A stretch of DNA of 64,000 bases from Ehretia macrophylla (taxonomy: Eukaryota > Streptophyta > Magnoliopsida > Boraginales > Ehretiaceae): positions 121,024,325 to 121,088,324 of the forward strand of contig CM075764.1 of NCBI GenBank assembly GCA_037974665.1, given 5' to 3'. Below, piece by piece: positions 1 through 64,000 of the stretch. A program made the translations under genes and the position numbers. The notes beneath the pieces are model-generated. The model did not search any database, was not told where the DNA came from, and was given only the letters and a program-made list of their open reading frames with translations. Position 1 is the stretch's first letter; each line of letters starts with the position of its first letter.

Positions 1-1205
1 TTAAATATGGTTTTAAGTTGTTTTGGAGCTTTTGGTATAGTTCAATGTGTATCTTGAATATACCCCTTTGTAAATCTCTTAATTGCTTATATGAAACTAC
101 TTCATTTCTAACTGTTTCGAGGACAACTTACTTTGTTGATCCTCCCTCGTGTTATTGCTTATATTGTTGATATTGTCTTACCATTGATAAGTGCATTGCA
201 TAGTGGTTGCGCAACCATAGTGTCAGGGGCGGTTGTATTGAATATCGACTGGGCGGCGGCGGGCTTGCCAGTAGATATTCGATCTCCGTACCCTATTCCC
301 TCACTCTCCTGGTCCGAAGATTTTCAAGGGGTGTTGGGTTATAGGATTATCGGGGTACATCCAGAGTACACCCACTGGAGTAATTGGAAATTTGCCGGCA
401 TATTGATCGTGGTTCGTGGCTCGTGGTTCGTGATCGAAGACAAGAGAACTCTAGAGTGTTGGGTTTAAGTGTATCGTATCCTTTGTTATATGTGGTTATT
501 TACTGTTTCAATGTACTTTGCTTGCCTTTCTTGTTTAACTGTTGTATTTGATGCATTGCACGTCCTGATTGGCCTTTATCCCTCACTGGGCAATAGTGGT
601 TGCTCATACCTCGCTAACATGTTTCAGGAGACGCTGTGGGTGATCCCCAGCTAGATTTGGTTGAAGGAGAAGAACCGGAGGTTCAGACTGAACCATTGCC
701 TTAGTTGCTGTGTCTAGTTGCCTGAGGTGGATTATGTTCTTGTTGTTTAATGAAGAACCCGTTTGTTTACTTTATGTTCTATTTTGTAGCCTAAGTGCTA
801 CGTTTATGTTATGTAATTGTAAGATTGGAAGATGGATGGTTGTAGTAGTAAACTTGGAACCATGGCATGTAATAACTTATGTTTCTACTTCTAGCTACTT
901 TGCATGCTTGGGTATGATTGTTTTCAACTTCCAAGAATGTTTCAATGCTATCATGGAGTGGCATGATAAACGGTTTTGTAAAGAAGTAAAGTTGGATGCA
1001 TGCTTGTGTGAATCTAAACTATTGTATGTCTTAAGGCTCAGATGGCCTTGAAGCTTTGAATTTTAGTAATAAATGCTTGTCTTGTTATGTTGTGGCTTTA
1101 TTGAGCGTTTACAGGTTTTCAGAATGTCCACGGTATAGGGGGAACTCTGTCCGTTTGTCGGGTCCGGACTTAGCCTTTAGCGTGGGGTTGGGTCGGGGCG
1201 TGACA
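1..1205 (+). mobile_element. 5' LTR (3' portion) of gypsy element G1
   Basis: This stretch matches 19448-20638 almost base for base and ends in GGGGCGTGACA, directly followed by a primer-binding site. It is therefore the 3' part of the 5' LTR of G1; the first half lies upstream of the window. The full LTR is about 2.46 kb, judged from the other copy (6213-6240 plus 18204-20638). The open frames inside it are not genes: they are non-coding LTR sequence and contain the conserved hairpin module at 119-627. Confidence 0.9.
119..627 (+). other. Conserved multi-hairpin LTR module, G1 5' copy
   Basis: H1 at 119-144 has stem GAGGA-CAAC / GTTG-(A)-TCCTC and loop TTACTTT. The self-complementary box GGTTGCGCAACC is at 205-216. 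H2 at 241-279 has stem AATATC-g-ACTGG / CCAGT-a-GATATT closing a 15-base loop at 253-267. H3 around 353-372 has loop ATCCAGA. H4 at 588-605 has stem GGGCAA/TTGCTC. A splice-acceptor-like TTTCAG ends at 627. The order matches the other LTR families in the window; function is unknown. Confidence 0.75.
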
Positions 1206-1211
1206 TTTAGG

Positions 1212-1223
1212 TGGTATTAGAGC
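1212..1223 (+). other. Primer-binding site of G1
   Basis: TGGTATTAGAGC lies six bases after the LTR end. It differs by one base from the common plant initiator-tRNA-Met PBS TGGTATCAGAGC, and the change is a C-to-T transition. Confidence 0.85.
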
Positions 1224-1562
1224 TATTGAATGCATGAAGCCGGGTTAAATTTCTCAGTCTATGGGTAGAGGTCTATTAGGTGATTTTGTGATTGCATGAA
1301 TCAGTGGTTCTTTGATTTGCCTAAGTGAAATTTGAACATGCTAGTATGACAATAGAATGCGAAAGGTCTTTAAGAGTTAATGTTTGAAAGTGAAAAGTCT
1401 AGAATGTCAAGTATGATTAAGTGACTATGAATCACTTGTATGTGAACATTCTTCTAATGTTAAATGTGACTTTATGTGGATTCATTTGAACTTCTTCTTA
1501 TGTGCTTTACCTGCAATTTAAGTATATGCCTATCATAATACTTTGCAATCTAGCTGCTTGAG

Positions 1563-2669
1563 ATGAGGAGAAGAGGCAGACCACCGGGGAAAGGTGAAGG
1601 TGTAGCAGAGAATGCACCACTGCAGTGACCAGAACCCAGCAATGCATAGATTCTGGGTACTATGGCTACTGCTATGAATACCATTGCCCAGTTCATGACT
1701 TAGCAGGGACAGACAGGGGCTGCCAGAGGTAATCAGGCTGCAAGAGCTGAGGGTAGTGGTACTACTGGAGGTAATTTGTATGACAGATTTTTACATCATG
1801 GGGCCTAAAGCTTCTTTGGAGAGCCAGATGATATGAATGCTGAATTGTGGTTGAGAAAGTTTGAAAGGGTGGCTGTAATACTCGAGTGCAGTGATGAGAG
1901 AAAAATTACATATGCCACATTTCTTCTAGAGGGTGACGTTGAGGAGTGGTTGCGTACTATTAGTGAGAAATGGGAAGCCGAGAGGGTTCAACATTCGTGG
2001 GCTGACTTCGTCTGTGAATTCCAAGATAAGTATATATCAGTGGTTGCCCATAAGAGACATCAAGTAGAGTTCATAGCTTTGAAGCAGGGAAATATGTCAG
2101 TGGATCAGTATGAGGCTACTTTTACTAGGCTCTCCCGTTACGTGCCGGCTTTGGTACAGCCAGAGGATATGAAAATGCAGAGAATCATCATGGGGTTGAG
2201 AAATGATATTATGCTAAATCTGTCTGCGAATGATTATCCTAATTATGTTGCAGTAGTCAGGGCTGCATCCAGATATGAGAAACGCAAGGCAGATGTGTTG
2301 GCTGAGTCTAGTCAATCGAGTAAATGACAGTACCAATCACAGAGTCAGGGGTTTCAGAGGCAGACTATTTCTGTGGGCCAGAGTCAACAGCCGAGATAGG
2401 CTCAGAGCTTCATAGGGCCTACTCAAACTCAGGCACGACCAGTACAGAGTCAGAATCAGAGTCAATTCCGTCCAGCAACAACTCGTTCACAGCAGGGTAG
2501 TTCAGCTACTTCTACTCACAGAGCTCCTTTGGGAGGCACTGCTCTAAGACGTCACCAGCAGTGCAGCTTCTGTCAGCGTCAGGGCCACACTGAGGAGATT
2601 TGCTGGAGGAAACTGAACAGGTGTATGGGCTGTGGGAGTGACTAGCACAGGGTGAAAGATTGTTTGAAA
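1563..2669 (+). pseudogene. G1 gag (capsid and zinc knuckles), multiple stops
   Basis: In an intact element Gag forms the virus-like particle that packages the RNA. The likely start is ATG 1563 (MRRRGRPP). The capsid-like block from about 1815 (SFFGEPDDMNAELWL) to 2324 includes the retrotransposon-gag motif AELWLRKFERV and a later VEFIALKQGNMSVDQYEATF stretch. Two CCHC knuckles follow: CSFCQRQGHTEEIC at about 2563-2604, and CMGCGSD-stop-HRVKDC at about 2622-2663, the latter broken by TAG at 2643. In-frame stops are at 1626, 1647, 1701, 1806, 2325, 2397 and 2643. There is no frameshift: the same frame runs into pol. The Q- and S-rich linker after 2325 is typical of plant chromoviruses. The gene cannot make a full protein. 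Confidence 0.88.
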
Positions 2670-4679
2670 TTTAAGAACACCAGGGGTCAGACATCGGCTC
2701 AGAATTCTCAGACTAGGGCATCAGCACCACGGGGGCAGGCCCGAGTATTTGTTTTAGATGCAGAGGAGCTTCCGGATATGACTGTTGTAGTAGAATGTAC
2801 TTTTCTCCTTAATTATCAATCAGTTAAGGTTTTAATTGACTCCAGGGCTACTCATTCATTTATTACTCCCACTTGTGCACAAAATGCTAAACTGAAACTT
2901 GATAAACTGTTGCATGAGATTGTGGTTTATACTCCTATGGGTCCGAAGTTTGTTACTAAGTCTATTTGCAAAGTATGTAATATTTTTATTGAGGGTCGTA
3001 TATTTCCTGTTGATTTGATTATTCTACCCTTCAATGACTTTGAAATTATATTGGGGATGGATTGGTTGGGGAGATATTATGCACAACTTGATTGTAGAAA
3101 GAAGATTGTGAGATTAGAAATGCCCAACCAACCTGTAATTGAAATAGTTGGTAGTAGGAAATCTACTGGAACTCCTATCATATATTCTATTAGAGCATCT
3201 AAACTGTTGAGTAAAGGTTGTGAGGCTTATCTTGCATATTTGATCAATCAACCTGGGGACCAGTTGAAATTGAATGATGTGCCTATTGTGAGAGAGTTTC
3301 CGAGGGTCTTTCCTGAGGAATTACCTGGTCTACAGCCTGATAGAGAGATAGAATTCATGATTGACTTATTGCCGGGAACGACACCTATCTCTAGGACTTC
3401 GTATAGAATGGCTCCACCTGAATTGCAGAAGTTGAAGGTTCAATTGCAGGGTCTACTTGAGAAAGGATTCATTCAGCCGAGTTCTTCACCTTGGGGTGCA
3501 CCAGTTCTATTTGTTAAGAAGAAGGACGGATCTCTTCGCTTGTGTATTGATTATCGGGGTCTCAATCAGGTGACTATAAAAAATAAATATCATTTGCCTT
3601 TGATTGAGGAGCTATTTGACCAGTTGCAAGGTGCCAGGGTATTTTCTAAATTCGATCTGAGGCAGGGTTACTATCAATTGAGGATTAAGAAAGATGATGT
3701 TCCTAAAACTGCTTTCAGAACTCGTTATGGCCATTATGAGTTTGTTGTTCTGCCGTTTGGTCTAACTAATGCTCCTTCCGCATTCATAGATTTAATGCAG
3801 AGGGTATTCCGTCTTTATTTGGACCAATTTGTAGTTATCTTCATTGATGATATTCTTGTATATTCTAAATCTGAGGCGGAGCATGAACAACATCTCAGGA
3901 TTGTATTGCAGATTCTTCAAGAACATCAGTTATTTGCAAAGTTTAGCAAATGCGAATTCTGGCTTAAGCTAGTTGCTTTTCTTGGTCATATTATCTCGCA
4001 GGACGGTATTTCTGTTGATCCAGCGAAGATTGAGGTTGTATTATCCTGGAAACGGCCAGAAACTATTACGGAGATACGTAGCTTCCTTGGCTTAGCTGGG
4101 TATTATCGGAGATTCTTCAAGTATTTCTCTAAAATTGCTGGACCTTTGACTCAGCTTACTCAGAAGAAAACAGAGTTTGACTGGAATGATAAGTATGAGG
4201 CCAGCTTCCAAGAATTGAAGAAGAGATTGACCACCACACCTATTCTTACTTTACCTGAGGGTTATGATAATCTGGTGATCTATAGTGATACTTATAAGTA
4301 AGGTCTGGGCTGTGTATTAATGCAGAATGGTAAAGTTATTGCATATGCCTCCAGGAAACTGAAACCTTATGAACTCAACTATCTGATGCACGTTCTTGAA
4401 CTTGCAGCTATTATTCTTGCATTGAAGAAATGGCGTCATTATCTATGGGGTAACAAGTTTGAAATCTTTACAGATCATAAGAGCCTGAAATATCTGTTTT
4501 CACAGAAAAGGTTGAACATGAGGCAGAGGCGTTGGCTAGAATTACTTGAGGACTACAATTGCACTATTAATTATCTTCCAGGCAAGGCCAATATTGTTGC
4601 TGATGCTTTGAGCCAAAAGGCTACTGTTGCTAGCTTGATTATCAAGAATTGGGAATTCATGGAAGAACTATGCTTATAG
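2652..4679 (+). pseudogene. G1 protease, reverse transcriptase and RNase H
   Basis: These are the enzymes that process the polyprotein and copy the RNA. The frame is open from about 2646 to the stop at 4299, then to the stop at 4677. The protease region has [12 protein letters not shown] at about 2829-2864, where the catalytic D-S/T-G triplet reads DSR, a loss consistent with one G-to-A change. Reverse transcriptase spans about 3370-4000, with [39 protein letters not shown] and the catalytic FIDDILVYS at about 3840. RNase H begins after LAGYYRRFF with VIYSDTYK; it is cut by TAA 4299 and continues with [24 protein letters not shown] and NIVADALS. The order PR-RT-RH-INT shows Ty3/gypsy. The element is defective. 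Confidence 0.93.
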
Positions 4680-5948
4680 AAGCCTAATATTTCAAATTCT
4701 GGTATTCAATTTGCAAGTCTGCAGATTCAATCTCTATTATTATCCAGGATTCGAGAAGCTCAACAGACTGATCCTCATTTATTGAAAATCTTAGAGAAGT
4801 CTAAAGAGGGAGAGTCGGATTTCAAACTGCATGATGATGGTATTCTCAAATTCAAAGGTAGAATCTGTATTCCGAGTGAGCCAACTTTGAAGAAGGATAT
4901 TCTTGCTAAGGCATACAGTTCTAGATATACTATCCATCCAGGCAGTACAAAGATATATAAAGATCTAAAACAGAACTTCTGGTGGAACAACATGAAGAGA
5001 GAGATTGCAGACTATGTGGCTAGATGCCTTACTTGTCAGAAAGTTAAAGCAGAGCATCAGAGACCAGTCGGGTTGTTACAGCCTTTGGCTATACCTGAAT
5101 GAAAGTGGGATCATATTACTATGGATTTTGTTTCAGACTTACCGAGGTCTTCGAAGGGTAATGATTCAGTTTGGGTTGTTGTTGATAGACTGACCAAAAC
5201 TTCTCACTTTATTGCTAGAAAGAAGACTGATTCTCTTGGTAAGCTAGTGGAGTTATATATTGAGAAAGTTGTCAGACTTCATGGTATTCCAAAGAGTATC
5301 GTGTCAGACAGAGATCCCAAATTTGCATCTTAGTTCTGGCAGAAGATTCAGAAAGCTTTGGGCACGACTTTGAGTTTCAGGACTGCTTATCACTCTCAGA
5401 CAAATGGTCAATCTGAGAGAACTATCTTAATCCTCGAGGATATGTTACGAGCCTGTATTCTGGACTTCGGAAAGAGTTGGGAGAATTTGTCACTCGCAGA
5501 GTTCGCCTATAATAATAGTTATCAAGCTACTATTGGAATGGCACCGTATGAGGCACTTTATGGGCGCAAATGCATGTATCCTCTCTATTAGGATGAAGTT
5601 GGTGAGATAAAGACTATCGACCCTACTCTTTTGCCTAAGATGAACAGAATGATTGATCATGTACAGCTTATTAGAAAGAGAATGCTTACAGCTAAGAGTC
5701 GGCAGAAGAGTTATGCGGATAGGCATCGCCGAGATTTAGAGTTCGCCGTGGGTGATCGGGTATGTTTGAAAATCTCACCTCAGAAAAGATTGATTTGGCA
5801 TGGTAAGGGTGGTAAACTCAGTCTGAGATATGTTGGACCGTTTGAGATTACTGAGAGAGTTGGTGCATTAGCATACAGACTAGCTTTACCTTATAGTTTG
5901 GGCAGAATTCACGATGTCTTCCATGTATCTATGCTTCGGAAATATTAG
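4680..5948 (+). pseudogene. G1 integrase, broken by stops
   Basis: Integrase inserts the cDNA into the genome. The zinc-binding N-terminus is visible around 4890-5060 (TIHPGSTKIYKDL ... CLTCQKVKA). The first histidine of the HHCC finger appears to be tyrosine (KAYSSRY), which would again be a C-to-T change. The DDE core follows: DFVSDLPRSS (about 5124), IVSDRDPKF (about 5298) and YHSQTNGQSERT (about 5388). The C-terminal GPFEITERVGALAYRLALP ... IHDVFHVSMLRKY (about 5840-5945) is typical of the Tekay/Del chromoviruses. Stops lie at 5100, 5331, 5589 and 5946, all in the single pol frame. Confidence 0.92.
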
Positions 5949-6239
5949 CTAGATCCTTCTCACATACTTGAGCCAGAGCCGCTAGAGATCAGTGAGACTT
6001 TGACTTATACAGAGAAACCTCTTCGAATTGTAGATCAGAAGGTTCAGGAGCTGAGAACTAAAAACATTATGATGGTTAAGGTTCTGTGAGATCATCACGG
6101 AGTAGAGGATGCTACATAGGAGAGAGAGGTAGAGATGCGAGAGAAGTATCCAGAGTTATTCGGCGAATCATGTAAGAATTGTGTGGACGCAATTAGTTTA
6201 AGGGGGAGAGGATGTGACGCCCGAGAACTATCCGCACAT
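5949..6239 (+). pseudogene. G1 chromodomain-like C-terminus
   Basis: The pol frame continues as DPSHILEPEPLEISETL, then RIVDQKVQELRTKNIMMVKVL, stop, DHHGVEDAT, stop, EREVEMREKYPELF. The W-x-x-H ... ATWE-E pattern of chromovirus chromodomains is recognisable with both tryptophans replaced by stops (TGA 6087, TAG 6117). In intact relatives this domain directs integration into heterochromatin. With no stop before the polypurine tract, the frame runs on into the LTR to TAA at about 6237. Confidence 0.75.
6177..6212 (+). other. G1 pre-PPT hairpin and polypurine tract
   Basis: AATTGTG-TGGA-CGCAATT (6177-6194) can fold as a short hairpin with one G-U pair. The polypurine tract AAGGGGGAGAGGA follows at about 6200-6212, immediately before the LTR start TGTGACGCCC. 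The tract is the plus-strand primer site of the element. Confidence 0.8.
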
Positions 6240-6240
6240 C
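6213..6240 (+). mobile_element. 3' LTR of G1, first 28 bases
   Basis: TGTGACGCCCGAGAAC begins the 3' LTR. After about 28 bases it is interrupted by element A and resumes at 18204. The triple-LTR element at 39474 starts with the same sequence, which confirms the LTR edge. Confidence 0.85.
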
Positions 6241-6888
6241 CTTAAAGGTGTCACGCCCCGACCCCGACCCATCGCTAGGCTAAGGCCGAAACATGACGTT
6301 CGTAATACTTATTCCTGAGATTAATAACTTAATGGTTTTAAAACCTGTGAGTATTAATTTGATAAGCTGTACATCCATTATAAATACCATAAGAAGATTG
6401 AAAAGACTTCCAAAATTATCCCAAAACATCGGCCTTAAAGGATTACATCACCCTATTATGTAATTGCAAGACTTGAATTCATACATTTCATCATTCCGAA
6501 CTTAGGTCTCATAAGATTAATAACCTAACTTAACTAGGTGTCTAATAAACCAAAAGAATATTACGGCATAATCAGTTGAACAATTTACAAAATCATCTCT
6601 GTTCAACAAGAAGTTCATCTTCATAGGCAGGCACGTAGATCAAGTAGGATAGAAATCCATCACAACACATCAATATAGCTTGCAACCACATGGGAACTTG
6701 CTCGGCTAATCGTCACCTGAAATTGTTAGAAAGAGGGGTGAGCTAGATCCTTACGTATAGCTCAATGAGGGTGAACAAGAAAGGTTTTTGTAAAGGTTTT
6801 ATCATTTTCGCAAACGGTTGATAAAACATGTCATGCACATATCCACGCAAAAATATCCTTAGCACAAGTCTTCAATTAAAAATGATAT

Positions 6889-7066
6889 GGTCGAGATATA
6901 TCGGCAAACCCGGAGGTCCCGTCACTTCCTCTATTAACAATGGGAGGGTCGAGATATACCAGTAAAACTGGCAAATTCGGAGGTCCCGTCACTTCCTCTA
7001 TTAACAATAGGAGGGTCGAGATATACTGGCAAATCCGGAGGTCCCGTCACTTCCTCCATTAACAAT
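6889..7066. repeat. Minisatellite of about 60 bp, three units, in LTR-A1
   Basis: Three units each begin GGTCGAGATATA (6889, 6947, 7014) and contain GGAGGTCCCGTCACTTCC and ATTAACAAT. Spacings of 58 and 67 bp show small length variation. The same array, with three near-equal units, is in LTR-A2 at 16383-16554. Confidence 0.85.
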
Positions 7067-7469
7067 GGTTATAATCGTCACGCATATACAACTCAAATGC
7101 GTTTCAAATTATCAATGGATGTTAAAAAATTAGATAGTATTTATGCATATACAACACTTGAGGAGTTTCAAGTAATGCCAAGTATCATGGGATAGAGAAA
7201 AGACATCAATAGACTACTTAAAACGACAAGAAAACGCAAACACAAGCGAAACTATGGATCCCTTGCAATGTTTCTGCATTAGCCTAACTTAGGATACAAT
7301 TCTACCTATGTTCCCAAACTCCAATACATCTGATTTTGGTATATAATCGAAGCTTATTGAATGTAGATAACTCTAGAATCAAACAGAACTCAATTCGGAG
7401 TTGAATTAAGTGAGATATGACCCCCGTAAAAACATTGCGCGAATTTGTCAAAAAATCCGGACAAGTCAT

Positions 7470-7555
7470 CCAGTCGAGTTACTCGACTGGATTTACTCAA
7501 CCGGATCATGGTTAGAGAGCATCCGGACGAGTCATCCGGTCGAGTTACTCGACCG
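7470..7555. repeat. Two stem-loop repeats with CTCGACCGG stems
   Basis: Two near-identical direct repeats each hold a stem-loop with loop TTA. At 7470-7490 the stem is CCAGTCGAG/CTCGACTGG; at 7536-7555 it is CCGGTCGAG/CTCGACCG. The A-T for G-C pair exchange preserves pairing. Homologous copies are in LTR-A2 at 16956-17041. Confidence 0.8.
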
Positions 7556-8414
7556 AATTTTATTCGACCGGATAGAGTATTTTACACACGAAATTGACTT
7601 GTTTTTGCTCAAAACTTAATTTTTCAAGCTCATTCCAAGTAGACAACTAAACTCAACCATAAACAACATTAAACCACAAGTTTTCTAGCTCCTAAACTCA
7701 TACAACTCAAGTACAACACCAAATCTTCTCAACATTCAACTTGGCACCCAAGTTCAAAACTCTATTTTTTTTTCTTCTTATCTACCAACAACTCAAGCAT
7801 ATCTTACCCATCAATTAATTCACATAACTAATGCCACAATATATCATAATTAACCACAAGTTCTAAAGGCAAGTTCAAAGCAAGAATAGCAATACAACCA
7901 ATTCTTGAAACCCTAGATGAACAAGCTAAGTTCAAATTCATGAAACAAGCTTACACATACTCATTATCATGCTTACTACACCTACATAACTCATCAAACA
8001 TACTTCACATGTTTTTACAAAACATTTAGAAAACTTTCCTCACCTTAGCTTTGTGATTGAATGCAAGAAATGGTGCTAGGAAGCTTGAAGTTGACTTAAA
8101 ATGCCTCCCCTCTTCCTTCTCCTTCCTTTTTCTTTCTTCTTTCTCTCATTTCTATGGTGGAAAATCTGAATGTGTGTAGTGTGTAGGTTTGTGTCGTGTG
8201 AGTGAGTGTGTATTAGTGTGTGTTTGTGTGTTGTAGTGTTTTAATGTGTGTGGGTGGTGTAATGTGTGTTGATAGATAATATCTAAATTGTCTAATGACG
8301 AGAGTGCCCTCCAACTAGATTGTGTTTTACTAGTTTGCCATCCTAGTGTTAATTTTAATTATCTTAGTTTTAGTTTAGTTACTCTAGTTAGTTCCAATTA
8401 CTAGCTACACGATA

Positions 8415-8600
8415 TAATTTACTCATTTGCACGTTAAACGATAAAATGCACGTAAATTGAGATGAATGCACATAAAATGATTTAATTATTGCTTACGTCA
8501 TTTAAATTATTCAAAAACACATAGTTAAATTTAAATACACGTTAAACGAGATATGTGCACGTAAAACAATATAAATGTACATATTTCAAAATAAAAGCGT
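8415..8600. repeat. ACGT-core degenerate repeats at the LTR-A1 start
   Basis: GCACGTTAAACG, GCACGTAAATTG, TTACGTCAT, ACACGTTAAACG and GCACGTAAAACG recur at irregular 20-60 bp intervals. On the element's strand this lies in the first 300 bases of the LTR (U3), where promoters and enhancers usually sit. ACGT is the core of plant bZIP sites; a promoter role is an inference. Confidence 0.55.
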
Positions 8601-8716
8601 GTGAATCAAGGTACATACACATTAATTGATATAATTGTATATTAAATGATGTAAAAATTTATGAAATGTTATAAAATGTACACGAGCTCTATACGGCCTC
8701 GGTACGGAGTCTCACA

Positions 8717-8753
8717 ACCTCCCCTCCTTAACAGAATTGCGCCCTCGCAATTC
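8717..8753 (-). other. Polypurine tract and hairpin of element A
   Basis: On the minus strand the order is hairpin GAATTGCG-AGGG-CGCAATTC (8734-8753), then the tract TTAAGGAGGGGAGGT (8717-8731), then the LTR start TGTGAGACT. This is the same layout as in G1 and the triple-LTR element, so it fixes the element's orientation. Confidence 0.85.
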
Positions 8754-11603
8754 ATTCTTTATTCTAAGGCTATTAGAGCTCAATCATCAAAGAAAATTCT
8801 CAACATATGGTACATGATTTTACTCACTAGAGGAAGTGTTACTTCTTATTTGTATGGCTTGCTAAATACTGCAAAGACATTCTCCGATCATTGTAATAGT
8901 AACTCCATCATCTACCTACAAGAATATTTCTAATACCATAAAGCAAAAGTAGTTTATACACTTATCAAATAGCCTCAAAATAGATGTCCAAGCTTTCGAA
9001 ACCTATTACCTTCAAATATTAATCAAGTATAGATTAACGGTTCTAGCATACACATATATCTACTTTAATCAATCACTTAAGCCAAGAACCCATTCATCAC
9101 ATCTTCTAAATTTTCACTAATCCTAACACTTCTACCCTTTCAAAACCAAGCAAAGAGTCTCCTGCCCATCAAGTAACACATAGAGTTCATCAAGATACCA
9201 TTTAACACCGAGAGGCTTTGAACTTTTATCCTTATCTTGCCACACATCTAAATTACGTATAAAGCCAGTAAGATACCTTATCTAACTAGGATTCTCAACT
9301 CTTTACCACAATATAACACTACAATTCACCAAACGCAACTGATCTCTCCTAATAGCCTCGAGGTGAATTATTCAATTTCTAAAACCTTTACTCCACTTCA
9401 AGAGAACTTTCAATTATGAATCAACCTCATCTAATAATATTACATCAGTAGTGGGAAAGCGGTTCCCACCTTTTAAACCACTGCAATTATACTTGCGAGT
9501 ACCCTTGTTGTCAATAAATTCTCCAAGTCCGAATCCATCAAGTTATAATTAACACCCATAGCCTATGCTCAAAGATCCCAACAAAGAGTTTTCGTGAGAC
9601 TAGCGACTAACACACAAAGTTTACTAGGATACCGTCTAGCACTAAGTGGCTTTCAATGCTTACCCTTAATCCCTCAAGTGATTTCATCTCTTACCATTAA
9701 ATAGATAGGTAAATGTCCTTAGTCATAGATTCATCCAACTATGACTCCTAGGTTTAAGAGTTAAACTCTAAATGAACTTTGATATGTCGATCCCAGTCAA
9801 TAGTAATATACATACCTTATATTACAACTTATTTCATTCTTATACGCATATCCATAATATTTCAGTTGGATTCATTCTAGAATAACCTCTAGTTTCAACC
9901 CCTTATCCAAGATTAAATTCCACGAGTACAATAATCAAGATCCCAAGGATACACTAGTAATACAATGATAATTCTAAGATCACGGTCCATCTCACCACGG
10001 CCTAACCTTCACTATTTCACTCTTATAACGATGCACAACTACTTTCAATTAATCTATTAACATCCGAATAATTTGTCACTTCAATCAATTTTAGGGAGAT
10101 AACTTCAATAAACAATTATTCTATCCCAATTAATTTAGCTCTTGCAACTAAATATCATTGGCTTCACTTCCAAATTCACTTTCTAGATACCAAATCATGA
10201 TCTTAACATCAACTTAGTAAAACTGGAACGAAACCCAATGACATCTATATCATAATCCATAAGCAATTGCAGTACAATTATAAGTTACACACATAAGGCT
10301 AGCACATAAGGTTAGAGGTTTTGTTCAAGTCCAAATTGATATTTATCACTCTATGTCTATTATTCCTCAAGATGTCTTAGTACCGATAACATTTAACACC
10401 TATAACCGAGAGTCATAACCGAGGGTATTAGTTAAGTAGACCCTAAATTCATTATTAACCCTTTTGTACATTACTTACACTCCCACATGCGTTGCCACAC
10501 TAGACTATGCTAGCGATTTAAGTCTTAATCCTATCAGAACTAAGACTAATCACTTAATGTATATCACATATCTTAACCACATATACTACATAAATCATTC
10601 TTTTACCAATACTCCAAACTCTCTAAATAGTTATAGCACAAATACATTCTCACCCAACATCCCTTGACTAATGCCTTAAGTAGATTAGTAAGTCACATAG
10701 ATTCTTAAATCTGAATTCTAGGATTCATACATCTAATTAGTGCAATCAACACCTAACTACAAACGAGTAAGAATTTAATTGTACTAGCATTTCATTAAAT
10801 CCCAAGGACCTACAACGTCTAAAATATCTCAGTCTAATTTAGACCTTATAATCTATAGGTACATCCATAAGTAACCATTAAAGATAGAATAACTCCCAAT
10901 GTATGTCGACATCAATAGTTATTATAAGTACTCTGACATCGTGACTTACAATCTACACAATGTCAAGGTTATTCTCGTAATCTTTTCCATTAACCAAAAT
11001 AAGTAACTCGGCATATCCAATTACCTACTTCCTACGTCATATGAGAATGCCACTTTATTTGTTCCTTTAGGTGGTCCTAATATCACCATCTACTCCTACT
11101 AAGTCGAACTACTTAAATACACCTATGTACATGTATAATTCATCTATAATATTGCTCAAGCCATTAAATCAACTTAGTTCGAAATAAATCAACTTACATG
11201 GTCTACCCAATATCCAAACATTAATCTCACACTCAAACTCTATGAAAAGTTTAGTCTTTCGCAAAACTAAGTATTCATCTTAAGTATCACATTTATCTAG
11301 TCCTATGGATCATTGCCTATTGTTCTAGCCATTTATGACCTTAAGAGATTAGTACGGGTCAACTCACACATGCAGATATTATAATCATACCCAACATATA
11401 GATTTCATATAAGCAAAAAGTAGTTATGTCATGGAAGTCACATAAGATTCACACAAGCACGTATAGCACGTAAGTTTATGTAAGCATATCAAACACATAA
11501 GTCCACATAAGCATACATAGACTTCCAAGCATGTTCCTATCTTAGGTCTTCTACCCGCAGACCAGGGGTTCTACGGCCAGCTTGCGCCTAGCTAACTAGC
11601 TAA
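8754..11603 (-). mobile_element. Internal region of element A, non-coding
   Basis: The 2.85 kb between the polypurine tract and the primer-binding site has no open frame over about 90 codons and no recognisable Gag, protease, RT, RNase H or integrase motif on either strand. With complete LTRs, PBS and PPT this fits a non-autonomous LARD-like element that would need another element's proteins. The region is AT-rich, and I see no further structure in it. Confidence 0.75.
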
Positions 11604-11615
11604 GCTCTGATACCA
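11604..11615 (-). other. Primer-binding site of element A
   Basis: GCTCTGATACCA is the exact complement of TGGTATCAGAGC, the standard plant initiator-tRNA-Met PBS. Eight bases (CCTTTAAG on the minus strand) separate it from LTR-A2. Confidence 0.9.
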
Positions 11616-13190
11616 CTTAAAGGTATCACGCCCCGACCCCGACCCATCGCTAGGCTAAGGCCGAAACATGACGTTCGTAATACTTATTCCTGAGATTAAT
11701 AACTTAATGGTTTTAAAACCTGTGAGTATTAATTTGATAACCTGTACATCCATTATAAATACAATAAGAAGATTGAAAAGACTTCCAAAATTATCCCAAA
11801 ACATCAGCCTTAAAGGATTACATCACCCTATTACGTAATTACAAGACTTGAATTCATACATTCTATCATCCCGAACTTAGGTCTCATAAGATTAATAACC
11901 TAACTTAACTAGGTATCCAATAAACCAAAAGAATATTACGGCATAATCAGTTGAACAATTTACAAAATCATCTCTGTTCAACAAGAAGTTCATCTTCATA
12001 GGCAAGCACGTAGATCAAGTAGTATAGAAATCCATCACAACACATCAATATAGCTTGCAACCACATGGGAACTTGCTCGACTAATCGTCACCTGAAATTG
12101 TTAGAAAGAGGGGTGAGCTAGATCCTTACGTATAGCTCAATGAGGGTGAACAAGAAAGGTTTTCGTAAAGATTTTATCGTTTTCGCAAACAGTTGATAAA
12201 ACATGTCATGCACATATCCACGTAAAAATATGTCACACCCCAACCCGACCTATGGAGGCTAGACTAGGGTATAACCTAATTTTCACGCCTCAATTATTCC
12301 AATCATTAAACCAATTCCATTAAGGACTCCTATTTTATCATCAACCGATAAGCCTATTGATCTAATTCGAAAGTCTCATTTGATTAACAAGCCTAATAAG
12401 ATAACTATGTTCCGTTTATTTGTCAATCCCTTTTACGCGAGTACCTATTATCCTTTAGCCTATGAGTAAGTACCTGGGTAAGATTAGATAGATTCATTCT
12501 ATTTGATCTTTCACCTAATGCTTTAGTTGTCTATGATAGTTACTAAATTAAAATAGTGATAGCAAAATGACCAAATAGAGTGTTTGTCTAGTTATAATCA
12601 GTACAAGCCAAAATTAGACCCAAATTACAACGGGGTCATTTACATCAACAAAATAAGTAGTCTTTAAAGGAAACACAACGTTAACAGAACAGTCACTAAC
12701 AAGCAAGGCACATAAAGTACGTAATCACTCCAAGGAATCATCAACAGGCATATTCTCTTTGGATACCTGTTCCAAATCTTCTTCATCTATGATGATAAAA
12801 GAGGGCGAGTCCTTATGAACTCAGCGAAGGGGAATGAGAGATAACGTTTTAAAAACTCTTTTCTGGTTAATCTTATGAAAAACCCTTTTGAAAACATGTC
12901 ATATGAAATAAGCAAGTTCATAACATAACATAAATATAAATGAACACATTTACCCGTCTTTCCTCCCCGAGGTCCTTTAGGAACCAAGTGAGAGTACTTA
13001 AACACATAGTGAAAAGGATACGGTGATACGTACAGGACTCTAGAGGTGGCTCCTACGGGCTCAAGAGGTAGCTCCCACCACTTTTAGGTGTAGTACTTTA
13101 CCCCGCATAGCACTTAGTTCCTGCCGTTCAAGTTCATTTCCGATAACCATTGTTGTAGCCGGCATCGATCAACCACTTATCACTCCAACG

Positions 13191-13609
13191 GGTGTACTCC
13201 GGATGTACACCAAACCTATGACCCAACTCTCCGAGGAAGTCTAGCCCCCAAGCGAGAGAGGGAATTGGACCATGGTAGTCACGCCAATACACCGGCAAGC
13301 CCGATGCCGCCCGGAGTGACGCGAACGCTACCATGCCAAAATAAAAGGTTGCAACCTTGTATGCAATGCACATTTATGCCATTTAACATTTCACATTAGG
13401 AGGACAACAAAGTAGGTTGTCTCCGAGCAAGTTTATGATCACATTTTGACATATTGGCATATAAGGCATTGTAAGAACATATAATCATTTTATATATCTA
13501 TTTGAAAGCAATTAAACTTTCACGGGCAGCCAAGTAATCATGTTCAAATAAGCCATTGAATATCTTTTAACAATTCACATTAGGAGGTCAACAAAGTAGG
13601 TTGCCTCCC
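13191..13609 (-). other. Conserved multi-hairpin LTR module in LTR-B
   Basis: Read on the minus strand: H1 occurs twice (13583-13609 and 13399-13424), both with loop CTACTTT; then the box GGTTGCAACC near 13346; H2 at 13271-13335, CATGGTAG/CTACCATG enclosing CCGG-loop-CCGG with the 15-base loop at 13296-13310; and H3 at 13191-13211, GGTGTAC-ATCCGGA-GTACACC. Stem sequences differ from the other families while loops are kept. Confidence 0.75.
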
Positions 13610-13740
13610 GATACACGTATGATCACATATCGACAAGTCAACATACGAGGCATGCTTTGACATGTAAATTCACTTTGTAAAACACTTAGAAGTATATAAA
13701 CATTTAACGGGCAGCCATGTCACACATATAAAACAAGTCA
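13385..13740. repeat. Duplication of about 180 bp around H1 in LTR-B
   Basis: Two related units, each with TCACATTAGGAGG, the H1 hairpin, a GATCACAT stretch and CGGGCAGCCA(A/T)GT, lie about 183 bp apart. The duplication explains the two H1 copies in this LTR. Confidence 0.65.
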
Positions 13741-14519
13741 TATAACTTATTTTGGGTTCACATATCAAGTGTTAAGATCATACAAGCATGCTACGACACT
13801 TACACAAGACCGGGTGCAAGAATAGTTCACTTATCAACACGCAATCATCGAGTATCATACTTAGAGCTATAAAGACAATTCCAGGCAGCCTTTTAACAAT
13901 CCTCAACGTCAATTATAAGTCACACAAGAGTGGTTCATGACTTGGAAGTCTACGTGTCCATTAGGGTTTGTAATCGACATGCTCGGGTGTTGGTTTAACT
14001 TGCTAAGGACCACAAGAAACACTTAAACCATTTCAAGCATACTTAGAAATTATTGGACAGCCCACTAACCATTCAATTGAACACATTTAACCATAGGATC
14101 ATCACTTAGCAAGTATTCATAAGCAATAGGGCCTCAATTTCGTGCTACATATGCGATTAAGCAACAATTCGTCATGTAATTAAATCCAAGCCATGCATCA
14201 ATCAATTAAGCATCCTCAACCAACCAAAACAGCCCACACAACTTCTAATTTCCATAATTCCAAGCATTCAATACCACAAGTAAAGTTACAATATGATTCA
14301 AAGCATATTACCAAGCCAAAAACCTTACTGCAATGGTATGTTTTTCCTCATTCATTTAGCCAAGTAAATAACCTAAAAATTCAGTGAAACAAATTTCAAA
14401 TTGAAGCTTAATGAGTGCTTTAAATCTAGGAAGAAACCTTGCTGCATTTGGAGTTCAGACTTAGGAGTTATGACCAAAATCGTGAGACTACGCAAAACTG
14501 TCCAGATTCATACATATTT

Positions 14520-14905
14520 CGATATTTTCCATTTTTGAGACCTTTAAACTCAAAATTAGCGTTAGCCTATTTCTACAAAATATGTTCCGAACTGACAAAT
14601 CTAGTGACATAACAAATTCATGCATTTTTGACATCGTTTACTAGGCCAAAACTATTTCGTTCTACAAGGTCAGAAAGCTGCCAGAAACGTACTTCACATT
14701 TCCAAGTTTTCCAAATTTAGACACATTATGATATTTGACCATTTTGGAGGTCTTAGAGTCAAAATTGGCCTTGGCCTATTTCTGAAAAATATGTCCAGAA
14801 CTGACAAATCTAGTGACTTACCAATTTTCATGCATTTTTATCAACATTTACTAGGCCAAAAATAGTTCGTTCTACAAGGTCAGTAATCTGCCAGCCAAAA
14901 ACGTG
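14520..14905. repeat. Tandem duplication of about 210 bp in LTR-B
   Basis: Two diverged units share GATATTT...CATTTT, TTGGCCTATTTCT-like text, GAACTGACAAATCTAGTGAC, TTTACTAGGCCAAAA and CGTTCTACAAGGTCAG. It is non-coding. Confidence 0.7.
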
Positions 14906-15959
14906 GTTACATATCTTCAAGTTTCTAGCCATTATCAAGCCATGCATGAGTAGATAGGCTCATATACACACATATACAATAACTACAGAGGTAAATATAG
15001 TCATATGAGAGCATGCATGTGAGTTTGAAAGCTTCTAAAAGAGTTTAACCCTCACCTTAGCCTATTGATGGATGAAAATGCAAGATTGCCCCTCTGAATC
15101 ACACAAATAGCCCTTTTTCCTTGCTTTGGCTGAGTGATGGCTGGTTTTTCCTTAAATCCTAGCTTAGTTAGCTTGTGTAGGAGGTGTGCATGTGTGTGAA
15201 ACCAAAAGACAAGGAAGAAAACCATCAAAACTTACCTATGGTCGAAAATGAGAGGTTTTTGAGCTTTGTGAGAGATTCTTGATATGTTGCTTGCTATGGC
15301 TGAGCTTGGAGTGGTCTTGAGAGTCCTTGAGAGATTGTTAGAAGTCTTGGGAGCTCAAAGGGCAGCCATGGTCGAAAATGGAGAGAGAATGGGAGAGTTT
15401 GAGAGGAAAAATGAAGTTTTAGTATGTGTGTGTGTGTGCTCGGTTTTGGTGAGTTGAGAGAGCATGTGTGAGATGTTTTTGGTGTAAAATCTGAATTTTG
15501 ATTGTATGTGGGGGCCTTGGTCGAAAATGAGGGCTAGGGTAGTGTGTGGTGTGTATTTTTTTTTATGCATTCTTGTGCTTTGTGTTAGATTAAAATATGT
15601 TTGAAATGTTGGGTGTAGTATCTTGAGTATTATAGTGTTTTGTGTAGGTTTATAATAGTTTATTGGTTAGTTGAGTGTGTTAGGAAGAGTAGAATATTTT
15701 ACTAGTTAGTGGGTTTTGTAGGAAAATGTGATTAGGTATATTATATTGGGGATGGTTTGGGTGATGATAGGATTTTGTCTTGTAGTGAATTTGAATTAGG
15801 ATTAAAATAATGTTAGTGGAATGTTTAGGAATAGTTTAATGTTATTTTATAGTTAGTGGAGTTTGTCGGATTTGAATTAGGGAATTTAATATTGGTTAAT
15901 GGATTGTGTAGGATTATTTTATTGTCTAGTGCTTTGTGCAGGAATCTTTATTGATTAGC

Positions 15960-16340
15960 GTGCAGGCACGCTTTCCTAGGTCTATGACACGCGCTACGAG
16001 GTAAGACACACACTTCAAGGCAAATGCACAGATTCCAAGGTAAATGCATGCAACCCTAAGTGAATGCACGTAAACCAAAACAAGGCATGTAATTCAATGT
16101 AATGCACGTAAATCAAGGCACAACTTTATATATCTAGGTTAAGGCACGCAGTTCAAGATTAGGGTACACGAATTAAGGTAACACACGTAAATCGAGGTCA
16201 GGGCACACAATCCTAGGTCAAGGCACGTATAACGAGGCATGCACAAAAACCAAGACAGGGCACGTAATTCAAGGTTGGTTATATAATTCTAGGTCTAAGG
16301 CACGCAAATCGAGGTAAGACACGTTATTCGGGGTCGGGCA
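15960..16340. repeat. ACGT-core degenerate repeats at the LTR-B start
   Basis: Irregular 20-30 bp repeats carry GCACGTAAACC, GCACGTAAATC, ACACGTAAATC, GCACGTATAAC, GCACGTAATTC and ACACGTTATTC, alternating with (A)AGGCACG and TCAAGGT. On the element's strand they fill the first 0.4 kb of the LTR. LTR-A has a similar zone at the same place although the two LTRs are otherwise different. Confidence 0.6.
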
Positions 16341-16382
16341 TCACAAAATATCCTTAGCACAAGTCTTCAATTAAAAATGAGA

Positions 16383-16554
16383 TGGTCGAGATATATCGGC
16401 AAACCCAGCGGTCCCGTCACTTCCTCTATTAACAATAGGAGGGTCGAGATATACCGGCAAATTCGGAGGTCCCGTCACTTCCTCTATTAACAATGGGAGG
16501 GTCGAGATATACCAGCAAATCCGGAGGTCCCGTCACTTCCTCTATTAACAATGG
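16383..16554. repeat. Minisatellite in LTR-A2
   Basis: Three units starting GGTCGAGATATA at 16383, 16440 and 16497, homologous to 6889-7066. The 57-bp spacing is more regular here than in LTR-A1. Confidence 0.8.
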
Positions 16555-16955
16555 TTATAACCGTCGCGCATATACAACTCAAATGCGTTTGAAATTATCA
16601 ATAGATGTTAAACAATCAGATAGTATTTATGCATATACAACACTTGTGGAGTTTCAAGTAATATCAAGTATTATGGGATAGAGAAAAGACATCAATAGAC
16701 TACTTAAAACGACAAGAAAATGCAAACACAAGCGAAACTATGGATCCCTTGCAATGTTTCTGCATTAGCTTAACTTAGGAGACAATTCTACCTATGTTCC
16801 CGAACTCCAATACATTTGATTTTGGTATATAATCGAAGCTTATCGAATGTAGATAACTCTAAAATCAAATAGAACTCAATTCGGAGTTGAATTGAGTAAG
16901 ATATGGCCTCCGGAAAAACATTGCGTGAATCTATCAAAAAATCCGGACGAGTCAT

Positions 16956-17041
16956 CCGGTCGAGTTACTCGACCGGATTTACTCTACCGGATCATGGTCA
17001 GAGAGCATCCGGACGAGTCATCCGGTCGAGTTACTCGACCA
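16956..17041. repeat. Stem-loop repeats in LTR-A2
   Basis: Homologous to 7470-7555. Both left arms read CCGGTCGAG; the first right arm is CTCGACCGG (perfect) and the second CTCGACCAG (one mismatch). Confidence 0.75.
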
Positions 17042-18203
17042 GATTTTACTCGACCGGATGGAGCATTTTACACACGAAATTAACTTGTTTTTGCTCCAAA
17101 ACTTAATTTTGCAAGCTCATTCCAAGTAGACAACTAAACTCAACCATAAACAACATTAAACCACAAGTTTTCTAGCTCCTAAACTCATACAACTCAAGTA
17201 CAACACCAAATCTTATCAACATTCAACTTGGCACCCAAGTTCAAAACTCCATTTTTTTTTCTTCTTATCTACCAACAACTCAAGCATATCTTACCCATCA
17301 ATTACTTCACATAACTAATGCCACAATATATCATAATTAACCACAAGTTCTAAAGGCAAGTTCAAAGCAAGAATAGCAATACAACCAATTCTTGAAACCC
17401 TAGATGAACAAGCTAAGTTCAAATTCATGAAACAAGCTTACACATACTCATTATCATGCTTACTACACCTACATAACTCATCAAACATACTTCACATGTT
17501 TTTATAAAACATTTAGAAAACTTTCCTCACCTTAGCTTTGTGATTAAATGCAAGAAATGGTGATAGGAAGCTTGAAGATGACTTAAAATGCCTCCCCTCT
17601 TCCTTCTCATTCCTTTTTCTTTCTTCTTTCTCTCATTTCTATGATGGAAAATCTGAATGTGTATAGTGTGTGGGTTTGTGTCGTGTGAGTGAGTGTGTAT
17701 TAGTGTGTGTTTGTGTGTTGTAGTATTTTAGTGTGTGTGGGTGGTGTAGTGTGTGTTGATAGATAATATCTAAATTGCCTAATTACGAGAGTGCCCACCA
17801 ACTAGATTGTGTTTTACTAGTTTGCCATCCTAGTGTTAATTCTAATTATCTTAGTTTTAGTTTAGTTACTCTAGTTAGTTCCAATTACTAGCTACACGAT
17901 ATAATTCACTCATTTGCACGTTCAACGATAAAATGCACGTAAATTGAGATGAATGCACATAAAATGATTTAATTATTGCTTACGTCATCTAAATTATTCA
18001 AAAACACATAGTTGAATTTAAATACACGTTAAATGAGACATGTACATGTAAAACGATATAAATTTACATATTTCAAAATAAAAGTACGTGAATCAAGGTA
18101 AATACACGTTAATTGATATAATTGTATATTAAATGATGTAAAAATTTATGAAATGCTATAAAATGTACACGAGCTCTATACGGCCTCGGTACGGAGTCTC
18201 ACA

Positions 18204-20638
18204 CTTTAATTGTTGCATCCACTATTTGCGCATTTCTTATGTGCATTGCTTGTTGCTTTCTTTGATCACTATTTATTCCGTTTTTCAATTGCTTAATTAT
18301 TCTGAATTAGCATTTTTCTTAGATCATATAAATTATTTTAGGAATGAGAAAAATGTGCATTTGAGCGATTAGCGTTGAGAACATCCATTTAGAAAATGTT
18401 TTATCGAATCTAGTGAATAGTATTACGTAGTCTAATACATTAATTGAGCTAGCTACCATTTATTTGCACCTTGGAACTTAATTTTAAGTTGGTTTACTCA
18501 TGTTAGTAGACAATATTTGCATACAAACATAACATATAAACTTCTACACTTAATATTATACACATAACAAAATAAGCTCATAAAAACAAATTAGAAAATT
18601 CCATTTTTGTCCTAGCCAAATATGACAGCCCTATAGCATCCAAGGAGGAAGTTTTGCTTTACCAATCTTGCCTCTCAAGCTCTCTCAAGCTAGGATTAGG
18701 TGTTTTCAAGGGTCCTCTATCTCCCTATGAGCTTCTATGCACTTGTGGTGAGGGATTTCATATTTGTTTTGCATTTTAAAAATGTTTGCTCATTTCTTGA
18801 ATTTCTAGATTTGCTTGTATATAATTGTTGGATGCTCAAATGTGTTAATATATGTTGTATACAAGTAGTAGAGACCGCATTTATTCTATTGTTTCGTATT
18901 TTAAATGGTTGAAACTACTCGTTGATTATATGGCATGAATAGTGACGAGAATGTTAGGGTTTTGTGAAATTGGACTTTAGAACTTGAATCAAAGGTTCTA
19001 ATAGATGCTTTAGGTGCTAATGAAAGTAGTGTAAAGGCCCCGTAGGATTTAATTTCTCATAACCCATCAAAAGTATGAAATAGCCGACTTTTAGAAAGGG
19101 GTTTTAGGGTTATTGCAAATCTGGATGAAATTGGCCTTCACTTTTGGTATTCCTAGGCTAAGTAGACTGTAATTATGCTTTGCTAGCTTCCATTTGAGTC
19201 CTGGTTGAGGTACGTGCAGTACAAAGTCAAAAGTGGGAATTTGGGGCTTTCGGGCTAAATGCGGGTGTTTGCGTGATTTCGAGGGTCCTAAAGGTGTCTA
19301 AGGGGTTAACTAGAAGCATTGTATAGGCCGCGTGCTAATATAGAACCATAGCATGAGTTTGAAAGGAAAATGGGTTAGGTTAGAAAGGGGTTTAAGTACA
19401 AATTCGATTGTCTCACGCTTCTAAGACCTTGGCATGACTCCTTGTGTGTTTAAATATGGTTTCAAGTTGTTTTGGAGCTTTTGGTATAGTTAAATGTGTA
19501 TCTTGAATAACCCCCTTTGTAAATCTCTTAATTGCTTATATGAAACTGCTTCCTTTCTAACTGTTTCAAGGACAACCTACTTTGTTGATCCTCCCTCGTG
19601 TTATTGCTTATATTGTTGATATTGTCTTACCATTGATAAGTGCATTGCATGGTAGTTGCACAATCATAGTGTTAGGGGCGGTTGTATTGAATATCGGCTG
19701 GGCGGCGGCGGGCTTGCTAGTGGATATTCGATCTCCGTACCCTATTCCCTCACTCGCCTGGTCCGGAGATTGCCAGGGGGTGTTGGGTCGTAGGAATATC
19801 AGGATACATCCGGAGTACACCCACTGGAGTGATTGGGAATTTGCCGGCATTGATCGTGGTTCGTGATCGAAGACAAGAGAACTCTGGAGTGTTGGGATTA
19901 AGTGTATCGTATCCTTTGTTATATGTGGTTATTTACTATTTAAAGTGTACTTTGCTTGCCTTTTTTGTTTAACTGTTGTATTTGATGCATTGCACGTCCC
20001 GATTGGCCTTTATCCCTCACTAGGAAATAGTGGTTGCTCATACCTCGCTAACATATTTCAGGAGACGCTGTGGGTGATCCCCAGCTAGATTTGGTTGAAG
20101 GAGAAGAACCGGAGGTTCAGACTGAACCATTGCCTTAGTTGCTGTGTCTAGTTGCCTGAGGTAGTTTATGTTCTTGTTGTTTAATGAAGAACCCGTTTGT
20201 TTACTTTATGTTCTATTTTGTAGCCTAAGTGCTATGTTTATGTTATGTAATTGCAAGATTGGAAGATGGATGGTTGTAGTAGTAAACTTGGAACCATGAC
20301 ATGTAATAACTTGTGTTTCTGCTTCTAGCAACTTTGCATGCTTGGGTATGATTGTTTTCAACTTCCAAGAATGTTTCAATGCTATCATGGAGTGGCATGA
20401 TAAGCGGTTTTGTAAAGATGTAAAGTTGGATGCATTTTTGTGTGAATCTAAACTATTGTATGTCTTAAGGCTCGGATGGCCTTGAAGCTTTGAATTTTAG
20501 TTAATTTGCTTGTCTTGTTATGTTGTGGCTTTATTGAGCGTTTACAGGTTTTCAGAATGTCTACGGTACAGGGAGGACTCTGTCCGTTTGTCGAGTCCAG
20601 ACTTAACCTTTAGTGTGGGGTTGGGTCGGGGCGTGACA
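18204..20638 (+). mobile_element. 3' LTR of G1, remainder
   Basis: Continues the LTR begun at 6213 and ends GGGGCGTGACA at 20638. Its last 1.19 kb is nearly identical to 1-1205, most visible differences being transitions. The first part also resembles the triple-LTR family (for example AGTGAATAGTATTACGTA and GTGAGGGATTTCAT), so the families are related. Non-LTR sequence begins at 20639. Confidence 0.88.
19568..20065 (+). other. Conserved multi-hairpin LTR module, G1 3' copy
   Basis: H1 at 19568-19593 (loop CTACTTT), H2 at 19690-19728 (same loop as the 5' copy; the inner stem keeps pairing through G-U pairs), H3 near 19802-19822 (loop ATCCGGA, weakened stem) and a decayed H4 near 20021-20040. 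TTTCAG follows near 20060. Confidence 0.65.
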
Positions 20639-20985
20639 ATCAATGTAAACAACATTCGGTGAATATAAAAGGAATACTGATTCTGTTATTAGATGTCTAA
20701 AGTTATCATTGTTAATATCCATGATGGTATCTCTATCATTGTAGACTTGATCAAGTATTTTTCTCAAATTATATTTAATTAAAGAAGAGACATATATTGC
20801 CAACGAAATTAAAAACATATCAGACAATAAATTTTAAAGGATACTTTTATACTTTTTGTTTAAAGTTAGTTAACTTTTAATTGTAATCTTTTTGAACGAT
20901 TAATTGTTTATGTACTATGACAAGTCATTTGAGAACTTTGGAGCATTTATTCTGCAATAGTTGCTTCTTTCTTATAGATTTTGGA

Positions 20986-21024
<39 letters not shown>

Positions 21025-22855
21025 GTACTTATTTGGTTACTTGTAGCATAATGGTGTTTTTAGATAGAATATAATTTATGTACTGTGATGGATTAAAGCA
21101 ATCATTTTCGTTTAACATAAAAAGAAATTCTATTATTGGATGTCTAAAGTTATCATTATTAATATCCTTGATTGTATATCTAAAAATGATCAAGGTTATT
21201 GCATTTAATCAGTCATTCAATAGACCACCCCTTTGAAATAATTATGTATATAAAAGGTAATTATAATTCTTTTTATTTTTTTTTATTTTTGGTTTCGTTA
21301 TTGGCTTCCTTAAAAGTAGAGACCATACGTATATAATATAAAAAATATCAAAATAAAGTACACAACCAACTTTATAACATATCATAAAATATATCACATT
21401 ATATACGAGTCATCAAACAACAAAAACATAACAAAATCAATAAATGACTCTTAAGGACTCATCCTTCTCTTCCTTAATCATCTTCCTCATTTAGTAGGAT
21501 ATATCTCAAATTCAACTTTAGCATTCTCTCTATTTATTGCTTATCTCAAACCCTCTTGGAAGGCGACGCACAAACTTGGACCCCTCAACAACATTTTCAG
21601 AGCACTGGGATATTACACTAATTTTCTACAATACCAAAAAATTAACAATGATAAGTAAAAATAATAAGCGAACAGAATTAGCAATATTAATTAATAGAAT
21701 ATGAAACTGATCCCCTATTATTATATCAATAGTCATCTTGTCACGAATATTTGTGAAACTTGATCCAATTGCATTAATATCAAATATCTTGACAAAAAAT
21801 AAAAATAAAATGAGTAGGTAATAGAGTAATTAAAAATTAAATAACAATAACTTGAAGGACCCTAAGATTTATTTTATGAACAAATAAATCACCTATTTTA
21901 CAAATGCAAAAGACAAAAACTAAGTTAAAGAGTTGGATCATTTATCGTCTTTCTAACGACATATGAAGATTTACATTGGTTGACATCATTGACTCGAACT
22001 TTAACCTCAAAGAAAAAAAAAAATCCTCACATTTGGTTAAGTTTGAGGTCCAAATTGAATGTTATTATGTTGTTTTAATTAAGGTTTCAAGGAAATATGA
22101 AATGCAAAGTATCTCAACCTCTTTAGCCAGATTCAAGTCCTCGGTTGTATTTGCCCTTCTTGAGTCACTGCAAAGAAAACACGTTACATCAAAATCCTAA
22201 TTTAAACGAAGATTCCAAGAAAAAATGAATATCAACAATAGTAAAAGCTACAAACTTCTACTTCTATGGCAAAAAATTACCGTTTTGCAAGCTTTTGCTT
22301 CTATGGCAAATTTTTTTTTTAAAAAAAGCTTTTGCTTCTTCAACTCTGGCGACTGAGCATAAAAAACATAGTTGTCGTACAAAGATTAAAATAAGCAAAA
22401 GCTACAAACTTGAACGAAATATCATGATATATCACCACAAACACATTTAACACCACAAACACATAAGTACCACTAATAGTAGAACAAATTAAAAATATAT
22501 AAAACTCACCAAACCTAGCTAGAAAAAGGAGTTACACACAAACATAATAATTAAAAAACGTAGCTTTATCTCTTTTACATTATTTTTATTTTTTAAATAA
22601 AGATTTATAAATGTCAAAAGGTACCTTATAATGTTACCAGCCTCATTGGTAAAAGTTCCCATGACAACTCTTCCCACGACAATCTACAAAATTTCATTAA
22701 CAATAAATACATCAATTACGCTATAAAAAGTAATTAAACTATGGAAGGGAAGTAAACTGATTTTGATGTAACATTAAATTAGAAATGATATGGGGAGAAA
22801 AAACTACAAATCATGTATATATACACATTAGAGTCATTTGATCTATAAAGATAAA
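20639..22855. other. AT-rich intergenic stretch
   Basis: No gene was recognised. It contains a (TA)n run at about 20989-21021. Two diverged direct repeats contain ATTAGATGTCTAAAGTTATCAT-like text (near 20690 and 21135, about 445 bp apart). Runs built on GCTTTTGCTTCTATGGCAAA lie at 22250-22340. The open frames here are short and show no domain. Confidence 0.7.
20989..21021. repeat. (TA)n microsatellite
   Basis: About sixteen uninterrupted TA dinucleotides. Confidence 0.95.
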
Positions 22856-23220
22856 TGTTGGGCCGGGGAGGCTAGCGATCACCCTTAGGGATTCGCTATA
22901 GTGGGGAGTAGTATCGGTGCTTGACAGCCCAGCCTGCCCGGGTTCTGCGCTGCCATAATAAGGAAATAAAGTTGCACCTTGGCTAACAGCTATAGCTTTT
23001 GGCGCAGTGGCAAGCGTTTGATCCTAAAAATTGGTATCAGAGCGAGGTCGCAGGTTCGAATCCCTCAGGTGTCACTGGGGGGGAGATTGTTGGGTCGGGG
23101 AAGCCAGCGATCACCCTTAGGGATTTGCTATTGCGGGGAGCGGTATCGGTGCTTGATAGCCCAGCCTGCCCGGGTTCTGCACTGCCATAATAAGGAAATA
23201 AAGTTGTACCTCGGCTAACA
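22856..23220 (+). mobile_element. TRIM element (LTR-internal-LTR)
   Basis: Two 133-bp direct repeats, 22856-22988 and 23088-23220, both begin TGTTGGG and end GGCTAACA and are about 90 percent alike by eye. The 99-bp internal region has a perfect PBS (TGGTATCAGAGC, 23032-23043) and a polypurine tract (TGGGGGGGAGAT, ending 23087). The size and absence of coding capacity define a terminal-repeat retrotransposon in miniature. After the second LTR a further internal unit starts (GCTATAGCTTTTGG..., split by LTR-C), so the element is a partial tandem copy. Confidence 0.9.
22989..23075 (+). other. tRNA-like Pol III promoter boxes in the TRIM interior
   Basis: TGGCGCAGTGG (23000-23010) matches the tRNA A-box pattern, and GGTTCGAATCC (23053-23063) matches the B box, 53 bp apart start to start. 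The PBS lies between them. No cloverleaf acceptor stem is evident, so this is tRNA-derived or SINE-like sequence, not a working tRNA gene. Whether Pol III transcribes it is unknown. Confidence 0.65.
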
Positions 23221-23225
23221 GCTAT

Positions 23226-25911
23226 TGTGACACCCCGAACCCAGCACTTCATTAATTGCATTCATTAAATGGTTGACTTAGATGTAACTTAGCTAATTAC
23301 TTCATTTTTTCATATTTCCATAAATTCAACAGTTTCTTTTCATGCATTTTATATTTTTATAAAATACTATATATTTTTAGAGGACTATAACCCCTGACCG
23401 TGCGTGCATTTCATAGCGGGATCAACAGAAAAAAATTCGCGAAATGTTTGATGAATAGTACCAACGGGATTTTTTTCTAGATTTTTCAGATTTTTTGGCA
23501 TTTTGTTTGCTGAAATTTAATCACCCAAGTGACCCATTTACCCTTACTAAAATGTCCTATTTACTTGACCCATCATTTGACCATCTCATGAGAACATTAT
23601 AAGCCAAGAAACAAAAAAAAGGGGTAAAAAAAATGGCCAATAAAGAGTTACGGGAATAGTAATTTCTCAAAAAAAAAAAAAATTGCTCCTTGCTTCATTC
23701 TTGCTTCCATTGCTTCCCAAATTGGTTGTGCTTAATCTTTAGGACCTTAAGACCATTTTTTGATCTTCAAATGAGGTGAGGGTGCATTCCATTCTTGTAT
23801 TAAATTCAATTAAAGTTTGTGTTATTATTTTTGTGATCTAATATTGTAGTGGTTTAATGCTTGTTCCGTTGCTTCTTATATGCTCTAATGACTTTATATA
23901 ATATATTTGATGGTTTAAAATGCTTGTTGAATGCTTGAAAATGAAAATAGTAGTTGGGGAGGATGATTGAATAGTACTTTTGCCATGAAAATGACCTAGA
24001 AAATATTTTTGTCTCGGATTTCGAATTTCTCGCTTGTGTAGGTCCTTGGCATGTTATATTGACATAATGTGGAATAAAATTGAGATGCTCTTTGAGAAAA
24101 TCATGAAAACGGACCTATTTTAAGTCGGGGCCGAAAAACGGAGTTGTCCGTTTGCTCATTTTTATTTAGGGCTTTGTCTTAGTAGGTCATGGAGGCACTT
24201 CCCGTGAATTTATGGTGTCGGTTGGGGTTTCTGGTGATATAGCTCCTTTGTAAAACCGTAAGAGGGAAATCGGGATTTTTGGGTAAACATGGGTGGAACC
24301 GGGGTTTCGTAACTTTTAAGTGGGTCATAAAATGTCCTTGAATGGGGTGTGGGGTCGGTTTCAAGTTTGGTTATCATATGAGTTCATAGGCACATAATTT
24401 CTATTGACTTTAAGCATAATAGTTGGAATTGAGAGTTAGACTTGTGTTAGCTTGACATGTCGCACCATATGCTTCCTATATTGATTGTCATTGCATTTCA
24501 TAGCTATATTGCTTAGTTGAATGATATATAGATTGAACATTATTAAATGCTTATATGATGTGAACTTGGTTATATTAGTTATAAATGTTAACTATGTGAA
24601 TCCTCGTGATAAATATATATTCTATTGCATGATAGGGTTGATCCATTGAGTTGTTTCTCGTATCTTGGAGCTTGGTAAAGGTGAGGGAGTCTGCATCTTT
24701 TCTGTGTATTTTAACTTATTTTGTTGTTTCTAGATTATATTATTTGGTAATTGATAAAGTTTATATGTATTATTTACTTGCTATCTTGTATCTTTTCATG
24801 TTATTTGTGATTAACTACGAGGGCGACCTACTTTGTCGTCCCTCTTATGTGATATTTGATATTCTTGGCTCTCGTGATCTTGACTCGGGGTTGCGCAACC
24901 TTTTCGGATATGGTAGCACCAAAAAACACGGGCGGCATCAGGCTTGCCATGCTCCCTCGACTACCATGGTGCCTATTCCTTTTCTCTCGCTGAGTATACT
25001 CCACTAATCCAGAGGCGTGGTTCACCTCGTTGGGGCATATGGACCTACCTTAGGAGAAAGGATCGTAGGATCGGGGTACATCCGGAGTACCCAATTTTTG
25101 GAGGAGTAAGGGGTTTGCCGGCACTTGCTTGAAGATCTTGGCTGGTGGCTCGTGATGGAAGACAAGTGAAACTGTATCCTTTATATATACGTGATTAAAT
25201 ACTTGTCTAATTAATTTGTTTATTTGTGTTGTTAATGTTTTTATCTTGTTGCATCTCACGAAAACACACTCTGGTTTACTGCATCACCTCCTTCACTGAG
25301 TAACTTTGGTTACTCATTCCTCATTTTAAATGGTTACAGGAGCAGTTAGAATAACTACCTTGAGTGTCGTGTTGCTAGTTGCCTACCGCGCTGAGGTTGG
25401 ATGCCTACATGTGAATTGCGTGAAGTTGTTATTATATGATCTACTTTGAGGTTTGGCCTTGTCTGTATTTGTTAGGCTTGAAGGAGTTTGTGTTGTAACG
25501 TAAATTTTAAGATCGTGTTATTGGTAGTTGGGATGTAATATTTGAAAATAGGCTTTACCGCTTTGAATGCATGCTTGTGTGTTAAGGAAGATTGAATGTT
25601 GAACTTAATATATGAGTATAGCATGTAGTTAATGTTAGAGTATTATAAGAAGTAGTCTTTTGTCTCGAAGTTATAAAGACATGTCTTGCATGCCTGTATG
25701 ATATGCTTCCGTTGAGTTCCAAGGCTCGGATGGCCTTGAGGAATTGTTGTTGTATTATGGTTATACTTGCTTCTTGCAGGTTTTTTATTAGTCCTATAAA
25801 TAGGGGAGACTCCGTTCGTTTTTTCTAAATTTCGTGTCTGGGGTTTGGAATTAGGTTGAGAATAGAGTGTTTAATGGGAGTCCCAGTCTCGTGAGGGATC
25901 AGGGCGTTACA
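23226..25911 (+). mobile_element. LTR-C: 2.7-kb solo LTR inside the TRIM
   Basis: Begins TGTGACACCCCGAACCC and ends AGGGCGTTACA. Flanks are GCTAT (23221-23225) and ACTAT (25912-25916), a 5-bp target duplication with one mismatch; joining the flanks restores the TRIM motif GCTATAGCTTTTGG seen at 22989. No PBS follows and no second copy exists in the window, so it is a solo LTR. It carries the best-preserved multi-hairpin module (24819-25345). Confidence 0.88.
24819..25345 (+). other. Conserved multi-hairpin LTR module in LTR-C
   Basis: H1 at 24819-24844: GAGGG-CGAC, loop CTACTTT, GTCG-(T)-CCCTC. Box GGTTGCGCAACC at 24889-24900. H2: ATGGTAG (24910-24916) with CTACCAT (24961-24967) around the 15-base loop at 24932-24946. 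H3: GGGTAC-ATCCGGA-GTACCC at 25074-25092. TGCATCACCTCC then H4 at 25298-25315: GAGTAAC-TTTG-GTTACTC. Acceptor-like TTACAG ends at 25339. Confidence 0.8.
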
Positions 25912-25975
25912 ACTATAGCTTTTGGAGCAGTGGCAACTGCTTAGGTCGTGGACTTAGGTGGGGGCCGAACCACAC
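25912..25975 (+). mobile_element. Second internal unit of the TRIM, truncated
   Basis: ACTATAGCTTTTGGAGCAGTGG continues the internal sequence after LTR-C. It has an A-box-like TGGAGCAGTGG and GGTCGTGGACTTAGG, then diverges from the first unit. No third LTR follows. Confidence 0.65.
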
Positions 25976-28900
25976 TAAAAAATATTGATTTTTCAGTTAA
26001 GAGCATTAATAGAAGTAAAATTGGGTGTAATAAATGCTCACCAACGTTCAAATAAATGGCTATATTTTGAATTAATATTTTGTCCCGACCGGTCGACCCC
26101 TATTCGCCGGTCGACCAGTCGAGAGACCCTCTTCTGGTGGACGGGTCTCGGGCGGAGGACCCTTTGGCCACTGTTCGACCGGTCGCCATGGGGTCGTCTG
26201 GTGGGATCAAAAACTACCAGGGTTGGGTTTTTAAAAACGTTTCTTTTGAGCATGTTTTGTAAAACATTTTTTAAATATTTTAAAATAAAATTTGAGAATC
26301 ATTGTTGAGCATATACCATTTGCAAGACCCAAAACCCTAGTCAAGTCCCAAACCGGTACCCCTTATGTCGTCATGTCTCCTCTTATAACTCCTTCTTCAT
26401 CTACAAAGATCTTCACTTGAATCTTTACAACTTGAGCTTGTAAATATTTTGACAAAAAGACACTTGAGCTTGTAAAGATCTTGACAAAAAGACACTTGAG
26501 CTTGATCATGTTGAGCTCTTCATTTTATCTTCATGATTAGATCATTTGAGCTTGATCAACATCATTCTTCATGAACTTGCTCTTGAGCTTGTATAACATT
26601 GATATTCACAAAATGCTTTGATCATCTCTTCAACCTTCCTTCTTTAAGACAAGATCTTAGCTAGGATGATCACATCTTGAATCTTCATAGATCTTGTCCA
26701 TTAAAGTACTTTGATCTTCTCATTGGAGGATGCATTTTGTTTCATCATTACTTTCCATGAGCATTACTCCAATCCTTATGAACTTACTTAATATGTTGAA
26801 TATCCTTCAAGCTTTGACTAATTCTCAAACAATAAACTCATTACAAGATATGATTAGTTAATAGATTAATTTCATAATCAAGATTTAGTTATCATCAAAA
26901 TATAGGATTTAAAGCCTTTAGGCTAACAATAAATGAATTTAAAAGAAGATAGAATACATTCCTAACATACATAGGATACAAATTAAAGATACAATTTGAT
27001 CTAATAAATCTGATAGTTAGTTGTGATATGGATTAGCAGCTATTAGATATATTCAAAATAGTGAAATCAGATTTTTTTCGCATAACTGAAGGGATAATAT
27101 TTTTTTTAAGGAAAATTTATTATTTGTTTACACATGACATGATAATTATTCCCCAATGATGCTTATTTGTTGACATGTGACATATGTGGTTGTTCTCTTA
27201 TAATATATAATGATAGATGGGTATTTAACTGAGAATGTTTACATTTGCAAACCATTGTAAAACAATATGATGATGCATTTATGTTTTACACGCCATATAT
27301 AGGAATATAAATATTATAGAACATTATGACTTAGCAGAGAAAAGAGATTGCAGGACTTAAAAGATGGAGACAGACCAAACCAAACAACAGCGATCTCTTT
27401 TCCAAATTAAATGAAGGGAAGATTATACATATCGATCATTATAATAAATTAGCAACCTAATGATTTATTTTTTATATTATTTTATTTTATGTACGGACAT
27501 GATTATCATTGATGTTACTTATTTTCAGTTCTATTGATTTAATTAGGAATTAGAAATCGGGTCGAGAAAATTAAAAGCGGAAACTGATAATTTTTATAAC
27601 AATAGCAATTTGGCATCATCTGTGGATTACTAGTATAAGATCTAATTAAATTAACGGTATTAGTATAGAATATGCAACTAGCGTATACGTAAAAGAAGAC
27701 ATGCATGCATACCTCATCTTAATTGTTAATTTAGGGTGGGCAGGTCACGTGAATGGTATGGATGTAAAGCTAAAGCTTTGTTAATTAGGAATTAAGATGA
27801 TGAACTAAACGTCGTCGGTCTCTTTAATTAATTTCTTTCTTAATTGATTCCTTTCTTATGTATAATTAAAGGAAGATAATTATATATAAAGAAATTAATG
27901 GAGCAGATCACTAGCGATGAATCAGTTGAGAGGTAAGTAAAAGGTAGACTTTGGTATATAAGAAGTAGTGCATTAATTAATTATTATTATGAGTTGACGC
28001 TAGGAATGAAGTATGATCATCGTTAACATTAATTCTCAAATAACATTGCTCATTGGACTACATTAATATATGTCTGAAGATACCCCACAATTTCTAATTC
28101 TCTCCCAAAGCCCACAATGTTATATCCATATATTCATGAAGCCCATCTAAAATCAAGTATGTTAAGTATCCAGATTTCAGTTTGGGCCTTTGATCTACAA
28201 ACCTGTATCCATTTCACCATTTGAGTATCCAGATTTCTCAGCTCCAGAGAGTTGTGAAGAATTCTAGAATAAAATATAGACTTAGTTTTTTTTTTTTTTT
28301 TTTTTTGTCGAATAGACTTAGTTCAATCATACGCAATAATTGAAAAGTAAACCCGGATACAAACCTTAGTTGCGTTGGCCAGGCAATACCCACCAAGTTT
28401 CCATTCAGAAAAGGTTCAAGAAAGGCCATTAAGCACAACTATTACAAAGAAAAATACAAATTAAAGTTGCATACAACAGATAAAAAAATAAGTTCCGTTC
28501 TTGTTTAAATCTTATGCATAATAAAAATTTAATGTAACAAGCATATATTTTTAAATACTAATTAAAGTCTCTATAGAAATGAATAGTATCACAAAATCCG
28601 TATATCCAATCTTATTTAGTATTTAAGAGTTAGCTTTTGATGACTGAATATAATGATTAATGGAAACTTCTCAAATTCAAAATACATATAATATTTGGTT
28701 AAAAACAGAGAAATAGAAAGACTTGTAATACACCTCAAACTATAACCCAATACTGCTCATTCTTAATCAGCAAACACCCATGTGACTTCTAATTATAATT
28801 TTCACTTATACCCGTAAATTTAAATCATCTATCTCTCCATTTATATGTATATATATAACATATTTATGCATACATACACACCAGAATATACTTTGTGACA

Positions 28901-29134
28901 GCAAAACATTACGAATTTCACATGCTTCCACCAAACTAAGAACTATAAATATATAAAATCTATAAGTAAAATGGTCCAAATTCCAACAAGCTGAAAGATT
29001 AGATTAGTAGAAAGCAAAATAAAAAGTCAAGTAAACAGGGCATCCTTTTCATAATTAGATAAATTGAAAGCAGGCAATGATAAAGAGTCCCTAATATATG
29101 TCATGTATATTTTGACAAAAAAAAAAAAAATGTC

Positions 29135-29137
<3 letters not shown>
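25976..29137. other. Intergenic region upstream of the kinase gene
   Basis: No gene was recognised. A GC-rich island with CGACCGGTCG motifs lies at 26085-26215. A tandem repeat sits at 26428-26502, a poly-T run at about 28287-28305, and a single CACGTG at 27746-27751. The remainder is AT-rich single-copy-looking sequence with no coding domain on either strand. Confidence 0.65.
26428..26502. repeat. Direct repeat of about 36 bp, two full units plus a partial
   Basis: ACTTGAGCTTGTAAA(T/G)AT followed by TTGACAAAAAGAC occurs twice in tandem; a third partial ACTTGAGCTTG follows. The repeats lie in AT-rich non-coding DNA. Confidence 0.8.

Positions 29138-29177
<40 letters not shown>
29138..29177. 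repeat. (AT)n microsatellite upstream of the kinase gene
   Basis: About twenty AT dinucleotides lie some 1 kb before the kinase start codon and just upstream of the likely first untranslated exon. It could serve as, or hide, a TATA element; nothing in the sequence proves that. Confidence 0.9.
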
Positions 29178-29179
<2 letters not shown>

Positions 29180-30163
29180 AAGAGCATACAAGTCAAAGTT
29201 AGACAGAGACAGAGCACCTAAGCAGGCAATCTACAAACAGACTCTACTCTGCTGACTGCTTTGAGCAAAATCTACCCGCAGTTTTCTCAAAAGCTTCTTC
29301 TCATCTGAAAAATCAAGAACACAAAAAGGTTAAAGGTGACAACTTTTTCATCTTTAACCAAATTATTTTTCTCTTCATTTTTCAGATTTGATCCTTTTAT
29401 TACCACAAAGTAATTGCTGGTTCGCTGACAAATTTTTGCATATATGATCGATTTCTTTTTCTTTTTTTAACCTCTACCCCCAATGAGATTCTCACCACTA
29501 GGCTACTCTTGAATCTTGATCAATTTTAACTACTGGGTGTTCTTTTTTCCTCTGAATAAGAGGAAGTGACCATCAAAGCTTCGATTTTTTACTCAACAAA
29601 GGAATCATTTTTTATCTGGAAAAAATTGTTGTTTTTGTATGGCTTTATGTTTTGTGTGATTTTTCTTCTTGATGTGATTGTTATACTTTTCCTTTTATGT
29701 TCTTGTTAGATCATTTGGTTGGTTGATCTAAGTTTGACTTATTCAGCATAATTTGGATGCTTATTATGTTCATTTTTAACAAAAGGGGAAGACACTGACG
29801 GAGACAATATCTTTTAAGCTTGCTTTCAGAAACAATTTGCTATTATTTTCCTACTTTGTGCAGATATAGTTGAAGGAATTAGAGAAATTTATAGGGATGA
29901 TTACTAGTAACTAGGGAGTTTTGTGGAGCTTGTTATTTATTGTATGCATAAAGTGAATTGAGCTACCTTTGATTTCTGGGTTGTTTTTCACTTCCAATGG
30001 CCAATACAACAAGTAACCAAAATGCAGGGTCCTTATTGTATGCCTAAAGTCAATTATCTGGTATAGCAATGTATGTCCCTTCTAAACAAGACCTATCATT
30101 GGCTAACTGATAGGCTTCTTTGACTTGTTCAGATCTTTTCTTGAGGTAGTAAGTAGACTTACC
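29178..30163 (+). other. Probable 5' UTR and 5' UTR intron of the kinase gene
   Basis: The coding exon is preceded by an acceptor-like TTGTTCAG ending at 30132, 32 bases before the ATG. A possible donor follows the purine-rich CACAAAAAG at about 29325. This suggests a short untranslated first exon and an intron of about 0.8 kb in the leader. cDNA would decide this. Confidence 0.4.
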
Positions 30164-32480
30164 ATGAGCTGTTTCGGCTGTTGTGCGGAGGATGACATGC
30201 AAAAGCCTGCTGATAATGGACCATACATGGCAAATAACTTCGCCGGTGATTTTTCACTACTAATCTGCATATTTTATTGAAGCTAGCTCATTGTATACAC
30301 TACAGTAAAAATAGTTTTTAACTGTTGGGTTGAAAGAAACAGCTTTAGATATCTATGGATATTAATGTATGAATTTCATTTCATAATATACATTAGATCA
30401 AGAGGACAAAATAATTGTGCTATTTGACACCATATCATGGTATACTTCATTTGCATCTTGTGTCATCCTGAGGAGTTTATGAAATAATCTTTCCAAAGCT
30501 CACTGAAGAATTCTTTTCTAGGTGGCAATGCAGGTTATCGTGCTGCAGAAACTGCGCCAAAGGACACACCGACATTACATGTCGAGCCCATTGCTGTAGT
30601 TGCTATTTCAGTCGAAGAGTTAAAGGACATAACTGATAACTTTGGTACAAGGGCTTTGATTGGTGAGGGATCATATGGAAGGGTATACTATGGTGTTCTA
30701 AAGAGTGGCAAGGCTGCCGCTATAAAAAAGTTGGATTCAAGTAAGCAACCAGACCAAGAATTTTTAGCACAGGTTGGTCCGGTCAACGTACTAACTACTA
30801 CGTCAACAAGTTAATTACATAAAACTTTTACTAATATTTCCTCAGTACTGTATTCATGGCAGGTTTCAATGGTATCAAGACTAAAACATGAGAATGTTGT
30901 TGAGCTACTAGGTTACTGTGTGGATGGTGGTTTCCGAGTCCTGGCCTATGAGTATGCTTCAAGTGGATCTCTTCATGACATCCTTCATGGTTAGTGATGT
31001 TCATTATTAACAGTTGCTTTAGCTGAAAATGAAACCTATCATAGAGTACAAGATGTAAGACTAGATGCTTGTCGAGAATTCTAGGTGTAAAATAATCTAC
31101 CAACATCAATTTCTTTCAGCTCAAGGACTAAACCAATAGGTTTTTGTCCTCCAATAATTTGGATTGGTGATGCATGTGAATATTTTACTGTAATTATAGT
31201 ACATGATAGACACTTGAGAGTTTGAAACACCGAAACAAATTTGATGGAGTAGTCCTAAAGGTCTATGTCAACATTTGCCAACAGAAACAAGTTTTTGACA
31301 GCAGAAGATGGTACTTTGCCTGTTTCTTATATTGGCAACCATGACTTATCAACACCTAATGAAATGTAATTACATGAATATACATGCTCCCTGCATTGTT
31401 CTGTCATAATTTGCCACTTTTTTGTTGAGTATGGGTATCATTAACATCCTTGGGTGACACATTTTTTCTTTCAACTTCTGTATATAGGAAGAAAAGGTGT
31501 GAAAGGTGCTCAGCCAGGTCCAGTGCTATCATGGGCCCAGAGAGTTAAAATTGCTGTTGGTGCTGCAAAAGGACTAGAATACCTGCATGAAAAGGCACAT
31601 CCCCACGTCATCCATCGTGATATTAAGTCTAGCAATGTCTTGATCTTTGATGATGATGTTGCTAAGATTGCGGATTTTGATTTGTCAAACCAAGCCCCTG
31701 ATATGGCAGCACGTCTCCATTCCACCCGTGTCCTTGGGACTTTTGGTTATCATGCGCCAGAGTGAGTTCCTTCTTATAACATTAGATGATTAAAAGAGAA
31801 GTTATCTACACATATTACGTTGAGTGGTTGTCTGAGACGTTTGATGTTGGGTGACAGATATGCCATGACTGGCCAGCTGAGTTCAAAGAGTGATGTATAT
31901 AGTTTTGGTGTGGTTCTCCTGGAACTATTGACTGGTCGTAAACCTGTCGATCACACATTGCCAAGGGGACAGCAGAGTCTTGTGACATGGGTGAGTAATT
32001 AATCGTAGTAACTTTTCCTTAAGAAAGTAAGTTTTTTTTTTTTTAAAAGAATTTCTCTGTCGCATGAACAGAGGATATTCATTTGATTTGCCTGAACAGG
32101 GCATTTCTTTTTGATTCTTGTTATTTCAAAATTGTTTGACATGCAAAACTGAAATCAGGCTACACCACGACTCAGCGAAGATAAGGTTAAGCAGTGTGTT
32201 GACGCCAGATTGAACGGGGAGTACCCTCCCAAGGCAGTTGCAAAGGTAAATCAGTAATAGGCCTACTAGACATTTGATTTCCAAATACTCTCTTCTTGAA
32301 GTTGCACCCACATCTCACCATGTAATTTATTTGCATCTTTTTGAATAGATGGCCGCAGTTGCCGCTTTGTGCGTGCAATACGAAGCTGATTTCCGGCCAA
32401 ACATGAGCATTGTGGTAAAAGCTCTCCAGCCTTTGTTGAATGCTCGATCTGGACATCCCGGCGAAACCCCAAACATGTGA
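30164..32480 (+). CDS. PTI1: Pti1-like receptor-like cytoplasmic protein kinase
   Basis: Phosphorylates Ser/Thr on protein substrates. Pti1 relatives act downstream of Pto-type and OXI1/AGC kinases in defence and oxidative signalling at membranes (family knowledge). Coding exons are 30164-30245, 30522-30772, 30863-30989, 31488-31761, 31858-31990, 32159-32245 and 32349-32480. All junctions are GT-AG with consistent phases, giving 361 codons, near the usual 350-370. The N-terminus MSCFGCC has cysteines suited to S-acylation. Kinase features: [11 protein letters not shown] (75-85), ATP lysine K96, HRD (196-198) with DIKSSN, activation segment starting DFD (216-218) rather than DFG, T233 in the segment before GTFGYHAPE, and C-terminal lobe [18 protein letters not shown] is also seen in Pti1 homologues as I recall them, so it is not damage. 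The start is supported by the MSCFGCC consensus. The next gene is convergent, stop to stop 1 kb apart. Confidence 0.95.
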
Positions 32481-33482
32481 CTTACAGGAGAGAGGGAACA
32501 AGATCATCTCATTCAAGGAGGTTAAAATCAGTTACCTCCTCCGAAATGTCAACATCCCATCCCCAAAAGGTCCGTCCTTATACCTCCGCACAGAATCATC
32601 ATTCAAACCAAGTGTGCCAAGTGGCATGACTCTGTTATATATTCTTCCCTATTTCTTCAATTGTGTATTCAATCACCCCTCAGTTTAGAATCTTTTGTTG
32701 TTCAAATGTCGATAGTAGGGTGTCTTTTGCACTTCAATATTTGTGAACGAGATAATCTTCTTAATTCTCTTGCAGAAATGGTAAAGATTCCTCCCATCTC
32801 AAAACATAATGGCATCTGGTCTCTTTCATCTCTAGCAGATTCTGTGATTTCCCCTTTCAAATTTACACTGAAACCCCTCCTCTCTTCGGTACTACTCGGT
32901 CCGTAATGACTATTTAGAATACGTCGTAAAGCAATATACATTTAAGGGTGGATTAATACACCAAACTCAAACACATCACACAATCTTAACAATCTTTTTG
33001 TTTCATGTCCATATATCTATTGCTCATGACTCAACTGGCGTTACAACCTAGAATAACACAAGCAACCTCAATGATTGGGCAAGAGTAAGCTAAAGAAAGC
33101 TAGAATAGGTGAATAATTAGCCTCTTCACTCGTCAAAAACCCATTACAAAAGTTTTAAGTATCACACTTGGACTGGCTTAAAAGAAGAGACGTAACATCA
33201 TAAGAAACTATAGGTATATCATTTCCTTCTCGTGATTGTATACTCTGCAAAGCTTTAAAGGAAGAATCATGGTATTCAACAACGCAAATGGGCATTGTGA
33301 AAACAAACTGGACATATGATTTACATAAACAACACAAATGATATATGCACACGTCACCCAAGAATTAACTAATACTACGAATGAACAACAGATAACCACA
33401 CAGCATTTTCCTTGTACCTAGCTTACTGTCAACTCATGCAAATTCGATGGAATAGTGATCCTCCAGATCTGAGGCAGCCAAT
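32481..33482. other. Convergent intergenic region with both 3' UTRs
   Basis: The stop codons of the kinase and SNARE genes face each other across 1002 bp. No other gene was recognised. Poly(A) sites could not be placed with confidence; no clean AATAAA stands close to either stop. Confidence 0.7.
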
Positions 33483-36400
33483 TTACTCAAAAGAACCCCC
33501 AGGTTTAATATACAAAAGTCTCCTAGTCGTAGGAGCTGGTGGAGCCAATCCAGGAATATCTCTGATGTCTTTGTTGTTGGGATTCACAATCTGGTAAATG
33601 TATGGAACAAAGACTAGAAATCAGGGGATGAGCAAACAAACCACATTTATTGGCACGTCATAAACAGAGTGCAGGACCAAAAAGAGACTATGGAGAAAAC
33701 CCCAACATATATACTAGTGTCAAAAATAGTTGGCCAAAAGCAAATCCAGCTATGAACAAAAGCAATATGAATATTACTAACTTGATGCCGTTGTAAATCA
33801 ACCCCCACCATGTCCTTAAAAGATTAATACAGTTTCTCACAGTTGGATGTACACACGAAAATACATATATATTTGGAACTATCTTGGAAAGGATTTTAAT
33901 TTTGTCAAGCATATCTGCAATTTGCACCCTACTAAAGCATTGAAAGAGGAAAAAGATAAAGCCAAAAAAAATTTACTCTCAGCCATATAGAAACTTAAAA
34001 AGAAAACGTACCTTCACAACAATTATAGCAATAACGCCACACACTATTAGAAAAAGAAAAAACATGATACATTTATCCGTAGCCACCTGAAAAGCAAGTG
34101 GAGTTACATTATCAAAAAGAAAATATAAACAAAATACACCATCAATCTTTAGGGGGGAACAGTATCACACCTGCCTCCCAATCTCCTTAACAAGTTGTGA
34201 TGCCTTCTTAATGGAAAACTGAATTGTGTCCAGTTCATTAACAATACGACCCATTTGCTCAGTCTGCCATGTTTGGTAGAAGAGATTACCTATTGTTGGA
34301 TTTTCACAAAGTCTGGAGACAATAAAGAAAGGGATGAATAGTTAGTAGAACTTACTTGGCCCTTCAAGGTAGTGGCAGTTTGGGTTCCCACTTCAATTGT
34401 TTGATGCACTACCTACAAATCAGTCAACAGCTCATCATAAAGAGCACTCTACATTGTATAATGACATTAGAATTTACCCATTACCTGCTTGGAACGTTCA
34501 ATGGCTTGATCAGTTTCATCCATTTTCTTCCTTCCAGTATCAACAAGCTCTTGATTTGACATTGCTACAAGAAACATCAATGACAGTAAGCAACTCTTAA
34601 ATAGTTCTTGAGAGTTTAACAAATACAACCATCTTTAATACCACAACCAGCAACATCTTCCAGTAGATGCAACGCTTGAAGAACCAAAAGGTCTAGAAAA
34701 TAATTTATAAGATTATAGTCGTGCCCTGCAAGTCTACATTCCCTACTAGAGCAGAGTCCCTTTCTCTGATAAATTAGAATGAGAATTCAATGAGCCAATA
34801 TTAATGAGTTTCCAAAAATGCTACAAAAGAGCAGCCTGGTGCATGACGGTCCCATTGTGCATGGGCTATGGTGGGACCCACTTTGGGTCTATTCTAGCCA
34901 ACTTTGCCTTGCATTTTTGCAAGACGTTGATAGAGTATAAGTTAGATTAGTTAGATATGCAGTGGAATGTACTGCAGTGAATTATGTAATAGCTGAATAT
35001 ACAACATTTTGTCAGCTGTAACTAACTTTCAGTTAGGACTAACAGCTGGAATTTAGCATGTGCTGAAATTCAGAACAAGCGCATGAACTCTATAAATACA
35101 TGTACTTGTGTCAATCTCAGATTAAGAAATGAAATGCAAAAATGTTCTCTCAATCTCTCTCTCTAGAATTTCTTCATGGTATCAAGGGCAGCTGATCCAG
35201 CGCCATTGATTCACCATTTTTTTCGAAACAAAGCTTGCTCAACTTGTTTCTCCTAAGCTATCAAACGCCATTGAAATATCTCAAGATCTCAAACTACTCA
35301 TTCAAAATCTGAAAAGTCTTGTTCAGATCAAGCTAGATACTCATAATTACCTCCTATGGAAGTCTCAGATGCAGATCATTCTCAGAGCTCACCAACAGTT
35401 GAGCCATGTCACTGGTGCAGAACCATGGCCTCCTAAGGTGCCCTCATCTGCAGCTGATTCTTCCTCCTCCAATTCATCTACAACCATTCCTGATATCAAT
35501 CCAGAGTATCTGCTATGGTAGCTTAAAGATGAACATCTCAAGGCATTACTTGTGGCCTCCATTACACCACAGGTACTGCCACATGTTCTTCATCTGCCTA
35601 CAGCCTCTTCCATATGGAACACTCTAGAACATAGATTCAACTCCCTCAGCAGACCTCACCTTCATCAGCTGAAAACAAAGCTTTACTCTCTTCAGAAAAG
35701 CACTAAATCAATGCAAGTGTACCTGGATGAAGTAAAGGCTATCACTGATAGTCTACTCTATGCTGGTGCATCTGTTCCTGAGGAAGACTTGATCCTCTAC
35801 ATCCTAAAAGGCCTGCCTATTGAATATGAGACATTCAGAACCACCATTAGGGTTAGGAGAGATCCTATTACTCTTTCTGAACTCAGCAACTTGCTCATTT
35901 CTGAGGAACTTCATCTCCAGCTACTTCATTCTGCTACTATTCACTCTTCTCCTTCTTCTGAACTTCCTAATGCCCTCTATACTAAAACCTCTCCTCTCAA
36001 GACTCAGGCAGGGATAGAGGTAGGAATAATAGAGGAGGGAGAGGTGGCAGAGGGCACAAGAATGACTCAAAGGGTTCCTCTATCAATACCAAAGGCTCCT
36101 CTGATACCTCAGAAGCCTCTCCTCATTGTCAGATTTGTGCCAAGCCCAACCACTCTGCTATAAAGTGTTGGCTCAGGCTGGACGTTCTCAATTACTCTAA
36201 GCCCAAATCAGACAAACAAGCTTTGGCAGCTCAACTGACTTCCTCTCCTTCACCTACTTCTCAGTGGTACCTTGATTCAGGGGCCAATACACACGTAACT
36301 GATGATCTCTTGCAACATCACCATTGCGCCAAGGTTTTCCTTCCCATGGATTCTATACATGAACTAATTTACCCTTGAGCACAAAAAGGCATTTATCACA

Positions 36401-38484
36401 TCACCATGGCATTCACTGATGTGACAATTCATAGAAGCATTCTGGAAAAAGTGCATCTTTGCCTTGATCATCTCAGCATATAAAACAATTAAAAAACCCA
36501 GCTACATGACTTCTTCTTTACCTGATGCCAACTGAACGTTATCTTCTTCCACTGTTTCACTAGAACCTGTTCCCATGTCAAAGAGTTCAACCCTCTTATT
36601 GCCAAGAGTACTCATATAGCTGCATCATTACCGAAAACGGCTAACAGTAAGTTCTCAAAACAGTTACCACAAAGAAAAGAAAGAAAGAATGTGGCTTTGA
36701 GAATGATAAAGAGGAAATAATGTTAAGCAGGGGCAAAAAATTGTTAATGAAATTGTTGCACAAACAAATGGATCCGGTCATTAGCATGATACAGTGGAAA
36801 TCAAATATTGTTTGAGCCATAGGTCTTAATTTTAGCAACCATTATTCCTCTAGACTCTCACCTACTGATAAACATATGGCTGAATATAGAACTTCAGTAC
36901 AGAACTATATGAGACATAATGGTTTTCCTATATTAAAAAGTGCCACCAAGTAACAGCACTTTAAACAGGAATCTTGCAGAGGACTTAGACTAAGAGAAAG
37001 AAAATAGATGCGTAAGCGAAAGAGCCCCTCAGACAATCCCCTTATGAATCAGAATATCAGTAGTAAGTCACAACAACATTAACTTAATATCAAATCTGTC
37101 ACATGACCAAAACAGCATTTTCGGGAAAAGATAAATAGATCAGCTTCCACATTGCACAATTCATGGGAGCGAATAATCGAAAAAGTAGGGGGAAAATAGA
37201 TTAACCCACGTTTTCCTCAAGGCCACATATGAATTTAGCTCCTTTATCTGCAAAATAGAAACGACTTGATGCAGTCAATTTCAGGGCAACATGACAATCC
37301 ACTGCAGGCACTAATTTCACCAAAGGGAATGGTTATGTTTACCACATCAAAATAGTCCAATTTTCTCAGGTACATAACAATAAGGAAAAAATGATGATGT
37401 ACAGTTCCAACATGGTGACTGTTAGCACTAAATATACTTTTCCAAAGTTCCCTCCTTTGCTTCTAAAGACGAGCCAGATATTCACCAGATTTTACAAGAT
37501 AGATTTTACAGGAGTGGATTCAACTCCCAGTCTTAAAAGAATGGGACATGTCAAAAATAAGAGATCTGATCATCTTCAAGAATAAATCCTTGTCTTGAAG
37601 ATTGTAATCTACTGAAGCTTTTACACTGATTCCAAACAAACTTACCATGGATTGCTTCTCGTCATTGAGCTTCTTGGTAACTTCAGGAGGATTTCTGCTC
37701 TCCTCGTCTTTGATTTCACGATCAAACTCTTTAATCAACCTAAAAGAATGATATGATCATTAATTATTCAGAGCATGTTATACACAAGAAACACCACAAA
37801 AGGAAAGTAGAATTATCATCTTTCATAATTCATCGAAGGAAAACGCATAAAGTAATACATGTACCTTTTACATTCCCTCATCTTCCCTGTAAGTTCCTCC
37901 AGCTGTTTACTTTGTCTATTGGAGTCTTTAATTTTATCCAGCTTCTGGAAGCCATTTCTAGGACAAATAGAAAACAGTTGGTCATTAGTAGGCAACGACA
38001 CTAATTAAAAGAGGGCGCTAGTTGGAACTTGGAAGTGGTAATGGTAATAAAAAGGCAAGCGTAGAGAGAAGACAAGAGAGATAAACAAGTCAAACATGAA
38101 AGAGGTATGTAAAGATATTACTCTACACATATAGTGAACTTTGAATGAACTAACAAGCGGCTTCTCGTATAAATAAAATGTGTTTGAAAGGGGATTAATA
38201 AAAGCAAAACAATCAAGAGCCATATCTAATCTTTTACTAACTTAACTTATCAAAACATGTAGACTAAAAGTACTACTAAACAAGAGCAAAAATTATAAAG
38301 CAATTACTGGGAAAGCATAAATTTTGAAATATATACAAGAAGAAGAAGATCAATATATCAAAGAATCAATGATGCAACTACAGGAAGAAAAAAAAAAGGA
38401 GAAGGAGAGTTACGCAAGGGCGCGGAAATTGTCACGGATTTCTCCATGTATTTGCTCCATTTGAGGCCCCATCTGCAACTCCAT
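33483..38484 (-). CDS. NPSN11: Novel plant SNARE (NPSN11-like)
   Basis: A Qb-SNARE of the plant-specific NPSN group, which mediates vesicle fusion at the plasma membrane and cell plate together with KNOLLE-type Qa-SNAREs (family knowledge). Coding exons, 5' to 3' on the minus strand: 38484-38414, 37957-37865, 37739-37646, 37247-37210, 36619-36522, 34564-34485, 34412-34356, 34263-34171, 34086-34012 and 33590-33483. The total is 807 nt, 268 codons, against about 265 in the family. The N-terminal helical part includes EQIHGEIRDNFRALANGFQKLDKIKDSN. The SNARE region is about 130-205 (MDETDQAIERSKQVV ... TEQMGRIVNELDTIQFSIKKA). A membrane segment at about 213-235 (IMFFLFLIVCGVIAIIVV) is followed by an unusual 33-residue tail, as is normal for NPSN. 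All splice junctions are GT-AG and in phase. Intron 5 (34565-36521) holds a copia fragment. NPSN13 is the main alternative name. Confidence 0.93.
34925..36380 (+). mobile_element. Truncated Ty1/copia element in SNARE intron 5
   Basis: A 5' LTR of about 252 bp (34925-35176) has TATA-like CTATAAATACATG and ends TTCA, followed by PBS-like TGGTATCAAGGGC (35177-35189). A Gag region follows (35300-36160: HNYLLWKSQMQIILRAH, LHQLKTKLYSLQKSTKSM, EDLILYILKGLPIEYE) with one TAG near 35519. A frameshift near 35990 moves the CCHC knuckle CQICAKPNHSAIKC and the protease start WYLDSGANTHVTDDL into another frame. Similarity ends near 36380; RT, integrase and the 3' LTR are missing. It is antisense to the SNARE gene and wholly intronic. 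Confidence 0.85.
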
Positions 38485-39008
38485 TCTGCTAAATTACTCT
38501 TCCTTCTTTTTTTTCTTTTTTTCTTTTTTATGTTTTTGTTTTCCCTTCTCTCTCGTGACCAAACCCGAACCCAAAACCTCCCTCACCAAGATAATGCTGT
38601 TAATTATTACAAATCCCCCCTTTGTTCAAATTTCACACCGGTGCTTGTGGGCTTTGCAATTTTGTGCAAGAAAAAAGGAAAATTTTTATTAATTTGGAAA
38701 ATTGGACAAGAGAATGGAATTTGAGATGGTTTAGGGTTCTTGTTGTTAGTTGATGCCCAAAGGGGTAAAAATAAAGGAAGAATTTGGCTCTGTTAGTTTG
38801 CTGGAAAATATTTTTTTATATTTGGTAATACTAAAACATTATTTAACTAAAAAATATTATTTAATAAAAAATAATGGTTATTTTTGCTCAATTTTCATTA
38901 ATTAATTAAAAAATATTTTTTCAATCAAATATTACAATTAGTACAAAGTTTAAAAAAGTATTTGCATATCTTTTGAGATAATAAAATATTTTTTGAAACT
39001 CACACACT
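38485..39008. other. Upstream region of the SNARE gene
   Basis: Holds the 5' UTR and presumably the promoter of the minus-strand SNARE gene. A T-rich/CT-rich tract at about 38496-38560 reads as A/GA-rich leader on the coding strand. No TATA box can be assigned with confidence. The Cop-1 LTR edge lies only about 0.5 kb upstream of the start codon. Confidence 0.55.
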
Positions 39009-39416
39009 CCTACAACAAATAGTATAGAGAGAAAACTGAAACTCTTATTCATTTTTGAATTCTGAATGATTTATATTTCAATAGAACTTCTTTATTTATA
39101 GATTTTCAGAAGCTCCTGGTTGCGCAAACGCTGATATAGTATAAGTAGCTGCAAATCAAAAGCTGGTTGCTGGCTGCAAGCTACTGTAAATCAGAAGCTG
39201 CTGATGCAAGTTGGTTGCAAGCTACTGATGCAGGCTGGTTGCAAGCTTTTGCAAATCAGAAGCTGCTGCAAATCAGAAACACGCTGCTGATGCATGCTGG
39301 TTGCAAGCTGCTGATACAGGCTGGTTGCAAGCTACTATAAATCAGAAGCTGCTGCAAATTAGAAGTACATTGCTGATGCATACTAGTGAATATCCACATA
39401 TTAATATTTCATAACA
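39009..39416 (-). mobile_element. 3' LTR of copia element Cop-1
   Basis: Shares CAACAAATAGTATAGAGAG through the GCTGGTTGC repeats with 55661-55866. On the minus strand it begins TGTTATGAAATATT (39416) and is preceded by the polypurine tract TATCCAAGGGGGAG (39417-39430). Its far end lacks about 13 terminal bases present in the other copy. The middle is built of imperfect repeats of GCTGCTGATGCA, AGCTGGTTGCA and AAATCAGA. Confidence 0.85.
39150..39380. repeat. Imperfect tandem repeats in the Cop-1 LTR
   Basis: Units of about 20-45 bp combine GCAAATCAGAAGCTG, CTGATGCA and GGTTGCAAGCT in varying order. They continue in the other LTR until it is broken at 55866. Confidence 0.75.
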
Positions 39417-39473
39417 CTCCCCCTTGGATATTCACTATAAGAATATATCTCATTAAAATCTCGTCAAGAAAAC

Positions 39474-42400
39474 TGTGACGCCCAAGAACTTCACCGTACA
39501 TTTATTTACTGTTGCATATGCTATTTGTGCATTTTTTCAGTGCCTTACTTGTTACTTTAAGTGACTACTATTTATTCTATTTTTCAACCACTTAACTACC
39601 TTGAATTAGCAATTTTTTTAAAAATCACATTAATTGTTTTAGGAATGAGAAAATTGTGCATTTGAGATAAAAGCGATAGGAGCGCCCATTTAGAAAATAT
39701 TTTACCAATCTAGTGAATAGTATTACGTAACTAAACTAAGTGTTTTAATTAGTTAACATTGAATTGCACTTTCAGTCTCGTTTTAAAGCCAACTAGGCTC
39801 ATTTTAGTAGTCAACTTATGCACCCAACATAACTCTAACCTAATATATACTCAACTTAACAATTTTAGCTCATAAAAACACAAAAAAAGGGAGAGATGCA
39901 TAAATTACTGTTCAAAATCCGAACAGCCCTTAGCAGCCAAGAGGGAGATCTTTTGCTCATCAAATCTCCAATTCAAGCCTCTCTAAGCCTAGAACAAGTA
40001 GTTTAGGATGTGTACAAGCCTTCTAGGTGCTCTTACGCGCTTTAGGTGAGGGATTTCATGGCTCTTTTTGAATATTAAAAATGTTATACTTTTCTTAATT
40101 TGTTAGAAATACTATCAAATATTATTGAAATGCTTATCTATGCTATGCTACATTGTATATAAGTGCTAGAAAACACATTTAAGCCATTAGTTCGCATTTT
40201 AAATGGTTGGAATCGTTACTTTGATTTTATGAGGTGAATAGTGATGGATTTTTAGGGTTTTGTGTAATTTTGCATATTGACTTGATTCATTGCTTCTAAT
40301 AGATGCCTTAGGTGCTAATGAAGGTAGTCCAATAGTCCCATGCCCTCGAATTGCTCTAAACTTATATAAAACGTGAAATAACTGACTTTTTAAAAGGGGT
40401 TTCGGGGTTAATGCTAATCCGGGTGGATTTGAACTTCACATTTGATATTCTTAGGCTACCTAGGTACTATAGAAGCTTTGCTAACCCTTGTTTGAAGCCC
40501 GGTTGAGGTACGTGTAGTACAAAGTCAAAAGAGAAAATTTGGGACTTTCGGGCTAAATGCGGGTAATTGCATGACTTTGAGGTCCTAAGTGGTGTCATTA
40601 AGTGTCATTAGGAAGGTAGTATAGCTTGGTTGCGTACCTTGAACTTCGTATTACGTTTGGAAGCTAATTAGCCTTGAATTGCAAAGGGGATATTGTGACC
40701 AAGTGTGGAATTTGCTCGGTTTGAGTGTTGGCATTGCCTTGGGAGGTCATGGAAGCACTTTTGGTATGGTTATGGCATTAGTTGGGTGATTGGTTAACTT
40801 AGTTGTAGTATAAATCAACTAAGGGGACGAATGGAGTTTTGTGATTGTTATAGTTTAAACGGGTTTTCTTTGCACTTAAATGGATCAAAATATGGATAGG
40901 TTTGCGTGGTGAAAACGAATTTCTATTATCATAGCTCGTTGGGATGTGATAGCTTGAGAAAGTTAGAAAAAAGAATAGTATTCTATTGAGTTTTTGTGAC
41001 TTTTGCTCAATTGATGGTTTTAGTGTTTCTATTAGGTGCCATTAATGCTAGATGGCTTAAATGTTTGCTTAAACCCATTAAAAGATGACTAGAAGTTGGT
41101 TAGAATGACTAGAACATAAAGAGCGACATTTAAGGCAATTGGTTTGTTCTAGTGTTTTAGGTGTGTGTAGAACTTCCTTGCGGTTGGTTAGTGACCGTTG
41201 AATGCTTAGAATGCTCGTAGTGTCCTCCTGTTGCTTAGAAGATAGATTTTTAGTTGGGTTTACGAAAGGGACTTTCGGAATAAAATTGAGTTATTTGCTA
41301 AGTTTTGATTGGACTTGATAGGTTAGGTGGTTATGGGTGATTATCTAAGATATGGCGTTATTCAGAAAATGTTTCATGAACTAAATTGCATAATTGTTTT
41401 ATTTGAATTAAAGATTCTAAGTGAATTCTTGTTTATAGTAATTATATTGTCATAGTTCTAAGTGTTTTCCTTGAGTTTTATATTGAGTTAATTGTAAAGA
41501 GAATAAGTATGGATTAATGACTTTATAAATTGATAGTACTATTATGAAATTAAATATGGTTATCTATGTTTAAAATGCTCTTTAAAATGATTGTAGAACA
41601 TGTTTATATCACGATTTTATTGTTGTTAGTTATATTAGATTACTTGAATGATTACTTGGTTATATGTTAATTAAGTAAACTATGAGTTAGCTAACCTAGT
41701 TGGATAATTAATGAATGTTGTAGTTAAAGAGTAATTGAAACAATGTTTAACTTTATGTTCAAGGTGATTGAGAGTGATTTGAAGCCAATCTTGCATTGTG
41801 GAGCTTGATAGAGGTGGGAGAGTCTTCATTCCTTTTGTGCATATTAGCTTGTTTTATTATATGATTTGATCTAAATGGATAAAGTTTATATGTACTATTT
41901 TCATGCTATCTTGCGAATTACTGGAATTAGTTGCAAGGGTAATTGTTTATATTACTATAATTGCTCTCTTGGGTTATCAAATGTGTATATAATATATATG
42001 GAGTGAGGCTAGCCTACTTTACTACCTTCCCTCTTGATTTGAAAATGAGATTCGTGATTCGTTACTCAGGGTTGCGCAACCTTTTCGGGTATGGTAGTAT
42101 CGAGTAACACGGGCGGCGTCGAGCTTGCCGTGCTCCCTCGGCTACCATGGTTTCCCAGTCTCTTCTCGCTGAGGCATACTTCCCTACCCCAGAGGCGTGG
42201 TTCACCTCGTTGGGGCATACGGACCTACCTCGAAAGATATGGGTCGTAGGATTGGGGTACATCCGAAGTACCCCAACTTGGAGGAGTATGGGTTTGTCGG
42301 CACTTGCTTGAAGATCTTGGCTCGTGGCTCGTGATTGAAGACAAACGTGGAACCGTATCCTTTTTATATGTGGTTTAATACTTGTTTAATTAACTTTGTT

Positions 42401-42879
42401 ATTTTGTGTTGTATATGTTTTATCCTTGTTGCATCTCATGAAAGCATTTCTAGGTATGCTGCATCACCTCCCTCACTTGGTATACATGTTGTATACTCAC
42501 CCTCGTTTCTAACACCTTTCAGGATCAGTGCTATCAGAGGTAGGAAAGAAGGCTCGAGAGTTTCGTGTTAATTATGCTGGCTTACGTGGATTATTATTGA
42601 ATTCAGTTTTGTAATTGTAAAGTTAAGTTGGAATGTATTGATAGTTATGAATGACTTGTAATGTTTTAATAACTTGTAATCTTTACCTTGTTGTCTGGTT
42701 GACTTGCATGCTTGTAAGGATGAAATGGATTGAGGTGATGTTTGCAGGTTTCTAGATAGTCCTATGTATAGGGAAAACTCCGTCCGTTTTTTCTAAAATT
42801 TTGTGCCCGAGTTTGGATTTGGGTTGAGTATATTTTGGTTAATAGAAGTCCCAGTTCCATGAGAGATTGTAGCGTTACA
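39474..42879 (+). mobile_element. LTR1 of the triple-LTR element
   Basis: Starts TGTGACGCCCAAGAAC and ends AGCGTTACA. It contains two donor-like AG|GTGAGGG sites or close variants (near 40045 and 41810) and the hairpin module at 42005-42525. It is non-coding; the open frames in it lie across the structured region. Confidence 0.9.
42005..42525 (+). other. Conserved multi-hairpin LTR module, LTR1
   Basis: H1 (42005-42027, loop CTACTTT, right arm partly decayed); box GGTTGCGCAACC near 42070; H2 ATGGTAG (42091-42097) with CTACCAT (42142-42148), inner CACGG/CCGTG, 15-base loop 42113-42127; H3 TTGGGGTAC-ATCCGAA-GTACCCCAA at 42252-42276; H4 GTATAC-ATGTT-GTATAC near 42480; acceptor-like TTTCAG near 42523. 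Confidence 0.75.
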
Positions 42880-43996
42880 GAAGTGGTATCAGAGCTTAGT
42901 TAGCTCTAACCCGGGACATGGTCCTCGGCCTATCGGGCAGTAACCCTTGCGTGTCTGCTTATTAAGTGTGTGTCTTGAAAGTGTGTGCCTGTATGTGTGA
43001 TTGTGTGTCTTGAATTGAATGTGTGCACCTATGTGATATAGTTATGTGTTATGTGCTAAATGTATGCTAAGTAAAGTGAAGTGGCTAGTTGTGCATCAAA
43101 TTGACCCCGTGAATCGAATTGACCTCATGAATTGTTAATTGCTTGAACTGTTGCTTGTAATATGTGCATTTGAATGTCTTGGATTGAGTTGTGTTATGAT
43201 TGACTTGATTGTCGTGCTTGAATGTCTTTGATGATTACACTATTTCATAAACTCTTATATAAACATGTTTGCATAATAGTTTAAAACATATATGTATAAA
43301 TGTGATATCTTGACATTCATACATGTCTCGTTGAATTGGTAAGAAAGACTTCGTCACCCCCCCTCCCCTGAACGGAGGTGATTAGTAGCTAGCCTTTCAA
43401 GTTATGTGGATTAGTAGAAACGAGAAGCGGTTGATTAGCCCTTTTATTTGGGAGTTGGTGTTGTGGACAGAACTCAGTTATTGGGATTTCTTCCAAGGCA
43501 TTTTTCTATGCTCAGTAGTCAGAAATGAATGGCTTCCCTTGGGATTTCTATATAACTGTTCTCTAAAGCATTCTCTTGGTATTTTCTTATTTAGCATTCT
43601 TCTGGTATTTTCTTATTGGCATTTCTCTGAAAACTTGATATTTGGAATTCTATTCAGCCATATTATACGGTATTATCTACAGTATTTATGCTCCAATCTT
43701 TTATTGGTATTTTCTAGCCACTTTTAGTTAGGATTATATTATTCTACAGTGTTCGTGCCAGCGGGATTCTTATTTGGATTTCTATGTAACATTTCTATTG
43801 GAGCCTTTATTTGGCCTTATTACTTGGGGATCCGCTGGCATTACTACTGAGATTTCTTAATGGGTTCTTACAAGAATTCGTATACGGTATTCTTGCTCAG
43901 CAACTGATGAAGAGTAATTGAAGTTGGTTTTCAGTTGATGCGGAGTTCTCTTAGAAGAAGAATTGCGTGGACGCAATTTGTTTAAGAGGGAGATGA
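42880..43996 (+). mobile_element. Internal region 1 of the triple-LTR element
   Basis: PBS TGGTATCAGAGC at 42884-42895, pre-PPT hairpin AATTGCG-TGGA-CGCAATT at 43961-43978, PPT AAGAGGGAGATGA at 43984-43996. An open frame of 107 codons (43404-43727) is matched by an equal-length frame in the other internal region, but its phenylalanine- and leucine-rich product looks like translated T-rich DNA and has no known domain. Confidence 0.85.
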
Positions 43997-46900
43997 TGTG
44001 AAGCCGAGAACTTCACCGTACATTTATTTACTGTTGCATCTAATATTTGCGCATTTCTTCTGTGCCTCACTTGTTACTTTAAGTGGCTACTATTCATTCC
44101 ATTTTTCAACCACTTAACTACCTTGAATTTGAAATTTTTTTAAATCACATTAATTATTTTAGGAATGAGAAAAATGTGTATTTGAGATAAAAGCGATAGG
44201 AGCGCCCGTTTAGAAAATGTTTTACCAATCTAGTGAATAGTATTACGTAACTAAACTAAGTGTTTTAATTAGTTAACATTGAATTGCACTTTTTAAAGCC
44301 AACTAGGCTCATTTTAGTAGTCAACTTATGCACCCAACATAACTCTAACCTAGTATATACTCAACTTAACAATTTTAGCTCATAAAAACACAAAAAAAGG
44401 CAGAGATGCATAAATTACTGTTCAAAATCCGAACAGCCCTTAGCAGCCAAGAGGGAGATCTTTTGCTCATCAAATCTTCAATCCAAGCCTCTCCAAGCCT
44501 AGAGCAAGTAGTTTAGGGTGTGTGCAAGCCTTCTAGGTGCTCCTACGTGCTTTAGGTGAGGGATTTCATAGCTCTTTTTGCATATTAAAAATGTTACACT
44601 TTTCTTAATTTGTTAGAAATGCTATCAAATGCTATTAAAATGCTTATCTATGCTATGATACATTGCATATAAGTGCTAGAGAACTCATTTAAGCCATTAG
44701 TTCGCATTTTAAATGGTTGGAATCGTTACTTTGATTTTATGAGGTGAATAGTGATGGATTTTTAGGGTTTTGTGTAATTGTGCGTATTGACTTGATTAAT
44801 TGCTTCTAATAGATGCCTTAGGTGCTAATGAAGGTAGTCCAATAGTCCCGTGCCCTCGAATTGCTCTAAACTTATATAAAACGTGAAATAACTGACTTTT
44901 TAAAAGGGGTTTCGGGGTTAATGCTAATCCGGGTGGATTTGAGCTTCACATTTGATATTCTTAGGCTACCTAGGTACTATAGAAGCTTTGCTAACCCTTG
45001 TTTGAAGCCCGGTTGAGGTACATGTAGTACAAAGTCAAAAGAGAGAATTTAGGGCTTTCAGGCTAAATGCGGGTAATTGTGTGACTTTGAGGTCCTAAGT
45101 GGTGTCATTAAGTGTCATTAGGAAGGTAGTATAGCTTGGTTGCGTATCTTGAACTTCGTATTACGTTTGGAAGCTAATTAGCCTTGAATTGCAAAGGGGA
45201 TATTTTGACCAAGTGTGGAATTTGCTCGGTTTGAGTGTTGCCATTGTCTTGGGAGGTCATGGAAGCACTTTTGGTACGGTTATGGCATTAGTTGGGTGAT
45301 TGGTTAACTTAGTTGTAGTATAAATCAACTAAGGGGACGAATGGAGTTTTGTGATTGTTGTAGTTTAAACGGGTTTTCTTTGCATTTAAATGGATCATAA
45401 TATGGATAGGTTTGCGTGGTGAAAACGAATTTCTATTATCATAGCTCGTTGGGATATGATAGCTTGAGAAAGTTAGAGAAAATAATAATATTTTATTGAG
45501 TTTTTGTGACTTTTGCTCAATTGATGGTTTTAGTGTTTCTATTAGGTGCCATTAATGCGAGATGGCTTAAATGTTTGCTTAAACCCATTAAAAGATGCTA
45601 GAAGTTGGTTAGAATGACTAGAACATAAAGAGGGACATTTAAGGCAATTGGTTTGTTCTAGTGTTTTAGGTGTTTGTAGAACTTCCTTGTGGTTGGTTAG
45701 TGACCGTTGAATGCTTGGAATGCTCGTAGTGTCCTCCTGTTGCTTAGAAGATAGATTTTTAGTTGGGTTTACGAAAGGGGCTTCCGGAATAAAATTGGGT
45801 TATTTGCTAAGTTTTGATTGGACTTGATGGGTTAGGTGGTTATGTGTGATTATCTAAGATATGGTGTTATCCAGAGAATGTTTCATGAACTAAATTGCAT
45901 AATTGTTTTTCTTGAATTGAAGATTCTAAGTGAATTCTTGTTTATAGTAATTATATTGCCATAGTTCTAAGCGTTTTCCTTGAATTTTATATTGAGTTAA
46001 TTGTAAAGAGAATAAGTATGGATTAATGGCTTTATAAATTGATAGTACTATTATGGAATTAAATATGGTTATCTATGCTTAAAATGCTCTTTAAAATGAT
46101 TGTAGAACATGCTTATATCACGATTTTATTGTTGTTAGTTATATTAGATTACTTGAATGATTACTTGGTTGTATGTTAATTAAATAAATTATGAGTTAGC
46201 TAACCTAGTTGGATAATTAATAAATGTTGTAGTTAAAGAGTAATTGAAACAATGTTTAATTTTATGTTCAAGGTGATTGAGAGTGATTTGAAGCCAATCT
46301 TGCATTGTGGAGCTTGATAGAGGTGAGGGAGTCTTCATTCCTTTTGTGCATATTAGCTTGTTTTATTATATGATTTAATCTAAATGGATAAAGTTATATG
46401 TACTATTTTTATGCTATCTTGCGAATTACTGGAATTAGTTGCAAGGGTAATTGTTTATATTACTATAATTGTTCTCTTGGGTTATCAAATGTGTATATGA
46501 TATGTATAGTGTGAGGCTAGCCTACTTTGCTACCTCCCACTTGATTTGAAAATGAGATTCGTGACTCGTCACTCGAGGTTGCGCAACCTTTTCGGGCATG
46601 GTAGTGTCGAGTAACACGGGCGGCGTCAGGCTTGCTGTGCTCCCTCGGCTACCATGGTTTCCCAGTCCCTTCTCGCTGAGGCATACTCCCCTACCCCAGA
46701 GGCGTGGTTTACCTCGTTGGGGCATACGGACCTACCTCGGGAGATATGGGTCGTAGGATCGGGGTACATCCGGAGTACCCCAACTTGGAAGAGTATGGGT
46801 TTGCCGGTACTTGCTTGAAGATCTTGGCTCGTGGCTTGTGATTGAAGACAAACGTGGAACCGTATCCTTTCTATACACGGTTTAATATTTTTTAATTAAC

Positions 46901-47385
46901 TTTGTTATCTTGTGTTGTATATGTTTTATCCTTGTTGCATCTCATGAAAGCAGTTCTTGGTATGCTGCATCACCTCCCTCACTGAGTATACATGTTGTAT
47001 ACTCACCCTTGTTTCTAACACCTTTCAGGATCAGTGCTATCAGAGGTAGGAAAGAAGACTTGAGAGTTTCGTGTTAATTATGCTGGCTTACGTGGATTAT
47101 CATTGAATTCAGTTTTGTAATTGTAAAGTTAAGTTGGAATGTATTGATAGTTATGAATGGCTTGTAATGTTTTAATAACTTGTAATCTTTACCTTGTTGT
47201 CTGGTTGACTTGCATGCTTGTAAGGATGAAATAGATTGAGGTGATGTTTGCAGGTTTCTAGATAGTCCTATGTATAGGGGAAACACCGTCCGTTTTCCCT
47301 AAAATTTTGTGCCCGGGTTTGGATTTGGGTTGAGTATAGTTTGGTTAATAGAAGTCTCGGTTCCGTGAGGGATTGAGGCGTTACA
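43997..47385 (+). mobile_element. LTR2 of the triple-LTR element
   Basis: Starts TGTGAAGCCGAG, so it has lost part of the canonical TGTGACGCCCGAG, and ends GAGGCGTTACA. It is shared by both internal units as 3' LTR of the first and 5' LTR of the second. Confidence 0.9.
46513..47030 (+). other. Conserved multi-hairpin LTR module, LTR2
   Basis: H1 46513-46536: GAGG-(C)-TAGC, loop CTACTTT, GCTA-CCTC. H2 CATGGTAG (46597-46604) with CTACCATG (46649-46656), inner CACGG/CTGTG. H3 GGGGTAC-ATCCGGA-GTACCCC (46761-46781). H4 GAGTATAC-ATGTT-GTATACTC (46984-47004). Acceptor-like TTTCAG near 47029. Confidence 0.8.
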
Positions 47386-48503
47386 GAAGTGGTATAAGAG
47401 CTTAGTTAGCTCTAAGCCGGGACATGGTCCTCGGCCTGTCGGGCAGTAACCCTTGTGTGTATGCTTATTAAGTGTGTGTCTTGAAAGTGTGTGCCTGTAT
47501 GTGTGATTGTATGTCTTGAATTGAATGTGTGCACCTATGTGATATAGTTATGTGTTATGTGCTAAATGTATGCTAAGTAAAGTGAAGTGGCTAGTTGTGC
47601 ATCAAATTGACCCCGTGAATCGAATTGACCTCGTGAATTGTTAATTGTTTGAACTGTTGCTTGTAATGTGTGCATTTGAATGTCTTGGATTGAGTTGTGT
47701 TATGATTGACTTGATTGTCGTGCTTGAATGACTTTGATGATTATACTGTTTCATAAACTCTTACATAAACATGTTTGCATAATAGTTTAAAACATATATG
47801 TATAAATGTGATATCTTGACATTCATACATGTCTCGTTGAATTGGTAAGAAAGACTTCATCCCTTCCCCCTCCCCAAAACGGAGGTGATTAGTGGCTAGC
47901 CTTTCAAGTTATGTGGATTAGTAGGAACGTGAAGCGGTTGATTAGCCCTTTTATTTGGGAGTTGGTGTTGTGGGCAGAACTCAGTTCTTGGGATTTCTTC
48001 CAAGGCATTTTTCTATGCTCAGTAGTAAGAAATGAATGGCTTCCCTTGGGATTTCTATATGACTGTTCTCTAAGGCATTCTCTTGGTATTTTCTTATTTA
48101 GCATTCTTCTGGTATTTTCTTATTTGCATTTCTCTGAAGACTTGGTATTTAGAATTCTATTCAGCCATATTATACGGTATTATCTACAGTATTTATGCTC
48201 CAATCTTTTATTGGTATTTTCTAGCCACTTTTAGTTAGGATTATATTATTCTACAGTGTTCGTGCCAGCGGGATTCTTATTTGGATTTCTATGTAGCATT
48301 TCTATTGGAGCCTTTATTTGGCCTTATTACTTGGGGATCCGCTGGCAGTACTATTGGGATTTCTTAATGGGTTCTTACAAGAATTCGTATACGGTATTCT
48401 TGCTTAGCAACTGATGAAGAGTAATTGAAGTTGGTTTTCAGTTGATGCGGAGTTCTCTTGGAAGAAGAATTGCGTGGACGCAATTTGTTTAAGGGGGAGA
48501 TGA
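47386..48503 (+). mobile_element. Internal region 2 of the triple-LTR element
   Basis: Nearly identical to internal region 1. The PBS has one change (TGGTATAAGAGC, 47390-47401). The pre-PPT hairpin AATTGCG-TGGA-CGCAATT is at 48468-48485, and the PPT AAGGGGGAGATGA ends at 48503. Confidence 0.85.
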
Positions 48504-51500
48504 TGTGACGCCCGAGAACTTCACCGTACATTTATTTACTGTTGCATCTAATATTTGCGCATTTCTTCTGTGCCTTACTTGTTACTTTAAGTGGCTACTA
48601 TTCATTCCATTTTTCAACCACTTAACTACTTTGAATTAGCAATTTTTTTAAATCAAATTAATTGTTTTAGGAATGAGAAAAATGTGCATTTGAGATATAA
48701 AAGCGATAGGAGCGCCCGTTTAGAAAAAGTTTTACCAATCTAGTGAATAGTGTTACGTAACTAAACTAAGTGTTTTAATTAGTTAACATTGAATTGCACT
48801 TTCAGACTCGTTTTAAAGCCAACTAGGCTCATTTTAGTAGTCAACTTATGCACCCAACATAACTCTAACCTAATATATACTCAACTTAACAATTTTAGCT
48901 CATAAAAACACAAAAAAAGGGGAGAGATGCATAAATTACTGTTCCAAATCCGAACAGCTCTTAGCAGCCAAGAGGGAGATCTTTTGCTCATCAAATCTCC
49001 AATCCAAGCCTCTCCAAGCCTGGAGCAAGTAGTTTAGGGTGTGTGCAAGCCTTCTAGGTGCTCCTACGCGCTTTAGGTGAGGGATTTCATGGCTCTTTTT
49101 GCATATTAAAAATGTTACACTTTACTTGATTTGTTAGAAATGCTATCAAATGCTATTGAAATGCTTATCTATGCTATGGTACATTGTATATAAGTGCTAG
49201 AGAACACATTTAAGCAATTAATTCGCATTTTAAACGGTTGGAATCGTTACTTTAATTTTATGAGGTTAATATTGACGGATTTTTAGGGTTTTGTGTAATT
49301 GTGCGTATTGATTTGATTCATTGCTTCTAATAGATGCCTTAGGTGCTAATGAAGGTAGTCCAATAGTCCCGTGCCCTCGAATTGCTCTAAATTTAAATAA
49401 AACGTGAAATAACCGACTTTTTAAAAGGGATTTCGGGGTTAATGCTAATCCGGGTGGATTTGAGCTTCACATTTGATATTCTTAGGCTACCTAGGTGCTA
49501 TAGAAACTTTGCTAACCCTTGTTTGAAGCCCGGTTGAGGTACGTGTAGTACAAAGTCAAAAGAGGAAATTTGAAGCTTTCGGGCTAAATGCGGGTAATTG
49601 CGTGACTTTGAGTTCCTAAGTGGTGTCATTAAGTGTCATTAGGAAGGTAGTATAGCTTGGTTGCATACCTTGAACTTTGTATTACGTTTGGAAGCTAATT
49701 AGCCTTGAATTGCAAAGGGGATATTTTGACCAAGTGTGCAATTTGCTCGGTTTGAGTGTTGGCATTGTCTTGGGAGGTCATGGAAGCACTTTTGGTATGG
49801 TTATGGCATTAGTTGGGTGATTGATTAACTTAGTTGTAGTATAAATCAACTAAGTGGACGAATGGAGTTTTGTGATTGTTATAGTTTAATTTGGTTTTCT
49901 TTGCATTTAAATGGATCATAATATGGATAGGTTTACGTGGTGAAAACGGATTTCTATTATCATAGCTCGTTGGGATGTGATAGCTTGAGAAAGTTAGAGA
50001 AAAGAATAGTATTTTATTGAGTTTTTGTGACTTTTGCTCAATTGATGGTTTTAGTGTTTCTATTAGGTGCCATTAATGCTAGATGGCTTAAATGTTTGCT
50101 TAAACTCATTAAAAGATGGCTAGAAGTTGGTTAGAATGACTAGAATATAAAGAGGGATATTTAAGGCAATTGGTTTGTTCTAGTGTTTTAGGTGTTTGTA
50201 GAACTTTCTTGTGGTTGGTTAGTGACCATTGAATGCTTGGAATGCTCGTAGTGTCCTCCTATTGCTTAGAAGATAGATTTTTAGTTGGGTTTACGAATGG
50301 GACTTTCAGAATAAAGTTGGGTTATTTGCTAAGTTTTGATTGGACTTGATGGGTTATGTGGTTATGGGTGATTATCTAAGATATGGCGTTATCCAGAAAA
50401 TGTTTCATGAACTAAATTGCATAATTGTTTTTCTTGAATTGAAGATTCTAAGTGAATTTTTGTTTATAGTAATTATATTGCCATAGTTCTAAGTGTTTTC
50501 CTTGAGTTTTATATTGAGTTAATTGTAAAGAGAATAAGTATGGATTAATGGATTTATAAATTGATAGTACTATTATGGAATTAAATATGGTTATTTATGC
50601 TTAAAATGCTCTTTAAAATGATTGTAGAACATGCTTATATCACGATTTTATTGTTGTTAGTTATATTAGATTACTTGAATGATTACTTGGCTGTATGTTA
50701 ATTAAGTAAACTATGAGTTAGCTAACCTAGTTGGATAATTAATGAATGTTGTAGTTAAAGAGTAATTGAAACAATGTTTAACTTTATGTTCAAGGTGATT
50801 GAGAGTGATTTGAAGCCAATCTTGCATTGTAGAGCTTGATAGAGGTGAGGGAGTCTTCATTCCTTTTGTGCATATTAGCTTGTTTTATTATATGATTTAA
50901 TCTAAATGGATAAAGTTTATATGTACTATTTTCATGCTATCTTGCGAATTACTGGAATTAGTTGCAAGGGTAATTGTTTATATTACTATAATTGCTCTCT
51001 TGGGTTATCAAATGTGTATATGATATGTATGGGGTGAGGCTAGCCTACTTTGCTACCTCCCCACTTGTTTTGAAAATGAGATTCGTGATTCGTTACTCGG
51101 GGTTGCACAACCTTTTTGGGCATGGTAGTGTTGAGTAACACGGGCGGCGTCGGGCTTGTCGTGCTCCCTAGGCTACCATGGTTTCCCAGTCCCTTCTCGC
51201 TAAGGCATACTCCCCTACCCTAGAGGCGTGGTTCACCTCGTTGGGCCATACGGACCTACCTCGGTAGATATGGGTCGTAGGATTGGGGTACATCCGAAGA
51301 ACCCCAACTTGGAGGAGTATGGGTTTACTGGCACTTGCTTGAAGATCTTGGCTCGTGGCTCGTGATTGAAGATAAACATGGAACCGTATCCTTTCTATAT
51401 GTGGTTTAATACTTGTTTAATTAACTTTGTTATTTTGTGTTGTATATGTTTTATCCTTGTTGCATCTCATGAAAGCATTTCTTGGTATGCTGCATCACCT

Positions 51501-51910
51501 CCTTCACTGAGTATACATGTTGCATACTCACCCTCGTTTCTAACACCTTTCTGGATCAGTGCTATCAGAGGTAGGAAAGAAGGCTCGAGAGTTTCTAGTT
51601 AATTATGCTGGCTTACGTGGATTATCATTGAATTCAGTTTTGTAATTGTAAAGTTAAGTTAAAATGTATTGATAGTTATAAATGGCTTGTAATGTTTTAA
51701 TAACTTATAATCTTTACCTTGTTGTCTAGTTGACTTGCATGCTTGTAAGGATGAAATGGATTGAGGTAATGTTTGTAGGTTTCTAGATAGTCCTATGTAT
51801 AGGGGAAACTCCGTCTGTTTTTCCTAAAATTTTGTGCCCGGGTTTGGATTTGGGTTGCGTATAGTTTGGTTAATAAAAGTCCCGATTCCATGAGTGATTG
51901 GGGTGTTACA
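48504..51910 (+). mobile_element. LTR3 of the triple-LTR element
   Basis: Starts TGTGACGCCCGAGAAC, ends GGGGTGTTACA, and abuts the right target duplication AAAAC. Like the others it has donor-like GTGAGGG sites near 49075 and 50845. Confidence 0.9.
51036..51555 (+). other. Conserved multi-hairpin LTR module, LTR3
   Basis: H1 51036-51059 (loop CTACTTT). H2 between CATGGTAG (51121-51128) and CTACCATG (ending 51180) with the 15-base loop. H3 near 51284-51305 has one stem mismatch. H4 near 51508-51528 has one change. The acceptor-like site reads TTTCTG here, so this copy is the most decayed of the three. Confidence 0.7.
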
Positions 51911-51915
51911 AAAAC

Positions 51916-52380
51916 CCAGTGGGATAAAAAACTTGACTAAGGAAAAAGACTACATTATCCTTATGAGGAATACCATTGCATTTGGCTTGCCTTATTAAAA
52001 CCTTATTATAAACTCAACAACTGTCTTATTAAAAACCTTACTAGGAAAACCCAATGGGATAAAACCTAGGCGAAGGGAAAAAGAGTATAGTGTGTATTTA
52101 TCTCCCCCTTATCTGAGCATAACAAGAATATTCTTTGAGTTGACGAAATCAATCTTCAATGAACATCTGTTTTACTTCCACTTGGAGTTCATCCTTGAAA
52201 AAGAACTTCGGCTCGACATGTTTCTATCATATCAAACATATTAGCCCTGCCTCGTTAAACCTTACCAGAAAAAATCCAGTGAGAAAGAAACCTTGGTGAA
52301 GGAAAAAGAGTACAATACATCAATATCTTATCCTCCTCATTGCAACATGCGTCATGGTAATAGATCTTTTAGGCGATGCA
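51916..52380 (-). mobile_element. Cop-1 3' non-coding region
   Basis: Repeats of AACCCAGTGGGATAAAA and AAGGAAAAAGA(G/C)TAC occur near 51914, 52045 and 52275. In plant copia elements such repeats commonly lie between pol and the 3' polypurine tract (recalled family knowledge). No coding function is claimed. Confidence 0.6.
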
Positions 52381-52990
52381 TTATACACTTCTGAGTATAT
52401 CATTTGTCATCTTTGTTGGTAAAGCTTTAGTGAACAAATCTGGTGGATTTTTACTTGACTGTACTTGTTGAATATCAATAATACCATTCTTTTGAAACTC
52501 ATATGTGAAGAAAAATTTTGACAAAATATGTTTTATCATGTCACCATAGCCACCTTTAATGAGACTAGGTATTTCAAAAGGTAAACCACATGATTCCCAA
52601 ATGTATTGTATGACAAATCTCAATCATATACATTCTCAACTAGCCTCATGAATTGTCACAATCCCAACATGATTTGAAAGAGCAACATTCATGTTCTGTT
52701 TCATAGAGCCATATTATACTTGTCATCACAAGTAAATACAGGAGTTGTCAGAAATCTTTCTTTGTGAGAGTCAGATAAATGGTCAGCATCTGTAGGGCTG
52801 ACTATAATAAGATCAACATTCTTAGATAATATAAGTCCATATTTGATATTCCATATAGATAGCACGACAGGTGCTTAATTTCATTCCAATACCTTCAGGT
52901 TGGAATTGTACTATATTTCGCTAACAAATTAATGGAAGACAATTTTCTGGCCTTCTATTATTAGCAAGATACATTAATGGATCAATAGGA
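52381..52990 (-). pseudogene. Cop-1 RT end and RNase H remnant
   Basis: Read on the minus strand, PLMYLANNRRPE (about 52985-52945), HEASRECM near 52640, then LRFVIQYIWESCGLPFEIPSL, HILSKFFFTYEFQKNGIIDI and SSKNPPDLFTKALPT (ending near 52395) are in the order of copia RNase H. Segments between them are deleted or out of frame. It is not functional. Confidence 0.8.
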
Positions 52991-54780
52991 CTGAGACATG
53001 GTACTTCAGGACCAATAGTTATCTCATTATCATCACAAGTGTCCTTTTCAAGATTAGGACAGTAATCATATCATTCTAATGCTTTCCATAGAATATTATT
53101 TTGTTAATGAGTACTCGATCTTCAGGTCGATAAACATTCACTTTTATAAGCTCTTCAGGAGCCTTTATGACATTCTAGAATCATCAGCATATATTTCAGC
53201 AATAATTAATAAACTTAAATTGTAAGGTAGGAATGTAATGGACAATAAATAGAGATCTACAAGGAGATAATACTTCTTAATAAGATATATGACCAACAAA
53301 ATATCAACATATACTAAGAAGGTTATAACACATTCTTCCAGAATGTTTTCATTTGTACAAAAATCTTTGTAATCGATTACATTTCTCGGGATTTCGAGTC
53401 ATATGCTTCAGGCATAGTAAGTTCTTCAAGAATTTCAATATCATATGCTTCAGGCATAATAAGTTCTTCAGGAACTTTAATATCAATATCACGTTATTTA
53501 TATTGGCAAGTTGTTGCTATTTCTATAAGAAGCATAAGAATTCATTAACAATGGTATTACAATTACCATATGAGGATATAAGCCAAAACGTACCCATATA
53601 GCATACTAACCCATTCCTTGCGAAACTTTAAGTAGTTTAAGGGATAGATACCTATATGGTACACTACTTGCAAGTATCCAAGCGTTGTGGGATTGAAAAT
53701 GACATAGGGTTTGCTTCACAATGCTCCCATTCAATCCTATATATGAGAATTTCACATTTGTCATGTGAGCTGAGTTTCCACTATATTGTTTCTCTCTCTT
53801 TTACCGATCAAGTCTTTGTCGACATTCATCCACACTTTGTGGTTTAGGATCCTTATCGTTTTATTCCAAGCATTTGGTCTCTCCAAGGACCAACTGTTCT
53901 TCAATCTCTTCAAGGATTGTGCATTTACCAACATCGGTTGGTTTTGCTAGTTCTGTCGTGTGCCTTAAAGATATAAAATCTGCAGGATTCATAATTCCTA
54001 TATTTGTTTCCATGTGTTCTCCCTTTTCAAAGGTATAATATATTTTGCACCGACAGATACACTACGCTTCTAGCGTGTCTCAGATGCATATGCTATGGCG
54101 CTTACTATATGTCCTTCTGGGACAACAATTTGTGTCAACACATTCATAACAAATATTTGTGATTTCACAATATTCTTTGCATCTGCTAAATTATTTGCAA
54201 TACTGTGCAAATAAATAATTCTTTGAACTTCAAGTTCACATTGCTAATTCCTTAGATTCAAATGAGATAATAATATTGTCCTCCAACATATATTATATTG
54301 AGATATCAAAGATGTATCACAGGGAACTTCAGGTTCCTCTTAAATATCTCATGCTAACTTCAAGTAGTGATTTTATGTCCTTTTAATGAAGTTAAAGAGA
54401 AATTACCAAAGTGTGCTTTAACATGATCATCAACTAGGGGTTCAAGATATGAATACTGCCCCTACGTAGCCAAGTTGATTATGTCAAAGCATGAGAATAA
54501 TTGGATTATGATATCTTTCCTTTTACACAAGAGGTGATTCAATTGCTCGTATGATTGTATGATACAACCCATAAGAAAGAGCAAGAATTTTGAAATACAT
54601 GCTTCTAGCATGGATTCAAAAGAAAATGCAAAGATATTCTTTATCACCTTCATTTGTGGTCTCAATAAGATATTCATTTCGGCAAATATCTTTAATCTTA
54701 GCAAAAATCTTATGGTCTTGCTAAAATATAATGAATCTACGATTTGAAATTATGGGCCACAAGGTTATGTTATATTAGCT
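52991..54780 (-). pseudogene. Decayed Cop-1 pol
   Basis: Only fragments remain between the zinc knuckle and RNase H. Near 53380-53480 the minus strand encodes tandem ELIMPEAYD-like units, reminiscent of the linker between integrase and RT. I could not identify intact integrase or RT motifs. Its place within the element and the AT-rich decay support a pol remnant. Confidence 0.5.
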
Positions 54781-55637
54781 ATGCTGGAGCAAGTTAGATT
54801 GGTAAAACTAAATAGTTAGTACATGTGCCTTGGGCCAAGCGTACAACAGGTACACTCAATGGGCATTCATACCACAAATGTTCATAGTGGTTTTGACTTC
54901 TCATGGTTTTTCTCATTATTCCACTTCTGGTGGTGAGGATTATCAATCTTAGCATTGTTTGTGGGACATATTATCTCAATCATGGTCTTGACTATGACCA
55001 ATCTAATATGTAGATATTGCATCTTCAAGAAATACAATATCATTCACTTTGGAGAACACAACTCTATTTACTTCGGGGAATATAGTTTTATCCGCTGCAA
55101 GGAATATATTGTTATTTTCTTCAGGAAAATAAATATCATCCACTTCAGGGGATATCAATTCTATTCGCTTCAGAGAATTTAATTTCATTCACTTTGGAGA
55201 ATTTTCAATTATATTCCTTTAGGGAATTTCTATTTCATTCATTTTAGGGAATGTAATTCTATCCACTTTAATTTCATTCACTTCAGGGAATGCAATTTTC
55301 GATTCACTTCGGGGAATCTAATTTCAATTTACATTAAAGAATTTTAATTACATTCACTTTAGGGAATGATATTAAGCCAACTGAAAATTTTGGCTTTCTA
55401 TAAATTCCAGTGGGGTTTTCATTATAACAATGTGAATTTCAATCTCTCAAGGATAAGATAATAAAGAAACAATAATTTTCTATAAATAATATACATAGGG
55501 TATAATATTCATACATTTATCTGAAATAGCTTCAAAACTGTGGCAAAGTTTTCATTTTCATATTCAAAGAGTAAAATTTGATTCCCACCATAACTTTCTA
55601 CCAAGTAACTCAATGGTAGAGACTCGTATTGATAATG
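54781..55637 (-). pseudogene. Decayed Cop-1 gag with tandem repeats
   Basis: Minus-strand CGMNAH...VYLLYAWPKAHVL near 54880-54800 resembles a CCHC knuckle and its downstream sequence. At about 55060-55370 the DNA holds eight or more diverged copies of a roughly 35-bp unit with TTCC(C/T)(T/G)(A/G)AAGTGAATG, which on the minus strand reads FPEVNEI-like. The segment next to the LTR (TTATCAATACGAGTCTCTACC on the minus strand) fits the PBS region of this copia type. Confidence 0.6.
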
Positions 55638-55866
55638 TGTTATAAAATAACTACAAAAGACAACAAATAGTATAGAGAGAAAACTGAAACTCTTATTCAT
55701 TTTTAAATTCTGAATGATTTGTATTTCAATAGAACTTCTCTATCTATAGATTTTCAGAAGCTCCTGGTTGCGCAAACGCTGATGTAGTATAAGCAACTGC
55801 AAATCAAAAGCTGGTTGTTGGCTGCAAGCTGCTGCAAATCAGAAGCTGCTGATACAAGCTGGTTGC
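55638..55866 (-). mobile_element. 5' LTR of Cop-1, broken
   Basis: Homologous to 39009-39416. Its terminal TGTTATAAAATAAC (plus strand) is complete, so it ends ATAACA on the minus strand. It is interrupted at 55866/55867 by Cop-2; the rest must lie beyond the window. Confidence 0.85.
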
Positions 55867-57406
55867 TGTTAGGAATTGTGTCCTAAAGTTAGTCATCGAG
55901 TATAGCTGGCAAATTAATTTGCATGTGGATTATTGTTCTATTAATAATATTTGGCCATTACATCATATCGTCCATCTTCTTTTACCTTTGATTGATCATG
56001 ATGTAGTCCTTAGAATGAATTTATGGAATCATATGAATGAGGGTTGATTTTGGTCATTCTTTAACTTTATTCGTAACCGAATGATGAAATTGGTATTGGG
56101 ACGTCAATTTCATCGAGTATAGGTTATTGTTTGTTGCATTGGTTGGTTATCCTTATGACCAATGGGTATTGGGACACCGGTGCCATAAACAGGTGACATG
56201 TGGAGACATGTTCACTGAACATGACTCTCTCTACGAGCGTTCTATGATATGTACCATACTGTCTAAGGATAGCTCGTGGTACATGTGGTAGACATGTTCC
56301 CTCTAACCTAAGACTGCCATGGAGACTTATGGATTACTCCTCATGCTTAGGTGCCGGACTATCCAGATTTCTAATCTGGTAACAGAAGGTTACTAGGTAT
56401 GGGCAAGTGCCGGAGAAGTCAATGTATGAGTCAAGATGGGATTGACCGCTCCGGGTAGTTGGAGAATGGTGTTTCGCTTAATTTCAATTCAGAAAGTCTT
56501 TGGTCAAAGCACATCTCGTGATAAGTCACGAGGGTAAGTCATGATGTGTCATGACAGGATTGAAATTTGACATGAAGTAACTAATTAGGGATTTGATAGT
56601 TAACCATGTCCCTAGGGTTATTTCAGAACACTGAGGGTCATAGGGAATTCACCATTGTACTGATGTTCGTTGAATGATGCCTTGCACCTATTCAGCTTAT
56701 TCGGTCGTCAGGAACCATTGCTAGATTGTATCTTCGATTAGTGTAAAGGTAGTCTTTATGATACCAGCTTAAGTTTGAACCTATGGAGTCACGCAAAAGA
56801 ATAAGTGATTTAATTGGAGAGACGATATAATTATAATCAATATTTAATTAAAAATTAAATATTATTTGTGATTAATATTTAATTAAGAATTAAATATTAT
56901 CTAATTATTATTATTAGGTCGTGGATTTAATTATTTGACAATTTCTAGCTAGCACTAGATTTATGATTTATCAATTAAATCCTAGGCTGATTGATTTAAA
57001 TTAAATAGTAATTGAATTTGAATCGTTGTGGGCTTTATGGAAACCCACATTAAAAGATTGGGTTTTTTTAAAACTATTTTGGGAGTTGGCCTTTTGAAGA
57101 GCCTAGCCCACATGGTCTTTATAAGAAGGGTTTTCAAATTAAAAAGAGATTGACATATATCATTTTTCTGAAAACGTAGGAACAAGAAAAAAAACCCTCT
57201 TTGAAAAAATTATAGCCTCCTCCTCTTTCATCCTTGTTCGCGTTCGAAGTAGGAGGAGCTAGACGCTTCCGTTGGGCAATTCCATAACACTACCACGAAT
57301 CGTTCGAAGAGGTAATCCTAATTCTCTGATTTAAAATTGTCAATTATTATGTATAACGAGTTGATCCTGGTGGAATTCCAAAAGATAGTCTCACGGATTT
57401 CCTGCA
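55867..57406 (+). mobile_element. 5' LTR of copia element Cop-2
   Basis: Starts TGTTAGGAATTG and ends TTTCCTGCA, 1540 bp, one base before the PBS. A TATA-like CTTTATAAGAAGG lies at about 57117. No second copy is in the window; the 3' LTR is expected past 64000. Confidence 0.85.
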
Positions 57407-57407
57407 G

Positions 57408-57420
57408 TGGTATTAGAGCC
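57408..57420 (+). other. Primer-binding site of Cop-2
   Basis: TGGTATTAGAGCC, one transition away from the usual initiator-tRNA-Met PBS. Confidence 0.85.
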
Positions 57421-59466
57421 ACCTCGTTTAGTGTGTTTATTTTACGTATTTGATACAAGATTATACGTTGCCTATATGATATGGTTGATATATATTTTTT
57501 TTCATATTGTTACTGCAGCAGAATAAAAAAAAAAGTGTATTGTACGACGTTACTGTAGCCAAAAAAAAAAGATCTGAACCCTAATGGGCTGCCTGATCCG
57601 ATTGGGCTTGACCCAATTTGGATCAGTTCAGCCCAATCTTGCTTATTTTTATTTTATTTCTTGTTGAGCTCAAGGAGTTGGGCTTAAGTTAATTCTAATT
57701 CTTTAGGCCTTAGGATATATTAATTCTATTGGACCTTAATTTGTTCACTTGTTTTTTTTATGTTGGGCTTATATGATAATTAAATGTCTATTTCTAAAAT
57801 AGTTTGGAAACATTGGACTCAACTATTAAATTAATTTAAACTAAGTCCAAATTAATATTAATTAGTTAATAGTGTTAATCCAATATGGATTAAATTTTAT
57901 TTTGGATCAACAATTAATAAAATAGTTTATTAATTGTTTTGGTATATGCAATAGTTTCATAGAATTGCACTAGGACCATATTATTAAAAAAACATAGTAT
58001 TGCAATTGAGTTTAATTAAATTTAAATTAATTGTTAATTTAGATAGCAATTAGTAAATAGTTTATTAGTTGTATTTATTTAACTAAATTAATTTGGTGAA
58101 TTAATTTAGGATATCCAATTAATTGAAAGTTAGTTTAATTAATTGGAAAAATATTAAACTTAATTGTTAATTTTGCTAATATTAATAAATTGTTTATTAA
58201 TTTGTGCCTCTTTAACACTATTTATTTTGAATATTGTTGTAGGACATCCAATTAATTTAAAATTAGTTTAATTAATTGAAAATATCGATTTAATTTGATT
58301 AAATTGATTTAATGCCTTGGAAATTATATAGAATGTCTACGTGTATACCTATTTGTATTAATGATGTATGACATGGATTTAAAGGAGGTTATGGGCTTGC
58401 ATATCATGATGATTATTGCATTTTATTATTATAAATTGTTATCATTATTTATTTGGGTTAAATTGGGCCTGCGAGTCCAACCTTCTATTTTTCTGGTTGT
58501 AAATCCCTACCCCAAGTAATGTATCCCATCTTTTTAGAAGGAGTTCTCTATCATGTTTATGTAATTAATAGAGATAGGGCTTTGGAACATGGATCAAGGT
58601 GTTGAAGATTTTTAGAAGGCCTGGGCCTGTCGAGGTTAGCCTAATTAAATGTAATAATCTTTATTTGCATGATTAGAGTGGTCCATGATGGCTCTAGTGG
58701 ACCACATTAGGAAAGCCCATAACCACCTATTATTTATGCTCAATTTATTATTTTGCATGCCTTATTTATATATATCTCTCGCAATCAATTAATTGGATTA
58801 ATTAATAATAATGCAAATAAAACCAATCATTATACTATATTTAAAATCCTCTAAATTATTAGGTCCTTTAAGTGGGTTAAACATTGAATGTTCAACTCAC
58901 TGCCTCCCATTAAAGTGAATAATAATGGGCCCAACATCTTAATAAACGTTGGAGGCCCTCCGGCCTGGCTTTTATCAAGGTGTTGGGATTATTATTCATT
59001 GTATGAATTCCACATAATCTTTTTGAGATGGTGAGTAGGTAGGCTGGCCTTCGTCAGGCCTACTCATCAAGCTTAGAGAGGGACTATGAGATCTCATGTT
59101 AATGGTTTGACCTAATTGGGCCTTTCAGTGGAGGACCTCCGTCTTGCTGAAGGGGTGCTTGGGGCAGAATTGAGATCACTAAGAGTTATTTGGAGAAATA
59201 ACTGGTTATAAACCTACTAGATAAATGTGCATAGGTGGGCCGGCCTCCATCGGGCTTGCCTCCGTCAGGCTTATGTACAATTATTTGGATCTTAGTACCC
59301 ACTAAGGGAATTTGGATCGGAAATTCCTTCGGATTGAAGGTAGAGGCTATCAATCTGAACAAAATAATGGGAGAATCCTTTAGACACTAGCCTATGTCTA
59401 ATGTGATTAGATAATTCATATATATTAGCTAATTTATTTCTTTTACTTCAATTATTTGCAGATTTA
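57421..59466 (+). mobile_element. Long untranslated leader of Cop-2
   Basis: About 2.05 kb between PBS and Gag with no open frame of note. From 57800 to 58330 it is very AT-rich, with recurring TTAATTAATT and AAATTAATTT text. From 58900 to 59300 it turns into GC-richer sequence with repeated GGCCTCCGTC/CGGCCT motifs. No domain was recognised. Confidence 0.75.
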
Positions 59467-60468
59467 ATGGCTAACACGTTGTCTTTGAGATCACTATTGG
59501 ATAGTGAAAAGTTGACCGGGCCAAATTACGATAGCTGGTATCGTAAATTGCGCATTGTGCTTGAGCATGAACGTATCCTGTATGTTCTGTCTGATCCAGC
59601 ACCTACTGAACCTGCTGCCCAAACGATTGTTACCGATCGTCGGCGATAACAGAAATGGGTTGATGATAGAATAACAGTTCGCTGTATCATGAGGGCTGCG
59701 ATGAATGATGAATTCAATTACAAATTTGAGGAAACACAACCTGAGGACATCATCCAAGCGTTGAATGAATCTTTCGGCACATTTGATGACGCAGAAAGAC
59801 ATAGGACCTCTTGTGCCATCTTCAGCACTAGAATGAGAGAAGGGACTTTCGTCACTAATCATGTATTGTACATGACTGAGCAGATTGAGAAGTTGGCTAA
59901 GTTAGGCTATCCGCTCCATGAGCAGCTTGGCAAGGATGCCATCCTCAACTCTCATCCTCCATCCTACCTCCTTTTCTTGAACCAGTTCAAGATGAACAAG
60001 CTAGTTGTTAACTACCATGCACTTCTGGGGTTACTGCAAACCTTTGAGAAAGATAATCAGCTCCTCAGAAAGACGGTTAATGTGGTTGGAGGTACTAGTT
60101 CCTCAAAATGCAAGAATTCTTCACGATGTGGCAAGAAAAAGAACAAAAATGCATATGCAGCTCAAAGCGGGGTTAAGAAACCCGTTCAGCAGCAACCACA
60201 AGTTCGCAAGCAGAAAGCTGACCAGAGTCAAGCAGAATGTTTCTTCTGTAAGAGGAAAGGACACTGGAAGAGGAATTGTCCCCAGTATCTAGCGTCGTTA
60301 GATCCTAACAGGCCAAAGAGACAGCAAGGAGTTGCTCAACAAGGTATGTATATGATAACACCTTGCAACTTCAGTGTTATAGACTCTACTACCTATGTAT
60401 TAGATACAGGCAGTCCTTATCATATTTGCAATTCGTTGCAGGGGCTGGAGGTCAGTAGGAAGTTCTGA
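59467..60468 (+). pseudogene. Cop-2 gag and protease start
   Basis: Gag starts at ATG 59467 (MANTLSLRSLLDSEKLTG, then NYDSWYRKLRIVLEHERILY). A TAA at 59647 breaks it; the frame resumes unchanged. The copia Gag core runs through about 60060. The CCHC knuckle CFFCKRKGHWKRNC is at about 60238-60279, and the protease signature YVLDTGSPYHIC at about 60391-60430. TGA at 60466, with another TGA shortly after, ends the open stretch. It would form capsid and protease in an intact copy. Confidence 0.9.
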
Positions 60469-61563
60469 GTTGGTGAGTGACACCTCAGCATTGGAAATGG
60501 AAATCAAGTTCCAGTACTAGCATTAGGGTGTTTATCTTTAGCTACAAACTCAGGAAACTTTAGTCTTAATAATGTTTTCTATTGTCCGGATTTTGTTTTG
60601 AACATTATCTCAGTTGGGCTTTTAGCACATGATGGTTATTCCTTTACTATTATGAATAATGATTTTGATGTTATTTTGAATAACACTACTATCATTAAAG
60701 GACAACTGAAACATGTAATTTATGTTATAACACAGCCTGTTAACATAATGTATGTTAGCAATAAGCGTCCAAAGCAAGGAATAAACTCAGGTGCCTACCT
60801 TTGGCATTGCAGGTTAGGTCATATAAATGAAAACAGGATTAACAAGTTAATCAAGGAAGGGTTGCTTGATATTAGTGATCCAGCATTACTACCTACTTGT
60901 GAGTCTTGTCTATTGGGTAAAATGACCAAATCTCCTTTTATTGGAAAAGGTGATCGAGCTGCAGAGCTCTTGGGCCTCATGCATACAGATGTATGTGGGC
61001 CTATGAGCACAAGTGCTAGAGGAGGATACTCCTATTTTATTACCTTTACTGATGATCTATCTAGGTATGTGTATATCTATTTGATGAGAAATAAGTCAGA
61101 ATCTTTTGAAATGTTCAAAAGATATTGTAATGAAGTAGATAAACAAATTGGGAAAGATATCGAGATTCTAGTATCTGATCGTGGATGTGAGTATCTTTCC
61201 AATGAGTTTCTGGGTTACCTTGAGGAAAATGGGATTCTTTCACAATGGACTCCCCCCGCTATACCGCAGCATAATGGTGTATTTGAGAGGAGAAATCGAA
61301 CCTTGTTAGACATGGTACGATCCATGATTGGACGTGCGGATCTACCCATATCCTTTTGGGGATATGCCCTTGAAACTGCTGCTCACGTGCTGAATAGGGT
61401 TCCTAGTAAGTCAGTCGATAAGACACCATGTGAGATGTGGTTTTGGCGTAAACCAACACTCACACACCTTAAGGTTTGGGGGTGTCCAGCATATGTCAAG
61501 CGTCTTCAAGCTGACAAGTTAGAACCAAAATCTGATAAAATGTTTGTTCGTAGGGTACCCTAG
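60469..61563 (+). pseudogene. Cop-2 protease remainder and integrase
   Basis: Continues in the gag frame; open from about 60484. The integrase finger is LWHCRLGHINENRI ... CESCLLGKM (about 60807-60920). The catalytic core is HTDVCGP (about 60980), LVSDRGCEYLSNEF (about 61170) and PQHNGVFERRNRTLLDM (about 61267). The D, D and E residues are all present. The C-terminal LKVWGCPAYVKR follows. The frame is lost at about 61550, where KMFVGYP continues in the next frame. The order integrase before RT defines Ty1/copia. Confidence 0.92.
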
Positions 61564-62807
61564 AGAGTCTAGAGGATACCAATTCTACAACACCAGCGAA
61601 CGAAAGGTGTTCGTTGCCCTTAGAGTGGTTTTCCTAGAGAAAGAGTTTCTCGAGAAGGAAAACAATGCCTCCAATATTGGACTTGGAGAAGTTCAACTAG
61701 AACAAGAACAAACATTAGCAGAAGAACATACAAAACATGATAAGGTTAGTGAACCAAATCCTAAGCCCGCTGTAGACACAACAATAAGAAGATCTGGTAG
61801 AGTACCACGTCAACCAGACAGATATAGATTCCTAGTCTGTGGTGGTGATCCCATCGAACTTGATGAGAATGATGAGGATCCGATCAGTTATATGGATGCA
61901 ATGCAGAGACTTGATTCCGAAGAATGGCTTAAAGTCATGCGATCCGAGATAGAATCCATGCATGTCAACAATGTTTGGACATTAGTTGACCCACCCGAAG
62001 GGGTAAGACCCATAGGGTGTAAATAGGTTTTTAAAAGGAAAAGAGGAGCAGATGGGAAGGTAGAGACCTATAAAGCCCGTTTGGTTGCTAAGGGATTTCG
62101 TCAACGTTATGGTATTGACTATGATGAGAAATTTTCTCCCGTAGTAATGCTCAAATCGGTTCGCATTATGCTTGCTATAGTTGCGTACCTAGATTATGAA
62201 ATTTGGCAAATAGATGTCAAGACAGCTTTCCTTAATGGTTAGCTAGAAGAGAAGGTGTATATGACACAGCCTGAAGGGTTCACATCCACAAATGAATCTA
62301 AAGTATGCAAGCTACAGAGATCCATTTATGGACTCAAGCAAGCCTCTCGGAGTTAGAACATACGTTTTGACAAGGTTGTCAAAACGTATGGCTTCGTTAA
62401 GAATGAAGAAGAGCCTTGCATCTACAAATGGGCAAATGGTCATGTGGTCATGTTCTTGGTGCTATATGTGGATGATATTCTCCTTATAGGGAATGACATA
62501 TCTGCATTGCAGAGCGTGAAGTTGTGGTTGTCATCCCAATTTTCCATGAAGGATTTAGGAGAGGCTTCCTATCTCTTTGGGATCAGGATCTATAGGGATA
62601 TATCAAGAAGGTTACTGGGATTGTCCTAGTCAACGTACATAGACACCGTGCTGAAAAGGTTTAGCATGGAAAATTCCAAGAAAGGCTATCTCCCGATAGG
62701 TCATGGAATTACTCTTTCTAAAAAGGATTGTCCGACAACTCCTCAAGAAAGAGAGCGCATGAGTAGAATCCCATATGCCTCGGCAGTAGGATCTATCATG
62801 TACGCTG
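61544..62807 (+). pseudogene. Cop-2 reverse transcriptase, truncated by LTR-D
   Basis: After the frameshift, RT includes EEWLKVMRSEIESM (about 61920), VETYKARLVAKGFRQ (about 62065), IDVKTAFLNG (about 62210) and the catalytic LYVDDILLIGND (about 62460). Stops at about 62023, 62240, 62354 and 62626 are all TAG, each explicable by one transition. The sequence stops at YASAVGSIMYAV, where LTR-D is inserted; the rest of RT, RNase H and the 3' LTR lie beyond 64000 if present. Confidence 0.9.
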
Positions 62808-63349
62808 TGTAATGCCCCGAACCCAACCCCACGCTAAAGTCAGGCTCGGACCCATCACTCGGACAGAGTCTCCTCTGTACCAAGGACAAAACTGTTACCT
62901 GTAAACATTTACTCAAGACATTTGAATTAAAAACAACAACTTATCACTAATATCTCCAAAGCTAAAACACAATCACAAGGCCATCCGAGCCTTGGAACAA
63001 CAACATTCTACTAAAACACACAAGCATGCAAATAAGTTGGTTTTAGTCATAAGTAGTTAGCTACCATATGATCTAAGTTCCATATGAAGATCAACAAACA
63101 CTCCAAGCATGCAAGAGAATATTAAAGTCTAGAATTCATTATTACAATCCAACAACTTTCGTTAACATTCTAGTACACATCTACTAGACATATATACAAG
63201 ACTCCAAAGTCTCAAAATACATTAATAACAAGAACTCCATGCAAGAAGCACATAAAATCCACCTCAGCACACAAGTCACGGATTCTGATCTACGTGAACT
63301 TCTTCTTCCTCTTCTACTTCTAACAGCTGGGGATTCACCTTAGCTTCTC

Positions 63350-63859
63350 CTGAAACATTTCAAATGAGGAGTGAGCAACAAAGTTGCCCAGCGAGGGAGG
63401 TGATGCAACATGCTAACGTGCAATATGATATGCAACACAAGTAAACATATACAAGCCACATAAACTAACAAGACAATAAGCCAAACTATTAATCACTTTA
63501 AAAAGGATACGGTTCCACTTCCAAGTCTTCATCCACGAGCCACGAACCACGAGCATCACGAACATGCCGGCAAACCCCAAACACCACAATTGGGATACTC
63601 CGGATGTATCCCAATCCTACGACCCTTTCTCTCGAGGTAGGTCCATGCCCAGCAGGTGAACCACGCCTCTGGGGTAGTGGAGTATGCCTCAGCGAGAAAG
63701 GGAATAGGCACCATGGTAGTCGAGGGAGCACGGCAAGCCCGACGCCGCCCGTGTTTCTCGATGCTACCATGTCCGAAAAGGTTGCGCAACCCAATACAAG
63801 TCACAAGCAATCAATATAACACATAACACATAAGAGGGACGACAAAGTAGGCCGCCCTC
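63350..63859 (-). other. Conserved multi-hairpin LTR module in LTR-D
   Basis: On the minus strand: H1 at 63834-63859, GAGGG-CGGC, loop CTACTTT, GTCG-(T)-CCCTC; box GGTTGCGCAACC at 63780-63791; H2 CATGGTAG-cat-CGAG / CTCG-a-CTACCATG (63712-63771) with inner CACGG/CCGTG and 15-base loop 63734-63748; H3 at 63589-63615, ATTGGGATAC-ATCCGGA-GTATCCCAAT; H4 at 63373-63389, GGGCAAC-TTT-GTTGCTC; acceptor-like TTTCAG|G at about 63351. Confidence 0.8.
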
Positions 63860-63900
63860 ACATATATGCACGATAAAAGTTCATATAAGCACGATATTAG

Positions 63901-63992
63901 CTAATAGATGCCAAAAGAAGCAATCAACACAATTAAATCCCACAATCTAATAGATGCCAAAAGAAGCAATCAACACAATTAAATCCCACAAT
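63901..63992. repeat. Perfect 46-bp tandem duplication in LTR-D
   Basis: Two identical 46-bp units (63901-63946 and 63947-63992), each starting CTAATAGATGCC and ending TCCCACAAT. Identity suggests a recent event, or an assembly artefact near a read or contig end. Confidence 0.95.
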
Positions 63993-64000
63993 CTACTCAC

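Follow-up and report, generated by a model that had tools for sequence, protein, structure and literature searches.

Long-LTR gypsy elements make up a large share of many plant genomes, and to our knowledge little is known about how their RNA is split between translation and replication. Structured RNA within plant LTRs is known from the retrozymes, which bear hammerhead ribozymes, and the Rex response element of HTLV is an RNA element that lies in or overlaps the LTR and serves unspliced RNA. At retroviral dimerisation sites, loops with a GC dyad drive dimerisation and packaging, and their loss lowers packaging, according to the parts of the source used here (PMC12789967). Barley BARE1 divides its RNA into a translated pool, part of which is spliced, and a second pool that is packaged, as described in the sections of the report drawn on here (PMC3735527). 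LTR models have been built for several clades, in which the residual conservation of long R regions was tied to stem-loops, and plant long-LTR chromoviruses are not among the clades named in the consulted part of that work (PMC3601003).

In this study, a window of 64,000 nt of Ehretia macrophylla DNA (C1:121024325-121088324, the whole stretch that was analysed) was found to carry a conserved RNA domain, composed of four hairpins (H1 to H4) and a palindromic box, on the sense strand of long LTRs. The carriers are long-LTR Ty3/gypsy chromovirus-type elements and coding-poor relatives. The domain, lying in a putative intron of the LTR, may mark unspliced RNA for packaging or dimerisation, a reading that we put forward tentatively and with slightly more doubt than confidence; among the functions listed by an earlier sequence-only reading (packaging, dimerisation, translation or a silencing-related structure), packaging or dimerisation appears the likeliest. 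The domain resembles the packaging and dimer initiation signals of HIV-1, MMTV and MPMV in its ordered hairpins, one of which has a self-complementary, GC-containing loop, and like the retroviral packaging signal it is predicted to lie past a splice donor and hence to be lost on splicing. Unlike the retroviral signal, which is located in the leader between LTR and gag, it lies inside the LTR together with both the predicted donor and the predicted acceptor; the two have no known sequence relation, and dimerisation is here a prediction. As an element within the LTR that could serve unspliced RNA it is also similar to the MPMV CTE and the HTLV Rex response element, from which it differs in having no Rfam match, any export role being hypothetical. 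It shares with the retrozymes the location of structured RNA in plant LTRs, but no hammerhead was detected when the window and positions 24600-25420 were scanned against Rfam. The scan of 24600-25420 gave no match up to E=1, and the sole match in the window at gathering score was snoZ247 at 35775-35906, outside the domain; one H3 pattern searched in viral contigs gave 0 matches. BARE1 and BARE2 are the closest plant parallel in the sense that these LTR elements undergo splicing, conserve their signals for dimerisation and packaging and keep a separate RNA for packaging; however, they belong to the superfamily Copia, their 104-nt intron is in gag, and the portion of their description used here contains no hairpin domain (PMC3735527). 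No report of the domain or of a conserved LTR intron was found among openly licensed papers, most subscription papers being outside the search, which agrees with the sequence-only reading, in which no described counterpart had been recognised.

The elements of the window were delimited by self-comparison and by reading of the sequence. The copy under study is held by LTR C, an apparently solo LTR on the plus strand at 23226-25911, whose ends were set by eye from TGTGACACCCC, which immediately follows the second 138-nt repeat copy, and from GCGTTACA. In this LTR (the caret marks the predicted splice point) a distal and a proximal donor-like G^GTGAGGG are at 23775-23782 and 24680-24687, followed by H1 with loop CTACTTT (24819-24844), the palindrome box GGTTGCGCAACC (24889-24900), H2 with its 15-base apical loop and covarying stem (24910-24967), H3 with loop ATCCGGA (25074-25092), the heptamer CCTTCAC (25290-25296), which is directly 5' of H4 and can pair with GTGAGGG with one G·U, H4 itself (25297-25316) and an acceptor-like GTTACAG^GAG (25333-25342), all on the plus strand. 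Element G1 has its LTR pieces at 1-1205 and 18204-20638 and, at 1809-5948, an internal region interrupted by stops that encodes pieces of Gag, protease, RT, RNase H and integrase in the Ty3/gypsy order; the integrase core is only a weak match (E 0.0047, below the Pfam cutoff), SH3_Tf2-1 was detected, and chromodomain-like residues were seen by eye, unscored. On the domain order we take G1 to be a putative Ty3/gypsy chromovirus of the Tekay/Del type. Its 5' LTR domain spans 119-628 on the plus strand (H1 119-144, box 205-216, H2 240-280, H3 352-373, H4 587-606, TTTCAGG 622-628) and its 3' LTR domain 19568-20062, also plus (H1 19568-19593, box variant 19652-19665, H2 19689-19729, H3 19801-19822, damaged H4 20021-20040, TTTCAGG 20056-20062), with a donor-like GGTGAGGG at 18747-18754 on the same strand.

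Element A, with two LTRs on the minus strand, is nested inside the G1 3' LTR, and its internal part of 2.9 kb has no frame of at least 60 aa on its own strand. LTR B (about 12231-16345, minus), apparently solo, is in turn inside one LTR of A. The B domain occupies 12784-13608 on the minus strand and has two copies of H1 (13583-13608 and 13399-13424), a box (13345-13358), H2 (13272-13334), H3 (13191-13211), H4 (12807-12823) and an acceptor-like CATCATAG^ATG (12784-12794); its donor-like site is at 15049-15056, minus. In the genome, locus L031 has a protease downstream of a B-like domain. T is a coding-poor array of three LTRs (39474-42879, 43997-47385 and about 48504-51910; longest internal frame 113 aa), and its domains are all on the plus strand. 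The domain of LTR 1 spans 42005-42523 (H1 42005-42029, box 42070-42081, H2 42091-42148, H3 42252-42276, H4 42477-42499, TTTCAGG 42517-42523; donor-like site 40045-40052), that of LTR 2 spans 46513-47029 (H1 46513-46536, box 46577-46588, H2 46598-46655, H3 46761-46781, H4 46983-47005, TTTCAGG 47023-47029; donor-like sites 44555-44562 and 46322-46329), and that of LTR 3 spans 51036-51555 (H1 51036-51059, box 51101-51112, H2 51122-51179, H3 51283-51307, H4 51508-51530; donor-like sites 49076-49083 and 50844-50851), its acceptor reading TTTCTGG. LTR D, on the minus strand, ends near 62803 and is cut on the other side by the window end, so that its upstream part lies past that end; the domain covers 63349-63859 (H1 63834-63859, box 63780-63791, H2 63713-63770, H3 63590-63614, H4 63372-63390, TTTCAGG 63349-63355). 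LTR D adjoins a Copia-type gene and, by eye, sits inside it.

H1, the box, H2 and H3 were thus found in the same order in all eight window copies, in the places where the sequence-only reading had put them, and the measured distance from H1 to the LTR end, about 0.87-1.38 kb, bears out its estimate of roughly 0.8-1.4 kb. The H3 loop, which it had given as ATCCGGA, is exact in five of the eight copies and carries a one-base change in both the G1 5' LTR and T LTRs 1 and 3. H4 had been thought missing from B; this was mistaken, and H4 is recognisable in 8/8 copies, damaged in the G1 3' LTR. Likewise, the statement that LTR-A lacks the domain is true of H1, box, H2 and H3, the place of H1-H3 being occupied by tandem repeats, but not of H4, which is present in both LTR copies on the minus strand: in the undivided one at 6739-6764 (TTTCAGG 6716-6722; donor-like AAGGTGAGGAAAG 8034-8046) and in the second at 12114-12139 (TTTCAGG 12091-12097; donor-like site 17521-17533). 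The H4 stems of A and B diverge in sequence and still pair (TGAGCTA/TAGCTCA and GAGTTC/GGACTC). Since LTR-A is without H1-H3, not every element of this kind depends on the domain.

Two motifs of the domain are strongly enriched in the window. With up to two mismatches TACATCCGGAGTA occurs 8 times versus 0.75 expected from dinucleotide shuffles, and with up to three mismatches GGGCGGCRTCGGGCTTGCC occurs 9 times versus 0.00 expected, one of the nine, at 59242, being outside the domain; taken by itself, the H1 loop motif is only weakly enriched (16 versus 8.7 expected). In the genome searched (1.58 Gb, 20 contigs) exact copies number 14,681 for the H2 loop motif and 3,340 for the 17-base H3 motif, the reversed patterns giving 0 in both cases. 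A covariance model of box and H2 built from the eight copies found no additional window site at E up to 0.1, and it was then applied to loci taken from the genome: when loci were picked by H3 only (60 of the 100 listed H3 places, L009-L068), 57 of the 60 had an adjacent model match at the same threshold, the weakest being L011 (E 0.077), and the three others (L016, L023, L027) have, by eye, unrelated sequence right upstream of H3. In the reverse design, in which 20 of the 100 listed H2-loop places were used and H3 was scored as at least four contiguous pairs with up to two loop mismatches, H3 was present in 18/20 and the loop ATCCGGA was exact in 17/20; L079 is without H3, and L081 keeps the loop with a damaged stem. 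Locus L047 (~5.6 kb) has the H3 stem with a different loop. The loci picked independently of H3 display different H3 stems, most commonly GGGGTAC/GTACACC with a bulge, and also GGGATAC/GTATCCC and GGGTAC/GTACCC. These results refer to one genome and to fetched loci all on contig 1, and among the loci picked by H3 one stem type is over-represented.

Among 66 distinct H2 sequences, two-sided change was observed in 15 of 17 pairs, 84.6% of the cells were paired versus 69.0% after shuffling, and the covariation score was 0.479 versus 0.242 for the shuffled alignments (0/500), slid structures reaching at most 0.101; the alignment leans towards the structure because it was fitted to it. An alignment-free arm-swap test was also conducted, in which the own 3' arm was compared with the arms of other families using one representative per cluster. 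At 80% clustering (68 loci, 8 clusters) the test gave 10/20000 for H2 (8 families), 0/20000 for H4 (8) and a weak pass of 523/20000 for H1 (7 families), and at 70% clustering 121/20000 (6), 71/20000 (6) and 687/20000 (5), respectively; the H4 set had 64 rows with B among them as one wrong row. On the covariation, the arm swaps and the H3 stems, selection has maintained H2, H3 and H4 as structures, and probably H1 as well. G·U cells outnumber A·C cells in the inner pairs of H2 (23 versus 14) and in H4 (18 versus 5), 41 versus 19 together as raw counts that ignore kinship. Since an A·C cell here is a G·U on the opposite strand, this excess favours RNA in the LTR sense as the functional molecule. 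The claim of an RNA-like domain with steady loops and swapping stems is thus backed by both covariation and the G·U excess. The domain could instead act as DNA, as a cruciform, as protein-binding palindromes or as a hot spot of recombination or integration, given that GGTTGCGCAACC and TCCGGA are by eye palindromes in DNA and that recombination has left its mark in the T array and in LTRs B and C, which appear to be solo. We consider this highly improbable, because G·U and A·C, as mismatches in DNA, should be equally rare and because near-invariant non-palindromic loops on stems that exchange base pairs are characteristic of RNA. The box is a perfect palindromic 10-mer in 39 of 63 loci and matches at 8 or more of 10 positions in 58/63; shuffles of the region often reach the same palindromy (mean 27%), so the case for the box is its recurring sequence and position, with GTTGCGCAAC in 31/63 loci and GGTTGCAACC in 7/63. 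A pairing of CCUAC in the H1 loop with GUAGG before H3, judged by eye, was rejected, as families with the loop CTCTTTT keep GTAGG.

Several features, among them flanking sites that the sequence-only reading had not described, make it probable that a spliceosomal intron of the LTR encloses the domain. GGTGAGG(G) occurs upstream of the domain in every full LTR of the window (A, B, C, T, G1) in unrelated flanks, mostly as AG^GTGAGGG, with TG^GTGAGGG in G1 and AG^GTGAGGA in A. The window has 11 GGTGAGGG sites versus 0.96 expected, nine of which are within these LTRs, the remaining two being in what resemble host genes by eye. Exact GGTGAGG is upstream of the domain in 16 of the first 20 loci (none in L011, L012, L021 and L023), with 20 sites versus 0-4 for six permuted words; in two of the 16 (L016, L027) it lies in sequence unlike the same LTR. 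In some families there are two donor-like sites, 0.95-2.6 kb and 336-441 nt before H3. Downstream, a TTTCAG^G-like site is found about 20 nt past H4 in the window LTRs, in variant form in B, in C and in one copy of T, and CAGG or TAGG follows H4 in 51 of 64 H4 loci, being absent from the searched stretch in 13/64. U content increases in 26 of the 27 distinct GGTGAGGG contexts, both distal (14/15, mean 29.5 to 43.4%) and proximal (12/12, 35.3 to 46.9%), versus 207 of 382 control sites of GGTG without a following AGG (33.7 to 35.0%, similar copies not collapsed), and drops at 14 of 17 distinct acceptors, from 36.4 to 28.8%. The same step is present in the five full LTR families of the window, and it fits with the U-rich introns of plants, as reported in the section of the source relied on here (PMC3735527). 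Counting against an intron, the CTAAC branch-point candidate is by eye only ~11 nt before the AG, which is short for a plant intron. The 5' parts of the five LTRs share seven 7-mers, one of them GGTGAGG, versus a shuffle mean of 3.6 and a largest value of 8, which is near chance overall.

From these sites the likely order of the LTR would be promoter and exon 1 (the first 0.5-1.3 kb), an intron with the domain in its 3' part, exon 2, poly(A) region and U5. The sequence-only reading had taken the transcribed R/U5 leader as the likely place of the domain, which would hold for unspliced RNA and not for the spliced leader, from which the putative intron would be cut. Measured from the first GGTGAGG, the putative intron is 1.3-2.5 kb long and contains 23-82 ATG in the five full families. 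If the leader stayed unspliced these AUGs would have to be by-passed, and a translation role of the hairpins in a leader that is long and unspliced, whether through ribosome shunt or internal entry and with GT and AG incidental, would meet that need; such a role is decidedly unlikely, in that the U-content steps and the conserved sites in unrelated flanks are traits of introns that internal entry does not need.

In the packaging reading, the intron would reach from the G^GUGAGGG donor or donors to the UUUCAG^G-like acceptor, and its splicing would rid the leader of the hairpins and of 23-82 AUGs, giving a translatable mRNA. The unspliced RNA would retain the domain and would be the sole form whose R region is sufficiently complete to be reverse transcribed; the domain would mark it for packaging and dimerisation, the H3 AUCCGGA loop on its stable stem kissing the same loop of a second RNA and the near-invariant H1 and H2 loops binding Gag. 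The core of the 7-base H3 loop, UCCGGA, is self-complementary, as is the box in most loci, which suits a contact between two RNA copies; because TCCGGA recurs between H2 and H3 in 23/63 loci, an intramolecular contact is possible too. The donor GUGAGGGA can pair with UCCCUCAC, the segment immediately 5' of H4: counting G·U, an unbroken run of eight or more pairs was present in 15 of the 17 distinct combinations of proximal donor and H4. Such pairing could conceal the donor or bring the two intron ends together; as a helix next to H4 it could mask the donor and restrain splicing. Beyond the conserved block, no preference for the own pair was detected (5929/20000), and covariation cannot test this helix because both strands hardly vary, the donor in part because it was found by sequence. 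The fuller scheme, in which the LTR intron body is the packaging or dimerisation signal, donor occlusion by GUGAGGGA:UCCCUCAC sets the unspliced share and kissing H3 loops tag the genome, is rather doubtful. A strict tag of unspliced RNA only is weakened because the domain in the 3' LTR would stay in RNA spliced only at the 5' end.

The main rival to the packaging reading is control of splicing or export, in which the domain, comparable to the MPMV CTE, would serve splicing retention or nuclear export and let some intron-bearing RNA leave the nucleus, with no part in dimerisation or packaging. The location of the domain between donor-like and acceptor-like sites and the complementarity of the donor to the segment beside H4 in 15/17 combinations would suit this rival, and its LTR location would put it at the 3' end of the RNA too, as with the CTE in the part of the source consulted (PMC12789967). 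We regard it as rather unlikely, for it leaves the self-complementarity of the H3 loop and the box unexplained and the domain matches no Rfam family. Were the fuller scheme of donor occlusion and kissing H3 loops true, these elements would possess, independently, an LTR-based counterpart to the retroviral donor/psi switch. With 14,681 exact motif copies in one genome and a position inside a predicted LTR intron, this covarying RNA family gives a direct handle on how the RNA of these elements is divided between translation and replication, and it leads one to expect a leader that is spliced, a signal for packaging and a contact for dimerisation; it could partly account for the kilobase length of these LTRs, and its model can locate such LTRs where sequence similarity fails.

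Past the acceptor, TTGTAA and TGTAAT are present in all five full LTR families, and the stretches containing TTGTAA may be the poly(A) region. The hairpins could serve 3'-end formation, bringing an upstream poly(A) signal near its site or steering the choice between 5' and 3' LTR, which we consider quite unlikely: the seven shared 6-mers of this region (shuffle mean 2.6) are also the maximum among 60 shuffles, so this poly(A)-region signal is weak. Conserved coding past the acceptor is not claimed, the frames being by eye short or different in other loci. Acidic peptides are seen by eye past the acceptor in G1, D, B and some loci.

Directly 3' of the putative intron acceptor (TTTCAG|G or a variant, about 20 nt after hairpin H4), short open frames with acidic peptides at their ends were found in several LTR families and are absent in others. 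These frames lie at about 628-705 and at 63348-63276 (minus) in the window and at the genomic loci L009, L015 and L026, and they could mark where a spliced coding sequence ends. In the LTRs of G1, C, T and D, T(A/G)CAG|GT occurs at a second site, some 90-135 nt upstream of the LTR end (1108-1116, 20541-20549, 25773-25781, 42741-42749, 47247-47255 and 62897-62905 (minus)). This site is possibly another acceptor, and a G-rich AACTC/GACTC motif, similar among these LTRs, comes after it.

The expected H1-H3 position in LTR-A is taken up by tandem repeats, each about 58 nt long (6860-7100 (minus) and 16360-16555), and H4 and TTTCAG|G are still present after them. The family of loci L030 and L039 has an H3-like segment ahead of H2, at the place of the palindrome box in other families, about 140-150 nt upstream of H3 (ATCCGGA; ATCCGAA in L039).

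Element T (39474-51910) is a coding-poor tandem array, composed of three LTRs of about 3.4 kb each and, between them, two near-identical internal regions of about 1.1 kb in which the longest frame is 113 aa. The start of LTR C directly adjoins the second copy of a 138-nt direct repeat (22856-22993 and 23088-23225), and the copies flank a tRNA-like segment with A-box/B-box-like motifs that appears SINE-like by eye. The Rfam snoZ247 match at 35775-35906 only just exceeds the cutoff (score 38.7 against 38); it shares its strand with the Copia-type gag frame that contains it and is probably due to chance. Two apparent host genes were noted by eye at 30600-32500 and 36500-38620 (minus); by the same inspection, one is protein kinase-like and intron-bearing, and the other has GGTGAGGG in its 5' flank.
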